Shown here: piece after piece, positions 1 to 64,000 of the stretch
How the letters are laid out: each line of letters begins with the position of its first letter
Position numbering within the stretch: position 1 is the stretch's first letter
Made by a program: the position numbers and the translations under genes
Origin: a bacterium
Lineage (GTDB): Bacteria; Joyebacterota; Joyebacteria; Joyebacterales; Joyebacteraceae
Length of the DNA: 64,000 nucleotides
Assembly (NCBI GenBank): GCA_025774935.1
Contig: JALGZK010000003.1
Coordinates: 186,001 to 250,000, forward strand
Reading direction: 5' to 3'
Notes under the pieces: model-generated
What the model saw: the letters and a program-made list of their open reading frames with translations, nothing else
What the model was told of the DNA's origin: nothing
Databases searched by the model: none

Positions 1-718
1 CCGGTACATCTACGCGACCGACCGCGGCACGAGCGAGGTCGTCGTCATCGATCCCGCCACGCTCACCGTGCATACTACGATCGATGTGAGCGATGACCCG
101 CGGGGGATCGACGTCACCGGTGACGGGGGGAAGCTCGTCGTCCCGTGCGAGGACGACTCGAACGTCTTCATCATCAACACGAACGACTGGTCAACCGTCG
201 CCCGGCCGATCCAGTACCTCGCAGACCCGCGCGACGTCGACATCCTCGACTCGGAGCACAAGGCCTACATCACCGGCGGCCGACTCGAGAACACCGGCGA
301 GAGCTACATGTATGTTCTGAACCTGTTGAACAATCAGCTCATCTGGCAGTTCCTGCTGCCAGGAGCAAACGCGAACGTCGTGGCGGTTCAGGCGCAGATG
401 ACCTCAGTCGGAACCGGGATCCCGGAGGCGGGGCCACCGGTGTCCTCGATCGCCCTCTCGTGCCACCCGAACCCGTTCGGCCCGCGGACGGCCGTGAGCT
501 ACTTCCTCCCCGAACCCCGTACTGTCGAACTGGCGGTCTACGACGTCTCGGGCAGGAAGGTCGCCACTCTCGAGTCCGGACATCGCGGCGCTGGAGAGCA
601 CACCGTCCGCTGGGACGGGGCGAACTCCCGGGGGCGTCCGGCGGCGACCGGGATCTACTTCGTGAGACTCACGGCGGGAACGGAGACTCGATCGATCAAG
701 ACGGCGCTCCTCAGATAG
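1..718 (+). CDS. Secreted YVTN-type beta-propeller protein with C-terminal sorting domain (5' partial)
   Basis: The reading frame is open from base 2 to the stop at 716-718, so the gene begins before the window. The visible part starts inside a beta-propeller: blade-like segments RYIYATDRGT, DVSDDPRGIDVTGDG and VVPCEDDSNVFIINT match the YVTN/YNCP repeat style. The last 85 or so residues form an FlgD-Ig-like sorting domain (HPNPFGPRT, VYDVSGRKV, GIYFVRL) ending in LLR. The protein closely resembles the downstream gene at 770-2092, so the two are probably a tandem duplication. An outer-surface location is inferred from the sorting domain. The ligand or role of the propeller cannot be read from sequence. 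Confidence 0.9.
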   Translation, partial: RYIYATDRGTSEVVVIDPATLTVHTTIDVSDDPRGIDVTGDGGKLVVPCEDDSNVFIINTNDWSTVARPIQYLADPRDVDILDSEHKAYITGGRLENTGESYMYVLNLLNNQLIWQFLLPGANANVVAVQAQMTSVGTGIPEAGPPVSSIALSCHPNPFGPRTAVSYFLPEPRTVELAVYDVSGRKVATLESGHRGAGEHTVRWDGANSRGRPAATGIYFVRLTAGTETRSIKTALLR

Positions 719-729
719 GGGCGCCGTTT
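701..729 (+). terminator. Hairpin overlapping the stop codon of the first propeller gene
   Basis: Bases 701-710 pair with 718-727 (ten pairs, one mismatch) around the loop TCAGATA, followed by TTC. The stem includes the last codons and ends on the stop codon. The T-run is short, so termination may be partial, which fits a second paralogue starting 50 bases later without a visible promoter. Confidence 0.5.
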
Positions 730-769
730 CGTGTTACTGCTACTGACCTGCACACGGAGGTAGGTGTTC

Positions 770-2092
770 ATGAAGAGACTGCTCTCATTCCTGTTCGGTC
801 TGACAGTCCTCGCCGTCGTCGCGAGTGGAACCGTGGCGGCCGCTCGGCTCGAGGGAGACGGCTACGTAGGATGCTCGGCATCGGACAACTGCGTGCCGTT
901 CGACCTCGAGACACACACGCCCTCGAGCTCGATCGACCTCCTCCCGGAGGGGAACTACCCCTACGACGCCACGATGCGGCCTGGCGGCGCCGAGGTCTGG
1001 ATAGTCGGCAACTCGGGGGACGCCGTCGTCGTCATCGACGTCGCGACCAACGTCATCACGCACCGGATCCCGGTCGGCGACTACCCGAACTCGCTCTGTT
1101 TCACTGACGACGGCACGAAGGCGCTCGTCAGCAGTCGTAACGACGACGAGGTGAGCATCATCAACACGGCGACGTACGCGGTGACCGGTACGCTCCCGGT
1201 TGGCACCGGCTCCGGCGGCACGTACGACGGCCCGGGCAACATGGCCCTCGATCCCGTGAGCAAGAACATCTACGCGGTCGACTGGTACGACGACCACCTC
1301 TACGAGATCGCGCCGGACGCCTCAGCGGTGCTCGACGCCGTCGTCATAGGCTCGAGCTGCTGGCAGCTCGTCGTAGACCCGGACGGGGAGTACATCTACG
1401 TCACGGACCGCGGGACCGATCAGGTGAGGGTGATCGACCAAGACACGCTCGCGGAGGTCACGGCCGTCGCGGTCGGCGACGACCCCTGGGGCATCGACGT
1501 CACCGAGGACGGCGCGTACCTCGTCGTGGCGTGCGAGGACAACTCGAGCGCCTACGTCATCGACACGGCGGACTGGGCCGTGACCCCGATCTTCCTCGAG
1601 ACTGGCGCCGACCCTCGCGACGTCGACATCCGCGACGACCAGGGCTACGCGTACGTCGCAGGCGGCAGCTCACCGTCGGGCACCAGGGTCTACGTAGTAG
1701 AACCGTCGACGCACTCCCTCAAGTCGTCCTTCCTCGTCGAGTACGGCTCGAACGCAAACGTGATCGCGGTGCAGGAGCAGATGACGTCTGGCGGCACTGG
1801 CGTTCCCGAGATCGAGACTGCCCGTCTCGGGCTGTCGTGTTTCCCGAATCCGTTCAATCCGAAGACGACGGTCAGCTACCACCTCCCCGAGGCGGCCGAG
1901 GTCGAGCTCGCGGTCTACGACGTCGCCGGCAGACGAGTGGTCGTGCTCGCCTCCGGAGTTCGGGAGGCCGGCGATCACGCTGCGACCTGGGACGGCAAGG
2001 TGGATGGCCACCCCGCCGCCACGGGCGTCTACTTCGTGAGACTGACGGCCGGCGGCAGTATGAGGACGATCAAGGCGGCGCTCCTCAAGTAG
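770..2092 (+). CDS. Secreted YVTN-type beta-propeller protein with C-terminal sorting domain
   Basis: The protein has 440 residues. ATG at 770 is preferred over GTG at 764 because GGAGG at 756-760 lies nine bases before the ATG. Residues 1-24 are a Sec signal peptide (MKRLLSFLFGLTV..., cleaved near VAA-ARL). Residues about 30-340 hold repeated propeller blades with YVTDRGTDQVRVID-like strands and recurrent GDDPWGIDVTEDG turns, typical of YVTN-family seven-bladed propellers. Residues about 355-440 are the sorting domain (FPNPFNPKT, VYDVAGRRV, GVYFVRL, final LLK). It is a paralogue of the partial gene upstream. Surface exposure is inferred; the function of the propeller is unknown, since these domains occur in adhesins, S-layer-like proteins and enzymes alike. 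Confidence 0.9.
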   Translation: MKRLLSFLFGLTVLAVVASGTVAAARLEGDGYVGCSASDNCVPFDLETHTPSSSIDLLPEGNYPYDATMRPGGAEVWIVGNSGDAVVVIDVATNVITHRIPVGDYPNSLCFTDDGTKALVSSRNDDEVSIINTATYAVTGTLPVGTGSGGTYDGPGNMALDPVSKNIYAVDWYDDHLYEIAPDASAVLDAVVIGSSCWQLVVDPDGEYIYVTDRGTDQVRVIDQDTLAEVTAVAVGDDPWGIDVTEDGAYLVVACEDNSSAYVIDTADWAVTPIFLETGADPRDVDIRDDQGYAYVAGGSSPSGTRVYVVEPSTHSLKSSFLVEYGSNANVIAVQEQMTSGGTGVPEIETARLGLSCFPNPFNPKTTVSYHLPEAAEVELAVYDVAGRRVVVLASGVREAGDHAATWDGKVDGHPAATGVYFVRLTAGGSMRTIKAALLK

Positions 2093-2158
2093 GCAGATCG
2101 CGCCCGGGCAATTGCAGGACGACAGCCTGCGGGGCTCTATCCCACGCACGGACGGAGG

Positions 2159-2188
2159 CCGCGGGGACCGATGGGTCCTCGCGGTTTT
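2159..2188 (+). terminator. Rho-independent terminator after the propeller genes
   Basis: Bases 2159-2169 pair with 2174-2184 (11 pairs, one G-T) around the loop GATG and run straight into TTTT at 2185-2188. It lies 67 bases after the stop of the second propeller gene and is the clearest canonical terminator in the window. Confidence 0.85.
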
Positions 2189-2284
2189 CCGTTGTCGCCG
2201 GTGTGGAACTGTGACACCCTGCGGTGACGGCTTCAGTCGGAGTCAGGATGGTCGCGGAAGCCCGCGGCGAGCGAGGAGGGTAAG

Positions 2285-2482
2285 ATGGCGACGATCAAGA
2301 TCAAGGGCATGACGTGTCAGCACTGCGCCATAACCGTGACTGAGACTCTCATGGCGGTCGAGGGGGTCACGAACGTGCGGGTCGATCTCGTGGCCGGCAC
2401 GGCGACGTTCGACGAAGAGGGGCCCGTAGACACGGCGGCGCTCAGCGAGGCACTGGAACAGGCGGGGTACGAGATGGAGTAG
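2285..2482 (+). CDS. Heavy-metal-associated (HMA) domain protein, CopZ-like
   Basis: The protein has 65 residues and is a single ferredoxin-like HMA domain. The metal-binding motif GMTCQHC is at residues 8-14, with the paired cysteines at 11 and 14. Family members are cytosolic copper or mercury chaperones, or stand-alone copies of P-type ATPase N-terminal domains. Here no transporter or regulator sits alongside, so the metal and partner are unknown. A strong GAGGAGG ribosome site precedes the ATG at 2285. The gene faces the hydantoinase gene and the two stops are only five bases apart, which leaves no room for a terminator between them. Confidence 0.92.
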   Translation: MATIKIKGMTCQHCAITVTETLMAVEGVTNVRVDLVAGTATFDEEGPVDTAALSEALEQAGYEME

Positions 2483-2487
2483 CAGAC

Positions 2488-3891
2488 TCACTCAGCCTGG
2501 GCCGCGCGGTGCCCGGGCCACTGGCAGACCTTTCCCCGCTCCACGAACGAACCGAGCTCCGGGGATCCCGTGAGCTCGCGGTCCCTCACGACCCACTCAC
2601 CCCGCACCATCGTCGAGACCGGCCACCCTTTGACCGGCCAGCCATCGTACGGCGAGTAGTCGGCGTGACCGTGCAGGATCTCAGGCGAGATCGTCACCTC
2701 GAGCTCGGGGTCGAAGACTACGAGGTCGGCGTCTCCTCCGGGAGCGAGCGTCCCCTTCCCGGGATGGAGCCCGAAGATCTCCGCCGGCTGCGTGGAGAGC
2801 CGATCGACGAGCTCGTTCTCCGTCATGCGTCCTCCCCCGACCCCGTGGTGCCACATGAGAGGCAGGAGCGTTCCGATGCCCGGGAGACCCATTGGGATCT
2901 TCCGAAAGTCGGTCGCGCCGGCGTCCTTGTCCGCGGCGGTGAACTCGCAGTGATCGGTCGCGACGACCTGGATGATGCCGTCCTCGAGCTCCTCCCAGAG
3001 CGACGCCCTGTGGGCCTCCGATCTGAGTGGCGGGCACGTGGCGTAACGCTGGCCGTCGTCTCCCGCGAGCTTCGACTCGTCGAGCAGGAGAAACTGGGGA
3101 CACGTCTCGCAGTAGACCTCGACCCCGAGGTCGGCCGCCTCGGAGATCGCCTCGAGCGCTTCGCCCGTCGAGACGTGGACGATGTAGACGGGCGCACCGG
3201 CGGCGTAGGCCGCCCGAAGCACGGTCGCCACCGCCTCGCCCTCCACGTAGCTCGGACGGCTCGCGGCATGGTCGGCGGGCGTCAGCTTCTTCTCCCCGAC
3301 GAACCGACGGATCTTCTGGTTGATCATCCACTCGTTCTCGCAGTGCACCTCGACGAGCGCCCCGTGCTGAGCCGCGAGAAGGAACGCGTGGTAGAGCTCC
3401 TCGTCGTCGCTCTGGAGCCCCGCGTCCGCGTAGGCCGTGTACATCTTGAAGGAAGGGATGCCGGCGTCGATGAGAGCGACGATCTCGTCGTCGGTTCTGT
3501 CTGCCCAGTGCACGAGAGCCGCGTGCAGGCCGTAGTCGACGTGGCAGCGGCCCTCCGCCTGCGACCTCCGCTCCGACACTGTGTCCTCGAGGTCCTGGCC
3601 CTTCTCTGGGGTGGCGTAGGTCAGGAAGGTGGTCACCCCTCCGAAGGCGGCCTCACGGGAGGTCGTGAGGAAGTCGGAGGAACGGTGGCCCCTGAGCTCG
3701 AGGCCGACGTGGACGTGAACGTCGATGACGCCCGGGAGGATGAGCTTCTCTGATGCATCGACGACCTCCGCGCCGTCGGGCGCCGCGAGATCGCGCCCGA
3801 TCGCCGAGATGCGGCCGTCTTCCACGAGCACCGACGCGTGATACGAGTCGATCTCGGTCACTAGCCTGCCGCCTGTGATGAGAACGCTCAC
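2488..3891 (-). CDS. Dihydropyrimidinase / D-hydantoinase family amidohydrolase
   Basis: The protein has 467 residues, the usual length for dihydropyrimidinases. It would hydrolyse the cyclic amide of dihydrouracil, dihydrothymine or a hydantoin, the second step of reductive pyrimidine breakdown. The binuclear metal ligands are all present: H59 and H61 in DVHVH, the lysine that becomes carboxylated at K149 in SFKMYTAY, H183 in VEVHCEN, H239 in VHVSTGE and D313 in ATDHCEF. The GTG start at 3891 follows GGAGAG. The upstream alpha/beta hydrolase gene ends 36 bases away on the same strand, so the two are probably co-transcribed. Allantoinase is less likely given the SFKMY and TDHCEF forms; substrate choice between dihydropyrimidine and hydantoin cannot be settled from sequence. 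The pathway partners preT and preA lie near 52.6-55.1 kb. Confidence 0.88.
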   Translation of the reverse strand: MSVLITGGRLVTEIDSYHASVLVEDGRISAIGRDLAAPDGAEVVDASEKLILPGVIDVHVHVGLELRGHRSSDFLTTSREAAFGGVTTFLTYATPEKGQDLEDTVSERRSQAEGRCHVDYGLHAALVHWADRTDDEIVALIDAGIPSFKMYTAYADAGLQSDDEELYHAFLLAAQHGALVEVHCENEWMINQKIRRFVGEKKLTPADHAASRPSYVEGEAVATVLRAAYAAGAPVYIVHVSTGEALEAISEAADLGVEVYCETCPQFLLLDESKLAGDDGQRYATCPPLRSEAHRASLWEELEDGIIQVVATDHCEFTAADKDAGATDFRKIPMGLPGIGTLLPLMWHHGVGGGRMTENELVDRLSTQPAEIFGLHPGKGTLAPGGDADLVVFDPELEVTISPEILHGHADYSPYDGWPVKGWPVSTMVRGEWVVRDRELTGSPELGSFVERGKVCQWPGHRAAQAE

Positions 3892-3927
3892 GCTCTCTCC
3901 GTTCCGCTCCAGGTTCCGTCGGCGCGT

Positions 3928-4809
3928 CTATGCCCGCACGAAGTCGGCGATCGTCCGGGCGAGCTCTTCTTCGTGCCCCCAGTAGACGTGGTTCCCGCCC
4001 TCTATTAAGACCGCCCGAACCTCCGGTGACGCGTCGGCCTTCCGTTCGAGAAGGGCCAGCGCGTCCCCCGCCGGGACGGTGATCGCTTCCTCGACGGTGC
4101 CGAGCGTGGCGAGGACGGGCACGCCGAGGGAGGCGTACCGGCCGAAGTCTCCGCTCCCGCCCAGGCGGAACGGGAAGATGTCCGTGACCGCCGCGTCGCC
4201 GTAGACCGAGACGACGGTCGCCGCGGAGAAGGGCACGACGTAGCCGATGTCGTTCATGAGCTCCTCGCCCCGTCCGGCGGCGACGAGCCCCTTCGCCCTG
4301 TCGACCACGTGGTCGAGTCCCCCGTCCGCGCTCTCATCTCTCAGGCCGAACATGTCCGGCGGAGAGATGAGGATCGCGCCGGCGGCGCGTGGATCGCGAT
4401 CACCGGTGAGGTAGTGCACGACCTTGTTCGTTCCGAGACTGTGTCCCTCGAAGTAGATCTCGCTGTGGCCCCGGGACTCGAGGAAATCCGCGCCTCCCCC
4501 GATGTCGTGCACGCACTCGCCGAAGATGTCGAAGCTCGCTCCCCCCAAAACCGACTCCGTCCCCTCTCCCGCCTCCCTGAGGTTGTCGGAACGGTACTCG
4601 TGTCCGCGGTTGTTCAACGTGAGGAAGGCAAGCCCCTTCGCGACGACGGCCTCGCACACCGCCGACACGAGCCGGTTCTCGTAGAAGTTGCCGGCGAGGC
4701 CGTGGGTGTGGAAGACCGCCCGCCTCGCCCGCGTGCCGGAGGGCGCCGCATAGAACCCGACGAGCTCGAGGCCGTCCCTCGCTGACACGCGCACCAGTTC
4801 GCCGGTCAT
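3928..4809 (-). CDS. Alpha/beta hydrolase
   Basis: The protein has 293 residues from the ATG at 4809, chosen because GGGGGAGA lies directly upstream; an in-frame start at 4857 has no such site. The nucleophile elbow GHSLG puts the catalytic serine at residue 124, and the GGNHVYW segment near residue 274 supplies the probable catalytic histidine. The oxyanion region HTHGLAGNFYENR resembles DUF1749-type hydrolases. No signal peptide is seen, so it is probably cytosolic. It is the first gene of a two-gene unit with the hydantoinase. One could suppose it serves the same catabolism, but nothing in the fold shows an amidase or ureidopropionase, so the substrate is unknown. Confidence 0.85.
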   Translation of the reverse strand: MTGELVRVSARDGLELVGFYAAPSGTRARRAVFHTHGLAGNFYENRLVSAVCEAVVAKGLAFLTLNNRGHEYRSDNLREAGEGTESVLGGASFDIFGECVHDIGGGADFLESRGHSEIYFEGHSLGTNKVVHYLTGDRDPRAAGAILISPPDMFGLRDESADGGLDHVVDRAKGLVAAGRGEELMNDIGYVVPFSAATVVSVYGDAAVTDIFPFRLGGSGDFGRYASLGVPVLATLGTVEEAITVPAGDALALLERKADASPEVRAVLIEGGNHVYWGHEEELARTIADFVRA

Positions 4810-4905
4810 GTGTCTCCCCCCGATCACATCCACGGCACGCAGGCGGCTCCGCGCCACCGAATCGGGCGCGAGTCGTGCGCTGCCTTCTGCCCAACGTCTA
4901 CGAGC

Positions 4906-4934
4906 AGTCTAACCGAACCGCAGTGGGCGCTCAA
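4906..4934 (-). promoter_or_regulatory. Candidate sigma70 promoter for the hydrolase-hydantoinase unit
   Basis: On the minus strand TTGAGC (4929-4934) is followed after 17 bases by TAGACT (4906-4911). Each box matches four of six consensus positions. The implied start lies about 90 bases before the hydrolase ATG. Confidence 0.4.
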
Positions 4935-4977
4935 CCCCCGGCCCGGGGTGACGATGTCCTCACTCCGTTCCGCCGCG

Positions 4978-5016
4978 CAAAGGAGGACGGGGGCCGAGTT
5001 TCCTCGACCCCCGCCC
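4978..5016 (-). terminator. Terminator of the small cohesin-like gene
   Basis: Read on the minus strand, a 14-pair stem with two wobble pairs closes on a GAAA tetraloop, and the sequence after the stem is TCCTTT. It lies 56 bases after the stop of the gene at 5072-5620. Confidence 0.7.
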
Positions 5017-5071
5017 TTTCACACATGCGGCTCTCCGCATGAAGCGAGAGCGTGCGTGTCACTCCGCTCGC

Positions 5072-5620
5072 TCAGTCGTACAGCGCCTTGATCCTCCCCC
5101 AGCTCGCCTGCGTCACCGGAGTCGGGATCTCCATGACGTGGATCAGCCCGTCGGCGAACCCCGCTGGGATCTGGTTGTTGTCCAGGTCCCGCAGATCGAT
5201 ATCCTCGAAGGTGACGGGCGAGTCTCCGACCACCCAGCCCTGGAAGACGATCGTCGCGAGCACGCCCGCTCCGTTCACCGAGTCGCCGAGCACCGCTCCC
5301 TGAATGAGGATCGCGTCCGACGGCTGGCCGACGTCGGTCCAGAAGAAGAACGTCTCGGCTCCTCCGGACGACGGCAGCGGACCCTCCATGACGTCGTACA
5401 GGTTGAGGATGGCCTCGTCATAGTCGATCAGAAGATCGTAGCCGGTGAGCCCGAGGACCTCGTCGTTGACGACGACGTTCACCGCCACGAACTCGAACTG
5501 GTACTCCCACTGCTCCTCGGGGTCGATGTATATGGTGGGATCTCCCCAAGCGGGAGTGGACGCCACGATCACGAGCGCCAGGGCGAGCGACAGACCTGCA
5601 GACAGTCGCGTAGCCAGCAT
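5072..5620 (-). CDS. Small secreted cohesin-like domain protein
   Basis: The protein has 182 residues from the ATG at 5620, which is preceded by GGAGG five bases away; the longer open frame upstream has low-complexity composition and no ribosome site. Residues 1-25 form a Sec signal peptide ending near PAWG-D. The rest is one cohesin-like beta-sandwich: the LTGYDLLIDYDEAILNLYDV strand pair, an FFFWTD segment, and GVLATIVFQG match the cohesin pattern of a buried strand, a growing-function value strand and a closing strand. Unlike its neighbours it has no sorting domain and ends in WGRIKALYD. It could be a soluble partner for the dockerin-like domains of the giant proteins upstream, which is inference from the domain type and position only. 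Confidence 0.8.
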   Translation of the reverse strand: MLATRLSAGLSLALALVIVASTPAWGDPTIYIDPEEQWEYQFEFVAVNVVVNDEVLGLTGYDLLIDYDEAILNLYDVMEGPLPSSGGAETFFFWTDVGQPSDAILIQGAVLGDSVNGAGVLATIVFQGWVVGDSPVTFEDIDLRDLDNNQIPAGFADGLIHVMEIPTPVTQASWGRIKALYD

Positions 5621-5902
5621 GATGACCTCCAATCCTCCTCCACGATCACGCTGAGATCCCGAGCCCCGCAGGATGTGCGCCGGTCGCTTCGCGCGTACCG
5701 GCTTCGCCAGAGTCGTGAGGACACCGGGCCCACTGTGATTGCCTGTTGGTGGGCCGTCCGGACGCGAACTTCGACCGAAGGGACGGAGTCCGCCCGGACT
5801 TCCCGTGAGCCCTCCCGGAGAGCGGGTCGGGAGGGGCTCTCGAACTTCAGGCATCCTAGCTCGACACGTGCCGCAGCGTGGAGAGGGCTTAGGCGCCGCG
5901 CG
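5621..5902. other. Intergenic region with two hairpins, no gene seen
   Basis: It holds the ribosome site and leader of the 5072-5620 gene and two inverted repeats: 5727-5733 with 5749-5755 (seven perfect pairs), and the hairpin at 5807-5839 listed separately. I see no convincing promoter or coding frame. Confidence 0.6.
5807..5839 (-). terminator. Hairpin after the cohesin-like/sorting gene
   Basis: The minus strand reads GAGCCCCTCCCG ... CGGGAGGGCTC with one bulged base, 64 bases after the stop at 5903. No U-run follows, so it may be a processing or stability element instead of a true terminator. Confidence 0.4.
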
Positions 5903-6736
5903 TCAGCGGATTCGCACGAGCTTCGTGCGCGCCTCGCCCGCGCTTCCGGTGACCCGCACGAAGTAGACGGCCGACGGGGCGTCTCTCCCGCCGTTCGTCC
6001 TGCCGTCCCATCTGAGCTCCCCTCCTCCGGGAGCTCCCGAGATGTCGAGCGTCCTCACGAGACGACCCGTGAGGTCGTAGACCCCCGCCCGCCACGGTCC
6101 GCCGTCGAGCGGCAGACTGAACGGGACGACGGTCTCCCCGACCGATGGATTTGGCGAAGGTGCGCCAAGCCAGAGCCGGGACCCTCCCGGCTCCTCTACC
6201 CCGACCGGCCCGACGAATATCTCGCCGTGCTCGAAGCCCCCGACGGGGAGCGCGTTCCTCCGGACGTCCGTCATGCGGATCGTGTCGATGTGCGCCTGCG
6301 TGTGGCCGTCCTGCAGAGCCCGGAACGTGAGGTGAAGGAGCTCGCCCGGCGCCAGGATGTGCGTGCCGACACCGAACACGGTGTCGAAGAAGTGCCAGAA
6401 GCCGGTGTACTCCTCGTCCTCGATGAACCAGGTCATGTGACCGCTTTCGACGTAGAGCGAACCCTCGGATGCCTCAACGAGCTCGACGATCGCCGGATCG
6501 AACGACATGTAGAGCTGGAAGCTCGCGATCGAGTCCGGGCAGTCTTCCACTCGGAAGCTCATTCCGAACACCTCGTCCACCTCGACCATCGCAGGCTGAG
6601 GCGTGAACGAGACGTGTGGGGTCGCAGGCGCGCACGCGACGAACACCAGGATGAGGAACGGCACCATCGCCAGAGACATCCGCTCTCTCAGCCGGACACG
6701 TCCGGCCAATGCTCCTGTGCGTGGATGCCGACTCAC
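5903..6736 (-). CDS. Secreted cohesin-like protein with C-terminal sorting domain
   Basis: The protein has 277 residues. The GTG at 6736 is chosen because GGGAGG sits five bases upstream (6742-6748); the longer frame from 6754 would begin inside that site. A hydrophobic segment (MSLAMVPFLILVFVA) forms the export signal after a long basic n-region. Residues about 45-185 are one cohesin-like sandwich (VFGMSFRVEDCPDSIASFQL, FDPAIVELVEASEG, GELLHLTFRAL). Residues about 190-277 are the sorting domain (PSPNPSVGE, VYDLTGRLVRTL, AVYFVRV, final LVRIR). Its architecture equals that of the gene at 43619-44398, at the other end of the array. A bare dockerin-binding surface receptor is one possible role. 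A cysteine after FVA resembles a lipobox only weakly. Confidence 0.85.
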   Translation of the reverse strand: MSRHPRTGALAGRVRLRERMSLAMVPFLILVFVACAPATPHVSFTPQPAMVEVDEVFGMSFRVEDCPDSIASFQLYMSFDPAIVELVEASEGSLYVESGHMTWFIEDEEYTGFWHFFDTVFGVGTHILAPGELLHLTFRALQDGHTQAHIDTIRMTDVRRNALPVGGFEHGEIFVGPVGVEEPGGSRLWLGAPSPNPSVGETVVPFSLPLDGGPWRAGVYDLTGRLVRTLDISGAPGGGELRWDGRTNGGRDAPSAVYFVRVTGSAGEARTKLVRIR

Positions 6737-6773
6737 TGTTTCCTCCCTGAACACAATAACTGCCGATCACTGT

Positions 6774-6801
6774 GGGGCGGGATCCCTCCTCCCCCCGCCC
6801 C
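6774..6801 (-). terminator. GC-rich hairpin after the SBBP/VCBS giant gene
   Basis: GGGGCGGG and CCCGCCCC form eight perfect pairs around a purine-rich loop, 15 bases after the stop at 6816. There is no U-tract. Confidence 0.4.
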
Positions 6802-6815
6802 CCGAACGCAGCCCG

Positions 6816-8888
6816 CTACTTCAAGAGCACCATCTTGTGGCTGCCGCTGAAACCGGCCGCCTCCATAGTACAGAAGTATACCCCGCTTCCCACCGGCTCG
6901 CCTCTGTCGTTCCTCCCGTTCCAGACGGCCTCGTGGCGGCCGGGCTCCACCGTGCCGTCGACGAGCGTCCTCACGAGGCGGCCGGAAACGTCGTAGACCC
7001 GGATTGTCACACGCGACTCGTGCGGGACGTTGTAGGCAACGGCGGTCGCCGGGTTGAACGGGTTCGGCGTGTTTCCGACCAGGCGGTAGGCGGTGGGAAT
7101 CTCAGGCCTCGACTCCAGCTCCTCGAGCGTGGCCGTGAGATCCTCGTTCGAGGCCCCCCTGATCCTCGTGTCGTCGAACGTGAGCGAGTACGCGCCCTCG
7201 TGCGCTCGGAACGTCATAATCGCCACGTCTCCGGAACCGCCGATAGTGACGCCGGTGCCGAGGACGGCGAGATCAACGAGCGCGCGGCCCGGCTCGGACC
7301 CGCTCCAGAAGAACACCTCGCCGAGAGGCGTCGCCATCTCGTCGGAGAGGCGCGCACCCAGAAACTCGAGCTCACCCGCGTCGTAGATTGCGGCGGTCGA
7401 GAGTCCCTTCACTTCGGCCGCGTTCCCCTCGAGCACCAGCGCTACCTCGACGAGGCCGTCCTGGCTCCACGCCCTCTCCTCGAGCATGAGGGCCAGGGAC
7501 TTCGTTGGCTCCTGCGCGAGGAATGGCGCAACGCGTGGGCTGACGTGGTCGTAGTTGATCGCGAAGACCATCAGGTCCTCGAACTCGACGAACGCGTCCG
7601 GCAGCGGGAGGCCGCGGGAGTCGCCGTCGGGATGGACCGTCGGGCCGACGTCGCACTGGCTGTGTGGCCACACGGGGTCCTCGACGTAGTAGGTGCCGCC
7701 GAGCTTGTCGATGTCGGCGTCGTTGACGAGACCGTTGTATCCCCAGAACCCGAGGACAGCCGCCACGTCTCCGAGCCAGTAGTTCGTCGCGAGGTCCCTC
7801 GCGGTGGTGGCCGCCGGACCGTAGTTCCGCGCCTCGTCGTAGCAGAAGGCCTGGTAGTAGTAGATGTTCCTGGGCTCGTGGTCGTCCGTCCATGACGTCC
7901 CCGTGTCGTCGTAGACGCGTACGCCGAACGTCTCGTCCGCCGGGAAGTAGATCACGATGAACGGCCACGCCGCGGTGAACACCGGGTACTCCGGATACTC
8001 GCCCCCATTGTCGGTCCGCTGGACGACCACGCCCGCGAAGTAGAGGTCGGTTCCGTTCACCCATTCGAGCTCGCACTTCTCGTGCCCGGGCGCGGCGTCG
8101 AAGTCCGTGACCGCCGTCGGAGGCGTGTTGTCGGCGATGATCGTGTCAGCCCCCGTCGCCGGGTTCCCGATCGCGTCGACCGCGGAGACGGTCACGGTGA
8201 TCGTCCCGTCCGCCGGCGTGCAGGCCACGCTCAGAAGCGTACTCGTCCAGACCGCTTCGCCGGTGAGGGTGTTGTAGGTGTCCGGGCTGTCCGCAGCCCC
8301 GCCGCCGAGGCCCGTGAGATCCGCCGTGATGTCCCCGATCCCGAAGGACGGGTCGTCGTCGGTGACGAGCGCAGTCACCTTCGCGGCGTCGCCGTTCTTG
8401 ATGAAGTCGTCGGTGTGCGCGAGAGTGAGATTCTCGATGAAGACGTCGGTCACGAGAGGAGGCTCCACGTCCACGATCAGAAGACCGTCGTTCTCCACGA
8501 ATCCCGTCAGGTGCACGTTGTCCGCGTTCCTCGCCTCGAGCACCTCGATGTCTACGACGCTCGAGCCGACGGCGAGCCCAGTGAACTCGATCGAGAACAT
8601 CGTCCCGGGACCGTTGACTCCCGGGTACTCGCCGAGGAGCGCGCAGTCGATGGTGAGCTCGTTCGTTCCTGTCGGGTCGGCCGAGAAGAACGTCGTCCCG
8701 CTCGAAGACAGGAGGCTCCCCTCCGTCACGCTCGCCGGACCCGTGGACACGATGCTGCCGTCCCACGTGACGCGGAGCGAGTACGCGTAGAGGAGGTCGC
8801 TCCCACCGCCGAGGTAGTCGACGTCGACCGTCTTCGTCGGGACCGCCGAGGTCAGGTACTCCGGGTCCGGTACGCACACGACGTTGCC
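6816..8888 (-). repeat. C-terminal cassette, copy 1 (cohesin A to sorting domain)
   Basis: About 690 codons from GNVVCVPDPEYL to the stop. This copy has the most diverged dockerin-like second half (MVFAINYD where the others have MIFAMNYG). Confidence 0.85.
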
Positions 8889-11800
8889 CTCGGGCTCGGG
8901 CTCCGTCACGACCCTCTTCTCGTTCAGGTCGACGTCGGTCAGGATCTGCACGACCCCCGACGGCCAGTGAACGATGAGGGAGTCGACGGTCGACCTGCTC
9001 CCGAAGCCGAACTCGGCCGTGAGCGAATTCTCGGAGAAGATGCTCGAGCCGGCGCGCACCTCCCTGATCTGGCTCAGCATGCCGGAGACGACCCGAATCC
9101 GGGCGCCGATCCCGTACGAGTTCGACACCGTGCCTACGAGGTCGACGTGCAGCCAGCTGTTCCCGCCGGCTGCGAGGTTCTCGAAGAGCTTGTTCGACGC
9201 CGTGCTCTGGAGCGTGTAGATGTCGAGGTCGCCGTCCTCGTCGTAGTCGGCCACCGCCACTCCTCGACCCCACGCGTCCACGTTGATCGGCGGGTCGGTC
9301 ACGTCGGTGAACACGGTCCCGCCGTCGTTCCGCAGCAGCACGTTCGGCTCGAGTTCCTGCGAGCGGTAGAGGTCGAGGTCGCCGTCGTTGTCGTAGTCGA
9401 ACCAGACGAGCCCCTGCGTCCTCCCGTTCCCCGCGAGCACCGGAGTCGTAACGTCCACGAAGGTGCCCCCGCCATCGTTCCTGAGGAGCTTGCTGGCCTC
9501 TATCATGTTCCCGACGTACAGGTCCAGGTCGCCGTCGTTGTCGTAGTCGCCCCAGTCGACGCCGTGACCGTGGCCCGTGTCGCCGAGCGGGCCGGTCGTC
9601 ACGTCGGTGAACGTGCCCCCTCCGTCGTTCCTGAACAGGTAGTTCTGGGCGTCCCTGCACACGTAGACGTCGGGATCACCGTCGTTGTCGTAGTCACCCC
9701 AGGCCACGCCGTAGTTGACTCCCGCGACACCGAGCGGCGTCCCCGCGGTGGCGTCGGTGAAGACGTCGCCCCCGTCGTTCCGCAGGAGCCGGCTCGGCGT
9801 GAAGGCAGTCACGTAGTAGAGATCGAGATCGCCGTCGAGGTCGTAGTCTGCCCACGAGCAGCTCTGGCCGTAATCCGCGTCCACGAGGTCGCCCGCCGTG
9901 ACGTCGGAGAAGCCGCTGATCCCGTCGTTCCGGAAGAGCTTGCTCGGTCCGTTAGCGCTCACGTACAGGTCGAGGTCGCCGTCGTTGTCGTAGTCGCCCC
10001 ACGCCGTCCCGAGCGCTCCGGCAAGAGATTGCATAGTCCCGGTCGCCACGTCGTCGAAGACTCCTCCCCCTTCGTTTCTGAGGAGCGCGTTCGTGTCGTC
10101 GCCGTTCGCGATGAAGATGTCGAGATCGCCGTCGCCGTCGTAGTCGCCCCAGGCCGTGCCGTAGCTCGTCCGCGTGTCGGCGAGATCTCCAGTCGTCGCG
10201 TCGGCGAAAGCCGCCTGCGGCGGTTCGACGTCGAGGAGCGCTACGAATCCGTCCTCGCTCCCGCCGTTATAGAGCTCGTCGAACGCGCCGACCGTCGTCG
10301 GGAAGTCGGACGACTCCGTGACGCCCGCGAGCACCGCCCCTCCCGTGCTGGTCAGCGCCATGACGAGCGCCTCTTCACCACCGGTCCCCCCGAGGTAGCC
10401 GGAGTACGAAAGGGAGTTCGTTCCGGGATCGAGCACCGAGAGGAAGACGTCGGTGCTGTCGTTCAGGGTCGTGTCGTACGCCCACTCGGTCGTCGGGAAG
10501 TCCGACGACGACGTCGACCCGGCAACGTGCGCGCTGCCCGACCCGTCGAGCGCAATGTCCCAACCGTAGTCCCACCCTGTCCCGCCGATGTAGGTGCCGT
10601 AGTCGAGCGTCGAGCCGGTCGGATCGAACGTCGCCAGGAACGCGTCCAGGTCGCCGTTCGCGGTCTCGTCGTATGACCCGGACGTCACCGGGAAGTCGAG
10701 GGATCCCGTGAACCCGGTCACGTGCGCGCCGCCCGCTCCGTCGATCTCGATGCCCCGTCCCTCGTCGTCGCCCGCGCCGCCCAGGTACGTGGCGTAGACG
10801 AGCGACGAACCGGTCGAATCGAACTTCGCCGCGTACGCGTCGGCGCCGGCGCCGAGCGTGGTCTGGAACGCGCCGGGCGTCGCGGGGAAGTTGGTGGAGC
10901 GCGTCGCGCCTGTCACGTAGGCGCTCCCGTCACCGTCGACCTCGATGTCGCGACAGCCGCGGTCGTGGACCGTGCCGCCGAGGAACGTCGAGTAGACGAG
11001 GGCGACGCCAGCGGGGTCGAGCTTCGTGACGAAGCCGTCATAGAACCCGTTGTACGTCGGGTCGAACGAACTGGGCGTCGTCGGGTAGCTCGCGGAGTTC
11101 GTCTGCCCGCAGATGTGCGCGTTGCCATCACCGTCGACGTCGAGTCCCCAGGACACGTCGGAGGCGTTCCCACCGATGTAGGTCGAGTAGAGAAGTGAGC
11201 TTCCGGTCGGATCGAGCTTCGTGACGAAGCAATCGTAGATGCCGTTGAACTCCTCGTCGAACGCGCCCGGTGTCACGGGGAACCCGGCGGACGCGTAGCC
11301 CGCCACGTACACGTTCCCGAAGCCGTCGAGGTCGATCGCGTAGGCGGCCTCCTGTCCCACTCCACCGAGGTAGGTGGAGAAGACGAGGGTGCTGCCGGTG
11401 GGGTCGAGCTTCGTCACGAACGCGTCAAGGAGATTGGTGAACGACGTCGAGTACGCTCCCGGCGTCGTCGGGAAGTTGATCGAGGACGTCCAGCCGCAGA
11501 CGTACGAGTTGTCGTCGCCGTCCAGAGCGAGCCCCCACACGCTGTCGTCGGATCCGCCTCCGAGGAAGGTGCTCCAGAGGAGACTCGAGGGATCGTCACG
11601 TCCGAGCGCACCAGCGCCGGACCCGTCGTCGGCCCAAGCGATGGCGCCTTCACTCCCGTGGGGGCCTCCCCTTCGCACCGCGAAGGAGCCCACCGGGGTC
11701 GACACGACCTCGGTCCCGTCGGCCTCGACAACCACGCTCCCCGCACCCTCGTAGGAGAAGCGGACCTCGGACGGGTCGGCACCTCCGCTGGCGAGGATCT

Positions 11801-12323
11801 CGAACGTGACGCGCCCGTCGTCCTCGCGGAGGGCGAGGGCGATCCCCGGCCAGAGGCCGCGATAGACGACCTCGCCGTAGCGCGTCACGTTCGTGCTCCA
11901 GTCTGACTGATCGGGACCGGAGAAGAAGTTCATGGCACCCGGAAGCGGATGTCCGGCCTCCACGGTCGGTGCCGGACCGGCTCCCTCGAATCTGATCCAG
12001 ACGGCACACCCGTTCCGCGCGCCGGGCTCGGGAACGCCGTCAAAGTCGAATCCGTCGAGGAACACGCGATCGTCCTGCTCGAACACATCCAGAACCAAGG
12101 CATCGCCCGTCACGAAGAGCGTCGCACGCGAACCAGCTGAGTAGTAGAGCACCTCCTCGTCGACCTGTCCCCGGTTCTCGATGAACCCACCGAGAGCCCC
12201 CGCGGCGAACGCGTCGCCGGCGACAGCCATCACCAGGAAGGTCGCGAGGAAGATGGCGAACACAGCACCGGCACGGCGCGCGGCGCCGGTCCGATTCGCA
12301 CTACTTCCTCTCGCGCTGCTCAT
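6816..12323 (-). CDS. Giant secreted protein: SBBP propeller, VCBS/ASPIC propeller and cohesin/dockerin cassette
   Basis: The protein has 1835 residues from the ATG at 12323 (AGGAG six bases upstream; 35 extra codons upstream are non-coding in style). In order: signal peptide to about 40; an N-terminal domain typical of SBBP proteins (GFIENRGQVDEEV) to about 240; seven SBBP repeats with STYLGG-type cores about every 65 residues (250-700); seven VCBS/FG-GAP units with DYDxDGDLDxY calcium loops about every 50 residues (705-1045); an ASPIC/UnbV domain (IREVRAGSSIFSENS, 1055-1140); cohesin-like A (1146-1285); Ig-like; FN3-like; dockerin-like (1514-1602, LVNDADIDKLGG and FEDLMVFAINY); cohesin-like B (1608-1735); sorting domain (1747-1835, NTPNPFNPAT, final LLK). 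Two seven-bladed calcium-stabilised propellers are the likely head. No catalytic residues are recognised, and an adhesive or binding role is inferred. Confidence 0.9.
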   Translation of the reverse strand: MSSARGSSANRTGAARRAGAVFAIFLATFLVMAVAGDAFAAGALGGFIENRGQVDEEVLYYSAGSRATLFVTGDALVLDVFEQDDRVFLDGFDFDGVPEPGARNGCAVWIRFEGAGPAPTVEAGHPLPGAMNFFSGPDQSDWSTNVTRYGEVVYRGLWPGIALALREDDGRVTFEILASGGADPSEVRFSYEGAGSVVVEADGTEVVSTPVGSFAVRRGGPHGSEGAIAWADDGSGAGALGRDDPSSLLWSTFLGGGSDDSVWGLALDGDDNSYVCGWTSSINFPTTPGAYSTSFTNLLDAFVTKLDPTGSTLVFSTYLGGVGQEAAYAIDLDGFGNVYVAGYASAGFPVTPGAFDEEFNGIYDCFVTKLDPTGSSLLYSTYIGGNASDVSWGLDVDGDGNAHICGQTNSASYPTTPSSFDPTYNGFYDGFVTKLDPAGVALVYSTFLGGTVHDRGCRDIEVDGDGSAYVTGATRSTNFPATPGAFQTTLGAGADAYAAKFDSTGSSLVYATYLGGAGDDEGRGIEIDGAGGAHVTGFTGSLDFPVTSGSYDETANGDLDAFLATFDPTGSTLDYGTYIGGTGWDYGWDIALDGSGSAHVAGSTSSSDFPTTEWAYDTTLNDSTDVFLSVLDPGTNSLSYSGYLGGTGGEEALVMALTSTGGAVLAGVTESSDFPTTVGAFDELYNGGSEDGFVALLDVEPPQAAFADATTGDLADTRTSYGTAWGDYDGDGDLDIFIANGDDTNALLRNEGGGVFDDVATGTMQSLAGALGTAWGDYDNDGDLDLYVSANGPSKLFRNDGISGFSDVTAGDLVDADYGQSCSWADYDLDGDLDLYYVTAFTPSRLLRNDGGDVFTDATAGTPLGVAGVNYGVAWGDYDNDGDPDVYVCRDAQNYLFRNDGGGTFTDVTTGPLGDTGHGHGVDWGDYDNDGDLDLYVGNMIEASKLLRNDGGGTFVDVTTPVLAGNGRTQGLVWFDYDNDGDLDLYRSQELEPNVLLRNDGGTVFTDVTDPPINVDAWGRGVAVADYDEDGDLDIYTLQSTASNKLFENLAAGGNSWLHVDLVGTVSNSYGIGARIRVVSGMLSQIREVRAGSSIFSENSLTAEFGFGSRSTVDSLIVHWPSGVVQILTDVDLNEKRVVTEPEPEGNVVCVPDPEYLTSAVPTKTVDVDYLGGGSDLLYAYSLRVTWDGSIVSTGPASVTEGSLLSSSGTTFFSADPTGTNELTIDCALLGEYPGVNGPGTMFSIEFTGLAVGSSVVDIEVLEARNADNVHLTGFVENDGLLIVDVEPPLVTDVFIENLTLAHTDDFIKNGDAAKVTALVTDDDPSFGIGDITADLTGLGGGAADSPDTYNTLTGEAVWTSTLLSVACTPADGTITVTVSAVDAIGNPATGADTIIADNTPPTAVTDFDAAPGHEKCELEWVNGTDLYFAGVVVQRTDNGGEYPEYPVFTAAWPFIVIYFPADETFGVRVYDDTGTSWTDDHEPRNIYYYQAFCYDEARNYGPAATTARDLATNYWLGDVAAVLGFWGYNGLVNDADIDKLGGTYYVEDPVWPHSQCDVGPTVHPDGDSRGLPLPDAFVEFEDLMVFAINYDHVSPRVAPFLAQEPTKSLALMLEERAWSQDGLVEVALVLEGNAAEVKGLSTAAIYDAGELEFLGARLSDEMATPLGEVFFWSGSEPGRALVDLAVLGTGVTIGGSGDVAIMTFRAHEGAYSLTFDDTRIRGASNEDLTATLEELESRPEIPTAYRLVGNTPNPFNPATAVAYNVPHESRVTIRVYDVSGRLVRTLVDGTVEPGRHEAVWNGRNDRGEPVGSGVYFCTMEAAGFSGSHKMVLLK
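9189..10208 (-). repeat. Seven VCBS/FG-GAP calcium-loop repeats
   Basis: Seven copies of a unit of about 150 bases, each encoding W-x-DYD-x-DGDLD-x-Y followed by LLRNDGG-x-F-x-DVT. The count suits one closed seven-bladed propeller. Confidence 0.85.
10224..11573 (-). repeat. Seven SBBP repeats
   Basis: Seven copies of a unit of about 195 bases, each encoding (S/A/G)(T/G)Y(L/I)GG, then a FPTTPGAF-like turn and DAFVTKLDPTGS-like strand. Confidence 0.85.
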
Positions 12324-12574
12324 TCCAGTCTCCTGACTCGGCCGCGTTCCGGCCGCATCCCTCGTGCCGCCCGTCAGGGTAATGTAGGTCTCGCGACCCC
12401 GCTCTCCCTGAGTCGTCGGGACGGGCAAGCTGCCTGTTCGGTTCCTTTACCTCCGGCCCGCCGCATGGTCCCCCCGGACGCGGCGGCAGCCGGGTGATTC
12501 TCGTCACACCGCAGGTCCTGCCGCTGGGCCGGCGGGGGTCCGGGGAGTCCCCGGACCCCACCGGGCCCAGTCAT
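12324..12574. other. Intergenic region between two giant genes
   Basis: It contains the hairpin at 12525-12569 and the leader of the 6816-12323 gene. A segment around 12395-12410 (minus strand AGGGAGAGCGGGGTCGCG) resembles part of the leader near 43230-43255 (GGGAGAGCGGGACCGCG). No promoter could be called, so the gene may rely on read-through from 12575-16081. Confidence 0.5.
12525..12569 (-). terminator. Long GC-rich hairpin after the beta-helix giant gene
   Basis: An 11-pair perfect core (GGGGTCCGGGG with CCCCGGACCCC, loop ACT) extends outward to about 18 of 21 pairs. It begins five bases after the stop codon at 12575. No U-tract follows. Confidence 0.5.
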
Positions 12575-14644
12575 CTACTTCAGGAGCAGCATCTTCCTGC
12601 TGTCGTGGAAGCCCTGTGCCTCCATCGTGCAGAAATAGACGCCGCTGCCGACGTCAACACCAGCTTCGTTCGTGCCGCGCCACACGACCTCGTGGCTTCC
12701 AGCTTCCACGACCCCGTCGACGAGCGTGCTCACGAGACGCCCCGTCACGTCGTACACCCGGATCGACACGGGCGACTCGTGCGGAACCGAGAACGCGATC
12801 TTCGTCGTCGGGTTGAACGGGTTCGGAGCGTTCTGGACGAGGCGATACGTCGTCGGGATTCCCGGTTTCGCTTCGCAGCCGTCGAGCTCCGCGTGAAGGT
12901 CCTCGTTCCCGGCGCCGCGGAGCGCGGCGCTCGTGAAGTCGAGAGCGTAGTCGTCTCCGAGCGCGCGGAACGTGAGGACCGCCACGTCTCCGGAGCCGCC
13001 CACGGTCACGTCGGTGCCGAGCACGGCCATGTCGAGCGCGACACTCTCGTCGGTCGACCCGTGCCAGAAGAACACCGGCGCCAGAGGCGACACCATCTCG
13101 TCGGAGAGGCGCGCCGTGACGAACTCCAGCTCGGAGGGATCGAACGCGATCTCCGCCGAGAGGCCCTTCACCTCGGCTGCGTTTCCGGCGAGGCGCATCG
13201 CGATCTGAATCTCGCCGTCGTCGTTCCCGCCGGTCTCAGCCAGCTCGAGCGACAACGCCTTCACCGACTCGCCCGCCAGGAACGGGACGATCCGCGGGCT
13301 CACCCGGCCGTAGTTCATGGCGAAGATCATCAGATCCTCGAACTGAACGTACGCGTCGGGGAGCGGGAGTCCGAGCCTGTGGTCGATCGGATGCACCGTC
13401 GGACCCACGTCGCACTCCCAGTCCGGAGCGCCGGGCGCCGCTACCTGGTAGGTTCCACCGAGCTTGTCGATGTCGGCATCGTTCACGAGGCCGTTGTAGC
13501 CCCAGACACCGATGATCGTCGCGATGTCACCGAGCCAGTAGTTGTTGGAGAGATCGCGCGCCGTCGGGTCTGCAACACCGTAGTTGCGCGCGACGTCGTA
13601 GCAGAACGCCTGGTAGTAGTAGATGTTCCGCGGAACGACCGGGTCGGTCGCGGCCGCGAGAGGACCGTTGTAGACCTCGACGCCGTCGGTGTGGTCGACC
13701 GGGTAGAACGCGTCGACGACCGGCCACGCACCCACGAAGAGCGGGTAGTTCGGATACTCGCCCGGGTTGTCCAGGCGGCGCACCGTCACGCCGTCCAGGT
13801 AGAGGTCGGTCCCCATGGTCCAGGTCAGGTCGCACTGCTCGTTCCCCACCGCCGCATCGAAGCCCGTGACCGCCGTCGGCAACGTGTTGTCTGCAATGAT
13901 CGTGTCACTGCCCTGAGCCGCCGGGTTACCGATCGGGTCGGTCGCATCGACCGTCACCGTCACGGTCCCGTCGGCGGGGGTGCACGTGACGCTCGCGAGG
14001 GGCAGCGTCCATGTGGCAAGGTTTCCGACGTATGTGTCGGGGTTCACAGCCGCTCCGCCGCCGAGGCCGGACAGATCCGCGACGATGTTCGCGACACCAA
14101 ACGCGGGATCGTCGTCCGTCACGGTCGCAGTGACCTGCGCTGCATCACCGTCCTTGATGTAGTCGTCGGTGTGCGCGAGCGTCAGGTTCTCGATGAACAC
14201 GTCGGTGATCACAGGCGCCTGGACGTCGACGATCAGGAGCCCGTCGTCGTCGAAGAACCCGGTCAGGTGGACGTTGTCCGCGTCGCGAGCCTCGAGCACG
14301 GTGATGTCGATGTCGCTCGTGCCAACGGCGAGACCGGTGAAGTCGACCGAGAACAGCGTCCCCGGACCGGTCACGCCCGGCTCCTCGCCGAGGAGCGCGC
14401 AGTCGACGGTGATCTCGTTCGCGCCGGTCGTCGCCGCGAAGAAGAACGTGCTCCCCATGCTCGAGAGCAGGCTGCCCTCGGTCACGGTCCCTGGCGCGGT
14501 CGTCACGATTGCGCCGTCCCAGCTGAACTTGATCGAGTAGCCGTAAAGGAGCCCGCTTCCGCCACCGAGGTAGTTCACGTCGATGGTCTTCGTCGGGCTC
14601 GCCACCGTCAGGTACTCGGGATCGGGATCACAGTAGACGTTCCC
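12575..14644 (-). repeat. C-terminal cassette, copy 2
   Basis: About 689 codons from GNVYCDPDPEYL to the stop. The sorting domain here departs from the array consensus at the GTNEAGVDVG segment, where the others read GRNDRGE or similar. Confidence 0.85.
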
Positions 14645-16081
14645 CACCAGGAACGGCGTGTAGATGACACCGGTCGAGACGTTCACACCCGCGCGCGGGC
14701 TCTCGCCCTCGGGCGAGGAGGCCTGTCCGCTCCCGCCGGCCGGTACCGCTTCGTCGGTCGCCGAGTACGGCGAGGGCATGAGCTTCGCTCCGGCGCCCGC
14801 CCCTCTCGCGGTCACGAGGGTCGGACCAGCCGGGTCACCCCACCAGTTGTCCGTCGCGTCGACGTCGTTCGTGTAGTTGTTGTAGACCCCGTAGTCACCA
14901 CTCGTGCCCAGGTCGTTCCCGTGGGCCTCGATGTTGACCGTGCCGCCGGCGACCTCGATGTACTCGACGATGCCGTCGCCCGCGCTGATGGTGTTGTCGA
15001 AGATGCCAACGTCCATGAGGCCGCTCGTCCAGCCTCCGTAGTAGCCGCCGCCCCACGGGTCGATGTCGCTGCCCCAAAGGTCGACGCCGGTGTAGGTGCC
15101 GTTGGAGACGACGCAGTTCTGAACCGTGAGGTCGATGCCGGCACCGGGATCACCGAGGTGGCACGCGACGCTCCAGTCGCACTGGTCGAACGTGACTCCG
15201 TCGAAGCTGATGACGGCGTCGACCGTCGGGTCGTAAATCCAGTTCCACTGTGAGAAGTTGAGGCCCATCTGGCACTGGTCGACCTGTCCCCCAGAGACCG
15301 CTACGTCGCCGGACTCGAAGCACAGGATGCCAGTCGCGCCCCAGTCCTCGCCCGTGTACGCCACGCCCGTAACGTCGTTGTCGGTCACCGTGCCGGTCGA
15401 GCCGTAGGACACCTGGATGCCGTTCCCGGCGTTGTAGGCGCTCGGGGCGTTGTCGATGTCGTTGCCAGTGATGTCACAGACCGACGCAGGTCCCATCACG
15501 ACGATCGCGCCCTTCTGGAAGTTCGGGATGACGTTCCCGGTGAACTCGACGTCGCAGGTCCCCGTCTCGCTGTGCGTCGTCACGATGGAGACGACGTTCT
15601 GCGAACCGGGACCGCCGGCATTCAGGACGTCCTCGATGCGGCAGTTGGTGACCGATCCGTCAGCATCGAAGAAGTGAATGCCATAGAACCCGTCGGGACC
15701 GAGCTCTCGCCCGTCGACCGTGAGATCCGAGATGTTGACTGTCCCCGGGCCCACGATGCCGATGCAGGCATCGATCGTCTTCACGGAGCCGGTCCACTGC
15801 GTGATGTCGTAGAGCTCCCGGTCGATGGGGTCCACGGCCTCGATGATCGTGATCGGGCCGGATCCGACGAGATCGAGGCTCTTGATCTCGATCTTGATCT
15901 GCTCTCTGTACGTTCCCGGGGCAATGTGAATCGTGTCTCCCGAGGGACCGGCGGCGTCTACCGCCTCCTGAATCGTCCCGTAGTCGGCGGGAACGAAGAT
16001 GTCGGTGGCAATCGCCGGGACGGCCGCCAGCAGCATGAGCGCCGTCAGGAGGGCGATGCCATAGATTCCACTCGTTCTCAT
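12575..16081 (-). CDS. Giant secreted beta-helix protein with cohesin/dockerin cassette
   Basis: The protein has 1168 residues, the shortest complete member of the array. Residues 1-26 are a signal peptide (VPAIA-TDI). Residues 27-420 form a right-handed parallel beta-helix of the pectate-lyase/NosD type: it opens with DYGTIQEAVDAAGPSGDTI and APGTYREQI, then runs of I-x-x-N-x-I and V-x-D-N-x-V coils. Cohesin-like A is at 480-620, Ig-like at 622-735, FN3-like at 735-845, dockerin-like at 848-935, cohesin-like B at 943-1072 and the sorting domain at 1080-1168 (NAPNPFNPTT, final LLLK). The helix domain is a close paralogue of that in 32943-37484, and the two genes also share the bases just before the ATG. 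The fold suggests binding to or breaking a polysaccharide, but no lyase catalytic set is recognised. Confidence 0.9.
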   Translation of the reverse strand: MRTSGIYGIALLTALMLLAAVPAIATDIFVPADYGTIQEAVDAAGPSGDTIHIAPGTYREQIKIEIKSLDLVGSGPITIIEAVDPIDRELYDITQWTGSVKTIDACIGIVGPGTVNISDLTVDGRELGPDGFYGIHFFDADGSVTNCRIEDVLNAGGPGSQNVVSIVTTHSETGTCDVEFTGNVIPNFQKGAIVVMGPASVCDITGNDIDNAPSAYNAGNGIQVSYGSTGTVTDNDVTGVAYTGEDWGATGILCFESGDVAVSGGQVDQCQMGLNFSQWNWIYDPTVDAVISFDGVTFDQCDWSVACHLGDPGAGIDLTVQNCVVSNGTYTGVDLWGSDIDPWGGGYYGGWTSGLMDVGIFDNTISAGDGIVEYIEVAGGTVNIEAHGNDLGTSGDYGVYNNYTNDVDATDNWWGDPAGPTLVTARGAGAGAKLMPSPYSATDEAVPAGGSGQASSPEGESPRAGVNVSTGVIYTPFLVGNVYCDPDPEYLTVASPTKTIDVNYLGGGSGLLYGYSIKFSWDGAIVTTAPGTVTEGSLLSSMGSTFFFAATTGANEITVDCALLGEEPGVTGPGTLFSVDFTGLAVGTSDIDITVLEARDADNVHLTGFFDDDGLLIVDVQAPVITDVFIENLTLAHTDDYIKDGDAAQVTATVTDDDPAFGVANIVADLSGLGGGAAVNPDTYVGNLATWTLPLASVTCTPADGTVTVTVDATDPIGNPAAQGSDTIIADNTLPTAVTGFDAAVGNEQCDLTWTMGTDLYLDGVTVRRLDNPGEYPNYPLFVGAWPVVDAFYPVDHTDGVEVYNGPLAAATDPVVPRNIYYYQAFCYDVARNYGVADPTARDLSNNYWLGDIATIIGVWGYNGLVNDADIDKLGGTYQVAAPGAPDWECDVGPTVHPIDHRLGLPLPDAYVQFEDLMIFAMNYGRVSPRIVPFLAGESVKALSLELAETGGNDDGEIQIAMRLAGNAAEVKGLSAEIAFDPSELEFVTARLSDEMVSPLAPVFFWHGSTDESVALDMAVLGTDVTVGGSGDVAVLTFRALGDDYALDFTSAALRGAGNEDLHAELDGCEAKPGIPTTYRLVQNAPNPFNPTTKIAFSVPHESPVSIRVYDVTGRLVSTLVDGVVEAGSHEVVWRGTNEAGVDVGSGVYFCTMEAQGFHDSRKMLLLK

Positions 16082-16244
16082 TCCTTCTTCCCCCGCTATG
16101 CACCACGTGTGAGTTCAGCACACCTCGCGATCAACCGCTCTCCCACTCCTCCGATGTCGTCACCTCCTGTTCTCTGGTCGCTTCTCGTTGCTTCGTCTTG
16201 GTCAGCATGCATCCATAGGACAGACCCACGCATATCAAGCCACA

Positions 16245-16264
16245 GGGGTCGGTCGACCGACCCC
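16245..16264. repeat. Perfect 20-base palindrome in a leader
   Basis: GGGGTCGGTCGACCGACCCC is fully self-complementary. It lies about 35 bases after the predicted transcription start and 164 bases before the ATG of the 12575-16081 gene. It could be an operator for a dimeric regulator or an RNA hairpin. Confidence 0.7.
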
Positions 16265-16299
16265 CCGGCTGTGCGTGTGTCTCTTCTCCCTGTTCTTCA

Positions 16300-16328
16300 A
16301 TGATACCATATTGCGACTTCTATGAGAA
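16300..16328 (-). promoter_or_regulatory. Sigma70-like promoter for the 12575-16081 gene
   Basis: On the minus strand TTCTCA (16323-16328) precedes TATCAT (16300-16305) by 17 bases. The -10 box matches five of six positions and the -35 box four. An overlapping alternative uses TTGACG (16330-16335) with TATGGT at 19 bases. The implied leader is about 210 bases long. Confidence 0.5.
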
Positions 16329-16447
16329 CCGTCAAGTGCGGTTCTTCCTGCGAATTCCCGCTCTATGAACGGGATTTCGCCCCGAAGCCGCGCTCAGCCT
16401 GCAGAACCTCCAGCAAACCTGACGACTGCTCAGCGGCTCGCTGGTCC

Positions 16448-18088
16448 CTACTTCAGAAGGAGCATCTTCCTGCTCGCCCGGTACTCCCCGGCTGCCATGA
16501 CGCAGAAGTAGACACCGCTCCCGACGGTCTCGCCCCGGTCGTTCCGGCCGCCCCAGACCGCCTCGTGGCGGCCGGGCTCGGCCGACTCGTCCACGAGCGT
16601 CCGCACCAGACGCCCGGCAACGTCGTAGACGCGGATCGACACGTGCGACGCCTGCGGCACGTCATAGCCGATCGTCGTCGTGGGATTGAACGGGTTCGGG
16701 ACGTTCTGTTTGAGGGCGAAGGCGGTAGGGGCCATCGGCGAGGATTCACAGCCCTCGAGCTCCGCCACGAGGTCCTCGTTGCCGGCGTTTCTCAGGGTCG
16801 CGTCGCCGAAGTCGAGGCCGTAGCCATCGCCCAGAGCGCGGAACCGGAGGATTGCGACTTCGCCGGCGCCGCCGATGGTGACGTCGGTGCCGAGTACCGC
16901 CAGATCGACCTGCACCGAGCCCTCGTTCCCCCCGTGCCAGAAGAAGAGTTCCGCGAGCGGAAGGAGCATGTGGTCCGACAGCCTCGCCGAGAGGAACTCG
17001 AGCTCGCCGGGGTCGAACTCGATTCCTGCGGAGATCCCCTTCACCCGGCCAGCGTTCCCTGCGAGTACGAGCGCGACCTCGAACTCGCCGTCATCCAGCT
17101 CTCCCCTCCCGGTCAGCCTGAGCGCCAGTCCCTTCGTCGAAACCTCGGGCAGGAACGGGATGATGCGTGCCGCAGCGACCCCGTAGTTCATCGCGAAGAT
17201 CATCGCGTCCTCGAAGTCGATCATGTCGTCCGGCTCCGGAATGCCGATTCGCGTCATGTCATGGGTCGGCGCCACGTCGCACTCAAGGAAGTAGCCGGCC
17301 GGAGGTGCCCCATACATCCCTCCGAGCTTGTCGATGTCTGCGTCGTCGACGTATCCGGTGTAGCCCACGTCGGCTCCCCAGTCTCCCATCCCGGCGGCCA
17401 CGTCCCCGAGCCAGTAGTTCGTGGCGCGGGCCTGGGCGCCAGGCGAGGCCGGGCCGTAGTTCCGCGCCTCGTCGAACCCGAACGCGGTCATGTAGTAGAT
17501 CGCGCGGTCGCCCGACGTCGGCTGCGCCATGCTCGTTCCGCCCCAGGCGATCCACGAGTCGAGCCCGTCGAGATGCGTAGACGGGTACGACGGAGCTCCG
17601 ATCTGGTAATCCGGGTAGTCGTTCCACCGGTCGTAGCGGATGTCGACGCCTGAGATGTACGCATCGAGCCCCGAGACATCGCTCCACTCGAGGTCGATCG
17701 TCTCGTGACCCGGCTCCGCCCAGAGCCCGCCTACAGCTAGGGGCAGCGTGTTGTCGGCGATGATGTCGTCCGTCCCGGACGCCGGCGTCCCGGCTCCGTC
17801 GGTAGCGATGACCTCCGCCGTCCTTGCTCCGTCGGGCCCCAGGAACACGTCCGCGAGTGCCAGGATCCACGTGGCCGTGGCGCCGTCGTACGACTCGGCC
17901 TCGACGGCCGTGCCTCCCCCGTCGAGGAGATCTGAGAGATCCGCGACGATGTCGGCGGCCGTGAGCGGCGTCAGGTTGTCCGTGACGTCGGCCCGGAGCT
18001 CCAGGTCGTCACCGTCCTTCGCGAAGTCGTCCGTGTGCAGGAGCGTCTCGTTCTTGATGATGATGCCGCTCACGCTCGGCGGCTCCGT
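16448..18088 (-). repeat. C-terminal cassette, copy 3 (lacks cohesin-like A)
   Basis: About 546 codons, starting at the Ig-like domain (PPSVSGIIIKNETLLHTDD). It has an insertion before the dockerin core (DWGADVGYTGYVDDADID). Confidence 0.8.
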
Positions 18089-21000
18089 GTCGAGCGTGAT
18101 GTGACCGATGGACGGCGAGCTCATGTTGCCCGCCTGATCCCTGAGAGTCACCTCGACCGCCTTCGCGCCGTCGTCCGGAGACAGTGTCCAGGGCCTCGTC
18201 GGCACGTAGGGCTCCCACGGAATCCACGCCTCGCCCTCGTTCCGGAAGCGCGCATCCGCGACCCCGTTCTCGTCGCTGAAGTCCAGATAGAGCGTCACGT
18301 CGGGCGAGCTCGTGTACTCGTCGCCGCCGTTGATGTTGAAGGTCCCCGTCGGAGGCTGCGTGTCAACGGTCATCGTCCCGTCGGGTGTCCCGGGCGGGTC
18401 CTCCACGTTCCCGGCGTTGTCGGTCGCCACGGTGTAGAAGTCGTAGACGCCGTCGACACCGGTCGGGAAGTCCTCGACCGGACTCGAGGTGAACGTCCCG
18501 TAACTCAGGTAGCCTCCGCCGTCGATCTGGTAGAAGAGCTCCACGCTCGCGACGCCGCTCCCCGCGCCGTCGTCGGCTGAGTAGGAGACATCGAAGAACG
18601 ACTCGACCCACCAGTCGGGCGGGATGTCCACCGAGGACGACGGCGCGATGTCGTCGTGCTCGTTCGCGACACCCGGCGTGCCGAAGTCCCCATCCCCATA
18701 CACGTGCCAGGTATCCTCCGCCCAATTCGAGCCGACGTTGTTGTCGAGCACGACGTCGATGAGGTACATGCTTGCGCCTGTCGGATCGGGGAACCCCGTC
18801 CTGCCGCCGTAGGCGACGCGGTCGACCTCGACCGCTCCCGACATGAGGACAATCTCGTCCTCGGTGTCGTCGAGCGTGAACCCCGAGTACTCGTAGTCGA
18901 CGGGCGGGAGGCCTCCGTTGGTGCCGCTGTCATCGTTGATCGCGAGGAGCGCGTAGTCGCCGGCCGCGACGAGGACGTCGCTCGGGATGGTGTGGGAGTC
19001 GGTGCCGTCGTCCTTGATCTCGAGTCCGCTCAGGTTGATCTCGCCGCCGCTCGCGTTGTAGATCTCGAACCACTCACCGTTCGCGTCGGCGACCGCAGCC
19101 GGGTTCTTCATGATCTCGGTGATCACGAGGTCGCCCGGATCCAGTGGAACGAGCTCCCACTCGATCTCGAGATCGGTACAGGTCGGATTCGTGCCGCCCC
19201 CGGGGTACTTCAGCGTCGATCGCCACAGAAGGTCCGTGCCCGTGGCGGTGAAGTCGTGCCACGTCCCGGTCGACGGGACTGTCTCCCACGAGGACCCGCT
19301 GTCCGGCGAGAGCTCCCAGAGGAAGTCATCGGTGTGGGACGCGGTGAGACGCGCGCGGGCGAACTCACGGAGCGGCGTCGCGATCGACAAGGACAGCCCA
19401 GCATCGCTGGCGGTCTCGTAGAGGCGCTGGTAGACCTCGAGCGCGTGGAGGCCCGAACCATCGTCGGCCACGTAGACATGGTCGCCCGCGACGACGATAC
19501 CCATCGCGTTGCCTGAAGTATCGTAGCTGCCCACGAACGCCGGGGCAGCCGGATTGCTCACGTCGATCACATGAACGCCCGCTGCTTTGTCCGACACGTA
19601 CGCGAGGTCGCCTTCGACCACGACGTCAAGCGCGACGTGAGTCGTGTTGTAGGTCCCCAGAAGGGTCGGATTGGTCGGGTCGCTGATGTCGATCACCTGC
19701 AGACCACTCGCGTCGTCCGCGACGTACGCGCAATCGCCCGCTGTGGCCACTCCTTGCGCCCACCCGGACGTGTCGTAGCTTCCCGCCGACACCGGGTTGC
19801 TGGGATCGCTGACATCGACCACCCGCAGCCCTGCATCGTAATCTGCCACGTAGGCGTAGTCGCCAGCGATGGCGACACCGCGAGCGTCACCGGGGCTGTC
19901 GTACACCCCCACAGATGCTGGCGTCGACGGCGTGCTGATGTCGACCACACGCAGCCCGGACGGCCCATCTGCCACGTAGGCGTAGTCGCCGTCGACGACG
20001 ACGCGATGGGCGTTCCCCGGCGTGTCGTACACCCCCGCACTCGTGGGGGAACTCGGAACGCTCACGTCGACGACGCGAAGGCCCCCGCCCATGTCCGCCA
20101 CGTAGGCGTAGTCGCCGGAAACGACCACGCCCCAGGCGTATCCCGGCGAGTCGTAGCTCCCGGAGGACGCAGGGTTCTCTGGGTCGCTGATGTCGATCAC
20201 CTGAAGTCCCGAGTAGTAGTCCGCCACGTAGGCGTGATTCCCTGCGACGTCGACGCCGCGCGCAAAGCTCGCCGTATCGTAGCCTCCCGCCAGGAGAGGC
20301 GGTGAGACCGGAAGAGCGACGCGGAAGACGAGAAGGCCGGTGTCGTTGTCGGCAAGGTACGCGTGCTCGCCTTCGACGACGACAGAGGCCGCCCAGTCGT
20401 CCGTGTCGTAGCTGTCGACCAGTGTGGGGGTCGTCGGGTCGCTGATGTCGAGCATCACCAGACCACTTTCGCCGTCGGCAACACAGGCGTAGTCACCCGA
20501 GACGGCGACCGCGCGGGCGTAGTCGGGCGTGTCGTAGACGCCCGCAGATGTGGGGCTGGACGGATTGCTGATGTCGACGACCCGGAGGCCTGAGAACCGG
20601 TCGGCCACGTAGGCGTAGTTGCCCGCGATGGCGATGCCGAGAGCCTCACCGGGCGTGTCATAGGTGCCGGCCAGCGACGGGGACGTCGGGGTGCTGATGT
20701 CGATCACGTAGAGCCCGGATGCGGCATCACCGACGTAGGCGTAGTTCCCCTCGACCGCGACTCCGACGGCCTCACCGGGGGTGTTGTAGCTGCCTGCAGA
20801 CGTCGGGTTCGTCGGATCGCTGATGTTCACCACCACCAGTCCGGAGAACCTGTCAGCCACGTAGGCGTAGTTGCCAGCCACAGCGACCTCGAGGGAGAGA
20901 TCGGGCGTGGCAAACGTGCCCGCCAGCGTGGGGTTCGTCGGGTCGCTGATGTCGACGACCCGGAGACCTGAGAACCGGTCCGCCACATACGCGTGGTCGC

Positions 21001-21373
21001 CGGCAACGTCGACGTCGTAGGCGAAGTCGGCGACGGCATGGACTCCCGCTGAAACGGGATTTGCCGGGTCGCTGATGTCCACCACCCGCAGTCCGGAGAG
21101 GCCGTCCGCCACGTATGCGTAGTCGCCGGCGACGGCAACGCCCTGCGCAACGCCCGGCGAGTTGTAGCTCCCCTCCAGGGTCAGATCGAAGTCCGGCAGA
21201 CTGAGCTCCCCCGCCCCCGTGTCCCACAGCGCTGTCGTGCCCGTTCCGTCGCGGTACGTCGTGGTCGTGAAGTCCTCCGTGTACGTGCCGGCCGTCGCTC
21301 CCGCCGAGAGGACGGAGAGGAGCAGGAAAAGCGCGAGGAGCGGCGAACCCATGGCCCGTGGTCGCTTCTTCAT
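16448..21373 (-). CDS. Giant secreted LVIVD-propeller and lamin-tail protein with partial cassette
   Basis: The protein has 1641 residues; AGGAGGG lies seven bases before the ATG at 21373. After a signal peptide (1-28) come 14 LVIVD repeats of about 42 residues (68-650), each with YVADxxSGLRVVDISDP. The seventh is degenerate (LLVFRVALPVSPP), which splits the set into two groups of seven blades. A lamin-tail domain follows (747-905, DLVITEIMKNPA and EWFEIYNAS), then two Ig-type segments with the SGVASVELFYQIDGGGY motif also seen in the 44424 gene (910-1095). The cassette is incomplete: cohesin-like A is missing, and the chain continues with Ig-like (1096-1210), FN3-like, dockerin-like (1320-1408), cohesin-like B (1412-1540) and the sorting domain (1551-1641, NVPNPFNPTT). 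Propeller and lamin-tail domains are binding folds; the ligand is unknown. Confidence 0.9.
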   Translation of the reverse strand: MKKRPRAMGSPLLALFLLLSVLSAGATAGTYTEDFTTTTYRDGTGTTALWDTGAGELSLPDFDLTLEGSYNSPGVAQGVAVAGDYAYVADGLSGLRVVDISDPANPVSAGVHAVADFAYDVDVAGDHAYVADRFSGLRVVDISDPTNPTLAGTFATPDLSLEVAVAGNYAYVADRFSGLVVVNISDPTNPTSAGSYNTPGEAVGVAVEGNYAYVGDAASGLYVIDISTPTSPSLAGTYDTPGEALGIAIAGNYAYVADRFSGLRVVDISNPSSPTSAGVYDTPDYARAVAVSGDYACVADGESGLVMLDISDPTTPTLVDSYDTDDWAASVVVEGEHAYLADNDTGLLVFRVALPVSPPLLAGGYDTASFARGVDVAGNHAYVADYYSGLQVIDISDPENPASSGSYDSPGYAWGVVVSGDYAYVADMGGGLRVVDVSVPSSPTSAGVYDTPGNAHRVVVDGDYAYVADGPSGLRVVDISTPSTPASVGVYDSPGDARGVAIAGDYAYVADYDAGLRVVDVSDPSNPVSAGSYDTSGWAQGVATAGDCAYVADDASGLQVIDISDPTNPTLLGTYNTTHVALDVVVEGDLAYVSDKAAGVHVIDVSNPAAPAFVGSYDTSGNAMGIVVAGDHVYVADDGSGLHALEVYQRLYETASDAGLSLSIATPLREFARARLTASHTDDFLWELSPDSGSSWETVPSTGTWHDFTATGTDLLWRSTLKYPGGGTNPTCTDLEIEWELVPLDPGDLVITEIMKNPAAVADANGEWFEIYNASGGEINLSGLEIKDDGTDSHTIPSDVLVAAGDYALLAINDDSGTNGGLPPVDYEYSGFTLDDTEDEIVLMSGAVEVDRVAYGGRTGFPDPTGASMYLIDVVLDNNVGSNWAEDTWHVYGDGDFGTPGVANEHDDIAPSSSVDIPPDWWVESFFDVSYSADDGAGSGVASVELFYQIDGGGYLSYGTFTSSPVEDFPTGVDGVYDFYTVATDNAGNVEDPPGTPDGTMTVDTQPPTGTFNINGGDEYTSSPDVTLYLDFSDENGVADARFRNEGEAWIPWEPYVPTRPWTLSPDDGAKAVEVTLRDQAGNMSSPSIGHITLDTEPPSVSGIIIKNETLLHTDDFAKDGDDLELRADVTDNLTPLTAADIVADLSDLLDGGGTAVEAESYDGATATWILALADVFLGPDGARTAEVIATDGAGTPASGTDDIIADNTLPLAVGGLWAEPGHETIDLEWSDVSGLDAYISGVDIRYDRWNDYPDYQIGAPSYPSTHLDGLDSWIAWGGTSMAQPTSGDRAIYYMTAFGFDEARNYGPASPGAQARATNYWLGDVAAGMGDWGADVGYTGYVDDADIDKLGGMYGAPPAGYFLECDVAPTHDMTRIGIPEPDDMIDFEDAMIFAMNYGVAAARIIPFLPEVSTKGLALRLTGRGELDDGEFEVALVLAGNAGRVKGISAGIEFDPGELEFLSARLSDHMLLPLAELFFWHGGNEGSVQVDLAVLGTDVTIGGAGEVAILRFRALGDGYGLDFGDATLRNAGNEDLVAELEGCESSPMAPTAFALKQNVPNPFNPTTTIGYDVPQASHVSIRVYDVAGRLVRTLVDESAEPGRHEAVWGGRNDRGETVGSGVYFCVMAAGEYRASRKMLLLK
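19424..21172 (-). repeat. Fourteen LVIVD repeats
   Basis: A unit of about 126 bases is repeated 14 times in frame. The recurring bases TCGACGACCCG/CCACGTAGGCGTAGTC on the plus strand mark each unit. Copies are similar enough for recombination between blades. Confidence 0.9.
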
Positions 21374-21432
21374 AGCACTACCCTCCTCACGCGCGCGGTC
21401 CTGGAGGACCCCGCCCGGAATGCAACGCCCGA

Positions 21433-21464
21433 ATCCCCGGGGGGACCTGTCTCCCCCCGGGGAT
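21433..21464 (-). terminator. Perfect 12-pair hairpin after the 21479-26926 gene
   Basis: ATCCCCGGGGGG pairs with CCCCCCGGGGAT around an eight-base loop, 15 bases after the stop. The stop itself is followed by AAAAC, and no U-run follows the stem. Confidence 0.5.
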
Positions 21465-21478
21465 CCTGCTGCGAGTTT

Positions 21479-23530
21479 TTACTTCAACAACATCATCTTG
21501 TGGCTGTCGTGGAAGTCGGCGGCTTCCATCGTGCAGAAGTAGACGCCGCTGCCGACGGACTCAGCACTGTCGCTTCGGCCGTCCCACACGACCTCGTGGT
21601 CGCCGGGCTCGACCAAGCCGTCCACGAGAGTCCTCACGAGACGTCCGGACACGTCGTACACCCGGACCGACACCCGTGACTCGAACGGTACACTGTATGA
21701 GATCTTGGTCACGGGGTTGAACGGGTTCGGGGTGTTCCCGACGAGACGGTACGAGGTCGGCACGTCCGGCTTCGCCTCGAGATTCTCGAGCTCTGCGTAC
21801 AGATCCTCGTTGTTCGCCCCTCGTAGATCCGCGCCCTCAAATCCGAGCACGTACATGTCGGAGAGCGACCGGAACGTGAGGACCACAACATCTCCCGAGC
21901 CCCCAATCGTCACGCCGGTGCCGAGAACGGCCACGTCGATCTGGACCGTCGAGTCATCCTCTCGGCTCCAGAAGAACACCTCGCCGATCGGCGAGAACAT
22001 ATGATCAGAGAGGCGCGCAGAGATGAACTCGAGCTCCGCGCTCTCGAACGCGACGACCACAGAGAGACCCTTCACTTCGGTCGCGTTCCCTTCGAGTCTG
22101 AGGGCCACTTCGACCTCGCCATCCGCGGTCACCCCGGCCTCAGCGAGCTCGAGAGACAGCGCCTTCGTCGACTCGTCGGGAAGGAACGGAACCACGCGGG
22201 GCGCGACCTCGCCGTAGTTCATGGCGAAGATCATCAGATCCTCGAATCCCAAGAAGTCATCCGGCTCGGGGATCGCCAGCGGGCCCCCTGAGTCTGTCGG
22301 GCCGACGTCGCACTCCGCGTACCCGGGCACCCCCACGAGAGGAGCGCTGCCGTAGTTCCCGCCGAGCTTGTCGATGTCTGCAGCGTTTACGAGACCATTG
22401 TAGCCCCAGGCTCCAAGGCCAGCCGCCACGTCACCCAGCCAGTAGCTCGTCGAGCGGTCCTGGCCGCCAGCGTCGACCGTGCTGTAGTTCAGCGCGTAGT
22501 CGTAGTGGAAGGCACTCGCGTACGAAATGTCGCGGTCAACCTTTGGCGCCTCCCAGTACATCACGAGCCCATCGCCGTCGTAGAGGTCGCCCTCGCCGCC
22601 CGTCTCGTCTGCCGGATAGAGCGGCGGGACGAGATCGTAGTACGGGTAGTCGTCCCAGTCGTCATAGCGGACGAGGAGGCCGTAGTGGTTCGTGTCGGAC
22701 GTCGACGGGTCGTCCCAGGACATGACGAGCCCCTCGTGCATAGGCTCCATCGAGAAGCCCGTGACGACCAGAGGCGGCGTGTTGTCGACGATGATGTCGT
22801 CGCTGTTCGTCCCGACGTTTCCGAGACCGTCGGTGGCCGTCACCGTCACCGTCTGTGGACCGTCGGCGCCCAACGATACGCTCGTGAGCGTCCAGGTCGC
22901 CGTCGGGCTCGCATAGGCATCCGCCTGTACAGCCGTGCCACCACCGGCCAGGAGCGCCGAGAGGTCCGCGACGATGTCGGAGGCCGTCAACGCGTAGTCA
23001 TCGGTGATGGTCGCGGTGACCAGGAGGTCGTCCGTGTCCTTCGCGTAGTCGTCGGTGTGTGCGAGGCTCGTGTTCTCAATCAGGACACTGGCCACATCCG
23101 GGTTCGTGACGTCGACCTGAATCTCGCCGTCATCCTCGAAGAACCCGGAGAGCGGGTTGTTGTTCCTGTCCCGCATCGCCACGATCGTGATGTCTACAGC
23201 ACTCGTGCCGAAGGAGTCGGCGTCGAAGCCGAGGGTGAACATCGTACCCGGCCCCGTCACCCCGTCGACGCCGCCAAGGATGGTGCAGTCGATCGTCCGG
23301 GTGTTCCCGCTCCCGTACACGAAGAACTGCGTCGTGCCCGCATCCGACAGCAGGTTACCCTGCGTGACCCCGGCGAGGTCGGCAACCGTGTCGTCCCAGG
23401 TCACCGTCACTGAGTAGCCATAGAGGAGGCCCCCGCCGCCACCGAGGTAGTTGACGTCGATCTCTCCGTCGGGCGTGTTCGGGAGTGATGCCACGTTCAG
23501 GATGAGTGGATCCGGATCGCAGACGATGTT
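21479..23530 (-). repeat. C-terminal cassette, copy 4
   Basis: About 683 codons from NIVCDPDPLILN to the stop. With copy 5 it forms a subgroup whose cohesin-like A begins LNVASLPNTPDGEIDVNYL. Confidence 0.85.
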
Positions 23531-26500
23531 CTCTGTGCCGGCCTTGCCTATCCAGGGATCGTAGAGGACATACGTGCTCACCTCGTCGCCCGTTCCCGGC
23601 CCTACTCCTGAAGGTCCGCTCGCGTCGCCCCACCAGCAGTATGTGGCATCGATGTTCACGGTGGAGTAGTTGTGGCAACCGTCACCCGCATTCCCTGTTA
23701 CGCTGTTCCAGTTCAGAGCGATGTTCGCCGGCGTTCCGTCGATCCCGATGCCGTGACCCGTCCCGGCGTACCCGTTCCAGGTGCCGTCGTTCCCGTAGAT
23801 GACGTTGTACCGGGCGGTCACGTTCGAGGGACTGTCCTTCAGGCTCAGGGCGCCGACCGACCAGCCCTCGGCGGCCACATTCGTGATGGCATTGCCCTCG
23901 ATCGTCGCATCGTCGGAGCCGACGAAGGAGATACCACCTTCGCGAGCGCCGTCGACCGCGTTGTCGGTAATGACGGCGTGATCCGAGGGTGTCGTCGCCG
24001 TCCAGGAGTAGCCGACCCATATCCCGTGGTCGCCCGAGTTGGTGACGGTGTTCCCGTCAATGGTCGCGTAGTCGGAACCTCGGGCGATGAACATGCCGTC
24101 CGCGAAGTTGTTCTGGACCGTGCAACCGGTCACCGTGAGGTGGGTGAAGCAGAGAGCGTAAACAGCTGAGTAGCAGTCTTCCACCGTCACGTTGTCGACC
24201 GTGCACCCGTCGTAGAAGATGTAGCCTTCACCGACGGTGTCGTGGGCGTAGTCGCGGTGGAGAACCCCGTACCCCCCTGTGCTGATCATATCGCCGGTGA
24301 AGCCCCTCACCGTGAAGTTCTGCACCGTCACGTTCTCGGCTTCGACGTGGATGCCCTTCGGCCAATAGGAGGCCGAAGAGCCTACCCCCCCGATCGCGCC
24401 GTCGATGATGGTGCCCGCCTCTGACTCACCCACGAGACTCAATCCGTCGGTGGTGATGTAGGCTCCCTTGCCCGTGGTCGCGTTGGCACCGTACGTCCCG
24501 TCCATCACGTTGACCGTGCTTCCAACGGCAAGGTCGATCGCTTCCTGAATCGGTGTCTCCGATCCGGTCTGCGGGCTGTCGTCGTCCACATACAGAGTAG
24601 AGAAGTCACCCGCATAGCCGGGGTTCTGGGCCGTGCCGCCGCCCAGCCATGGTGTGAAGTCAGCCCCGACGCCGCCGTTCGCGGACGCTTTCACCGTCGC
24701 AGCGTCGGTCGAGCCCCAGTAGTTGCTGGAGGCGTCGACCGTCTCCGTCACGAGCGACGTGTTGACCCTGAGACCGTAGCTGGTGTTGCCGCTCAGGTCG
24801 TTGTCCGTGATCGTGACCCTCTCCGTATCGATCACGTGACGGTCGATGTTGATCCCGGAGTCACCGCTGTTCGTGATCGAGTTACCCGAGATCGTGATGT
24901 CCTGACCCTTGATGCTGATTCCGTAGCGCACGGAGTTCACGAGCGTGTTGTCGCTAATCGTCACGAACGTGGTCGTGCCCCAGTACGAGATTGCATCCTT
25001 GCAGCCGTCGAACGTGTTGCCGGAGACCGTGATGTGATCCACGTTGCTTCCCGTGGCCGCCTTCGCGTTCAGGAATCCGATCGCCGTGTTTCCGGTGACA
25101 CTCACCTGCGAGCACCCGGTCATGTAGAATGCGCTTTCGTCGCCCGCCGGGCTTGTTCCGAGCGTCGCGTAGTTGCCCGAAATCGTCACGTCCATGCCAG
25201 GGTTCGGCTGCACGATGACACCGTTCTTGTTGACAACCATCCGGTTCTGATCGACGAGCTGGTTCGCGGCACCTTTACAGAGGATGCCGATGTAGCCGTC
25301 CATGATGTTGTTGCCGATGGTGACGTTGTCGTCCCAGCACCGGATGATCGATTCGTCCGAGTAGTGGAACGTCGGACTCCCGACGAGCGTGAACCCGTCG
25401 ATCTCGACGTCGGTCACTCCGTTCGGAATCTCGATGGCGACGTTCGGATTCGTCACGGGGAGTCCCGCGATGTCCACGACGGACTCGTTCGCGGGATTCG
25501 TCCGCGCGCCGAATGGAGTGGGATCGACACCGTACTGCGCCCCGCGAAGATGGACCGGCTTGTTGACGTTGAGCCGCTCGTTGTACGTGCCGGCTGCCAC
25601 GACGATCGTGTCCCCGGTGTCGGCGGCGTTGATGGCGGCCTGGATGGTGGCGTAGTCCCCGGGAACGTTCATGACCCCCGGCGGCGTTTTGTGCGCGAAC
25701 AGAAGGAACTCATCCATCGCAACACTGACTGCGTTCTGGACGCTCGGGCCGGAGCCGTCGGAGCTCGTCTCCACCGTCAGTCTGTACTGGAAGTCAGTCC
25801 CGGGCAGGTAGGGCGTGACGTCGACGCTGTACGTGCTGTGAGCGTCGCAGTCATGCTCACCCACGTAGACGGACCCCGTGGGGTTGACCCACGTAAGCCC
25901 CCCGTCGACCGAGATCTCCGGTTCATAGAAGTCCCACGGCGGCGGGTCGCCGCCCGTGTACGGGAACTGACGGACCGTCGTGAACCTGAGCGTGCAGGCC
26001 ATCGACGCGGTGAGACCGCTGATGTCGATCAACGGCGAGTAGAGAGAGTTGTCGAGACCGGCGGGGAGCTGTGTTGTATCTCCATCGTCGCCGCACCACC
26101 AGCTGTGAGGAGGACTCTCGGCCCAGCACGCGCGGTCCATGATGTGCCAGTAGTCTCCGACGTTGCCTGGAGGCCAAGGCGTGCAGAGACCGCCGGACTC
26201 GCAGTCATCGTAGAAGAACGTGTCTCCGGTCGGCTGGTCGTAGATGCGGACGTCGTCGCACATGAAGGCGCCGCCGGTGGACATGTAGTTCCCATCCTCG
26301 TCTGACCAACCGGAGTCGGAGTAGAACCTGAACCACCCGACGGCGGGATTGTCGTAGCTGCTAAGGGCGTAGAGAGGCGCTGCCTGCCAAGACTGCTTCC
26401 CGTGGAAGAAGCCCAGAGTGGCCATCTCCCCGCCCTGCTCGAACTCAAGGAACGTCTGGTCGTACCAAAGCTCCGAGTCCGAACGGTAGTTGAAGGACAG

Positions 26501-26926
26501 TATGGGATGGGTGTACCCGCTCCAGTCGACCGTGGGGAACTTGAGGGCCTCGTCCCACTTGTTTCCGTAGCCTCCATTGGCATCGTAGTCGAACGTGCCG
26601 CACCACCAGGAATTGCCCGAACCACCGTATGCCATGTACGAATCGATGTGGAAGCGAGGGACTCTCCCGATGGTGTTGTCTACGGATGTCCAACCGTTCG
26701 TTCCACCCTCCATGTCGTCGTAGAAGAGGATGGTGGGGCCACGTCCGAGCGGCGGCGCGGGCCCTGCGCCAGAAGCCTCCTCTGGCTGCACGACGTCAGA
26801 AGAAGCCTGCCATCCGCCCGCGGCCAACACGGGCGTGGCGGATGCGAGTGTGATGATAGCGAACGCCGCGAGGAGTCCATTGAGGAGCAAGCGATGCGCG
26901 CTCGCAGAAGACATTGACGGTCTCAT
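21479..26926 (-). CDS. Giant secreted protein: jelly-roll-like domain, two beta-helices and cohesin/dockerin cassette
   Basis: The protein has 1815 residues from the ATG at 26926 (GAGG six bases upstream); the open frame reaches 26971 without a better site. After the signal peptide (to about 36), residues 65-410 contain two related segments built on FYDDMEGG / FYDDCESGG and SWWCG, a MAM- or jelly-roll-like fold common in secreted peptidases and adhesins. A first beta-helix (418-770, DYATIQAAINAADTGDTI) is closely related to those in the 27121 and 37723 genes. A second helix (780-1105) is unique. The full cassette follows: cohesin-like A from 1133, dockerin-like 1495-1580, cohesin-like B 1587-1715, sorting domain 1727-1815 (NTPNPFNPVT, final MLLK). 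No protease motif such as HExxH is seen, so the head is taken to be for binding. Confidence 0.88.
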   Translation of the reverse strand: MRPSMSSASAHRLLLNGLLAAFAIITLASATPVLAAGGWQASSDVVQPEEASGAGPAPPLGRGPTILFYDDMEGGTNGWTSVDNTIGRVPRFHIDSYMAYGGSGNSWWCGTFDYDANGGYGNKWDEALKFPTVDWSGYTHPILSFNYRSDSELWYDQTFLEFEQGGEMATLGFFHGKQSWQAAPLYALSSYDNPAVGWFRFYSDSGWSDEDGNYMSTGGAFMCDDVRIYDQPTGDTFFYDDCESGGLCTPWPPGNVGDYWHIMDRACWAESPPHSWWCGDDGDTTQLPAGLDNSLYSPLIDISGLTASMACTLRFTTVRQFPYTGGDPPPWDFYEPEISVDGGLTWVNPTGSVYVGEHDCDAHSTYSVDVTPYLPGTDFQYRLTVETSSDGSGPSVQNAVSVAMDEFLLFAHKTPPGVMNVPGDYATIQAAINAADTGDTIVVAAGTYNERLNVNKPVHLRGAQYGVDPTPFGARTNPANESVVDIAGLPVTNPNVAIEIPNGVTDVEIDGFTLVGSPTFHYSDESIIRCWDDNVTIGNNIMDGYIGILCKGAANQLVDQNRMVVNKNGVIVQPNPGMDVTISGNYATLGTSPAGDESAFYMTGCSQVSVTGNTAIGFLNAKAATGSNVDHITVSGNTFDGCKDAISYWGTTTFVTISDNTLVNSVRYGISIKGQDITISGNSITNSGDSGINIDRHVIDTERVTITDNDLSGNTSYGLRVNTSLVTETVDASSNYWGSTDAATVKASANGGVGADFTPWLGGGTAQNPGYAGDFSTLYVDDDSPQTGSETPIQEAIDLAVGSTVNVMDGTYGANATTGKGAYITTDGLSLVGESEAGTIIDGAIGGVGSSASYWPKGIHVEAENVTVQNFTVRGFTGDMISTGGYGVLHRDYAHDTVGEGYIFYDGCTVDNVTVEDCYSAVYALCFTHLTVTGCTVQNNFADGMFIARGSDYATIDGNTVTNSGDHGIWVGYSWTATTPSDHAVITDNAVDGAREGGISFVGSDDATIEGNAITNVAAEGWSVGALSLKDSPSNVTARYNVIYGNDGTWNGYAGTGHGIGIDGTPANIALNWNSVTGNAGDGCHNYSTVNIDATYCWWGDASGPSGVGPGTGDEVSTYVLYDPWIGKAGTENIVCDPDPLILNVASLPNTPDGEIDVNYLGGGGGLLYGYSVTVTWDDTVADLAGVTQGNLLSDAGTTQFFVYGSGNTRTIDCTILGGVDGVTGPGTMFTLGFDADSFGTSAVDITIVAMRDRNNNPLSGFFEDDGEIQVDVTNPDVASVLIENTSLAHTDDYAKDTDDLLVTATITDDYALTASDIVADLSALLAGGGTAVQADAYASPTATWTLTSVSLGADGPQTVTVTATDGLGNVGTNSDDIIVDNTPPLVVTGFSMEPMHEGLVMSWDDPSTSDTNHYGLLVRYDDWDDYPYYDLVPPLYPADETGGEGDLYDGDGLVMYWEAPKVDRDISYASAFHYDYALNYSTVDAGGQDRSTSYWLGDVAAGLGAWGYNGLVNAADIDKLGGNYGSAPLVGVPGYAECDVGPTDSGGPLAIPEPDDFLGFEDLMIFAMNYGEVAPRVVPFLPDESTKALSLELAEAGVTADGEVEVALRLEGNATEVKGLSVVVAFESAELEFISARLSDHMFSPIGEVFFWSREDDSTVQIDVAVLGTGVTIGGSGDVVVLTFRSLSDMYVLGFEGADLRGANNEDLYAELENLEAKPDVPTSYRLVGNTPNPFNPVTKISYSVPFESRVSVRVYDVSGRLVRTLVDGLVEPGDHEVVWDGRSDSAESVGSGVYFCTMEAADFHDSHKMMLLK
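24600..25660 (-). repeat. Beta-helix module shared between giant genes, copy a
   Basis: It encodes TIQAAINAA through NYWGSTDAATVKA and NPGYAGDFSTLYVDDDSPQ. It aligns with the modules at 30170-31200 and 40780-41805 but is the most diverged of the three. Confidence 0.8.
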
Positions 26927-27120
26927 CCTGAACCTCGCTTGAAAGATGTCAGCCGTTTGCGTGGATTGCATCGAACCCGCTCTCAGTTACCGTCCTGCCC
27001 GCGGCGGCGCCTGATCACCGCAGGCCACGGGCGTCCCCCTTTCTCCAGGACCGGGCGAAACCGGCCCGGCGCGGCCGTGCCCGGAGTTACCTCCGAGCAC
27101 GGCGTTGTCTTCCCCCATCG
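26927..27120. other. Intergenic region between two giant genes
   Basis: Apart from the hairpin at 27074-27103 and a second weaker GC hairpin near 27050-27070, I see no promoter and no gene. Read-through from the 27121-32193 unit is likely. Confidence 0.5.
27074..27103 (-). terminator. GC-rich hairpin after the 27121-32193 gene
   Basis: GCCGTGCTCGGAG pairs with CTCCGGGCACGGC (13 pairs, one wobble) around GTAA, 17 bases after the stop. No U-tract. Confidence 0.5.
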
Positions 27121-29178
27121 CTACTTGAGAAGCATCATCTTGTGACTGTCGTGGAATTCCCCGGCCTGCATCGTGCAGAAGTACACGCCGCTGCCGACGG
27201 ACTCGCCCTTGTCGTTCCTGCCGTCCCACACGATCTCGTGGGCGCCCGGATCGACCGAACCGTCAACGAGCGTTCTCACCAGCCGGCCCGTGACGTCGTA
27301 CACCCTCACCGACACCTGCGACTCGTGCGGCACGCTGAACGCCACCTTCGTCATCGGGTTGAACGGATTCGGGGTGTTGCCGACGAGGCGGAACGTGCGC
27401 GGCACCTCGGGACGGGCTTCCAGATCGTCAAGCTCCGCGTAAAGGGTCTCGTTGTCGACGCCCCTCAAGTCCGCGCTCTCGAATCCGAGCGCGTACTCGT
27501 CCCCAAGCGCACGGAACGTCAGGAGCGCCACTTCGCCTGAACCGCCGATCGTCACATCGGTGCCGAGAACCGCCACGTCCACCTGAACCGTGCCCTCACC
27601 CTCTCCGTACCAGAAGAACACCTGGCCGAGGGGTGACAGCATGTGATCCGAGAGCCTCGCGGACACGAGCTCGAGTTCCGATCCCTCGAATGCCACGAGC
27701 GCGGAGAGTCCCTTCACTTCAGTGGCGTTGCCATCGAGCCTGAGGGCTATCTCGATGTCACCCATCTCCGTGGTGCCAATCTCAGACAGCTCAAGCGACA
27801 GGGCCTTCGTCGACTCGTCCGGCAGGAACGGGACCGGCCGTGGTGCCACTTCGCCGTAGTTCATGGCGAAGATCATCAGATCCTCGAATTGAACTGCGTC
27901 GTCCGGCTCAGGGATCCCGAGGCGGCCGTTGTCGTCCGTAGGACCTACGTCGCACTCCGAGTCGTTGAACCCCACAGGCGGGGCTGCCGCGTAGGTCCCG
28001 CCGAGCTTGTCGATGTCGGCGGCGTTCACGAGGCCGTTGTAGCCCCACGTGCCGAGGGTCGTAGCGACGTCGCCAAGCCAGTAGTTCGTCGCGCGGTCCT
28101 GGCCCGTGCCGGCTGCGATCCCGTAGTTCAGGGCCCAGTCGTACGCGAACGCACTGTAGTAGTGGATGTCGCGCGGCACGATCGAGTGCGTGGTACTCGT
28201 CACCACACCCGTGGCGTCGTACGCCGTGCCGTCCCCGGTCGTCTCGTCGGTCGGGTACGACGGCGCCGCCGTGTCGTAGTACGGGTAGTCGCCCCACGCA
28301 TCGTACTGGACCCTCACCCCGTAGTAGTTCGTGTCGAGACCGGACGGGTCGTCCCAGTCCAGGTCTACCTCCTCGTGTGCAGGAGCAGCGGCGAAACCAG
28401 TGATCGCACCCGGTGCGGTGTTGTCGGCCTCGATGTCGTCGCTGTCGGTCCCCGAGTTGCCGAGCCCGTCAGTCGCCGTGATCGTCACGGTCTTGACGCC
28501 GTCGGCCGTCAGCGTCACGCTCGCGAGAGCCGTCGTCCACGTCGCCACGTTCGCTGAGTAGCTCTCCGCCGCCACAGCCGAACCGCCACCTGCCAGGAGC
28601 CCCGAGAGATCAGCGACGATGTCGGCGGCCGTCAGGCCGTAGTCGTCGGTCACCGTGGCCGTGAGCTCCAGGTTGTCGGTGTCCTTGGCGAAGTCATCCG
28701 TGTGGGCCAGCGTCAGGTTTTCGATGAAGGCCCCGGTCACGACCGGATCCGTGATATCCACCTGGATCTCGCCGTCGTCCTCGAAGAACCCGGTCAAGGG
28801 GTTGTTGTTCTTGTCCCGCACCGCCACGATCGTGAGATCAACAGGACTCGTCCCGAAGGCGACCGCATCGAACCCCAGGGTGAACATGGTCCCCGGGCCC
28901 GTCACGCCGTCGACTCCCCCAAGCAGAGTGCAGTCGATCGTTCTCGTGTTGCCGGTTCCGTAGACGAAGAACTGCGTCGTGCCAGCGTCCGAGAGCAGAG
29001 TGCCCTCCGTGACGCCGGTCAGGGCGACCTTGGCTGCGTCCCAGGTCACGGTCATCGAGTAGCCGTAGAGGAGGCCGCTCCCGCCACCCAGGTAGTTCAC
29101 ATCGATCTCGCCGTCCGGTGTGTTCGGAAGCGACGCCACGTTCAGGATGAGCGGGTCGGGGTCGCAGACGACGTTCCC
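27121..29178 (-). repeat. C-terminal cassette, copy 5
   Basis: About 686 codons from GNVVCDPDPLILN to the stop. Many stretches are near-identical to copy 4 at the DNA level, for example the bases coding for FEDLMIFAMNYGEVAPR. Confidence 0.85.
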
Positions 29179-32100
29179 CGCAAGGAGCGGGACGAACGTC
29201 ACGTAGTCGGATACCGCGTTCCCGAGACCTCCCGGGTTCGACGTCCCGTGGAACGGTCCCGTCGGGTCACCCCACCAGTTGTAGGTCGCGTCGACGGCCG
29301 CCGTCAGGTAGTTGTAAACGCCGAAGGATGCGTTCCCGAAGATGGCGTTGTTGTAGATGTCGATGAGACCCGGCCATCCGTCGTAGAGCGCCACGCCCAT
29401 TCCGCCTGTGTTGTCCCGCAGGAGGTTGTCAAAGACGGCGATGTTCTTGGGGTCGAACGGCGTGTCGGGCGTCGCCTCGTAGTAGCCGTCCCCGTAGTTG
29501 CTGAGGAAGATCCCGTTCATGTTCGCGCTCATGTCGTTCCCGCGAACGTCGATCTCCTGCGATGCATCGATCCAGAGAGCGCTGTAGGTCCCGTCGTGCA
29601 GATCGTTCTCTGCGACCTCGAGCGGCGCCCCCGCCGATGTCATCGACTGGAGACAGATCGAGGCTTGGGCCGTGTTGTAGACCTCGTTGCCCCTGATCTC
29701 GAGCCCCGTGAAGTCGAGAAGAGCCGTGAGGGTGGGGTCGTAGATGCCGAGCGGGTCTGAGGGGTCATACCGCTCGCTCTCGGTTCCGAGGTAGATGCCG
29801 AAGCCTCTCGACCCGTTCGTGTTGTAGATCGTGTTGTCGAGGAGCTTCAGGCCGGAGTAGCCGAAGTTGGCGACGTAGTCGGGCTGGTCGAGGTAGCCCA
29901 TGATGCCGATCTTGCAGTCGCGGATGGTGAATCCCTGGATCGTGACGTCGTCGGCCGCGAGGTCGAAGCCTGGGCTGCCTGCTCCTGGCACAACCTCGGG
30001 ATTCCCGGACCCGATCAGCGCGACCGCCTTGTCCACGCTCACCGACTCGGTGTACGTGCCTGGAAGCACGTTCACCGTGCTCGCGGTAACGAGATCCACG
30101 CCCTCCTGGATCCTGCCACCACCGCCGCCGCCCTGCGGGCTGTCGTCGTCCACCCAGAGCTCAGAGAAGTCCCCGACATAGCCAGGGTCCTGCGCGGCCC
30201 CGCCACCGAGCCACGGGGTGTAGTCGCAGGTCACGCCGCCGTTCGCCTCAGCCTTCACCGCAGCGGCGTCCGTCGACCCCCAGTAGTTCCCGGAGGCGTC
30301 GACCGTCTCGGTCACGGCACCGCCGACCTTGACTCCGAAGTTCGTGTTCCCGCTCAGGTCGTTGTCGGCGATCGTCACCCGCTCCGTGTCGATCACGTGC
30401 TTGTCGACGTTCACGCCGGTGTCGATGCAGTCGCTGAGGTCATTCCCCTCGATGGTGATGTCCTGCCCCTTGATGTTGATGCCGAAGCGGACCTGGCCAT
30501 CGAGGTCGTTGTCCTCGATCGTCACGAACGTCGTCGTGCCCCAGAACGACACCCCATCCTTGTTCCCGGAGAGATCGTTCCCGCTGATCGTGACGTCCGT
30601 GACGTTGCTGCCGCCGCATCCCCGGGAGCCAGTGAACCCGCTCACGACGTTTCCGGTGACGCTCGCGGTCGTCACTCCTGTCATGTAGATGCCCGCCGCG
30701 TCCCCCGCGGGGGTGCCACCCGGTGCGATCGTGTTGTTCGTGATCGTCACGTTTGTGGCGACGTTCGGCTGAACGACGACTCCCGTCTTGTTCACGACCA
30801 TGCGGTTCCTGTTGACGGTCGTGAAGTCGTTGCCCTTGTAGAGAACGCCGATGTACCCGTCGAGGATGTTGTCCTCGATCGTGAGGTTGTCGTCCCAGCA
30901 GCGGACGACGGACTCATCCGAGTAGTTGAACGTCGGACTTCCAAGCACGGTGAAGCCCGCGAGCGAGGCCCCCGTCACGCCGCTCGGGATCTCCACCGCC
31001 ACGTTCGGGTTCGTGACGCCGATCCCGGTGATGTCCACTGTCGACTCGTTCGCGGGAGTAGTCCGGGCGCCGCCGGCCGTCGGGTCAATCCCGTACTGCG
31101 CGCCCCGGAGATCCACAGACGTGCTGAGCGTCAGGCGCTCCGCGTACGTCCCGGCCGCCACTTCGATCACGTCGCCTGGATTCGCTGCGTTGATCGCGGG
31201 CTGGATCGCGAAGAACCACGTGTCCTGGGTGACGTTGTGAACCGGGGCGTTCAAGTCCGCCACCGCGAATCCGTAGTCCTCGTCCCCGATAGACGCGTCG
31301 TTGAACTCGCCACCGTAGTGGATGCCGAAGATCCCGCCACCCAGATCGGTGATCGAGCACTCCTTCAGGCTCAGCCTGTCCGGAGTAAGCGAGGCATCGA
31401 CCTTTGGGAGGAGCGGGCTGCTGTGGTCGTAGAGGAAGGTCCAGGAGCCCGCACCTGCGTTCAGCGTCGCCGACGTGGCGAGCTGGACGCCTGAGTCGTC
31501 CTGCGCGACGAGGAACATCCCGTAGTCGCCGCTCGGGAGGACGGCTATGCCCCCCGAGGGTGTGAATCCGTTGACGACGCCGGACTCCGCGGCAGCAAAC
31601 GCGACGATCTCAGTCGTCCCGTCGGGGGAGTAGTACCTCGCGTCCCCCGCGGCTGCCCCGGAGTTGCAGTATCGGATGTTCCCTCCACCGTCCTGGTACC
31701 AGAAGTGGACCTTTCCGCCGATCGGGTCGTCGTAGACCGCGACGATCCCCGCCCCGTTGTCCGTGTTGAGCCCCAGGTTGCCCTGGCCGACCCACGTGAC
31801 CCCACCGTCGGTGGAGAGGCTGTAGTCGGTGACGGACGGGCAGTTGTTCGAGTACATGATCCAGTTCCCGGCGGACATCTGGTACACGGTCGGATGGCAC
31901 GTCCCTGAGTATCCAGTCAGTACCGTCCCTGTCGCCGGAAACTGATTGTAGTCACCCACCGAGACCACACGAGTGAACGCCGAGCTGTTGTTCCTGTCCT
32001 CGAAGTACATGATGTAAGGATCACCGGCCGTTCCCGCGCCGGTGACGCTCAGGTACCGAATCTCGTATGCCGGGAATGGCCCGGTCAGTGGATTCGCCTG

Positions 32101-32193
32101 CTTGCCGTAGTCTGTGACCGCGTGGGCGGGGGTCGTGCACACGACCAGCGCCACCGCGGCTGCAAGCATGAGGAGGGTTGAGGTGCGCTTCAT
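27121..32193 (-). CDS. Giant secreted protein: N-terminal propeller-like domain, two beta-helices and cohesin/dockerin cassette
   Basis: The protein has 1690 residues; GGAG lies before the ATG at 32193. Residues 1-25 are a signal peptide (TPAHA-VTD). Residues 26-320 resemble a sialidase or GH43-like propeller (YIMYFEDRNN, YSLSTDGGVTWVG, VHFWYQDGGG), but no catalytic acids can be assigned. Residues 325-672 are a beta-helix almost the same as that of the 37723 gene. Residues 690-1005 are a second, different beta-helix. The full cassette runs from 1006: cohesin-like A, Ig-like, FN3-like, dockerin-like (1368-1453), cohesin-like B (1460-1590), sorting domain (1600-1690, NTPNPFNPMT, final MLLK). 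A strong sigma70-like promoter lies 325 bases upstream, and the long leader carries a hairpin element shared with the 37723 gene. Confidence 0.9.
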   Translation of the reverse strand: MKRTSTLLMLAAAVALVVCTTPAHAVTDYGKQANPLTGPFPAYEIRYLSVTGAGTAGDPYIMYFEDRNNSSAFTRVVSVGDYNQFPATGTVLTGYSGTCHPTVYQMSAGNWIMYSNNCPSVTDYSLSTDGGVTWVGQGNLGLNTDNGAGIVAVYDDPIGGKVHFWYQDGGGNIRYCNSGAAAGDARYYSPDGTTEIVAFAAAESGVVNGFTPSGGIAVLPSGDYGMFLVAQDDSGVQLATSATLNAGAGSWTFLYDHSSPLLPKVDASLTPDRLSLKECSITDLGGGIFGIHYGGEFNDASIGDEDYGFAVADLNAPVHNVTQDTWFFAIQPAINAANPGDVIEVAAGTYAERLTLSTSVDLRGAQYGIDPTAGGARTTPANESTVDITGIGVTNPNVAVEIPSGVTGASLAGFTVLGSPTFNYSDESVVRCWDDNLTIEDNILDGYIGVLYKGNDFTTVNRNRMVVNKTGVVVQPNVATNVTITNNTIAPGGTPAGDAAGIYMTGVTTASVTGNVVSGFTGSRGCGGSNVTDVTISGNDLSGNKDGVSFWGTTTFVTIEDNDLDGQVRFGINIKGQDITIEGNDLSDCIDTGVNVDKHVIDTERVTIADNDLSGNTNFGVKVGGAVTETVDASGNYWGSTDAAAVKAEANGGVTCDYTPWLGGGAAQDPGYVGDFSELWVDDDSPQGGGGGGRIQEGVDLVTASTVNVLPGTYTESVSVDKAVALIGSGNPEVVPGAGSPGFDLAADDVTIQGFTIRDCKIGIMGYLDQPDYVANFGYSGLKLLDNTIYNTNGSRGFGIYLGTESERYDPSDPLGIYDPTLTALLDFTGLEIRGNEVYNTAQASICLQSMTSAGAPLEVAENDLHDGTYSALWIDASQEIDVRGNDMSANMNGIFLSNYGDGYYEATPDTPFDPKNIAVFDNLLRDNTGGMGVALYDGWPGLIDIYNNAIFGNASFGVYNYLTAAVDATYNWWGDPTGPFHGTSNPGGLGNAVSDYVTFVPLLAGNVVCDPDPLILNVASLPNTPDGEIDVNYLGGGSGLLYGYSMTVTWDAAKVALTGVTEGTLLSDAGTTQFFVYGTGNTRTIDCTLLGGVDGVTGPGTMFTLGFDAVAFGTSPVDLTIVAVRDKNNNPLTGFFEDDGEIQVDITDPVVTGAFIENLTLAHTDDFAKDTDNLELTATVTDDYGLTAADIVADLSGLLAGGGSAVAAESYSANVATWTTALASVTLTADGVKTVTITATDGLGNSGTDSDDIEADNTAPGAITGFAAAPAHEEVDLDWDDPSGLDTNYYGVRVQYDAWGDYPYYDTAAPSYPTDETTGDGTAYDATGVVTSTTHSIVPRDIHYYSAFAYDWALNYGIAAGTGQDRATNYWLGDVATTLGTWGYNGLVNAADIDKLGGTYAAAPPVGFNDSECDVGPTDDNGRLGIPEPDDAVQFEDLMIFAMNYGEVAPRPVPFLPDESTKALSLELSEIGTTEMGDIEIALRLDGNATEVKGLSALVAFEGSELELVSARLSDHMLSPLGQVFFWYGEGEGTVQVDVAVLGTDVTIGGSGEVALLTFRALGDEYALGFESADLRGVDNETLYAELDDLEARPEVPRTFRLVGNTPNPFNPMTKVAFSVPHESQVSVRVYDVTGRLVRTLVDGSVDPGAHEIVWDGRNDKGESVGSGVYFCTMQAGEFHDSHKMMLLK
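30170..31200 (-). repeat. Beta-helix module shared between giant genes, copy b
   Basis: Long runs, such as those around 30450-30640, differ from 41040-41230 at only a few scattered bases, mostly synonymous. The flanking domains on both sides are different or far less alike. Confidence 0.85.
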
Positions 32194-32378
32194 CTTCTCT
32201 CTCCCCGGCCCTTTCGGCCCGTTTGCTCCCTCAGTTTCACGCCCTCACCAAGTCCTCGGGCGCAGCTCAGTCACAGGCTTCTCTCGGTCCCGCTTGACAC
32301 CTCCTTCACTCGTCCGTATATTGCGCAACGAAGCGTGGGTACGCGCGCCTTCCTCAGGCAACGCGTTCCCCGCTGTCC

Positions 32379-32440
32379 ACGGGCGGCTGGGCCTGGCTGC
32401 GAACCCAATCTCCAGTCGCCCGTTCTCTATTCCTGTGACA
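32379..32440 (-). promoter_or_regulatory. Conserved leader hairpin element, copy 1
   Basis: On the minus strand GTCACAGGAAT is followed by a 12-base arm (ACGGGCGACTGG), a loop containing GATTGG, and the closing arm CCAGCCGCCCGT (11 of 12 pairs). The loop, both arms and the flank match the element at 43147-43203. It starts about 186 bases before the ATG. Confidence 0.6.
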
Positions 32441-32524
32441 TTCGGCGGTGTGCGCTCGGCTGCGAACGGCCCCGCGATCGGCCTCAAGCACCGTCAGAGG
32501 TCGTCCCTCATCCGAGGCACTCTA

Positions 32525-32553
32525 ATGATAGCGCACACTGAGCCGATGGTCAA
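32525..32553 (-). promoter_or_regulatory. Strong sigma70-like promoter for the 27121-32193 gene
   Basis: TTGACC (32548-32553) and TATCAT (32525-32530) each match five of six consensus bases and are 17 bases apart on the minus strand. The predicted start near 32518 gives a leader of about 325 bases. Confidence 0.7.
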
Positions 32554-32682
32554 TGCTGAACACTATGAAAGCGCATCAAATCCACTCTGAATGAGCGACT
32601 GCTCAGTTTTGTCCTCTCTGACAAGCACCGTCGACGCCTGCTGTCATGTATCTCAAGAACTCCCGCTCCGTAGCGAGTCAGA

Positions 32683-32710
32683 CGATAGCCCGGCGCAGGC
32701 CGGGCTATCG
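32683..32710 (-). terminator. Perfect 12-pair hairpin in the intergenic region
   Basis: CGATAGCCCGGC and GCCGGGCTATCG enclose CTGC. It is 233 bases after the stop of the 32943 gene and 130 bases before the promoter of the next unit. It is symmetrical, so it could act on either strand; no U-run. Confidence 0.45.
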
Positions 32711-32942
32711 CGTAGTTCCTGATCTCCATGAGCGCATCGGGGCAGGCCCGGACGAAACTGCAAGCCGGGGGGTCGGAGCAGAAGACGCCCGGGCCTCCCC
32801 ATGGACCATCCCGGAGAGCGGTACGGGAGAGGTCCATTGCGCTGTACGGCTGCGGCGTCATGCCGCGATCTTCTACCCTCCAGCCCGGGCTGTGCGATGC
32901 CGGCCGCCCGCAGTCCCTTGGCCGGGAGGGCTCTCGTTCCTC

Positions 32943-35015
32943 CTACTTCAAGAGCATCATCTTGTGGCTATCGTGGAAGTCGGCCGTCTGCATCGTGCAG
33001 AAGTAGACGCCGCTTCCCACCGACTCGCCGTGATCGCTCCGGCCGTCCCACGCTACCTCGTGGACGCCCGGCTCGACCGTACCGTCAACCAGCGTCCGGA
33101 CCAGACGACCAGTAACGTCGTAGACCCTCACAGAGACCTGAGCCTCGTGCGGGACCGCGAACGCTATCTTGGTCATCGGGTTGAACGGGTTCGGGGTGTT
33201 CCCGACCAGGCGGAACGCCATCGGTACACCAGGCTTCGCCTCGTGCTCCTCGAGGTCCGCGTAGAGATCTTCGTTGTCCGCGCCCCGCAGATCCGCGCTC
33301 ACGAAGTCGAGCGCGTACTCGTCCGCGAGAACCCGGAACGTGAGGATCGCCACGTCGCCTGAGCCGCCGAGCGTCACGCCGGTGCCCAGCACTGCCATGT
33401 CGACCTGGACGGAGCTCTCGTTCCCGCCGTGCCAGAAGAACGTGCGGCCGATCGGCGAGAGCATCTCATCCGAGAGCCTCGCCCCCACGAACTCGACCTC
33501 GTTCGAGTCGAACTCGATCAGCGTCGAGATACCCTTCACTTCGCTGGCGTTCCCCTCGAGCCTGAGAGCGATCTCGACCTCGCCCGCCTCCAACGCCGTC
33601 CGCTCGACGAGCTCGAGCGACAGAGCCTTCGTTGACTCGTCCGGGAGGAGGGGCACAATCCGCGGCGTCACCATCCCGTAGTTCAGAGCGAAGATCATGA
33701 GATCCTCGAACTGTATGGCCGCGTCGGGGAACGGCAGGCCCAGTCTGGAACCGTTCGGGTTCACCGTGGGACCGACGTCGCACTCCGCGTTGTTCCCCGT
33801 CGGGCTCGTGACGAAGTACGTGCCACCGAGCTTGTCGATGTCCGCGTCATTCACGAGGCCGTTATAGCCCCAGACGCCGATCGTAGTCGCGATGTCGCCC
33901 AGCCAGTAGTTGTTAGAGAGGTCGCGGGCGGTCGTCGCAGCGGCTCCGTAGTTCCTGGCGATGTCGTAGCAGAACGCCTGGTAGTAGTAGATGTTCCGCG
34001 GGATGACACCGTCCGTGTACGTCGTCCCGGCGCCGTTGTAGACCTCCGTCCCGGAGGCCTCGGTCGCGGGATAGAACGCACCTACCGCCGGCCACGAGCC
34101 GACGAACGCGGGATAGAGCGGGTAGTCGCCGACGTTCTCGTCTCTCCGAACGGTGACGCCCGCGAGATAGAGATCCGTCCCCATCGTCCAGCTGAGGCCG
34201 CACTCCTCGTGGGCGACGGTTGCGTCGAAGTCGGTGACCGCCGTCGGAGGCGTGTTGTCGGCGATGATCGTGTCGCTGTCCTGCGCCGCGGGGTTCCCGA
34301 TCGGGTCGGTCGCGTCGACCGTCACAGTCACAGTCCCGTCGGCGGGCGTGCAGGCCACGCTCGCGATCGCTGTCGTCCAGGTCGCGACGCTCGCCACGTA
34401 CGTGTCGGGATTCACCGCCGCGCCGCCGCCCAGACCGGAGAGGTCGGCCACGATGTTCGCGACACCGAAGCTCGGGTCGTCATCGGTGACAGTAGCCGTC
34501 ACACGCGCGGTGTCGGTGTCCTTGATGTAGTCGTCGGTGTGCGCGAGGGTCAGGTTCTCGATGAGAGTCGCCGTGATCACCGGTGCCTGGACGTCCACGA
34601 TGAGCTCGCCATCGTCCTCATAGAAGCCGGGGAGCACCGCGTTCGTGTTGTCCCTGACCGAGATGATCGTAACGTCAATCGGGCTCGTGCCCTGCGACAG
34701 CCCCGTGAAGGCGATCGAGAACATCGTCCCGGGACCCGTGACGCCCGGGTTGCTGGCGCCGAGGATCGCGCAATCGACCGTGATCTCATTCGCCCCGGAA
34801 GCGCTCGCCTGGAAGACCGTCGAGCCGGCATCCGACAGGAGCGTTCCTTCCGTCACGCTGCCGGGAGCCGTGCTCGCGAGAGCGCCGTCCCAGGAGAACT
34901 TGATCGAGTACCCGTAGACCATGCCGCCTCCGCCGCCGAGGTAGTTCACGTCCACCGTCTGCGTCGGATTGGCGACCGTCAGGTACTGCGGATCAGGATC
35001 GCACACGATGTTCGC
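32943..35015 (-). repeat. C-terminal cassette, copy 6
   Basis: About 691 codons from ANIVCDPDPQYL to the stop. The cohesin-like A, Ig-like and FN3-like parts follow copy 7 most closely (VACTPADGTVTVTVDATDP region). Confidence 0.85.
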
Positions 35016-37484
35016 CGTGCCCGTCTTCCCGATCCACGGATCGTAGTCGACCTCCGCGGCAGTTCCGACGACCGTGTCGCCGGTGCCGCCGGGATTCCCG
35101 GCGTTCGTCGGGCCGCTGGCGTCACCCCACCAGTTCATCTCGGCGTCGAGGGGACCACCGGTGCCCGAGTCTACCGTCAGACCCCAGTCGGTGTGCCCGC
35201 TGATGGTGTTGAGGTAGATCGAACCCGCAGGAATCGGGTACGTACCGCCAAGGGTGGCCACCCAGATGCCCTGTCCGCAGTTCGTGAGGACATTGTTGTA
35301 GACATTGAGGGTGTTGATGCCCCAGAGCTGAAGGGCCTCGCCCTCGCCCCACGAGCCCGGCTGGACGTCGTTGATGTGGTTCCCGTAGATGTTGACGACG
35401 TCCGCGCGATTGACCTCGAACGCGGCCCACTGGTTGCCGACCTCGGCATTGTTGCCGCCGATGTTGTCGACCGTGTTCCCGTAGATGTTCACGGTGTTCG
35501 TGAAGTCCCCGGAGAACCCGCGGAGGACGACAGAGCCGTTGTTGTCGTGGAAGTAGTTGTCCGCGAAGACGACGTCCTCCATGATGGACCCGTCTCCGCC
35601 GCTCCCGCTGCGCGTGTCGCAGACCGACCAGCCGAGCAGTTCCTTGAACTCACAATCGGTCACGGTGAAGTCGCCGGTCATCTGACCGCCGGAGTAGCCG
35701 TGCCGTCCGGAGGCGAACTGCCCATCGACGATCAAGGTGTCGAAGGTGATGTTGCTGATCGTGCCGAGCGCGCGAATCACCGAGTTACTGGCCGCGGCCC
35801 CCTGGATGTGAAGGCTCGCGACCGTCAGGCCGTCCGTCCCGCCGGCGATCGTCATGCCGCCCGTGATGATCGGGAGGCTGCCGCCAGTGAGCGTTCCGCC
35901 GCTCATCGTCGAGGGGATCGCGACGCTCTCGTTGTATGTCCCCTCCTCGATAGTGACAGTGGAGCCAGCACCCGCAAGGTCGAGGGCGTCTTGGATCGAG
36001 TCGTCGGACCCCCAGTCCATCGGGACCGTCCCGGGTGTCGCCGCGTACCACGGGCTGTAGTCGACGTTCGTTGTGACGTTCACGCCGCCGCCGCGACCCG
36101 AACCGCCTGAGAGCGGAGACGACTGACCGCCCTCGCCGTGCGGAACTACCTCGTCCGTGGCGGCGAACGGAGAGATTGCCCCGTGCGAGGAACCTGACAC
36201 CGGCCTCGGCACTGTCACCGCCGGGCCGTCCGTGGCTCCCCAGTAGTTCTCTTCGGCGTCGACCGTGTTGGAGTAGTTGTTGTAGACACCGAAGTCCCCG
36301 CAGCCGGAGAGGTCGTTGCCGGTGGCGGTCACGTTGACGGTACCGCCGCTTACCTCCACGTACTCGACGATCCCGTCGCCACAGGCGATCGTGTTGTTCG
36401 TGACGGCGGCCGTCATCGTTCCACTCGTCCAGCCGCTGTAGTAGCCGCCGCCCCAGGGATCGACGTCGCTGCCGTACAGATCGACACCGGAGTACGCGCC
36501 GTCGTGGATGTTGCAGTCGTCGACCGTCAGGTCGATCGATGCGCCTGGGTCGCCCAGGTGGACACCGACGCTCCAGTCGCAATCGTCGAGCTCGACGCCG
36601 TCGACCGTGATGACGGGCGTGCCGGGGTGCGTGTAGACCCAGTTCCACTGGGAGTAGTTCACGCCCATCTGGCACTCGTCGACGAGCCCGCCGGTGATGT
36701 CGATGTCACCGCACTCGAAGAAGAGGATGCCCGTCGCGGCCCAGTCGCTGCCGGTGTAGGCGACGCCCGTCACGTTGTTGCCCGTGAGCGAGCCGTCCGC
36801 GCCGTACGAGATCTGGATGCCGTTCCCGGCGTTGTACGGGCTCGGGGCGTTGTCGATGTCATTCCCGTTGACCGTGCAGTCCGCGTCGGGTCCCATGACC
36901 AAGAGCCCGCCCTTCTGGAAGTTCGGAAGGACGTTGTCCGAGAAGTCGACGGTACACGTGCCGGTCGCGCTGTGCGTCGCGGCCACGGAGACCACGCGCT
37001 GCGCCCCGGGGCTCCCGGCGTAGAGCACGTCCTCGATCCGGCAGTCCGTCACCGAGCCGTCGGCGTCGAACATGTGGATGCCGTAGAAGTTGTCCGGACC
37101 GAGCTCGCGGCCGTCGAGCGTCATGTCGGTGATGTTCACCGTGCACGGACCGACGACGCCGATCATCGGATCGACCGTGCGGGCCGTCGCGTTCCACTGC
37201 GTGACCGAGTAGGTCGTCCGGTCGCCCACGTCGACGGCCTCGAGGATCGTCGAGCCGACTCCCGCGCCCACGAGATCGAGGCTCTTGCCGTCGATCTTGA
37301 CCTGTTCTCTGTACGTGCCGGCGGCCACGTGGATCACGTCTCCAGAGGCCGCGGCGGCGTCGACGGCTGCCTGAATCGTCGCATAGGTTCCCGGAACATA
37401 GAGGTCGCCGGCCAGCGCGGGCACCGACACCAGAACCAGGAGGGCCGTCAACAGAGCGAATCCGCACATTCCGTTTGCTCTCAT
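32943..37484 (-). CDS. Giant secreted protein: two beta-helices and cohesin/dockerin cassette
   Basis: The protein has 1513 residues from the ATG at 37484 (GGGAG eight bases upstream, and the hydrophobic signal MCGFALLTALLVLVSVPALA follows at once); the frame from 37547 adds 21 unlikely residues. Residues 25-430 are a beta-helix paralogous to the whole head of 12575-16081 (both have GTYREQ, RELGPDxFYGIH, NxxNFQKG and DPWGGGYY). Residues 475-800 are a second beta-helix with INGNTV-like coils. The cassette follows: cohesin-like A from 824, Ig-like, FN3-like, dockerin-like 1191-1278, cohesin-like B 1283-1412, sorting domain 1424-1513 (NTPNPFNPMT). The insertion of the second helix is the main difference from its paralogue. 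No catalytic set is recognised; a binding role at the surface is inferred. Confidence 0.9.
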   Translation of the reverse strand: MRANGMCGFALLTALLVLVSVPALAGDLYVPGTYATIQAAVDAAAASGDVIHVAAGTYREQVKIDGKSLDLVGAGVGSTILEAVDVGDRTTYSVTQWNATARTVDPMIGVVGPCTVNITDMTLDGRELGPDNFYGIHMFDADGSVTDCRIEDVLYAGSPGAQRVVSVAATHSATGTCTVDFSDNVLPNFQKGGLLVMGPDADCTVNGNDIDNAPSPYNAGNGIQISYGADGSLTGNNVTGVAYTGSDWAATGILFFECGDIDITGGLVDECQMGVNYSQWNWVYTHPGTPVITVDGVELDDCDWSVGVHLGDPGASIDLTVDDCNIHDGAYSGVDLYGSDVDPWGGGYYSGWTSGTMTAAVTNNTIACGDGIVEYVEVSGGTVNVTATGNDLSGCGDFGVYNNYSNTVDAEENYWGATDGPAVTVPRPVSGSSHGAISPFAATDEVVPHGEGGQSSPLSGGSGRGGGVNVTTNVDYSPWYAATPGTVPMDWGSDDSIQDALDLAGAGSTVTIEEGTYNESVAIPSTMSGGTLTGGSLPIITGGMTIAGGTDGLTVASLHIQGAAASNSVIRALGTISNITFDTLIVDGQFASGRHGYSGGQMTGDFTVTDCEFKELLGWSVCDTRSGSGGDGSIMEDVVFADNYFHDNNGSVVLRGFSGDFTNTVNIYGNTVDNIGGNNAEVGNQWAAFEVNRADVVNIYGNHINDVQPGSWGEGEALQLWGINTLNVYNNVLTNCGQGIWVATLGGTYPIPAGSIYLNTISGHTDWGLTVDSGTGGPLDAEMNWWGDASGPTNAGNPGGTGDTVVGTAAEVDYDPWIGKTGTANIVCDPDPQYLTVANPTQTVDVNYLGGGGGMVYGYSIKFSWDGALASTAPGSVTEGTLLSDAGSTVFQASASGANEITVDCAILGASNPGVTGPGTMFSIAFTGLSQGTSPIDVTIISVRDNTNAVLPGFYEDDGELIVDVQAPVITATLIENLTLAHTDDYIKDTDTARVTATVTDDDPSFGVANIVADLSGLGGGAAVNPDTYVASVATWTTAIASVACTPADGTVTVTVDATDPIGNPAAQDSDTIIADNTPPTAVTDFDATVAHEECGLSWTMGTDLYLAGVTVRRDENVGDYPLYPAFVGSWPAVGAFYPATEASGTEVYNGAGTTYTDGVIPRNIYYYQAFCYDIARNYGAAATTARDLSNNYWLGDIATTIGVWGYNGLVNDADIDKLGGTYFVTSPTGNNAECDVGPTVNPNGSRLGLPFPDAAIQFEDLMIFALNYGMVTPRIVPLLPDESTKALSLELVERTALEAGEVEIALRLEGNASEVKGISTLIEFDSNEVEFVGARLSDEMLSPIGRTFFWHGGNESSVQVDMAVLGTGVTLGGSGDVAILTFRVLADEYALDFVSADLRGADNEDLYADLEEHEAKPGVPMAFRLVGNTPNPFNPMTKIAFAVPHEAQVSVRVYDVTGRLVRTLVDGTVEPGVHEVAWDGRSDHGESVGSGVYFCTMQTADFHDSHKMMLLK

Positions 37485-37722
37485 CTTCTCTTCTCCCGCT
37501 GTGCACATCAGGTGAGTGCTACACGCGGTGCGATCAAGCACCGCCAATCCCCGTCCGTCTCTCGTCGGGGGACGTCGCCCTTCAGGGCGGACCTGCGGAC
37601 CTCACATCCTCCCTCCTTTGTGCGAGATCTCCCTGTGCTCCCTTCATCGCTTGGTTCCGTTTCATCGGTGGAGACGGCAGGTCGCCCCGGGAGCCGCAGC
37701 GCACCCGGGGCGACCGTGTCTC
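37485..37722. other. Intergenic region between two giant genes
   Basis: It holds the hairpin at 37680-37715 and a leader without a recognisable promoter. The last 60 bases before the ATG share blocks with the leader of 12575-16081, including TTGATCGC, a CTCAC core and AGCGGGxGAAGA next to the ribosome site. A GCGGTGC / GCACCGC hairpin lies in the same part. Confidence 0.5.
37680..37715 (-). terminator. Perfect 12-pair hairpin after the 37723-42885 gene
   Basis: GGTCGCCCCGGG pairs with CCCGGGGCGACC around a 12-base loop, eight bases after the stop. No U-tract. Confidence 0.5.
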
Positions 37723-39795
37723 TTACTTCAACAGCATCATCTTGTGGCTGTCGTGGAAGTCGGCCGCCTGCATGGTGCAGAAGTAGACGCCGCTCCCGAC
37801 GGAATCACCGCGGTCGTTCCGGCCGTCCCACACGATCTCGTGCTGGCCGGGCTCGACCGTACCGTTCACCAGCGTGCGAACCTCGCGGCCGGTCACGTCA
37901 TAGATCGTGACCGTCACGCGGGACTCGTACGGGACGTTGAAGGCGATCTTCGTCACGGGGTTGAACGGGTTCGGTGAGTTCCCCACGAGACGGAAGGTCG
38001 CCGGAACCTCTGGCCTGGACTCGCAGCCCTCGAGCTCCGCGAAGAGGTCCTCATTCCCGGCGCCCCGGAGATCCGCAGCCTCGAACTCGAGCGCGTACTC
38101 GTCAGCGAGCGCTCTGAACGTCAGGACCGCGATGTCCCCGGAGCCGCCGACCGTCACGTCGGTGCCGAGCACCGCCATGTCGACCTGGACCGAGTTCCCG
38201 TTCGCCGCATGCCAGAAGAAGACCGGAGCGAGAGGTGAGTACATGTCGTCGGAGAGCCTCGCGCTCACGAACTCGAGCTCCGAGGAATCGAATGCGACGA
38301 TCGTCGAGATGCCCTTCACCTCGCCCGCGTTCCCACGCAGGCTCATCGCTACTTCGATCTCGCCGTCATCGGTCACCCCGACCTCCGCGAGCTCGAGCGA
38401 CAGCGCCTTCACTGCCTCATCAGGCAGGAACGGAACGATGCGCGGGCTCACACGGCCGTAGTTCATCGCGAAGATCATCAGGTCCTCGAACTGCACCGCC
38501 GCGTCCGGGAGCGGAAGCCCCAGGCGGTGGCCGTTCGGATGGACCGTAGGACCGACGTCGCACTCGGCGTTGTTGCCGACCGGGTTCGTGGCGAAGTAGG
38601 TTCCTCCGAGCTTGTCGATGTCGGCGTCGTTCACGAGGCCGTTGAAGCCCCAGACGCCGAGCGTCGTAGCAACGTCTCCGAGCCAGTAGTTGTTGGAGAG
38701 GTCGCTCGCCGTCGTGGCAGCGGGACCGTAGTTCCGCGCGATGTCGTAGCAGAACGCCTGGTAGTAGTAGATGTTCCGCGGGACGACCGCGTCGGTCGCG
38801 TTCGCGAGCGGACCGTTGTAGGCCTCGAAGCCCTGGGTCTCGTCGGCGGGGTAGTAGCCGCCGAGCCCTGCCGGCCACCCGGCCACGAAGAGCGGGTAGG
38901 TCGGGTACTCGCCCGCGTTGTCCGAACGTCGTACCGTCACGCCGGCGAGGTAGAGGTCGGTCCCCATGGTCCAGGTGAGGTCGCACTTCTTGTGACCCAC
39001 CGCCGCGTCGAAGGCCGTGACCGCCGTCGGAGGCGTGTTGTCGGCGATGATCGTGTCGCTGTCCTGCGCCGCGGGGTTCCCGATCGGGTCGGTCGCATCG
39101 ACCGTCACGGTCACGGTCCCGTCGGCGGGCGTGCAGGCCACGCTCGCGATCGTGGTCGTCCACGTCGCGACGTTCCCCACGTACGTGTCGGGGTTCACCG
39201 CAGCGCCGCCACCGAGCCCGGACAGATCAGCAACGATGTTCGGAATCCCGAACGTCGGATCGTCGTCCGTGACCGTCGCAGTCACCCGCGCGGTGTCGGT
39301 GTCCTTGATGTAGTCGTCGGTGTGCGCGAGGGTCAGGTTCTCGATCAGGGTGGTCGTGACAACCGGCGCCTGGACGTCGACGATGAGGAGCCCATCATCC
39401 TCGTAGAAGCCACTGAGGGGCTGGTTGTTGTTGTCGCGGACGTTCAGGACCGTGATGTCGACGTCGCTCGTCCCCTGCGAGAGACCTGTGAACTCGACCG
39501 AGAACATCGTTCCCGGTCCCGTCACACCGGCTTCGTCCCCGAGGAGCGCACAGTCGACGGTCACCTCGTTCGCGCCGCTGTTGCCGGCCATGAAGAAGGT
39601 CGTCCCCTCGTCCGACAGGAGCGAGCCCTGCGTGACCTTGACCGCCGCCGAGCTCGCAATCGCGCCGTCCCAGGTGAACTTGACGGAGTAGCCGTACATG
39701 AGGCCGCCACCGCCGCCGAGGTAGTCGACGTCGATCGTCTTCGCGGGACTGGCGACCGTCAGGTACTCGGGATCCGGAACGCACACGATGTTCCC
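37723..39795 (-). repeat. C-terminal cassette, copy 7
   Basis: About 691 codons from GNIVCVPDPEYL to the stop. Its cohesin-like A resembles copy 2 (EYLTVASPxKTIDVxYL), while its downstream Ig-like part is nearest to copy 6, so the copy appears mosaic. Confidence 0.85.
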
Positions 39796-42700
39796 CGTCC
39801 CCGCCTTCCCGACCCACGGATCGAAGAGGACGTTGTCCGAGACCGGGACACCCACCCCGCCGGGATTCAGCGTCGCGTGGAACGGCCCCGTCGCATCGCC
39901 CCACCAGTTCGAGAGACCGTTCGCGACGACCGTCGTGCTCGTGGTGAGCATCCCGTGGCTGTCGTTCCCCGACAGGTCGTTGAAGTTCGCGGTCACGACG
40001 GCCGTGTCGCTGCCGTCGTAGCCGACGTGGATGCCCACCGTGTTCGCGGTGAACGCATTGCTCGTGAGCGTGCCCGCCGTGCCGGGACCGTAGTAGGTGT
40101 CGATCAGGACACCCGCCGACGTCGAGCCATCAGAAGACGCGACCCCGCGGCACTCGGTCACGATGTTCCCAGTGATCGTCGCCACGGCACCGCCACCAAG
40201 CTCGATGCCGTAGTCGAGCCAGTCGCCGACGCCCTTGCCGGTGTAGGTGTTCCCGCTGATCGTCGAGCCGGTGATGCCTGTTCCGAACCCGAAGATCCCG
40301 ATGCGCCCGATGTTCTCGAACGTGTTGCTCGTGACCGTCCAGTTCTGAGAGCCGAAGAACACCAGCGCGACGCCGCTGTAGTGCGGGCCGGACTCGTTGT
40401 AGAGGATGTTCCTCATGTCGCAGTCGTTCATCGCGCCACCGCCGTGGGCGCGGATCCCCTGGTAGATGAGATGGCCCGTACCATCGAGCACCAGATCCTC
40501 GAGCGAGAGGCTGTAGCCCGCCTCCACTAGCCACCACCCGCGCGTGTCGCCCGCTGTGCCCGTGTCCGAGTCGGTCATGATGACGGGCTTGCTCGAGGAG
40601 TCGCCGACGACTGCCACGTCCTTGTCGACGACGATCTGGCCTGCCTCGGTGTAGGTGCCGGGAAGCACGTTCACAGTGCTGCCGGAGACGAGCTTGATGC
40701 CCTCCTCGACGGGACCGTCCGTGCCCGTCTGGGGACTGTCGTCGTCCACGTACAGCGTGGAGAAGTCGCCGGCGTACCCCGGGTTCTGGGCAGTGCCCCC
40801 GCCGAGCCAAGGGGTGTAGTCCGCGCCAACGCCGGCGTTCGCCTCCGCCTGCACCGTGGCCGCATCCGTCGAGCCCCAGTAGTTCGCAGAGGCGTCGACC
40901 GTCTCGACCACCGCCCCGCCGACCTTGACGCCGAAGCTCGTGTTCCCACTCAGGTCGTTGTCCGTGATCGTGACACGCTCGGTGTCGATCACGTGCTTGT
41001 CCACGTTCACACCGGAGTCGCCGCAGCCGCTGAGGTCGTTCCCCTCGATGACGATGTCCTGGCCCTTGATGTTGATGCCGAAGCGGACCTGTCCGTCGAG
41101 GTCGTTGTCCTCGATCGTCACGAACGTCGTCGTCCCCCAGAACGACACGCCGTCCTTGTTCCCGGAGAGGTCGTTCCCGCTGATCGTGATGTCCGTGACG
41201 TTGCTCCCTCCGCAGCCTCGGGAGCCTGTGAAGCCCGTCACGACGTTGCCGGTGACGCTCGCGGTCGTGACACCGGTCATGTAGATGCCTGCCGCGTCGC
41301 CGGCGGGGCCGCCGCCGGGCGTGATCGTGTTGTTCGAGATCGTGATGTTCGTGGTCACGTTCGGCTGGACGATCACACCAGTCTTGTTCACGACCATGCG
41401 GTTTCTGTTGACGGTCGTGAAGTCGTTGCCCTTGTAGAGCACACCGATGTAGCCGTCGAGGATGTTGTCCTCGATCGTGAGGTTGTCGTCCCAGCAGCGG
41501 ATGACGGATTCATCCGAGTAGTTGAAGGTCGGACTGCCGATGACCGTGAATCCGGCGAAGGAGGCTCCTGTGACACCACCTGGGATCTCCACCGCCACGT
41601 TCGGGTTCGTGACGCCAATCCCCGTGATGTCGACGATCGACTCGTCGGCCGGGGTCGTCCGTGCTCCTACGCCGGTCGGATCCACACCGTACTGAGCGCC
41701 GCGGAGGTCCACGGAGGGATTGATCGTCAGCCGTTCGGCGTAGTTCCCCGCCCCAACCTCGATCACGTCGGCCGCGCTCGCTGCGTCGATCGCGTTCTGG
41801 ATGTAGCAGTAGTGGTCGAGTGTGAGGTCCCAGTCGACCGGCAGGAGGTAGACGTTCCCCGTCCCCGAACTGGTCCCACTGGCCTCGGAGCCGTAGAACA
41901 TGTAGACATCTCCGCCGTCCTCGAGCGTCGCCGGCCACATGTCGACCCAGCTCGTGCCGCCGTAGCCCCCGCCCGTTGCTATCTTCGCGGTCGTCTGGTC
42001 GAGTCCGTCGAACCCTGTGATGGACGACGCCGTCCAGTACTTGAGGAACTGCTTCGTGCCGTCCCACGGTGCGAAGAAGAAGACGTAGTCGCTTCCGATC
42101 TTCGTGAGCATCGGATCGCAGTCGAGGTCGAGCGTGCCAGTGATCGTAGCCTTGAGCGTCCACGTCGGCCCCGTGCTGTACTCGTAGACGTAGTACGCGG
42201 GGAGCCCCCAAGAGGTGTAGTAGAGGTAGATGCCGCCACCGTCCACGAAGAACCTCGGCATGCCCTCGTGCGCGACAACAGTGTAGGACGCGCTCCAAGT
42301 CGACCCGTTGTAGGTCGTCACGTCGAGGGCCCCGCCTGTGTTCACGACGAGCCAGATCTCGCCACCGTACACCGTCGCCCACAGATGGGACCCCGCGAAC
42401 GACGTAGCCGCGCCCGGAAGCACGTCCGCCACGCTCCAACTCGTTCCGCCGTCCGTCGTCGTCCACGCCTTGACCTGTGCCCCGTCGCCGCTGTCGACCG
42501 CGAACACCCAGATTGCCCCGCCGTACTCGATGCACGACGTCTGGCCCTGGTAGATCCTGTCCGCCGTGACCGGCATGCTCCCCACGACCTGAGGCGTCGC
42601 GGTCGCGAGCCCCGCCACAGTCGACGCCTTGTTGTAGTAGATCTCGTAGTGGGAGTTGTCGGGGTTGCCTGTTCCGTAGTTCCCCGTGAAGTCGTACGAC

Positions 42701-42885
42701 CGGCCATAGAAGAGCCAGTAGTTGCCACTGCCGTCCTTCAGAACGCTGTTCCCTCTCTCGTAGTACGCGTTCGTCGTGACCTGTGTCGGCTGCGTCACGA
42801 GAAGGTCCGCCGCCCACACAGAACCGGCGGTCACCGTCGATGAAACGACGACGACCGCCGCCAGGATCAGGAGCTTCCTCAACAT
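37723..42885 (-). CDS. Giant secreted protein: N-terminal propeller-like domain, two beta-helices and cohesin/dockerin cassette
   Basis: The protein has 1720 residues with ATG at 42885. Residues 1-25 are a signal peptide (GSVWA-ADL). Residues 26-355 look like a GH43/sialidase-like five-bladed propeller (YWLFYGRSYDFTG, WTTTDGGTSWS, GGIYLYYTSWG, DYVFFFAPWDG); such folds read as glycosidase-like, but the acids cannot be assigned from sequence alone. Residues 360-700 are the shared beta-helix module, and 715-1025 a second unrelated helix. The cassette starts at 1031: cohesin-like A, Ig-like, FN3-like, dockerin-like 1398-1485, cohesin-like B 1490-1620, sorting domain 1630-1720 (NSPNPFNPVT, final MLLK). 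It has the same plan as 27121-32193, with a different propeller and second helix. It has its own promoter and a leader of about 415 bases. Confidence 0.9.
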   Translation of the reverse strand: MLRKLLILAAVVVVSSTVTAGSVWAADLLVTQPTQVTTNAYYERGNSVLKDGSGNYWLFYGRSYDFTGNYGTGNPDNSHYEIYYNKASTVAGLATATPQVVGSMPVTADRIYQGQTSCIEYGGAIWVFAVDSGDGAQVKAWTTTDGGTSWSVADVLPGAATSFAGSHLWATVYGGEIWLVVNTGGALDVTTYNGSTWSASYTVVAHEGMPRFFVDGGGIYLYYTSWGLPAYYVYEYSTGPTWTLKATITGTLDLDCDPMLTKIGSDYVFFFAPWDGTKQFLKYWTASSITGFDGLDQTTAKIATGGGYGGTSWVDMWPATLEDGGDVYMFYGSEASGTSSGTGNVYLLPVDWDLTLDHYCYIQNAIDAASAADVIEVGAGNYAERLTINPSVDLRGAQYGVDPTGVGARTTPADESIVDITGIGVTNPNVAVEIPGGVTGASFAGFTVIGSPTFNYSDESVIRCWDDNLTIEDNILDGYIGVLYKGNDFTTVNRNRMVVNKTGVIVQPNVTTNITISNNTITPGGGPAGDAAGIYMTGVTTASVTGNVVTGFTGSRGCGGSNVTDITISGNDLSGNKDGVSFWGTTTFVTIEDNDLDGQVRFGINIKGQDIVIEGNDLSGCGDSGVNVDKHVIDTERVTITDNDLSGNTSFGVKVGGAVVETVDASANYWGSTDAATVQAEANAGVGADYTPWLGGGTAQNPGYAGDFSTLYVDDDSPQTGTDGPVEEGIKLVSGSTVNVLPGTYTEAGQIVVDKDVAVVGDSSSKPVIMTDSDTGTAGDTRGWWLVEAGYSLSLEDLVLDGTGHLIYQGIRAHGGGAMNDCDMRNILYNESGPHYSGVALVFFGSQNWTVTSNTFENIGRIGIFGFGTGITGSTISGNTYTGKGVGDWLDYGIELGGGAVATITGNIVTECRGVASSDGSTSAGVLIDTYYGPGTAGTLTSNAFTANTVGIHVGYDGSDTAVVTANFNDLSGNDSHGMLTTSTTVVANGLSNWWGDATGPFHATLNPGGVGVPVSDNVLFDPWVGKAGTGNIVCVPDPEYLTVASPAKTIDVDYLGGGGGLMYGYSVKFTWDGAIASSAAVKVTQGSLLSDEGTTFFMAGNSGANEVTVDCALLGDEAGVTGPGTMFSVEFTGLSQGTSDVDITVLNVRDNNNQPLSGFYEDDGLLIVDVQAPVVTTTLIENLTLAHTDDYIKDTDTARVTATVTDDDPTFGIPNIVADLSGLGGGAAVNPDTYVGNVATWTTTIASVACTPADGTVTVTVDATDPIGNPAAQDSDTIIADNTPPTAVTAFDAAVGHKKCDLTWTMGTDLYLAGVTVRRSDNAGEYPTYPLFVAGWPAGLGGYYPADETQGFEAYNGPLANATDAVVPRNIYYYQAFCYDIARNYGPAATTASDLSNNYWLGDVATTLGVWGFNGLVNDADIDKLGGTYFATNPVGNNAECDVGPTVHPNGHRLGLPLPDAAVQFEDLMIFAMNYGRVSPRIVPFLPDEAVKALSLELAEVGVTDDGEIEVAMSLRGNAGEVKGISTIVAFDSSELEFVSARLSDDMYSPLAPVFFWHAANGNSVQVDMAVLGTDVTVGGSGDIAVLTFRALADEYALEFEAADLRGAGNEDLFAELEGCESRPEVPATFRLVGNSPNPFNPVTKIAFNVPYESRVTVTIYDVTGREVRTLVNGTVEPGQHEIVWDGRNDRGDSVGSGVYFCTMQAADFHDSHKMMLLK
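40780..41805 (-). repeat. Beta-helix module shared between giant genes, copy c
   Basis: It encodes AERLTINPSVDLRGAQYG through GGAVVETVDASANYWGS. It is the near-identical partner of copy b; the N-terminal propellers upstream of the two modules share little sequence. Confidence 0.85.
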
Positions 42886-43146
42886 CTGTCACCCCCTCGC
42901 TCTCAGTTCGTCTGCTCTCGGGAGTCGAGTCCCAGAGGTCGGGCGCGGTCCGTCCTGTCCGGTCCTCCGTGACGTCCCCGTTGCTCGGCCAGCAGTTCTC
43001 AGACCGCCACCCACCCTGCGAAGCCCACCACCTCCCCTCGACGGCGAGTCGCCGTCCGTTCCTTGACTGCTCCTCTCCGATGCGTATACTTCCCAATGAG
43101 GGACGGCGACGCCTGGATCCTCACGGACCGGGACTCCCGTCCACAT

Positions 43147-43203
43147 CGGGCGGCTGGGCTGGCCACCAATCCATCACCAGCCGCCCGCTTCCATTCCTGT
43201 CAT
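43147..43203 (-). promoter_or_regulatory. Conserved leader hairpin element, copy 2
   Basis: On the minus strand ATGACAGGAAT leads into CGGGCGGCTGG, a loop with GGATTGG and GGCCAGC, and CCAGCCGCCCG, giving 11 perfect pairs. The arm pairs perfectly here where copy 1 has one A-C mismatch. It starts about 262 bases before the ATG of the 37723 gene. Confidence 0.6.
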
Positions 43204-43305
43204 GCTTTCCCGCTGTACGGATAGGTAGGCTCGCGCGCGGTCCCGCTCTCCCGGTATCGACTGAACGCGTTGCGGTGTACCGGCCGGCGTCTACGCTCAC
43301 CTCAG

Positions 43306-43334
43306 ACTGTACAACATGAGTGTCTTGCAGTCAA
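43306..43334 (-). promoter_or_regulatory. Sigma70-like promoter for the 37723-42885 gene
   Basis: TTGACT (43329-43334, five of six) and TACAGT (43306-43311, four of six) are 17 bases apart on the minus strand. The predicted start is near 43299. Confidence 0.6.
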
Positions 43335-43510
43335 GCCCGAAGGGGTACAAAGCTCACATATTCCGCTCCTTCTGAGCGCACAGTCAGTTTTTCCTGCGAA
43401 TAGAGCCACAGCGCACGCGTTTTGTCATGAATCCTGCTTCATGCTCTTCCACTGAGCGGGAAACCTGCTCGGGCATGGCTAAGTCGCCGCGCGAGCCCAG
43501 ATAACGCCAA

Positions 43511-43533
43511 CGGCCCGGTTCAGAACCGGGCCG
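43511..43533 (-). terminator. Hairpin after the small cohesin-like/sorting gene
   Basis: CGGCCCGGTT and AACCGGGCCG form ten perfect pairs around CTG on the minus strand, followed by TTGGCGTT. It lies 86 bases after the stop at 43619. Confidence 0.55.
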
Positions 43534-43618
43534 AGTGTCGATGATTGAGACTCTCGCTTCGTTTTTCGACTCCGCCCCTGGGAGTCGCCTTCGTCATTCC
43601 TCCCCCAGCGGACCTTCC

Positions 43619-44398
43619 CTACCGGATCTTCACGAGGGTCGTCTGCGCAGTCCTTCCCTCGCTCGAGAGACGGAGAACGTATACGGAGGAGGCGAGCGCC
43701 GCCCCGGTCTCGCTCCGCCCGTCCCAGTAGAGCGCTCCCGACGTCCTTCCCGCTGGGACCGCCAGCCGGCGGACCAGGCGGCCGGAGATGTCGAACACCT
43801 CTGCGACCCCGCCGGCCAGCGCCGACGGCAGAGCGTACCCGATGGATGTCCCGTCTCTGAACGGGTTCGGCTGACCCGGACCGATGCTGATCCCGCCAAG
43901 CGCCCCCTCCTCCACACCGGTGCCGGGGTCGAACGTCACCACCGCCCCCTCGGTGAAGACAGGGAGGATCGGGAGCCGCTGCATGTCCCGCAGATCGACA
44001 GCCGACAGCGAGAGCGCGGTCGTGCCGGGACCCGTTCCCAGGAACCGGAGCCGAACGAGCTCGCCGGGGCAGAGCACGTAGCTCGCCGCGCCGAGCGTCA
44101 CGTCGTGGCAGGCATGCACGCCCGGCCCGAAGACGTCCCAGCCGAAGAGCGTTGCGCACCCGCAGTCGGCGAACAGGCTCCCCTCGATCGCAGCCACGAG
44201 CTCGATGACCCCGGGGTCGAACTCGAACTCCACGAGGAACCCCGTCAGCGTGTCCGTCCCGGCGTCCACGCGAATGCTCATCTCGAACGGATCGAGGGTG
44301 TCGACCGTCAACGCCGCAGGCTCGATGAAGACCGTCGGGGCCGCCAGCACGGCTGCCGCCAGAGCGAGAGTGAGCACTGTTGCGACGAGGGCTCTCAT
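43619..44398 (-). CDS. Secreted cohesin-like protein with C-terminal sorting domain
   Basis: The protein has 259 residues. The signal peptide is residues 1-19 (LAAAVLA-APT). Residues 20-165 are a cohesin-like sandwich: FEMSIRVDAGTDTLTGFLVE, FDPGVIELVAAIEG, and ELVRLRFLG follow the same order of strands as in 5903-6736. Residues 170-259 are the sorting domain (GQPNPFRDGTS, VFDISGRLVRRL, SVYVLRL, final LVKIR). A pair CGC in FADCGCATL may form a disulfide. The gene starts 25 bases after the stop of the 2617-residue protein gene, with no terminator between, so the two are co-transcribed. It could act as a surface receptor for dockerin-like domains; this is inference. Confidence 0.87.
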   Translation of the reverse strand: MRALVATVLTLALAAAVLAAPTVFIEPAALTVDTLDPFEMSIRVDAGTDTLTGFLVEFEFDPGVIELVAAIEGSLFADCGCATLFGWDVFGPGVHACHDVTLGAASYVLCPGELVRLRFLGTGPGTTALSLSAVDLRDMQRLPILPVFTEGAVVTFDPGTGVEEGALGGISIGPGQPNPFRDGTSIGYALPSALAGGVAEVFDISGRLVRRLAVPAGRTSGALYWDGRSETGAALASSVYVLRLSSEGRTAQTTLVKIR

Positions 44399-44423
44399 GC
44401 GGTCTCTTCCTGGATCACGTCCA

Positions 44424-47400
44424 CTACCTCATTAGGACCATCTTGCCGGTCAGCCGTTCGCTTCCTGCCTGGAGGACGTAGAAGTAGACGCCGCTGGCGA
44501 CGCTCTCGCCGCGGCCGTCCGTGCCGTCCCAAACGACCTCGTGTCTTCCCTCCTCTCGCTCCCCACCCGCGAGGTCCCGCACACGCCGGCCACCGGCGTC
44601 GTACACGGTGAGGCTCACTGCCATGGGCTTTGGAAGGTCGAACGCGATCGTCGTCCTCGGGTTGAACGGGTTGGGGACGTTCTGCTTGAGGCTCAAGACA
44701 GGAGCAGCGACCTCGGTTCCCTGCGAGCCGTACCCGTGGAGGTCGCACGGAAGCGGCTCGTTCCGGACGTCCCTGACGCCCGCCTCGGAGATCGACAGCC
44801 CAGCCGGCTCGTCGGACACGACGCGGAGTCTCAGTCGCGCGAGCTCACCCGACCCACCCAGGGTAGTCCCTCGACCGAGCGCCGCGATGTCGATGTCGAC
44901 CTCCCCGGGTGACGCTTCCGTCCAGTAGAAGAAGACCAGATCCTCGAGCGGAGCGGGTACCTCGCCCGCCTCGATCCCGATGAGCTCGAGGCGCGCGGGA
45001 TCGAAGGAGACGCGGGACGAGATGCCCTTGACGCTCCCCGCGTTCCCCGAGAGCACGAGCGAGATCTCGAGCACGCCCGCCCGCACTCCGCGCTCCCCGG
45101 GAACCTGGAGGGAGAGCGTCAGGGGACCGCCTGCGTCTCCTCCGGCCGGTACCGGGAGGCTGCGCCGGTACGTCTCGCCGGCCGACCCGGAGTTCAACGA
45201 CACGATCATAAGGTCCTCGAAATCGATCGCGTCGTCCGTGAGCGGGATCCCATGACCGTCTCCGGTGTCCGTCGGCCCGACGTCCAGCTCCGGCAGGTAG
45301 TGCGCGTCCCCCTGCACCGTATCGTAGCTCATCGACAACTTGAGCTTGTCGTAGAAGTCCACGCTCCCGTCGTAGACCCCCGGCGTCCCCGTGCGGTCGT
45401 CAACGTCGCCCAGTACGTAGGACGTCGTTCGGGCGACAGCGGCCGTCGACGCCTCGGAGTAGTTCCCGGCCTCGTCGCGTGAGAAGAACGCGTACAGGTA
45501 CGCATTCCTCGATGAATCGTCGAAGCCGTCGTCGACGTACGAGGTCCCATCCGCCCTCGCAAGGTACGCGACGGTCGTGCCGTCGTCGGGAGTCTGAGGG
45601 AACTCCGCGGATTCGATCACGTCGTCGTATTCGGGGTATGCCCCAGGACCCCACTCCTTGCGGACGATCAGCGTTCCGTGGATCGGCGCACCCTTCTCGG
45701 GCAGTTCGTCGACCGGGACGTCGCCCTCTTGAGGAAGCGTCCACGAGAGCCCGATCTGATTGTGCCCGGGGAGCGCGCCCGCTCGAACGACGTTCGGCGG
45801 GGCAGTCATGTCCACCACCACCGTCCGATCGGCGCCGGGCGGAGCCGCCTCGACGTTCCCGATGCTGTCCGTCCCCGTCGTGTAGAGCTGGTAGGCGCCT
45901 TCGCCCGGCGCGGTGAACAAGATCGGGCTCTCCGTGAACGAACCCGGGTACTGGGAGTATCCTCCGCCGTCGAGCTTGTACCAGAGCTCAACGTGGGAGA
46001 CTCCGGTCGTCGCGTCGCTCGCGAGGAACGGGACGTCGAAGGTCGTCGTTCCTGTGTAGGCGGGCGTCCCGACGACGGACGTGACTGGACCGCTGCCGTC
46101 CTGCGTGGACGCTGTCTCCGCCGACCACTCGGTCTCGTTGTCCGCCGCGTCCCGCGCCTTGACCCTATAGGAGTATGTCTCGCCGTCCGTGAGGTGTGTG
46201 AACTCGTGCGAGGTCGTCGCGACCCATCCGCTCCCGAAGACCTGCGTCGGAGGACCACCCTCGCTTCGCGCCTCGGCGTAGTACTCGACCGCTCCGGACG
46301 GCCCCTCGTCAGACCAGTAGATGGTGTTCGAGAGACCCTGAGTGAACTCGTCCTCGCCTACGAGGTCCGGCGTCGCGGGCCCGGTCGTGTCGACAACGGT
46401 CGAGCAGTCGGGGGCCCCGGGCGCTGCCTCGATGTTCCCCACGCCGTCCGTCCCGATCGTATAGAACTCGCACAGGACCTCGCCCGGCGCCACGAACGGA
46501 ATGGGACTCGTGGTGAAGGTACCCGGATACTGAACGAACGGTCCACCGTCGACACTGTACCAGAGCTCAACGTACTCCACGCCGCTGGCACTGTCCGTGA
46601 CTGAGATCGGGACGCCGAACGTCAGCGAGTTCTGGTACTCCCCCGGGTCGTCGCAGTGGGTCTCCGGGGGCGAGTCGTCCTGCGTAGAGACCACCGGCGC
46701 GGACCACGCGCTCTCGTTGAGGGCGGCGTCTCTTCCCTTCACCGCGTACGAGTACGCGACTCCGTCCGAGAGGTCACTGAACTCGAACGAGGTCTCGACG
46801 ATCCAGTCGCTCCCGATGACCTCACGCCGGGACGTGGACGCGGACGTGGCCTCGACGTAGTACTCGGTGGCGCCGGAAGGACTCTCGTCCGTCCACGAGA
46901 CGACGTTCGAGAGACTCGACGTGTAGGCCGGTTCGGGCTCCATGACAGGGACGTCCGGACCGATCACGTCGACCTCGGTGGAGGCATCGGGGACCAGAGG
47001 GACGTTCTCGATATTCCCCACGCTGTCGGTGCCTACGGTGTAGAAGTCGTAGGACCCGTCGCCCGTGGCCGTGAACGAGATCGGGCTCGTCGCGTGCGTT
47101 CCGGGGAAGAGCTCGAAGCCGCCCCCGTCCAACTGGTACCAGAGCTCCACGTACTCGACGCCGCTCGTCGCGTCGACAGCGGTGAAGGGGACATCGAACG
47201 TGTACTCCGTGTGGAGGGCGCCCGGGTCCAGCGCCATCGTGATGGGCGGCGAGTCGTCCTGGATCGAGACGACCACATCGGACCAGCCGCTCTCGTTCTG
47301 CAGCGTGTCCCTGGCCATCACACGGAACAGGTAGGCCTCAGCGTCGGTGAGGTCCGTGAACTCGAACGACGTATCCGCGATCCACCCGCTCCCGATCACC

Positions 47401-50400
47401 TCGGCGCCGACGCGTTCGGGTGTCGCCGCCTCCGCGAAGTACTCGACCGCTCCGGAAGCGCTCTCATCCGTCCAGGAGACCGTGTTGGCCAATCCGGCCG
47501 TGTAGACGGGCTCGCCGGCCATCGTCGGAACACTCGGTGGAGTCGTGTCCACCGCCGTCGAGGCGTCCGGGGTATCCGGGGCGGCCTCCACGTTCCCGAC
47601 GCCGTCCGTTCCGACCGTGTAGAAGTCGTAGACACCGTCGCCGGACGCCGTGAACGAGATCGGACTCAGCGAGTACGTGCCCGGATGCTGCTCGTAGCTC
47701 CCCCCGTCCAGGCGATACCAGAGCTCGACGAACTCGACGCCACTCGTAGCGTCGTTCCCGGAGAACGGCACGCCGAATGTCAGCGATGCCTGCGAGGCGC
47801 CGGGGTCGTCCGCCGCCGTGGAGGGCGGCGAGTCGTCCTGCATCGATGACGTGTACTCCGACCAGTCTCCCTCGTTGAGGGCTTCGTCGCGCGCCCTCAC
47901 GCGATAGCTGTACTCCTGGCCGTCCAGGAGATCCGCGAACTCATGGGAGGTGGCCGCGATCCAGCCGCTCGCCACGATCTCCCGTGAGCCTCCACCGTCG
48001 TCGCTCTCGACGTAGTACTCCACGGCACCGCTGGCCGCTTCGTCGGACCACGCCACCGAGTTCGCGAGACCCTGCGTGAACGTGGGCTCGGGCGTCATCG
48101 TCGGCGCGTCGGGTCCGGTCATGTCGACGATGGTCGTCGCGTCCGGGACCGTCGGCGCATCCTCGACGTTCCCGACGCTGTCAGCGCCGACGGTGTAGAA
48201 GTCGTACTCGCCCTCGACGGCCGCCGTGAAGGAGATCGGGCTCGTCGTGAACGCTCCTCCGTAGAGGGAGTAGCCTCCGCCGTCGACCTGATACCAGAGC
48301 TCGACGTACTCGACTCCGCTCGTGGCGTCGGCGGCGGCGAAGGGTACGTCGAAGGTGTCGACCGTCTGGTACGCCCCCGGGTCCTGGGCGAGCGTTATGG
48401 GCGGAGAGTCGTCCTGGGAGGAGTTCACGACGTTCGACCACTCGCTCTCGTTCCCCGCGACGTCCCGCGATCTCACGCGGTAGTGGTAGATCTGGCCGTC
48501 AGCGAGAAGCTCGAACTCGTTCGAGGTCAGGGCGAGCCACGCGCTCTCGGTGACGCCCGTCGTGAAATCGGCGTCCCACGCGTATTGGACCTTGTACTCG
48601 GAGGCGCCTGAGGCGCTCTCGTCGGACCACTCGACCTCGTTTGAGAGCCCCTGCGTGTACGGCGGCTCGTCCACCATCGTCGGGGCATCCGGGGCCGTCA
48701 CGTCGACGACCGTAGAGGCATCGGCTCCGGCGGGAGCGTCTTCGGCGTTCCCGACGCTGTCGGTGCCCGTTGTGTAGAACTCGTAGCTCCCCTCGACAGC
48801 CGCCGTGAACGAGATCGGGCTCGCGTCGAACGAGCCGGGGAACTGCTGGAACCCACCTGCGTCGACCTGATACCAGAGCTCCACGAACTCGGTCCCGCTC
48901 GTGGCGTCGAGCGCGGTGAACGGAACAGGGAACGTGAAAGACGTCTGATAGGCACCAGGGTCCTGGGCTGCGGTCGAGGGCGGCGTGTCGTCCTGTATCG
49001 AGTTCGTGTAGTCCGACCACTCACTCTCGTTGAGGGCGGCGTCACGTGCCTTGACGCGGTAGCTGTATTCCTGGCCGTCGACCAGATCCGTGAACTCGAA
49101 CGACGTCTCCGCGATCCACCCGCTCCCGACCGCGTCCATGAACGGGGGCACGTCCTCGCGCTCAGCGTAGTACTCGATCGCCTCGGACGCGCTCTCGTCC
49201 GACCAAGAGACGGTGTTGGAGAGGCCCTGCGTGTACGGCGGCTCGCTCACCATCGTCGGGGCGTCCGGGGCGATCGGGTCGACGACCGTCACGGCGTCTG
49301 CCACCGAAGGCGGGTTCTCCACGTTCGCGGCGACGTCGGTGCCGATCGTATAGAACTGGTACGCCCCCAACGCCGGGGCCGTGAACGAGATGGGGCTCGT
49401 CGTGTAGGTTCCCGGGTCCTGCGTGTACCCACCGCCGTCCAGCTGATACCAGAGCTCCACGTGGTCGACACCGCTCGTTGCGTCCGTCGCGCTGAATGGA
49501 AGGTCGAACGTGTACGTCGACTGAACGGCGCCCGGATCCAGGGCCGCGCTCTCAGGAGGCGTGGCGTCCTGGGTCGAGATCGTGGATTCGGACCAACCGC
49601 TCTCGTTGAGCACGGCGTCGCGAGACCTGACGCGGTAGCTGTACTCCTGACCGTCGGCGAGGTCCACGAACTCGAACGAGGTCTCCGCGATCCACCCGCT
49701 CCCGACGACCTCCCGCCCTGCGAGGTCATCGTCACGCTCGACGTAGTACTCGACGGCACCGGAGGCACTCTCGTCCGACCAGGAGACCGTGTTCGAGGTC
49801 CCCTGCGTGTACGCGGGCTCGACGTCGATCTCCGGCGAGTCCGGCGGCGTTGCGTCGACGACCGTCGACGCGTCCGGAACGAGCGGAGGGTCTTCGACGT
49901 TCCCCACCGCGTCCGCGCCGACCGTGTAGAAGTCGTACGCCCCGTCGCCGGGAGCGGTGAACGAGATGGGGCTCGCCGCATAGGTCCCGGCGAACTGGAC
50001 GTACCCGGCGCCGTCGGCCTGATACCAGAGCTCTACATAGTCGACGCCGCTCGTCGCGTCCGAGGCCGCGAATGGCACGTCGAACGTCAGAGCCGTCTGA
50101 ACCGCGCCGGGATCCTGCGCGGACGACACCGGAGGAGTCGCGTCCTGTGTCGAGACCACGGTGGCGGACCAGCCGCTCTCGTTCAGGGCCGCATCGCGTG
50201 CCTTCACCCGGTACGAGTACGCCTGCCCGTCGGCGAGGTCCTCGAACTCGAACTCCGTTCCGGCCACCCACCCGCTGCCTACGACCTCCCGGACGCCGAG
50301 CCCGTCGTCGCGCTCGGCGTAGTACTCGGCGGCTCCCGACGCGCTCTCGTCCGTCCACGTGACGGTGTTGGCGAGTCCCTGGGTGTAGGGAGGTTCGAGC

Positions 50401-52277
50401 GCGATGGACGGCGCCGACGGAGCGGTCGTGTCGACGACCGTCGAGGCATCCGGCACCCCGGGAGCGGTCTCGACATTACCCACGGCGTCGGTGCCGATCG
50501 TGTAGAAGTCGTACGCCCCTTCTACTGGCGCGTCGAACGAGATCGGGCTCGTCGTGAACGTCCCGGGGAACTGCACGTACCCGCCGGCGTCGACCTCGTA
50601 CCAGAGCTCCACGTAGTCGACACCGCTCGTGGCGTCCAGGGCGGTGAAGGGAACGTCGAAGGTCGTGGCGGTCTGGAAGCCGTCTAGAGCTCCGGCGGCG
50701 GTCGTCGGCGCAGTCGCGTCCTGCGTCGAGCTCACGGCGTCCGACCACCCGCTCTCGTTCAGCGCGTCGTCCCGCGCCCGGACGCGGTAGTAGTACATCT
50801 GCCCGCCGGCCAGTGTCGAGAACTCGTGCGTGAGACCGGCGACCCAACCGCTCGCAACGACGCCGACACTGAACCCGGCGTCCTCCGCCGCCTCCGCGTA
50901 GTAGTCGGCTGCGCCCGACACGCTCTCGTCCGACCACTCGACCGTGTTGGCCGTCCCTTGCGTGTACGTCGGCTCCGCCGCCAGCGTCGGGACGTCCGGC
51001 GCCGCCGTGTCCACGGTGGTCGAGGCGTCAGGCCCCCCCGGAGGATCTTCGATGTTGCCGAGGCTGTCGGTTCCGATCGTGTAGAAGTCGTACGCGCCGT
51101 CGGACGGCGCCGTGAACGCGACGGGACTCGTCGTGAACGTCCCGGGGAACTGCACGTAGCCGCCGGCGTCGACCTCGTACCAGAGCTCCACGTAGTCGAC
51201 ACCGCTCGTAGAGTCGGTCGCGGTGAAGGGCACGTCGAACGTCAGGCCCGTCTGGTAGGTCCCGGGGTCGGTCGCCTCCGTCACCGGCGGCGACGCGTCC
51301 TGCGTGGACGACACCGAGGCCGACCAGCCGCTCTCGTTCAGCGCGGCGTCCCGAGCCTTCACGCGGTAGTGGTAGGTCTGCCCGTCAGCGAGAGTCGTGA
51401 ACTCAAAGGAGAGACCGGTGATCCAGCCGCTCGAAGCGACGCCGACGGTGAAGAGCTCGTCCTCGGCCCGCTCCGCGAAGTAGGCGTTCGCGCCCGAGGC
51501 GCTCTCGTCCGACCAGAGGACCGTGTTGGCGGCGCCCTGCGTGTATGCGGGCTCCGCGGTGATCGTCGGGGCGTCCGGGGCGGAGGTGTCGACGACCGTC
51601 GAGGCGTCCGCGAGGGCGGGCGCGGCCTCGACGTTCCCGACGCTGTCGGTCCCGGTCGTGTAGAGGTCATACGCGCCATCCGATGGCGCGGTGAACGAGA
51701 TCGGGCTCGTCGTGAAGGTCCCGGGGAACTGCACGTACCCGCCGGCATCGACCTGGTACCAGAGCTCCACGAAGTCGACCCCGCTCGTCGCGTCAGACGC
51801 CACGAACGGCACGTCGAACGTGAGAGACGTCTGGGTCCCACCGGGGTCCTGCGCTGACGTCGCGGGGGCTGTGGTATCCTGAGTCGAGCTCTCGGTGCCC
51901 GACCAGCCACTCTCCCCCAGCGTGTCGTCACGGGCCTTCACTCGGTAATAGTAGACCTGCCCGTCGGCGAGGCCCGCGAATTCGTGCGAGAGGTCGGCGA
52001 TCCAGCCGCTCGACGCGAGGTCCACGCTGAACGCGGCGTCCTGGGCGCGCTCCGCGTAGTACTCGGAGGCGCCGGTGCTGCTCTCGTCGGTCCAGGAGAC
52101 TGTGTTGGTGAGGCCCTGGGTGTAGGCGGGCTCGGCCGTCATGGTGGGAGGGTCAGGAGCGAGCGGGACCCCCGAGCCGTCTCCCGATGGCGCTCCACCG
52201 GTGGGCAGCTGCCCCGTGGCGGCGCCCGGGACGAGCGTCAGGACTGCGAGCGACCATATGATGAGGAGCATTCTCAC
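44424..52277 (-). CDS. Giant secreted protein with 11 tandem FN3/Ig modules, dockerin-like, cohesin-like and sorting domains
   Basis: About 2617 residues. The start is uncertain: GTG at 52277 or ATG at 52271 both lead directly into the signal MLLIIWSLAVLTLVPGAATG; a longer frame to 52466 crosses the promoter and is unlikely. Residues about 40-2160 are 11 modules of about 192 residues. Each pairs an FN3-like part (YTQGLxNTVSWSDESASGA ... YYRVKARDxALNESGWS) with an Ig-like part (TFDVPFxAxDATSGVDYVELWYQVDGGGY ... YDFYTVGTDSVGNVE). Then follow an FN3-like region, a dockerin-like domain (about 2284-2369, YDGSVDFYDKLKL and FEDLMIVSLNSG), cohesin-like B (2380-2520) and the sorting domain (2530-2617, NVPNPFNPRT, final LMR). 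Cohesin-like A is absent. The rod-like repeat suggests a long stalk or adhesin. Confidence 0.9.
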   Translation of the reverse strand: MRMLLIIWSLAVLTLVPGAATGQLPTGGAPSGDGSGVPLAPDPPTMTAEPAYTQGLTNTVSWTDESSTGASEYYAERAQDAAFSVDLASSGWIADLSHEFAGLADGQVYYYRVKARDDTLGESGWSGTESSTQDTTAPATSAQDPGGTQTSLTFDVPFVASDATSGVDFVELWYQVDAGGYVQFPGTFTTSPISFTAPSDGAYDLYTTGTDSVGNVEAAPALADASTVVDTSAPDAPTITAEPAYTQGAANTVLWSDESASGANAYFAERAEDELFTVGVASSGWITGLSFEFTTLADGQTYHYRVKARDAALNESGWSASVSSTQDASPPVTEATDPGTYQTGLTFDVPFTATDSTSGVDYVELWYEVDAGGYVQFPGTFTTSPVAFTAPSDGAYDFYTIGTDSLGNIEDPPGGPDASTTVDTAAPDVPTLAAEPTYTQGTANTVEWSDESVSGAADYYAEAAEDAGFSVGVVASGWVAGLTHEFSTLAGGQMYYYRVRARDDALNESGWSDAVSSTQDATAPTTAAGALDGFQTATTFDVPFTALDATSGVDYVELWYEVDAGGYVQFPGTFTTSPISFDAPVEGAYDFYTIGTDAVGNVETAPGVPDASTVVDTTAPSAPSIALEPPYTQGLANTVTWTDESASGAAEYYAERDDGLGVREVVGSGWVAGTEFEFEDLADGQAYSYRVKARDAALNESGWSATVVSTQDATPPVSSAQDPGAVQTALTFDVPFAASDATSGVDYVELWYQADGAGYVQFAGTYAASPISFTAPGDGAYDFYTVGADAVGNVEDPPLVPDASTVVDATPPDSPEIDVEPAYTQGTSNTVSWSDESASGAVEYYVERDDDLAGREVVGSGWIAETSFEFVDLADGQEYSYRVRSRDAVLNESGWSESTISTQDATPPESAALDPGAVQSTYTFDLPFSATDATSGVDHVELWYQLDGGGYTQDPGTYTTSPISFTAPALGAYQFYTIGTDVAANVENPPSVADAVTVVDPIAPDAPTMVSEPPYTQGLSNTVSWSDESASEAIEYYAEREDVPPFMDAVGSGWIAETSFEFTDLVDGQEYSYRVKARDAALNESEWSDYTNSIQDDTPPSTAAQDPGAYQTSFTFPVPFTALDATSGTEFVELWYQVDAGGFQQFPGSFDASPISFTAAVEGSYEFYTTGTDSVGNAEDAPAGADASTVVDVTAPDAPTMVDEPPYTQGLSNEVEWSDESASGASEYKVQYAWDADFTTGVTESAWLALTSNEFELLADGQIYHYRVRSRDVAGNESEWSNVVNSSQDDSPPITLAQDPGAYQTVDTFDVPFAAADATSGVEYVELWYQVDGGGYSLYGGAFTTSPISFTAAVEGEYDFYTVGADSVGNVEDAPTVPDATTIVDMTGPDAPTMTPEPTFTQGLANSVAWSDEAASGAVEYYVESDDGGGSREIVASGWIAATSHEFADLLDGQEYSYRVRARDEALNEGDWSEYTSSMQDDSPPSTAADDPGASQASLTFGVPFSGNDATSGVEFVELWYRLDGGSYEQHPGTYSLSPISFTASGDGVYDFYTVGTDGVGNVEAAPDTPDASTAVDTTPPSVPTMAGEPVYTAGLANTVSWTDESASGAVEYFAEAATPERVGAEVIGSGWIADTSFEFTDLTDAEAYLFRVMARDTLQNESGWSDVVVSIQDDSPPITMALDPGALHTEYTFDVPFTAVDATSGVEYVELWYQLDGGGFELFPGTHATSPISFTATGDGSYDFYTVGTDSVGNIENVPLVPDASTEVDVIGPDVPVMEPEPAYTSSLSNVVSWTDESPSGATEYYVEATSASTSRREVIGSDWIVETSFEFSDLSDGVAYSYAVKGRDAALNESAWSAPVVSTQDDSPPETHCDDPGEYQNSLTFGVPISVTDSASGVEYVELWYSVDGGPFVQYPGTFTTSPIPFVAPGEVLCEFYTIGTDGVGNIEAAPGAPDCSTVVDTTGPATPDLVGEDEFTQGLSNTIYWSDEGPSGAVEYYAEARSEGGPPTQVFGSGWVATTSHEFTHLTDGETYSYRVKARDAADNETEWSAETASTQDGSGPVTSVVGTPAYTGTTTFDVPFLASDATTGVSHVELWYKLDGGGYSQYPGSFTESPILFTAPGEGAYQLYTTGTDSIGNVEAAPPGADRTVVVDMTAPPNVVRAGALPGHNQIGLSWTLPQEGDVPVDELPEKGAPIHGTLIVRKEWGPGAYPEYDDVIESAEFPQTPDDGTTVAYLARADGTSYVDDGFDDSSRNAYLYAFFSRDEAGNYSEASTAAVARTTSYVLGDVDDRTGTPGVYDGSVDFYDKLKLSMSYDTVQGDAHYLPELDVGPTDTGDGHGIPLTDDAIDFEDLMIVSLNSGSAGETYRRSLPVPAGGDAGGPLTLSLQVPGERGVRAGVLEISLVLSGNAGSVKGISSRVSFDPARLELIGIEAGEVPAPLEDLVFFYWTEASPGEVDIDIAALGRGTTLGGSGELARLRLRVVSDEPAGLSISEAGVRDVRNEPLPCDLHGYGSQGTEVAAPVLSLKQNVPNPFNPRTTIAFDLPKPMAVSLTVYDAGGRRVRDLAGGEREEGRHEVVWDGTDGRGESVASGVYFYVLQAGSERLTGKMVLMR
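45798..52160 (-). repeat. Eleven in-frame repeats of about 577 bases
   Basis: The plus-strand mark CCCTGCGTGTA (YTQG codons) or a variant recurs near 52115, 51535, 50955, 50380, 49802, 49225, 48650, 48075, 47505, 46915 and 46340. Central copies are the most alike; the last two have drifted (YTAG, YTSS). The length is likely to vary between strains. Confidence 0.9.
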
Positions 52278-52426
52278 GGTCTTCGATCCGCCCTCTTCCA
52301 CCACACGCGCATCACGCGGCGTCAGGGCAAGCCCCGGGGCCGCGGGCGGGCACCCCTGCCCGCGCGCTACCATGATAACCCATCCCGGCCTCCTTCGCCC
52401 GGCCCAGCTTGGAGGTGGGCGGCCGC

Positions 52427-52455
52427 ATTGTAGTACATGTTGCTCTGTATAGCAA
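52427..52455 (-). promoter_or_regulatory. Sigma70-like promoter for the giant repeat protein
   Basis: TTGCTA (52450-52455, four of six) and TACAAT (52427-52432, five of six) are 17 bases apart on the minus strand, in the most AT-rich spot of this intergenic region. It starts right after the terminator of the pre operon. Confidence 0.65.
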
Positions 52456-52479
52456 GAAACCCCCACGCTGGGGGCTTTT
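52456..52479 (-). terminator. Bidirectional terminator
   Basis: CCCCCA and TGGGGG pair around a three-base loop, flanked by AAA on one side and TTTT on the other, so U-runs follow on both strands (GTTTCTT on the minus strand, GCTTTTC on the plus). It separates the pre operon from the giant repeat protein. Confidence 0.75.
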
Positions 52480-52492
52480 CAGGACGAAACGA

Positions 52493-52516
52493 CGGCCCGA
52501 GGGCACCCCCGGGCCG
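52493..52516 (-). terminator. First terminator hairpin after preA
   Basis: CGGCCCGGGG and CCTCGGGCCG pair (ten pairs, one wobble) about 52 bases after the preA stop and are followed by TCGTTTCG. With 52456-52479 it makes a tandem terminator. Confidence 0.6.
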
Positions 52517-52567
52517 CCTTGTGTCAAGATCCCGCCGCCAATCTGGGTCCGCCGATCCGGATCCCGG

Positions 52568-53797
52568 TCAGGCCTCGCTCTCCCGCTCCTTCATGAGGAT
52601 ACACCCCGTGACGGGACACACAGTCCGGCAGAACCCGCATCCTATGCACTTCTCCTCGTCGACCCCCGGAATCCGCTCGTTTCCGGTCCCCGCGGCATCC
52701 TCCGGGAACTCGATCGCCTGGTGCCCCCCGTCCCGGCACGCGACGATGCAGGCGCCACATCCGACACAGAGGTCCCCGTCGATTGATGCCACGACCTTGT
52801 AGTCGCGAGAGAGCGCCTCGTGGCTCACGACGTTCGGTAGCCCGCGGCCGACAAGATCAGCGGGCGTCCCCAGGCCCTTTTCCTCGAGGTAGTACCCGAG
52901 ACCCTCGATCAGCTCCTCGACGATGTCGTAGCCGTACCGCATGACGGCCGTGCAGACCTGGACGATCCCGGCTCCCGCCAGAAGGAACTCGGCCGCATCC
53001 CTCCAGGTCACGACGCCGCCGACACCGGCCACGGGGATCCCGACGTCCTTCGCGACGTCCGAGACGAACCGGAGCGCGATGGGCTTGATCGCGGGGCCGG
53101 AGTATCCGCCGGCGGTCGACTTCCCGCCGACGTCCGGGATCGGCGCAAAGGTGTCGAGGTCGAAACCGAGGAGGCCCTTCAAGGTGTTGATGCACGTGAT
53201 GCCCGCCGCACCGGCCTCTTTCACCTTCTGCGCGATGGGGCGGATGTCGGTCACGTTCGGCGTCAGCTTGATGAGCACCGGGACGCTCGCAGCCTCCACC
53301 ACCCACTTCGCGCGTTCGTACGTGAGAGCGGCATCCTGGCCGACCGCCGAGCCCATCCCCCGTTCGGGCATGCCGTGGGGGCAGGAGAAGCTGCACTCGA
53401 TCATGTCGGCGCCCGCCTCCTGCACGCGCCGCGTGATCTCCTTCCACTCGTCCTCGGTACCGGCCATCATGCTCACGATCAGCACCTGCTCCTGGTATCG
53501 CTTCTTGAGCTCGGAGACCTCCTGTAGGACTTCCGGAAGATGCCTGTTCGAGATGAGGTCGATGTTCTCGAGGCCGATCAGGTTCTTGTCCTCGTACGCG
53601 AGCCCGGCCATCATCGGCGAGACCAGGTTCACCTCGACGTGCTCGAGGCCGAGCGTCTTGACGACCGCCCCGCCCCAGCCCGCGTCGAAGCCCCGCGCGA
53701 TCATCTCCGCGCTGTCCGTCGGAGGCGCAGCCGCAAGCACGAACGGGTTCGGGAACCTCACGCCGCAGAACTCGATCGAGAGATCGGGCTTCCTCAT
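52568..53797 (-). CDS. preA: NAD-dependent dihydropyrimidine dehydrogenase, subunit PreA
   Basis: The protein has 409 residues, close to E. coli PreA. It reduces uracil or thymine to the dihydro form with electrons from PreT. Residues 1-310 are the FMN-binding barrel of the dihydroorotate-dehydrogenase superfamily; SCPHGMPERGMG places the catalytic cysteine at residue 139, as in mammalian dihydropyrimidine dehydrogenase. GVGGVVTWRDA holds the FMN phosphate. Residues about 338-400 carry two 4Fe-4S motifs, CVGCGACIVAC and CIGCGFCRTVCP. The ATG overlaps the preT stop by four bases (ATGA), so translation is coupled. It is the last gene of its operon. The next pathway enzyme, dihydropyrimidinase, is encoded at 2488-3891, about 49 kb away across the surface-protein array. 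Confidence 0.95.
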   Translation of the reverse strand: MRKPDLSIEFCGVRFPNPFVLAAAPPTDSAEMIARGFDAGWGGAVVKTLGLEHVEVNLVSPMMAGLAYEDKNLIGLENIDLISNRHLPEVLQEVSELKKRYQEQVLIVSMMAGTEDEWKEITRRVQEAGADMIECSFSCPHGMPERGMGSAVGQDAALTYERAKWVVEAASVPVLIKLTPNVTDIRPIAQKVKEAGAAGITCINTLKGLLGFDLDTFAPIPDVGGKSTAGGYSGPAIKPIALRFVSDVAKDVGIPVAGVGGVVTWRDAAEFLLAGAGIVQVCTAVMRYGYDIVEELIEGLGYYLEEKGLGTPADLVGRGLPNVVSHEALSRDYKVVASIDGDLCVGCGACIVACRDGGHQAIEFPEDAAGTGNERIPGVDEEKCIGCGFCRTVCPVTGCILMKERESEA

Positions 53798-55131
53798 CGG
53801 CCATCACCCCCTCCCGACGCGCTGTCCCCGAGCGACCTGAGATACCGGTCTATCCCTTCCGCCGCCCGTTTGCCTTCTGCGACGGCCTGAACGACCGTCG
53901 CGCCGCCGCTCGTGACGTCGCCGCACGCGAACACGCCCGCTCGCGAGGTCGCCATCGTCTCGGGCTCGGCGGCCACGAGTCCTCGCTCGTCCGTCTCGAC
54001 TCCTTCGTAGCGATCTGCGACTCCCTGACCGATCGCCTCGATCACCGCGTCCGCCCCGAGGCGGAACTCCGTCCCCGGGATCCTCTCCGCGTTCGACGGC
54101 ACTAGGAGTCCGGGCTCCTTCCAGCGAATCCCGATGCCTTCGTATCCGACGACCTTCCCGCCTTCGCCCGTGATAGCGACGGGGATCGTCCGCGTGTGGA
54201 ACTCGACGCCCTCCGCCTGAGCCGTCTCGATCTCCGACCGGAAGGCCGGCATCTCGTCGTGGGACTCCAGGCAGCAGAGGTCGACGCGCTCTGCTCCCAG
54301 CCGGAGCGCAGTCGTCGCCGCGTCGATCGCGACGTTCCCGCCTCCGATGACGACGACCCGTCTCCCGAGGTCCGGGCGCCCGCCGTCGGCGACCACGGCG
54401 AGGATGTCGCCCGCGACGTGTACCCCCTCGAGGTCCTCGCCGGGAAGGCCGATCGTGTAGGGCTTCCAGAGACCGACCGCGACGAGGACGGCGTCGTAGC
54501 CCGACCTGAGGAGCCGGGCGGGGTCCTCGTCTCCCCTGCCGGGAAGCACGTTCGCGCCGAGCCGCTTCGCGTACTCGAGCTCGCTCTCGGCGAACGAGCG
54601 TTCGAGCCGGAACGGCGGAACCCCGCGCGTGAGAAGGCCGCCCGGGGTCCCTGACCGCTCGAGGACGTCGACCTGGTACCCGGCCTTTCTGAGCTCCACC
54701 GCCGCCGCCAGCCCTCCGGGTCCCGAGCCGAGAACCGCTACCCTCTGGCTCCGCTCGTCCGCAACCTCCGGCAGCGGCGCGAGCGTCCCGAGTTCGACGT
54801 CACCCGCGAATCTCTGCAGGCCGGCGATGTCGATCGGCGTGTCGAGCTCCGCGCGCGTGCAGTGCTCCATGCACAGGATCTCCTGAGGACACAGTCGTCC
54901 GCAGACCCCGACGAGGAGGTTCGCCTCCCGGACCAGTCTGCTCGCCCCCAGGAAGTTCCCGAACCGGATCTTCCGGATGAAGCGCCGCGCGTCGACGCCG
55001 GCGGGGCACCCGCGGTTGCAGGGCGGGTCCTCGCACATGAGACATCGCGACGCCTCGAGCACGGCTTCGTGTGGGGCGTACGTCCTGTCGAACTCGACGA
55101 GAGCGCCGCTCCCGGCTGTCCTGTCGCTCAT
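53794..55131 (-). CDS. preT: NAD-dependent dihydropyrimidine dehydrogenase, subunit PreT
   Basis: The protein has 445 residues from the ATG at 55131 (GAGGGG six bases upstream); the open frame to 55461 is a shadow of the gene before it. The N-terminal region has the four-cysteine cluster patterns CLMCEDPPCNRGCP and CGRLCPQEILCMEHC typical of the glutamate-synthase small-subunit family. Two dinucleotide folds follow: FAD site GSGPGGLAAA near residue 130 and the NAD(P)H site GGGNVAID near 270, with GVFACGDVTSGG near the C-terminus holding FAD. It passes electrons from NADH to PreA. Its stop overlaps the preA start, and its own start overlaps the stop of the outer-membrane protein gene at 55128, again as ATGA. 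Such coupling to a surface protein gene is odd. Confidence 0.92.
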   Translation of the reverse strand: MSDRTAGSGALVEFDRTYAPHEAVLEASRCLMCEDPPCNRGCPAGVDARRFIRKIRFGNFLGASRLVREANLLVGVCGRLCPQEILCMEHCTRAELDTPIDIAGLQRFAGDVELGTLAPLPEVADERSQRVAVLGSGPGGLAAAVELRKAGYQVDVLERSGTPGGLLTRGVPPFRLERSFAESELEYAKRLGANVLPGRGDEDPARLLRSGYDAVLVAVGLWKPYTIGLPGEDLEGVHVAGDILAVVADGGRPDLGRRVVVIGGGNVAIDAATTALRLGAERVDLCCLESHDEMPAFRSEIETAQAEGVEFHTRTIPVAITGEGGKVVGYEGIGIRWKEPGLLVPSNAERIPGTEFRLGADAVIEAIGQGVADRYEGVETDERGLVAAEPETMATSRAGVFACGDVTSGGATVVQAVAEGKRAAEGIDRYLRSLGDSASGGGDGR

Positions 55132-57095
55132 CGAATACCCCTCGCGTCGAACCCGACGGCGAACTCGATTTCGTCCCGCCCTGGGCCGCCCGCCAGTCGA
55201 ATGGTGAGTCCTACCCCGGAGAAGAGCGCTGCCTGAGCGCGAATATACCACCTCGTTCCCGGCGCGTTCAAGGTCGCGAGCCCGAACTCCCCCGGAAGCC
55301 GCGGCTCGTACTTCACGACCGAGGGGGCGTCGTCGGTCTCCGCCACGGCCGTCACCCCCGCGTCGACGACCCACCGCTCTCCCAGCTCCTCGGTCACGCG
55401 CACGCCCACGGCGGAGAGCGTTCCGGTCTCGCGGCGGCCGAGAGTCTCCGAGATCCTCCACGCGGCGAGGCGGACTTCAGGTCGCCCCCGCGTTCGGAAC
55501 TCCAGTTTGGTCTTCCGGACGGACTCCTCGTCGGTCGACTCCGGGGTCCCGGTCTCGACGGTGCGTGACCGAACGCGCGTTTCGGCGGTGAGGCGTCCCA
55601 GCCTGTCGATCGAGAGCGCGGCGCCCCCACCGAGCGCGCAGGAGCGGTCCGGCAGTTCCAGATGATAGGACCGCCAGGGCCGTCCCGACACCGACCCCTC
55701 GATCCAGACGTTTGCGGTCGGGGTGGCCCGGTAGTCGACGCGCAGCCACGCGACGGCTCCGTTCGAACCCCCGCCGTACCCAGGCACCCCCGCCCCCAGC
55801 GGAGACCAGTAGTTCCGGGAGAGGTAACCGACCCCGAACGCGGCCTTCGTGCCGTCGAATCGCACGCGCGCGCACGCGACCGCCGCTCGGCCCCCGTACG
55901 AAGTGCCCGCGAGCTCCGCCCCCACCCTCCACGCCCCGCGCTCGAGCCGCGCATCCACACCGAAGACGACGAGCCCGCCGCCCGCGAACCTGAAGTGCTG
56001 TCGCTCGAAGTCCCCCGGCGCGAAGGGCGGATCGTAACCGAACCGGGCAAGGGAGCACCCGAGCTCGGACCCGCGACCAGGACGAACGGCGACCCGCCCG
56101 CCGAGGAGGATCTCCTTGAGCGCCCCGGCAGCCGTCCGTTCGCCCTCCGTCCGATGGAGGCCGGTGGAGCGGAGTGCGCTCACCCGGCCGTCATCACCTA
56201 TCGTCGCGTCGAGCCGGGTGCCGGCGCAGATCGCGATGGCTCTGACGATCGCGCGTGAGGCATCGACGATGAACCCACGGCGCGCCGCGGTCTCTCCCGC
56301 CCCGTCGTATCCGCGGACCCTGTCGCGCATCCGTGGGAACGCCGCCGCCGACGTGAATCCCCCACCTGCTGCGGCGAGGCCCTGTCCCCACCCCACCAAG
56401 AAGTCGCCGGCGCCGACCAGGAGGCGCGGCTGCCCGCGGTTCTCCCACGTGGCGAACGCGACCGTGTGATCGAGGAGCCGGGCTTCACCCGGGTCACGCT
56501 CGCACGCGAGTCCGAACGCCACCCCGGACGCGAGCTCGGCCCGGAGCCGGACGAAGCTCCCGCATCGGTCCGCGAGACTGCCGCGACTCACCTCCGGGGC
56601 GCCCGCGTCCCACGCGACGGCCGCGCGTGCCCTGATCGACCAGGAAGCGACGGCGGTGCCTGACATCGACGCGGGCCCCGCGTCCGAGGGCGCCGTCGCC
56701 CGACCGCCCGGCGGCTTGATCACGAGATACGGCCTCACCGACTCCAGGGTCCGCGCGTCGACGCCGGCCGCCGAGAGGTCCTCCAGGGCGGAGAACGCCC
56801 CGCGATCGGAGCGGTGTGCGAAGATCCGCGCCGCCGACGCCGGGTCGAGGAACGGGACGCTCAGGAGCTCCTGCAGGCTCGCCGCGTTCACGTCGACGGG
56901 GTTCGCTCTCAGGGCCGCCGCCGTCCTCAGCACCTCCTCGAGATCGAGGGCCGAGCCCGGGCCGGCGCTCTCGATGTCGCTGACACGGAACGGCTCGTCG
57001 AAGACAGACGGATCCGGGACGTCGCGGTCAGCACCCTGGGCTCCGACCGACGCCGCCCGGCCCAGCAGGAGCCAGCCGACGAGGACGAGGACCAC
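55128..57095 (-). CDS. Helix-hairpin-helix protein with predicted outer-membrane barrel
   Basis: About 655 residues. The start is not certain: GTG at 57095 gives a signal peptide (VLVLVGWLLLGRAASVGAQG), but basic residues just upstream suggest translation may begin a little earlier, within the end of the 57124 gene. Residues about 55-125 hold a ComEA-like helix-hairpin-helix pair (NPVDVNAASLQELLSVPFLD, then FSALEDLSAAGVD). The remaining 500 residues alternate short aromatic and glycine-rich strands (GWGQGLAAAGGGF, YLSRNYWSPLG, WRSYHLELPD), as in outer-membrane barrels, and end in a strand near the C-terminus. Proteins of this plan are known from FCB-group genomes without a settled function; DNA uptake, or a link to type IX secretion, are possibilities only. 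It sits between a PorV-like barrel gene and preT. Confidence 0.75.
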   Translation of the reverse strand: MVLVLVGWLLLGRAASVGAQGADRDVPDPSVFDEPFRVSDIESAGPGSALDLEEVLRTAAALRANPVDVNAASLQELLSVPFLDPASAARIFAHRSDRGAFSALEDLSAAGVDARTLESVRPYLVIKPPGGRATAPSDAGPASMSGTAVASWSIRARAAVAWDAGAPEVSRGSLADRCGSFVRLRAELASGVAFGLACERDPGEARLLDHTVAFATWENRGQPRLLVGAGDFLVGWGQGLAAAGGGFTSAAAFPRMRDRVRGYDGAGETAARRGFIVDASRAIVRAIAICAGTRLDATIGDDGRVSALRSTGLHRTEGERTAAGALKEILLGGRVAVRPGRGSELGCSLARFGYDPPFAPGDFERQHFRFAGGGLVVFGVDARLERGAWRVGAELAGTSYGGRAAVACARVRFDGTKAAFGVGYLSRNYWSPLGAGVPGYGGGSNGAVAWLRVDYRATPTANVWIEGSVSGRPWRSYHLELPDRSCALGGGAALSIDRLGRLTAETRVRSRTVETGTPESTDEESVRKTKLEFRTRGRPEVRLAAWRISETLGRRETGTLSAVGVRVTEELGERWVVDAGVTAVAETDDAPSVVKYEPRLPGEFGLATLNAPGTRWYIRAQAALFSGVGLTIRLAGGPGRDEIEFAVGFDARGIR

Positions 57096-57123
57096 GAGCG
57101 CGCCCGTTCGCGAGCGGCGACGG

Positions 57124-57975
57124 TCACCCGCCGATGGACAACGACACAAAGGAACTCGCTCCCAGCACGGGGTGCCACTGCCACGCAACGTCGACGACCG
57201 GGAGGGACGACCCGCGGCGCCTCCCGATTCCCGCTCCGAACCCGAACCGTCCGGGCTCGGTGCCGACTCCGGCACGAACCGACATCCAGGGCGACACGGC
57301 CGCCTCCACCGCGACCGTGGTAGACATCCGGAACCCAGGCTCCGAGACGAGGGCCGCCTCGATCGCCACGCCGTCGAGAGCGAGCTCGAGCGAGAACCGC
57401 GCCGATCTCGCAACGCCGGAACCGCCGAGGATGGGATCGTTCAGGTTCTCGAACGCGGCTCCGGCGACGAGTCGGCCGAGCACGCGGGCACTCGCCCCCG
57501 CGTCGACACCGACAGTCCAGAGATCTGAGAGTCCGTCGGCGCTCAGGCCGAGGACTCGGACGGCGACCCACGGCACGAGACCCGATCCGAGCCGCCGGGC
57601 GACGGAGAGACCGAGGACGCGCTCGCGGTAGATCGGGGACCCGGTGGTTTCGACGTGTGCGGAGAACGAGGACGCGCCCCGCGGGAGAGACACCCGGGCC
57701 CCGCCCCCGGAAGCCTCGCGCAGCCCGAACAGCCGCCCCCCCGATGCCGATGCGGCGAGGGAGCCTGACGACTCACTCTCTTCGGCGGCCAGGAGTCCCC
57801 CGAGCCCAGGCGGCTCGATGCCCGGATCGAGCATCGCCGCCGCCCGCGCGTCGGGCCAGCGAACCTCGAACGCCGCCTCCGCGTGGGTACTCGCGAGAGC
57901 AAGGAGGGCGAGAGATGCGAGAACGGCGACGAGGCCGGGCCCGATGATCGGGACGACACGCTTCGCACGCGACAT
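57124..57975 (-). CDS. PorV/UPF0164-like outer-membrane beta-barrel protein
   Basis: The protein has 284 residues from the ATG at 57975, which follows GAGGTG and lies two bases after the stop of the lamin-tail gene. Residues 1-34 are a signal peptide (LASTHAEA-AFE). The body shows the repeated short strands of the PorV/PorQ/UPF0164 barrel group: AGAAFENLNDPILGG, a feature also seen in PorV-type sequences as the conserved N-D-P turn, then SLELALDG, FGFGAGIGRRRG and a final FVSLSIGG strand. PorV proteins shuttle or anchor type IX substrates at the outer membrane. It is shorter than typical PorV (about 350-400), so it may be a variant. Its neighbourhood of sorting-domain proteins makes an export or anchoring role plausible. 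Confidence 0.7.
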   Translation of the reverse strand: MSRAKRVVPIIGPGLVAVLASLALLALASTHAEAAFEVRWPDARAAAMLDPGIEPPGLGGLLAAEESESSGSLAASASGGRLFGLREASGGGARVSLPRGASSFSAHVETTGSPIYRERVLGLSVARRLGSGLVPWVAVRVLGLSADGLSDLWTVGVDAGASARVLGRLVAGAAFENLNDPILGGSGVARSARFSLELALDGVAIEAALVSEPGFRMSTTVAVEAAVSPWMSVRAGVGTEPGRFGFGAGIGRRRGSSLPVVDVAWQWHPVLGASSFVSLSIGG

Positions 57976-57977
57976 CG

Positions 57978-59678
57978 TCACCTCACGATCCCCACGGCCG
58001 CCCGGGCTGTCGCGAAGACGCCCTCTCTCGCCGAGAGCGCCTCCAGTGAGAGCACGTAGAGCCCGGAGGGAAGCAGGTCGCCGTCGAGACCGCGACCGTC
58101 CCACAGGAGTTCCCCGCGTCCCGCGACCTCAGCCTGGTCGAGGAGCACCGCGCGCACGCGCCCCCTGAGGTCGAAGACCGTGAGGCGTGCCACCGCTCGC
58201 GGCACCGGCAGCTCGAAGCGGACTACGGCCCGGTCGCCTACGCCGTCGCCGTCCGGCGTCAGGGGATTCGGGGCGACCGCTAGTGTCCCCGACGACGGCA
58301 GCGACGAGAGATGGATGCTGTTCGCTCGTCCCGGGGTGCTTCCCTCCTGCGACACGGAACTGCCCCAGTTGTTCGGGTCGTCGGGCGGCATGTCCGCGCG
58401 GACGCGTTCGAGCGAGACGCCCCGCGCGCCACCCCAGCGCCTGGCGTACGCGACCCGGTCGACCCGCGTGCCGTAGGAGTCGAGCAGCACCACAGTGTCG
58501 TCGGAGCTCAGGGCCTCCCAGCCGTCCGTCTCGACGACCGGAGCGGACGAAGCGCCGTCGAGGAGCGATGCTTCCCTCGCCACTATGAGGTAGCCTCCAG
58601 GCGGCACGATGCAGAGGACGACCGTCTCCGGAACTGCGACCGCGAAGGCGTCGACGTCGTCCCCGAGCGCCCATCCCCGCACATCAACCGAGTCCCGTGT
58701 CACGTTCACGAGCTCGACCCACTCCGTACGATCGTCCTCAGGCGAGTACATGACCTCGTTCACGGCCAGGGGCCCGGCCGGGGCTCCCACGGCCAGGCTC
58801 GTGCCGGCCGTGTTGTTCTCGAGATCGGAGTCCGGGGCGTACGCGAGGCGGGCGGCCGCGAGGTGGCGGCCCGGAACCGGGGCGTCCCACGCCAGCGCGA
58901 CCTCGACGGAGTCACGGGGCGAGAGATCGGCGGTGATGAGTGCGGAGCTGGCGGGATCATCCGAGCCATTGACGAAGAGCTCGATCGAGGCACCGTGTCC
59001 CTCGGTCGAGACGAATCCGACGTTCACAACAGCACACTCGACCTCGATCGGCTCGCCCTCTTCGAAGACCTGCCGTCCGGAGTGGCGAACCGCGAGCGCG
59101 AGGTCGTGAGCGAGCGAATTGCGCACGCCCGGCGTAGGGGCGTCGCACGCGGCGAGGTCCTCCGCGTTCAGGTCGTGGTCCCAGCAGTCGGGCGCGCGAG
59201 CGAGCGACCGCCCCGAAGACACGTCCGCAGCCGGCGCTCCTTCGTAGTATTCGGGGAAGAGCGGTTCGCCCCAGCCGACGAGGTCGAGGACGGCGGCGCC
59301 GTCGGTGAGCCGGACTGCATCGGGCCCGTTCTGCAGATCGAGCGACGTGACGTAGTCCGGGGTCGGCGCGACGTCCGCCTCGCCGACCAGGTAGATCTCT
59401 CCGGGGTCGAGGTGATCCAGGTCGCCCCCGATCCACTCGATCGTCCAGTCGTCCTGATTCGCGCCGTTCCCGGTCTCGAGCGTCCAGCCGCTCATGAGGA
59501 CGACGACGTCGCCGCAGTTCACGATCTCCACGAACTCGAGCCCGGTGTCGGCCCCGTCCGGGTCGTAGAGGACCTCGTTGATGACGACCGCCGCCGACGC
59601 CGGAGAGGGGACCGCGGAGAACCAGCAGAGCGGCGCCAGGCAGACGACCACGACCGCGCCGAAGCGGACCGATCCCAT
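57978..59678 (-). CDS. Secreted double lamin-tail protein with CARDB-like and sorting domains
   Basis: The protein has 566 residues with GGGAG before the ATG at 59678. After the signal peptide (1-29) comes a lamin-tail domain (30-190, VVINEVLYDPDGADTGLEFV and GWTLETGNG). A CARDB-like Ig domain is at about 195-300 (DLALAVRHSGRQVFEEGEPI, DSDLENNTAG). A second lamin-tail domain follows (305-455, LAVNEVMYSPEDDRTEWVEL and GWALGDDVD), with a FlgD-Ig-like sorting domain at about 470-566 (APNPLTPDGDGVGD, VFDLRGRVRAVL, GLYVLSL). Lamin-tail domains in bacteria occur in secreted nucleases and surface proteins, and no nuclease motif is present here. It is the first gene of the tight group that ends with preA. 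It may be a partner of the two barrels. Confidence 0.85.
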   Translation of the reverse strand: MGSVRFGAVVVVCLAPLCWFSAVPSPASAAVVINEVLYDPDGADTGLEFVEIVNCGDVVVLMSGWTLETGNGANQDDWTIEWIGGDLDHLDPGEIYLVGEADVAPTPDYVTSLDLQNGPDAVRLTDGAAVLDLVGWGEPLFPEYYEGAPAADVSSGRSLARAPDCWDHDLNAEDLAACDAPTPGVRNSLAHDLALAVRHSGRQVFEEGEPIEVECAVVNVGFVSTEGHGASIELFVNGSDDPASSALITADLSPRDSVEVALAWDAPVPGRHLAAARLAYAPDSDLENNTAGTSLAVGAPAGPLAVNEVMYSPEDDRTEWVELVNVTRDSVDVRGWALGDDVDAFAVAVPETVVLCIVPPGGYLIVAREASLLDGASSAPVVETDGWEALSSDDTVVLLDSYGTRVDRVAYARRWGGARGVSLERVRADMPPDDPNNWGSSVSQEGSTPGRANSIHLSSLPSSGTLAVAPNPLTPDGDGVGDRAVVRFELPVPRAVARLTVFDLRGRVRAVLLDQAEVAGRGELLWDGRGLDGDLLPSGLYVLSLEALSAREGVFATARAAVGIVR

Positions 59679-59744
59679 GCGCTGACTCCCGTGGGGGGAA
59701 CGGGGGAAGGGTGCTTTCTTGGCTGGGGCGTCAGGGGGAATCTC

Positions 59745-59772
59745 GACGCCGCGAGCGTGATGTCGCGGCGTC
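59745..59772 (-). terminator. Hairpin after the VWA-protein gene
   Basis: GACGCCGCGA and TCGCGGCGTC form ten perfect pairs around an eight-base loop, seven bases after the stop at 59779. No U-run. It may only attenuate flow into the 57978-59678 gene, as no promoter is evident in the 100-base gap. Confidence 0.5.
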
Positions 59773-59778
59773 AGGGGA

Positions 59779-61944
59779 CTAGGGCAGTCCCTTCCTTCTT
59801 CTCAGGGTCCACTCGACCGAGAGGAGCCCGACGAACCCGAGGAGGAGCCACGGCGAGTTCCAGACCTCGAACTCCCGCGACGAGAGCCGTTCCTTCCAGT
59901 CGAGATGCACCGTCGAGGGCATCGCGTCGGCCGTCTCCGGGGTGACGTACGCGCCGCCCGTGTCCTCGGCGATCCTCGTGAGAAGGGACGACCGCCGCCG
60001 GACCTCCGAGTCCTCGAGACTGAATTCCTCGACGGTGAACTCCGCGGTCGCCGTGCCGGTCTCCTCGCCGCCCCTCTCCGCCGTCGCCGCGATGAGGTAG
60101 CGTCCGGGCTCCAGCGGTCCGGTCTCGCCTCGGTGGAAGTCCCCGTCCGGCTCGAGCACGACGGAGGCGACGGGCGCGGCGCCCTCTCCTCTGGCGATCG
60201 CCACGGTCACGGTCGCGTCCTGGGCGAGTCGGAAGTCCTCGCGGTAGACCTGCGCGGAGATGCGCACGGGCTCGCCCGCCGCGTAGACGTCCTTGTCCGA
60301 CGACACGACCACGCGCTCGAGCTCGCCGCGGGCGGTGAGCCAGCGGGCCGCGTTCGCGAGGAACCGGTCGTAGGCGTCGACCTCCTCGGGACCCGCCATC
60401 TTCCACCGCCAGAGTCCTTCCGCGAGAACCGCCATCGTGCTTCCGGCTCCCGCGCGTCCGACCACGACAACGGGCAGTTCCTCACCGCCCGGCGGGCTCG
60501 CGGTCACGAGCGTCCGCGCGTCGGGCTTAGCCGCCCACCGCAGCGCGGTTGCGGTCCAGACCGGCGGGAGCGAACGCCACATCTCCGCGTTCGCGAACCG
60601 GTCGCCGACGAACCTCGTCGTCGGGTCGGTCTCCCCGACCGCGGTCAGCGCGACCCTCGCCTCGCGTGCGGAGGCGCTGCCGGCAACGAGAACGACCGGG
60701 GCGATCGACGCGAGATCGTCTGAGGAGGCCCGTCCCGGAACACCGACGAGCAGGAGTCCTCCTCCCCTGTCCCTGACGAAGTCCGCCAACCAGTCCGACG
60801 GTATCGGCGGGGTGGCCCAGTCGGCTTCGACGAGGACGATGAGGTCGTAGGAGAAGAGACCCTCCCGGGAGCCCGGGAGCGGCCGGCCACGGGACGTCGG
60901 CGCTCCTTCCTTGAGAGCGACGGCGGTCACCTCCACGTTCTGATCCGCCTCGAACTCGCGCCTGACGAACGCGAAGTCCGAGCTGGGGCGCGGCGCTACG
61001 ACGAGCGCACGGATCTTCCCCTTGAACACGTTCGTCGCTACGATGCGCACATTGTTCGCGGTGGTGAGCTCTCCGTGCGCCGGCGGCACCGAGATCGAGT
61101 AGCGGTGGATCCCCGGCGTGGCGGGGATCACCCTGAACGTGACCTCCGTCTCCTCGCCGGAGCCGGAGAGGCGGACCGGCACCGACTCGAGAAGCACGCC
61201 CTCTTCGGACAGCTCGACCGTGGTCTCCGAGTCCCCGTACCCGGCGCTCGAGATCCTCACCTCGATCGGGAGCACCTCCCCCGCATAGGAGATCCTGTTG
61301 GTGATGGCTTCTCGGACCGCGATGTCCGTCCTCGGTTCGGCGCTTCCCACACCGAGGACGAAGACGGGGACGCCGAGTTCGACCGATGCCTCGTACGGGC
61401 TCCCGCCCCGGTTGTTCGCTCCGTCGGTCGCGAGCACGACGGCACCGAGGTTCTCGCCCGCAAGCTCGCGCTCGAGCGCGTCGAACGCCTCGCCGATGTC
61501 GGTCGACTCGCCGTCGAGCGGGAGCGTGCCGGGGATCCTCTTCCTTTCGGTCTCGAGCGGCTCCACTCCCGGCGAGAAGACGAACGCGCGCACGTCGGCG
61601 TCGCGTCCGATACGCGGGAGGACGAGCTCGTTCGCGAGCGTCAGCGCCTCGTCACCGCGGCGAGCGCCACCCGTTCCGTCCCCGATCGCCATGCTCCGCG
61701 ACCCGTCGACGAGCACGGCGATGACCGGGCGCTGTGCGATGACCCTCGTCAGCGCAATGACCGGCTCGATGAGCGCGAGGAAGAGGAGCACGAGCGCCGC
61801 CGAGCGGAGCGCGGCGAGAAGGAGCCTGAGACCGCGCCCGACGGTCGGCGGGACGCGGCGGTAGAACCACGCGACCGAGACGACCGCGGCCGCTAGCAGA
61901 ACGAGGAACACCCATCCGTATGGCTGGTTGATGAAGACGGTCAA
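59779..61944 (-). CDS. Membrane-anchored von Willebrand factor A domain protein
   Basis: The protein has 721 residues with a TTG start at 61944, supported by AGAGGA six bases upstream and a ten-base gap after the debranching-enzyme gene. Membrane segments are at about 9-28 and 42-66, with a third near 697-712 before the basic C-terminus RRRKGLP. Between them lie a VWA domain (75-215) with an intact metal site (DGSRS at 80-84, ESTDIG, and ATDGANN), Ig-like strands (215-310), and a class I glutamine-amidotransferase-like fold (330-520, LIVLVEADW, FVRDRGGGLLLVG) without a visible catalytic cysteine. The C-terminal part is again Ig-like. This plan matches a widespread family often paired with MoxR/Bat-type systems; its substrate is unknown. 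Confidence 0.85.
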   Translation of the reverse strand: MTVFINQPYGWVFLVLLAAAVVSVAWFYRRVPPTVGRGLRLLLAALRSAALVLLFLALIEPVIALTRVIAQRPVIAVLVDGSRSMAIGDGTGGARRGDEALTLANELVLPRIGRDADVRAFVFSPGVEPLETERKRIPGTLPLDGESTDIGEAFDALERELAGENLGAVVLATDGANNRGGSPYEASVELGVPVFVLGVGSAEPRTDIAVREAITNRISYAGEVLPIEVRISSAGYGDSETTVELSEEGVLLESVPVRLSGSGEETEVTFRVIPATPGIHRYSISVPPAHGELTTANNVRIVATNVFKGKIRALVVAPRPSSDFAFVRREFEADQNVEVTAVALKEGAPTSRGRPLPGSREGLFSYDLIVLVEADWATPPIPSDWLADFVRDRGGGLLLVGVPGRASSDDLASIAPVVLVAGSASAREARVALTAVGETDPTTRFVGDRFANAEMWRSLPPVWTATALRWAAKPDARTLVTASPPGGEELPVVVVGRAGAGSTMAVLAEGLWRWKMAGPEEVDAYDRFLANAARWLTARGELERVVVSSDKDVYAAGEPVRISAQVYREDFRLAQDATVTVAIARGEGAAPVASVVLEPDGDFHRGETGPLEPGRYLIAATAERGGEETGTATAEFTVEEFSLEDSEVRRRSSLLTRIAEDTGGAYVTPETADAMPSTVHLDWKERLSSREFEVWNSPWLLLGFVGLLSVEWTLRRRKGLP

Positions 61945-61954
61945 CGCTGGTCCT

Positions 61955-64000
61955 CTAGTCTCTGGTCACGTCCGCTGCCGTCGCGGACCAGCTGCCGTGA
62001 GCCTCCTCGACGATGAACTCGAGCGAGTGGCACGGTTCGAGGATGGCCTCCACCTCCGCCACGTCCGTGCGGACGTCGGCGTCGAGCGGCACCTTCGCGC
62101 CGAAGCGCACCGTGAGGGAAGGAAGCGACGCGCTCGCGGTCACCCGATAGGACGCCCGCGAGGCCGCCTCGTCGACCTCGCAGAACACGACGAGCGACCC
62201 GGTACCGAGTCGGATGGGTGCGGTCACCCACGAGAGGTCCCGGGGAAGCGCGGGACGGAAGTCGAGCGTCCCCTCGAGGAGGTCCGGCTGGAGGCCGAGG
62301 TAGTCCTGGTAGAAGTTGCGGAGGAACTCGGCGTTGCTCCAGGCCTGTGAGACGGCGCCCGCTACGTTCTCCTCGCCCTCCTGTGGGACGCCGTTCCTGA
62401 GCTCAGGGAGCGTTCCCGCCGCCCCTTCGTAGAAGAAGAGGTCCCTCAGCACCTTCGTCTGCTCCCATGCGGCCTCGACATGGCCGTGCTTCACGAGCGC
62501 GCTCACGACCGGGCCGGTCAGCCAGACCCAGACGTCGCCGTTGTGGTAGGCCTCGTCGAAGTGGTAGCGCTCGAGGTCGAGGTGCTTCGGGTGGAAGTCG
62601 GGGTCGTCCGGGTCGAGCGACGTGACGCCGTGCGGCAGTACGCACCTCTCGCGGACCTGGTCCAGTACTCCGGCCTCACGTTCCCGGGAGAGGATGTCCG
62701 TCCACGGCACCGTCAGGGCGAGGATCTGGTTCGGCCGGATCCTCCTGTCGGGTTCGCTGTCCGGCGCGAGGTGATCGTAGAGCGCCGACCTCTCCGCGTC
62801 CCAGAACATCCGACCGAACGACTCGCGGGCCCTGCCCGCCGCGTCGGCCCAACGCTCGACCCGCGACGACTCGCCGGCCAGCTCCGCCAGGGCGACGCCG
62901 GACTCGAGGCCGGTGATCCAGAGAACCTGGATCTCGACCGCGCGGCTCCCTCGCGGGGAGAACGGGTGTGCCTCGCCGCCGGCGTCCATCCAGGTCTCGG
63001 CCTCGCCGTGCAGCAGCAGACCCGACGAGTCCACCCTCTTCGTGAGGGCCCCCTCGATCGCGCGTTCGACCGCGGGGTAGACCCGGCGGGCGAAGTCGCT
63101 GTCTCCGGAGTATCGCATGTACTCGTAGCACTCTCTGAGGAACCACCAGGTCCCGTCGGCGGTGTTGTAGTACCTCGTGCCGGGCATCGCCAGGTTCGGG
63201 ATCCTCCCGTAGAACAGGCTGTCTCCGCAGGTCTCCTGGAGATCCGCGAACGTCTCGAGCACCTCCCTCGCAACGCCGAACTCGCCCCTGACGAGACAGG
63301 CGCCCGGAAGACTGATGAAGCTGTCACGCCCCCAGTAGTTGGGGAACCAGTGCAGTCCCGCGAAGATCCCACGACCCATGACGTTCATGACGAGCGAGTC
63401 GACCGACGAGGATGCCCAGAGGAGTGCGTATCTGTAGTCGTTGTCGCGCGTGACTACCCCGATCCCGTCGAGGACCTTGGACATGCGCCGCATCTTCTCG
63501 TCGTAGAGCGCGAACTCGTCCTCGACACCGCGGAGCGCGAGGGCGATGGTCTCCTCCAGATCGTCGCCCACTGCGATCCCGAACGTGACGCTCGAGGCGA
63601 ACGCCTCGTCGCCCGTGAAGCTGAACTCTATCCTGCCCGGCCAGAACGGCACCGCGGAGGCCATGGCGCGCCGGGCCGCGTCCTTCGTGTACGTCGTGGG
63701 ACGATGGTCCGCCTCGGAAACGTAGAACGCGGGCCGGTCGCAGGCGATCGCTACCCAGACGGGGAAGTCGTCCTTCTCCGTCCTCGCGTCGTGATCGGTT
63801 CGGCGGAGCGCGAGGACGCGGCGGTCGGCGTCCCACTGCGACTCGTACTCGAACTTCCCTTCTTCCCAGATGCTCCGGATGTCGACCCGCGGGACGAAGG
63901 CGGCCCTCCCGCGGCTGTTCGTGCCGTACGTGAGAACGAGGAGGTTCTCGCTGTCGGCCAGGAAGACGGTCTCGGTCGTCTGCCCGATGACGTACTCTCG
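61955..64000 (-). CDS. Glycogen debranching enzyme-type amylo-alpha-1,6-glucosidase, GH133-like (5' partial)
   Basis: The frame is open to the window edge, so 681 residues of the C-terminal part are seen. The first 110 residues visible (YVIGQTTETVFLADSENLLV) belong to the N-terminal beta-sandwich of GDE-type proteins. The rest is an (alpha/alpha)6 barrel: HWFPNYWGRDSFISLPG is the hallmark RD-FI-LPG loop, IRPNQILALTVP and YHNGDVWVWLTGP follow, and GTLPELRNG closes the active site. The enzyme would remove alpha-1,6 branches from glycogen or a related glucan. No signal peptide can be judged. Its stop lies ten bases before the VWA gene. A trehalase- or beta-glucosidase-like activity cannot be excluded because the acids were not mapped. 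Confidence 0.85.
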   Translation of the reverse strand, partial: REYVIGQTTETVFLADSENLLVLTYGTNSRGRAAFVPRVDIRSIWEEGKFEYESQWDADRRVLALRRTDHDARTEKDDFPVWVAIACDRPAFYVSEADHRPTTYTKDAARRAMASAVPFWPGRIEFSFTGDEAFASSVTFGIAVGDDLEETIALALRGVEDEFALYDEKMRRMSKVLDGIGVVTRDNDYRYALLWASSSVDSLVMNVMGRGIFAGLHWFPNYWGRDSFISLPGACLVRGEFGVAREVLETFADLQETCGDSLFYGRIPNLAMPGTRYYNTADGTWWFLRECYEYMRYSGDSDFARRVYPAVERAIEGALTKRVDSSGLLLHGEAETWMDAGGEAHPFSPRGSRAVEIQVLWITGLESGVALAELAGESSRVERWADAAGRARESFGRMFWDAERSALYDHLAPDSEPDRRIRPNQILALTVPWTDILSREREAGVLDQVRERCVLPHGVTSLDPDDPDFHPKHLDLERYHFDEAYHNGDVWVWLTGPVVSALVKHGHVEAAWEQTKVLRDLFFYEGAAGTLPELRNGVPQEGEENVAGAVSQAWSNAEFLRNFYQDYLGLQPDLLEGTLDFRPALPRDLSWVTAPIRLGTGSLVVFCEVDEAASRASYRVTASASLPSLTVRFGAKVPLDADVRTDVAEVEAILEPCHSLEFIVEEAHGSWSATAADVTRD

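Follow-up and report, generated by a model that had tools for sequence, protein, structure and literature searches.

Two giant genes of a surface-protein array, g5 and g7, have very probably exchanged an inner tract of a beta-helix module (helix 1) by homologous recombination, as judged from their sequences. The array lies in the 64,000-nt stretch of JALGZK010000003.1 that was analyzed here (the window), in which eight giant genes follow one another on a single strand in the order g8 to g1. Through recombination among its members, every gene of the array has come to be composed of parts that differ in family history, and the array adds a new instance of mosaic evolution among surface proteins. 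With an orthologue of g5 from a congener (G2a) as reference, it offers a well-resolved case in which giant genes, probably encoding type IX cargo, diversify by swapping inner beta-helix coils. The host family is uncultured and known here only from assembled genomes.

Architecture of the array and its helix-1 modules

The array genes follow a plan of a variable head, in several genes at least one beta-helix cassette, and a constant tail consisting of cohesin-like, Ig-like and FlgD-type sorting domains. Most of the genes have this tail in common; the first part of g3 has no clear match and g8 shares the last part only. In g5 the domain order is propeller-like head, helix 1, helix 2, cohesin-like domain, Ig-like domain and FlgD_ig/T9SS tail. 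The genes and modules concerned are:

27121..32193, minus strand: g5, mosaic gene of 1690 aa, orthologous to G2a outside aa 418-1006
31213-32193, minus strand: propeller-like head of g5
32943..37547, minus strand: g6, tail orthologous to the congener gene G2b, helix cassette of another type
37723..42885, minus strand: g7, 1720 aa, with the exchange tract common to g5
30064..31212, minus strand: helix-1 module of g5 (aa 328-710), predicted right-handed beta-helix (Pfam Beta_helix/NosD, AlphaFold, Foldseek)
40663..41808, minus strand: helix-1 module of g7 (aa 360-741; blastn to g5)
24503..25651, minus strand: helix-1 module of g4 (aa 441-823), older third copy (core 66.9% identical to g5, 81% to G2a)

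These three copies, the only ones found in the genome, lie where a sequence-only reading of the window had placed them. Its description of the g5 and g7 copies as near-identical is overstated, as blastn gives 83.4% DNA identity over 1161 nt for the module and only the core approaches 90%. Along g5 the identity is 76% at aa 328-417, 89.9% at aa 418-589 and 78% at aa 590-710; windows of 40 codons peak at 93-95%, and the core of ~520-630 bases is 89-90% identical. The differences had been taken as mostly synonymous, which applies to the core (dS 0.41, dN 0.036) and less so to the remainder of the module, where the silent share is smaller (dS 0.84, dN 0.142). The strong divergence of the preceding propellers and the following second helices was recognized correctly (41.6% and 43.7% of the aligned bases identical). 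So was the greater age of the g4 copy, with the correction that in the congener the g4 form sits behind a g5-type head.

Edges and relative age of the exchanged tract

The exchange is delimited by two matching tracts:

30316..30942, minus strand: g5 side of the exchange (aa 418-626, clearest as far as aa 589 = 30427; scans, segmentation, trees and AU tests)
40912..41538, minus strand: g7 side of the exchange (aa 450-658, clearest as far as aa 621 = 41023; segmentation, identity steps)

The step and recombination scans were home-made and used in place of GENECONV itself. When 2537 polymorphic sites were scanned with permutation, g5 and g7 matched in excess over aa 390-633 (p 0.0002); with third positions only, the excess covered aa 422-602 (p 0.0006). 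For aa 1-320, 328-417, 418-589, 711-971 and 1007-1690 of g5, identity amounts to 41.6, 75.9, 89.9, 43.7 and 68.5% with g7 and to 83.8, 83.0, 64.3, 48.4 and 81.9% with G2a, respectively, so that in the core the paralogues g5 and g7 stand at 89.9% compared to 64.3% for the orthologues g5 and G2a. Three-way segmentation placed cuts at aa 416/420 and 589-626, and g5 is orthologue-like again from aa 1009. Third positions alone gave the same left cut at aa 416/420, with an equally good result in 0 of 200 shuffles. The right edge is blurred within aa 589-626, and third positions place it near aa 780-796. Moreover, the closest relatives switch along the genes: g5 groups with g7 in the core, but its tail groups with G2a and g4 and the g7 tail with g6 and g2. 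AU tests rejected g5+G2a in the core (p 5e-62 for protein, 0.003 for DNA) as well as g5+g7 in the tail (p 1e-61 for protein, 6e-42 for DNA).

The sliding-window comparison thus yields sharp steps, as the sequence-only reading had anticipated for module edges, and not the smooth, even identity along whole genes that it had named as evidence against exchange. The informative left step, however, is located inside helix 1, ~90 codons past the front edge of the module; the identity step at the module front only reflects the passage from non-homologous heads to a homologous helix. The exchanged unit is the inner helix-1 tract (g5 aa 418 to ~589-626) and is smaller than the whole module. Of the suggested module transfer or gene conversion within the array, the exchange itself is borne out by the steps, the permutation scan, the tree conflict with its AU tests and a congener orthologue lacking a g7-like piece, but its extension to the whole module is not. 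The dS of the tract is 0.41 (0.27-0.55) compared to an orthologue dS of 0.67 (0.60-0.76), from which it follows that the exchange postdates the species split. The exchange had been called recent, which is appropriate relative to this split, although a tract shared by g6 and g7 (see below) is younger.

Comparison with the congener and direction of transfer

G2a is orthologous to g5 (82-84%) up to the core and from the cohesin-like domain onwards. Between these flanks it is g4-like (81-84%) and reaches 64% to g5 in the core. At the point where G2a switches from g5-like to g4-like, its identity with g4 changes from 70.4% to 81.0%, and in helix 2 g4 and G2a are 87.5% identical at the amino acid level. 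On the congener contig one gene occupies the place of g5 and g4 of the window. The genomes of the family all seem to be assembled from metagenomes; for the key congener, completeness is 80% and the assembly has 370 contigs. The regions concerned are:

29176..30942, minus strand: region of g5 unlike G2a (aa 418-1006), comprising the exchange tract and an unrelated helix 2 (identity 64%/48% versus 82-84% on both sides)
23531..25381, minus strand: region of g4 like G2a (aa 531-1147), comprising helix-1 core and helix 2 (81% and 84%), right end blurred within the cohesin-like domain

Homologous recombination between array paralogues, either as gene conversion or as double crossover and presumably carried out by the ordinary machinery of the cell, would copy stretches from gene to gene. 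After the split from the congener, the inner helix-1 coils (~520-630 bp) would in this way have become common to g5 and g7. The wider g5 region (aa 418-1006) is unlike the congener orthologue, and the congener's form of it now resides in g4. The g5-g7 tract leaves helix 2 of g5, whose best relative (68%) is found in another genus, unexplained, which calls for one or more additional events or for a donor since lost.

The comparison of cores moderately favors g5 as the recipient of the tract. G8a, a g5-headed gene from another genus, has a core within the g4/G2a clade (support 97-99), and trees joining the G8a core to g5+g7 were rejected (p 0.002 and 9e-5). Over the initial 90 codons of helix 1, G8a shows no clear grouping with g5+G2a. 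A fourth g5-headed gene, G9a, has a core that does not belong to the g4/G2a/G8a clade (p 0.008 and 0.044) and whose grouping with g5+g7 was not rejected (p 0.20 and 0.25), so that counting changes results in a tie on direction. The g5 head occurs in 4 of 20 family genomes, as a single copy in each, and the g4 head is a widespread domain, present in all 20, with at most ~50% identity over most of its length outside its own gene. Searching for a close g7 orthologue by the head gave matches in 5 of the 20 family genomes including its own, the other four all at 43% or below. Helix 2 of g7 had weak matches only among these 20 genomes and a 43% match over 259 residues in an Eisenbacteria record.

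Alternative explanations

The strongest competitor, possible though doubtful, makes G2a the recombinant: it would have gained a g4-type cassette, after which its species lost g4, whereas the old form would have persisted in g5 and been exchanged with g7. A single clean replacement (aa 418-1006) would account for G2a, the one congener gene in place of two would fit, and the core of G9a is not of the g4 type. However, G8a likewise joins a g5-type head to a g4-type core although it belongs to another genus, and its core (80% aa identity to G2a) is in line with its head (79% to g5), as joint descent predicts. In addition, the g5-g7 and g5-G2a steps coincide, which is better explained by one event into g5. 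It is quite improbable that g5 and g7 both received their cores laterally from other species and not from each other; the modules are indeed spread across phyla in many combinations, but the two cores are 90% alike, and among the outside cores compared (20 family genomes and a contig scan with 25 loci) none exceeds 67% DNA identity to g5 or g7, the value for G8a.

If g5 and g7 had arisen by plain whole-gene duplication, selection would have had to slow the evolution of helix 1 while the remainder changed fast; in favor of this, helix 1 belongs to a conserved family, also present in Zixibacteria, Eisenbacteria and other records. Yet the step is present at third positions and in dS (0.41 versus 0.93), and the nearest relative changes along the gene (g5 core with g7, g5 tail with G2a and g4). 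Since rate variation cannot swap tree neighbours, duplication with uneven rates is highly unlikely, and the AU tests reject it. We give just as little credence to an assembly artefact in a metagenome bin. The sequences do appear to derive from binned assemblies, but g5 and g7 have no exact run in common longer than 49 nt, 10% of the sites differ between their cores, each core was found a single time in the genome, the contig carrying the genes spans 296,783 bases, and the genome G008 independently shows the same head-core pairing as G2a.

Further exchanges in the array

The exchange between g5 and g7 is not the only one; two further tracts involve g7:

34236..34409, minus strand: g6 side of the younger g6-g7 tract (agreement at 40 of 45 polymorphic third positions, p 0.0005)
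39019..39192, minus strand: g7 side of this tract (same match counts, exact run and dS)
38737..39030, minus strand: g7 side of the g2-g7 tract (66 of 82 third-position sites, p 0.0025)
13589..13879, minus strand: g2 side of this tract (third-position scan)

The longest exact run of the g6-g7 tract is 80 nt and its dS is 0.17. Furthermore, the helix cassette of g6 (aa ~50-440) is of the g2/G2d type and unrelated to the cassette of G2b, while the g6 tail is the orthologue of that of G2b. Taken together, the two tracts and the differing g6 cassette indicate that exchange recurs. A single tree of such a protein is misleading, as parts of one gene have different relatives. The exchange may change what the array proteins bind. 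Rather unlikely is a standing mix-and-match array in which heads, beta-helix cassettes and tails would be swapped often at conserved seams without silent cassettes or a dedicated recombinase, so that orthologous giants would keep their ends and differ in the middle and species would have their own sets of surface binders. If exchange were recurrent across the family, it would tie combinatorial gene building to surface binding.

Secretion signals and predicted folds

The array proteins are probably type IX secretion cargo. TIGR04183 (T9SS type A tail; cut-off 23 bits) scored 24.8 in g5, 26.7 in g7 and 24.2 in g6 and remained below the cut-off in g4 (20.3), and Pfam Por_Secre_tail (cut-off 27) stayed below its cut-off in g4, g5, g6 and g7. 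Both components searched for in the genome were found, SprA_N above cut-off and PorU at 531 bits (cut-off 420). The surface protein Kgp of Porphyromonas gingivalis is a type IX secretion substrate.

Helix 1 is predicted to form a right-handed parallel beta-helix. In g5 it matches Pfam Beta_helix (E 1.3e-20), and its AlphaFold model (mean pLDDT 77) shows solenoid strands; in g7 no Pfam beta-helix match was obtained at E 0.01, while the NosD model matched with E 9e-13. Foldseek returned beta-helix enzymes for helix 1 (E 9e-6, with TM only ~0.4-0.6), among them the A-modules of AlgE4 and AlgE6. By sequence, solved structures gave only leucine-rich repeat receptors (E 0.006), which we took as chance. 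For the tail, overall model quality is low (pTM 0.33) and whole-length fold matches were left out; Foldseek matches to single cohesin domains, many with TM 0.67-0.75 by target length, point to a cohesin-like fold. By sequence, the only cohesin match is a sub-threshold Pfam match in g8, and a search of the tail against solved structures found only FlgD and PorU and no cohesin. A candidate dockerin-like stretch was modelled at pLDDT under 50.

Comparison with known systems

A literature search found no title describing the array or its exchanges, which is no proof that they are unpublished. The AlgE mannuronan C-5 epimerases of Azotobacter are secreted beta-helix proteins of modular build that form a family of paralogues; their R-modules are RTX calcium-binding modules. 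The array resembles them as a paralogous modular family with a helix-1 fold matched by AlgE A-modules, and differs in its T9SS-type tails and in the lack of AlgE-type R-modules among the Pfam matches of g4-g7 at E 0.01.

Bdellovibrio mosaic adhesive trimers likewise form a surface-protein repertoire with chimeric, varied parts, there the tips of surface fibres; these are trimeric, and the abstract of that report claims neither a T9SS tail nor exchange between array members (PMC10769870). Outer membrane proteins of E. coli are described as evolving in a mosaic fashion by recombination that, as in the array, is local and confined to certain regions; there it concerns alleles of conserved loci within one species, the variable regions often lying in protruding loops, here giant multi-domain paralogues (PMC12175518). 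In Porphyromonas gingivalis, the surface proteins Kgp, FimA, RagAB and others are reported to undergo domain rearrangement and allelic exchange, resulting in a variant mosaic unrelated to strain phylogeny; rearrangement by exchange is common to both systems, but as described there it takes place between strains, and in the array between paralogues, as seen across species (PMC5266723). In the meningococcal tpsA system, as summarized in its report, shorter tpsC cassettes donate 3' ends to the full gene (PMC3848433). Here too a large secreted-protein gene recombines with related sequences nearby, so that one part is replaced and another kept; unlike tpsA and tpsC, the partners in the array are full-length genes and the exchanged tract is an inner one (PMC3848433).

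Exchange between two genes of the array

Eight long genes follow one another in the window, which has a G+C content of 66.6%:

6816-12428, minus strand, g1
12575-16081, minus strand, g2
16448-21373, minus strand, g3
21479-26971, minus strand, g4
27121-32193, minus strand, g5
32943-37547, minus strand, g6
37723-42885, minus strand, g7
44424-52466, minus strand, g8

The genome holds three copies of helix 1, the first of two successive beta-helix modules. Those of g5 and g7 lie where the sequence-only reading had placed them (30170-31200 and 40780-41805), but they had been called near-identical, and blastn gives 83.4% over 1161 nt. DNA identity between g5 and g7 rises from 41.6% in the variable N-terminal heads (g5 aa 1-320) to 75.9% at the start of helix 1 (aa 328-417) and 89.9% in an inner tract, here termed the core (aa 418-589), and then falls to 78.4% in the remainder of helix 1 (aa 590-710) and 43.7% at aa 711-971; it is 68.5% at aa 1007-1690. 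A permutation scan of g5, g7, g4 and a congener gene (2537 polymorphic sites, 1094 at third positions) singled out aa 390-633 for the g5-g7 pair using all sites (p 0.0002, the lowest value that 5000 shuffles allow) and aa 422-602 using third positions alone (p 0.0006).

Neighbours that differ between parts of one gene are the hallmark of recombination; rate variation cannot yield such conflict. In the core tree (9 sequences) g5 groups with g7 (support 98 for protein, 100 for DNA), and a constraint joining g5 to G2a, the g5-headed gene of the congener genome G002 and orthologous to g5 outside aa 418-1006, was rejected (p 5e-62 and 0.003, respectively). The tail tree (15 sequences) instead joins g5 to G2a with the same support values (98 and 100), and there g5+g7 was rejected (p 1e-61 for protein, 6e-42 for DNA). 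Over the opening 90 codons of helix 1 the tree tests reject g4+G2a (p 0.020 and 0.014) and do not separate g5+G2a from g5+g7. Taken together, identity steps, permutation scan and conflicting trees support exchange within the array well; of the module exchange as originally described, the exchange itself stands, whereas its identity level, extent and edge position need correcting.

Three-way counting with g5, g7 and G2a (1499 informative sites, 580 at third positions) placed the first cut at aa 416/420 and the second at 589-626, with the orthologue-like signal of g5 returning from aa 1009. Third positions alone gave the first cut again at aa 416/420 (0 of 200 shuffles were equally good) and a right cut further out, at ~780-796. 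Across the first cut G2a-g5 identity falls from 83.0% to 64.3% and G2a-g4 identity rises from 70.4% to 81.0%: exactly there G2a turns from g5-like to g4-like. G2a resembles g5 in its head (87% identity) and in the Ig part and the last part (82%, against 63% and 77% to g4). Its two helices are g4-like instead: helix 1 is 79% identical to g4 versus 70% to g5, and helix 2 shares 87% with g4. On contig C261 of the G002 assembly (80% complete, 370 contigs) the order is a 199-aa tail (94% to g6), G2a, a g3 orthologue and a g2 orthologue. By this gene order and these identities, G2a occupies the place of two window genes, with its parts distributed over g5 and g4.

Age and direction

The g5-g7 dS is 0.41 in the core (bootstrap 0.27-0.55), 0.84 in the helix-1 module outside it (0.65-1.13) and 0.93 in the tail (0.78-1.09). 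Because the core value is below the dS of the orthologous parts of g5 and G2a (0.67; 0.60-0.76), the sharing would postdate the split of the window species and its congener, assuming equal rates; its absolute age would not be recent.

The g5-type head occurs in 4 of 20 family genomes, in single copy each. The core is of g5/g7 type in g5, of g4 type in G2a and in G8a (from genome G008, of another genus) and of neither type in G9a, the fourth such gene, so that simple counting ends in a tie on direction. The G8a core falls in the g4-type clade (support 97-99); for the G9a core this placement was rejected (p 0.008 and 0.044) and grouping with g5+g7 was not (p 0.20 and 0.25). We consider g5 the likelier recipient, since head and core of G8a fit joint descent and the G9a core looks separately replaced. 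In G8a the core is 80% identical (aa) to G2a and the matching head 79% to g5, and these similar values are in line with both having descended together. The G9a core (49-55%) is far more diverged than its head (80%), as if it had been replaced separately. Against g5 as recipient, the first 90 helix-1 codons of G8a, at 59-62% aa identity to all four compared sequences, likewise disagree with joint descent. At locus L049 (G008:C24) the g5-headed gene is split across two overlapping open frames (885-3023 and 2663-6241), perhaps by a frameshift or an assembly error.

Further tracts and module combinations in the array and family

Scanning the common tail of g1-g7 (21 pairs, p values uncorrected for multiple pairs) gave 2 pairs at p <0.005 by third positions and 7 by all sites. 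One tract joins g6 and g7 (p 0.0005):

34236-34409 (g6) and 39019-39192 (g7), minus-strand genes, g6-g7 tract, 40 of 45 third-position sites alike

With an 80-nt exact run and a dS of 0.17 (0.07-0.35), it is younger than the g5-g7 tract. A g2-g7 tract has 66 of 82 third-position sites alike (p 0.0025).

From aa ~800 onward g6 is mostly 77-95% identical to G2b, its congener relative in G002 (locus L048), dropping to 65-73% near aa 1100-1200. The helix cassette of g6 is of the type found in g2 and the G002 gene G2d and unrelated to that of G2b, a second case of cassette difference from the congener. The helix cassette differs in two (g5, g6) of the five window genes compared with a congener relative; g1, g2 and g3 show no module-level difference across the parts covered. 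For the heads of g4 and g7 no close relative was found in G002. Modules reappear in other combinations across the family: a helix 2 resembling that of g4 (74-80%) stands behind g7-type heads in the genomes G013 and G017, and the best relative of the g5 helix 2 (68%) belongs to a G008 gene with different neighbours. A 4426-aa open frame in a Zixibacteria record (L028, 1823-15100) is rich in beta-helix modules of the array types.

Domain structure and secretion

The helix-1 model, which begins at g5 aa 324, is a beta-helix (mean pLDDT 77). The core corresponds to the middle coils of this model (residues ~95-266), and the orthologue-like character persists in the front cap and the first coils. 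Near each edge of the core there is a block of high conservation in the four genes compared (aa 426-437, 84-88%; aa 600-617, 85-87%); this fits homologous recombination but is weak evidence, because the exchange itself raises the block mean. The fold search ranked inulin lyase, fructotransferases, AlgE4/AlgE6 A-modules, phage tailspikes and NosD highest; since all of these matches have TM <=0.6, they take the function of helix 1 no further than a likely sugar-related surface.

All eight genes end in a C-terminal FlgD-type Ig domain. The tail common to g1-g7 comprises two cohesin-like domains, with an Ig-like region and then a further stretch between them, and closes with the FlgD-type end. Only its last part is present in g8, and in g3 the first cohesin-like domain could not be clearly matched. 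In the tail model, some parts match single cohesin structures, many at TM 0.67-0.75 by target length, the whole model being poor (pTM 0.33). The further stretch between the cohesin-like domains is putatively dockerin-like by its motif. In g5 this stretch (aa 1331-1480; 27754-28203) resembles a dockerin by eye and is mostly at pLDDT <50 in the model. Cohesin and dockerin on one chain, if real, would suggest cross-linking between array proteins. Elsewhere, g8 (2680 aa) contains long internal fn3 repeats in a chain of ~10 units with ~70% DNA identity, and g3 has 12 stretches of LVIVD propeller repeats at 20485-21013, with 126-base DNA repeats in the same part.

Among g4-g7, the genes compared with NCBIfam, the T9SS type A sorting domain scored above cut-off in g5, g6 and g7 and below it in g4. 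Matches to SprA_N and PorU (one full-length, 531 bits versus a cut-off of 420) pass their cut-offs in this genome, which makes the presence of a type IX secretion system likely. The g5-g7 case is a good fresh example of an already known mode of evolution in surface proteins.

Follow-up and report, generated by a model that had tools for sequence, protein, structure and literature searches.

Two leaders of giant genes share a two-hairpin element

The window (the whole 64,000-nucleotide stretch analysed) contains a tandem array of at least seven giant paralogues on the minus strand (6816–42885), with an N-terminal stretch of about 50–68% identity and FlgD_ig/T9SS-type tails. Two operons begin in this region. 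The first gene of operon A (27121–32193, minus strand) encodes a 1,690-residue secreted giant with β-helix/NosD-like and FlgD_ig regions and a T9SS-type tail, and that of operon B (37723–42885, minus strand) a 1,720-residue secreted giant with an FlgD_ig/T9SS-type tail. Gene 32943–37547 comes next, 175 bp downstream of 37723–42885 and likewise on the minus strand; like the other giants downstream in the window, it has a short gap in front and no RNA element.

An earlier note on this DNA had placed similar hairpins ahead of the ATGs at 32193 (by 186 bases) and 42885 (by 262 bases), and both are present (32380–32422 and 43147–43187). Read on the minus strand, they carry ATGTCACAGGAAT (copy A) and ATGACAGGAAT (copy B), followed by a stem and a loop region with GATTGG and GCCAG. 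The resemblance is not due to chance: when 161 nt of copy B were used as a query, copy A was the sole other strong match in the 3.24-Mb genome (E = 3.7e-5), and exact CGGGCGRCTGG sites form an opposed pair within hairpin distance at only these two places. A fixed-spacing pattern search of the same genome returned chance sites only, because the spacer differs between the copies.

The conserved unit is longer than the earlier note recognized, consisting of a plus-strand promoter, a first hairpin (P2), a linker and a second hairpin (P3), the last being the hairpin originally noted. Copy A has its promoter at 32294–32322 (+, TTGACA-17-TATATT, with identical boxes in a same-genus locus, L052), followed by a predicted RNA at 32329–32435 (+), whose 5′ end is placed about 7 nt after the −10 box and whose 3′ end is placed in a pyrimidine-rich tail after P3. 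P2 spans 32332–32374 (+; basal helix AGCG.GGG / CCC.CGCU, which folds alone here and draws its covariation from the arm swap described below) and P3 spans 32380–32422 (+; CGGGCGGCTGG...CCAGTCGCCCG). Copy B repeats this layout, with a promoter at 43063–43090 (+, TTGACT-16-TATACT), a predicted RNA at 43097–43200 (+, ends likewise estimated), P2 at 43101–43142 (+, basal helix GGACGG/CCGUCC) and P3 at 43147–43187 (+; CGGGCGGCTGG...CCAGCCGCCCG). Covariance model R1 matches 32325–32435 with 83 bits and 43093–43200 with 97 bits, scores that are partly by construction, both copies being in its training set.

Relatives of the element in one family of bacteria

A BLASTN search over 61 genomes found relatives of the element in the same family. 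Model R1, with 108 positions and 13 of the copies as its training set, locates 18 copies. They are spread over 10 of the 20 Candidatus Effluviviaceae genomes examined, usually two per genome; these 20 genomes are all those examined from the phylum Ca. Effluviviacota. Five of the copies are independent finds by the model, namely the left copies in L044, L045, L046 and L047 and one in L163. The covariance search of related genomes that the earlier note had proposed thus yielded further copies, and their stems are kept. None was found in 366 genomes of other lineages (386 searched in all), under strict filters and with few candidates scored per genome, such that weak relatives could be missed.

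The earlier note had seen no known riboswitch core, in agreement with the absence of any Rfam (release 15) match at the gathering threshold in the window. Targeted searches gave sub-threshold matches only, the best for copy B being the pan motif (19 bits against a threshold of 36.2) and COG3860 (16.9 against 42.5), both local and at chance level. The exact P3 pattern occurs in 68 stretches of GTDB genomes, about 54 of them outside the family, and in 12 stretches of viral contigs. The best out-of-family stretches (L083, 30.3 bits; L099, 26.4 bits) lack a P2-like hairpin at the corresponding position and resemble GC-rich palindromes that arose by chance.

A constant hairpin beside a variable one

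The predicted RNA is about 110 nt long and is encoded opposite the giant genes. All 18 copies keep one order: promoter, about 10 nt, P2 of about 45 nt, a 3–6-nt linker (usually CC), P3 and the pyrimidine-rich tail. The tail is U-rich but interrupted and does not make a textbook terminator; it may act as the terminator of the RNA.

P3 has an almost invariant 11-pair stem; its internal loop, which bears AUC, is conserved and its apical loop variable. At the DNA level, every copy carries the near-invariant inverted repeat GGGCGRCTGG-N18..21-CCAGYCGCCC. By inspection, the apical loops of the two copies are clearly different in five of the six two-copy genomes. P2 has diverged widely in sequence, with basal arms that differ by lineage (GGACGG/CCGUCC, GAGCCG/CGGUUC, GAGCGA/UCGCUC, GAGGGACGGG/CUCGUUCCUC and others), yet a hairpin forms in the same place in 18 of 18 copies, each folded alone.

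RNAalifold, run on MAFFT and model alignments, recovered P3 only, as P2 is not alignable by sequence. We therefore tested P2 by single-copy folding and by swapping its arms between lineages, which weakens pairing: swapped arms paired as strongly as the true ones in 65 of 20,000 permutations with all 18 copies and in 120 of 20,000 with 11 representatives, a test that treats the lineages as independent, which is true only in part. The complementary strand gave slightly less good values (225 and 200 of 20,000). It passes as any duplex must, so the test shows structure and not strand. For P3 alone, covariation counts were not above a shuffle control because the stem hardly varies; its support for a strand thus comes from wobble asymmetry, not covariation.

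Two other identities were considered for the element. A small protein-coding ORF was rejected on account of hairpin lengths that differ by single bases between copies, and an integron attC-like recombination site was rejected after a brief look in which no core sites were seen.

Wobble pairs place the RNA opposite the genes

Across the ten inner pairs of P3 in 18 copies, 167 of 180 cells are Watson–Crick and the other 13 are G-U on the plus strand, with no A-C. One pair varies, being G-U in 11 copies, G-C in 4 and A-U in 3. On the minus strand the 13 wobble cells become A-C mismatches, although the changes to G-U have fewer than 13 independent origins. Copy A itself contains such a pair (G-U on plus, A-C on minus), which the earlier note overlooked. 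Folding energies compared with each copy's own shuffles agree, with a mean z of −4.5 for the plus strand against −3.0 for the complement; the plus strand has the lower z in 17 of 18. Together with the plus-strand promoter at near-constant distance, these data point to an RNA on the plus strand, opposite the operon.

The earlier note had assumed the gene strand and looked to compensatory changes to keep the stem there; 13 of 13 non-Watson–Crick cells do the reverse, reading A-C on that strand and G-U on the other. Its proposal of a cis-regulatory RNA of array genes stands in one part, in that a conserved structured RNA is attached to the leaders of array operons, and falls in the other, the strand on which that RNA is carried. 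The same evidence points to a minus-strand operon leader that traverses the element as an antisense target, not as its carrier.

Facing promoters and overlapping leaders

Each element lies between two promoters. Those on the minus strand had been noted before and are indeed of good quality; the equally good plus-strand promoters on the other side had been overlooked. A σ70-type plus-strand motif at near-fixed distance is found in 18 of 18 copies and scores within a few per cent of shuffles or better in 17, the poor one being the right copy of L045 (g5b). The best operon-strand promoter within 330 nt beyond P3 lies 88–135 nt from the P3 end in 18 of 18 copies and is clearly above shuffles in 17, the poor one here being the right copy of L047 (g3b3). 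Both counts come from a single matrix used for the two strands, an approximate Escherichia coli one. When closely related pairs are aligned, both promoters prove to be conserved.

In the window, the facing promoter of operon A is at 32525–32553 (−, TTGACC-17-TATCAT) and that of operon B at 43306–43334 (−, TTGACT-17-TACAGT). Taken with the ATGs, they predict leaders of 325 nt (32194–32518, −) and 414 nt (42886–43299, −), each antisense to the whole RNA. More generally, a facing promoter beyond P3 means that the predicted operon leader holds the complement of the entire RNA. The 5′ halves of the leaders fold on the operon strand, and a scan of this strand in two window regions found no U-tract terminator.

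Two further features flank these loci. A conserved AAACTGA..AGTC / GTTTTC-type motif precedes the operon promoters in several lineages (in the window at about 32585–32610 and 43365–43390) and may be an activator site. Perfect GC-rich inverted repeats without U-tracts lie at gene ends at about 32685–32712 and 43509–43533 (GATAGCCCGGC...GCCGGGCTATC, CGGCCCGGTTC...GAACCGGGCCG) and are kept in the sister species; repeats of this form are possibly the usual terminator type in these bacteria.

The element is a removable module of surface and secretion operons

Wherever the contig is long enough, a gene ends on one side of the RNA and the first gene of the next operon starts on the other, both on the strand opposite to the RNA. 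Its targets by position are operons of secreted giants with FlgD_ig/Por tails or a secretin cluster. Pfam and NCBIfam searches of the adjacent genes identified FlgD_ig, Por tail, β-helix and secretin, and no SusC. In genera g3–g5 the left copy stands in front of a homologous giant, as blastp shows in L046 and L043 (elsewhere the sequence range examined cuts the gene), and the right copy in front of a secretin-containing cluster, beside preA-preT genes. Between the two RNA copies of these genera lies the secretin cluster with unnamed neighbours (L045 4431–10028, L043 6266–11807, L046 10000–15525). The preA-preT-like genes (dihydropyrimidine dehydrogenase type), which in the window occupy 52568–55461 (−), are stable neighbours of the locus across the family.

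Homologues of the giant N terminus (E ≤ 1e-30) occur in 7 of 10 genomes with the RNA versus 0 of 10 without it (Fisher p = 0.003, with relatedness ignored and some RNA-less genomes incomplete). In two genomes that have preA and lack the RNA, an unrelated gene adjoins preA.

A larger secretin operon as the fixed target was rejected, since some orthologues lack the RNA. In G014 (g4), the secretin-operon orthologue (L193, G014:C330, 600–850) has a promoter (TTGACG-17-TATTCT) and the upstream motif but no RNA module. In the window's own genome, the orthologue of the secretin cluster (G000:C2:280419–285865) lies about 36 kb past the window end, again without the RNA. The RNA is thus a removable module, and operons can do without it; the G014 operon, with promoter and without RNA, is a natural control.

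A probable antisense controller of operon leaders

With moderate confidence, we read the element as a cis-antisense small RNA with its own promoter, facing the leaders of giant and secretin operons and probably controlling them, with a constant P3 and variable, copy-specific parts. The contrast between variable P2 and apical loops and a constant P3 stem suggests parts for specificity on a shared platform. Several observations count against this reading. The tail after P3 is no textbook terminator, and orthologous secretin operons do without the RNA. The P3 stem is almost invariant, though pure cis-antisense pairing needs no sequence constraint, and this points to a partner acting in trans.

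A rather unlikely but serious alternative takes this last observation further, proposing a trans-acting or protein-sequestering RNA in which P3 binds a protein or another RNA and the overlap with the leader is incidental. A stem that is near-invariant over copies and genera beside an unalignable P2 speaks for such an RNA, as do its own promoter and the two copies in most genomes. Position speaks against it: the element is always found ahead of an operon's first gene, with a facing promoter within a narrow range of distances, which a free trans gene would not need, and it tracks the giant genes across genomes.

We consider it improbable that the element works on the minus strand, as a riboswitch-like or protein-binding part of the leader with the plus-strand promoter secondary. 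The predicted leader does include the element, which a well conserved promoter precedes, and the complement of the element folds too (mean z −3.0), but on that strand 13 stem cells in the 18 copies turn A-C, the plus-strand promoter keeps a fixed spacing to the element, Rfam offers no match, and no terminator or ribosome-site switch is visible beside it. A DNA operator, in which a shared regulator binds the GGGCGRCTGG inverted repeat and the facing promoters provide transcriptional interference only, would fit the near-invariant half-sites of every copy but is very improbable, because their spacing varies by single bases, their changes obey one-strand RNA pairing (13 G-U, 0 A-C; 3 A-U versus 4 G-C at the same pair) and the P2 hairpin, kept in all copies, is left unexplained.

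For the favoured cis-antisense reading, we start from what the sequence gives directly (promoter motifs, fold, strand, overlap and first-gene position) and infer transcription, termination, pairing and the sign of regulation as follows. The σ70-type promoter would drive an RNA of about 110 nt from the strand opposite the operon, while the operon mRNA would start with a leader containing its full complement. Pairing would begin at the P2 and P3 loops and then extend, and would lower operon expression because leader folding, elongation or stability is blocked; the two polymerases would also collide, which would assist repression. Through the variable loops and P2, each of the two copies in a genome would remain specific to its own operon, and the constant P3 stem would serve as a shared platform for protein binding, termination or stability. 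A broader idea, which we advance as a tentative possibility, is a phylum-private family of regulatory RNAs that combines a constant P3 with freely evolving P2 and apical loops, giving each surface or secretion operon its own antisense controller and all of them one shared trans-acting partner.

Relation to known antisense RNAs

This is a previously undescribed predicted small RNA of seep bacteria, whose candidate phylum is little studied and represented by assembled genomes alone; the searched passages of the phylum's genome paper (PMC11323493) contain no mention of a small RNA. A family of regulatory RNAs in such a phylum would offer a handle on the control of very large secreted proteins, which must be costly to make. 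It is also a clean case in which wobble strand asymmetry and facing promoters overturn the strand that would naturally be assumed. Orthologous operons with and without the RNA form an ordered natural series in which the contribution of an antisense leader RNA can be tested.

We place the RNA under neither of two known systems, because susC is not its target and no attenuator was found. Antisense transcription attenuators of the pT181 type set a structured antisense RNA against a structured leader (PMC3753616). The Effluviviacota loci share that arrangement, and pairing is predicted to start loop to loop as it does there; they differ in that no leader terminator/antiterminator pair was identified and in that the RNA is chromosomal and linked to operons, not to plasmid replication.

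The DonS RNAs of Bacteroides polysaccharide utilization loci are cis-antisense RNAs of 78–128 nt, several per genome, divergent to a susC homologue (PMC7366714). Unlike them, the Effluviviacota RNA faces secreted giants and a secretin cluster instead of SusC, overlaps the leader well upstream of the ATG, and belongs to loci that keep a facing promoter at near-fixed distance and a near-invariant hairpin stem between copies. The phyla are different, and the likeness is one of layout only, with no sequence kinship claimed: both RNAs are of similar length and organization, lie on the opposite strand at the start of outer-membrane or surface operons, and have several members per genome.
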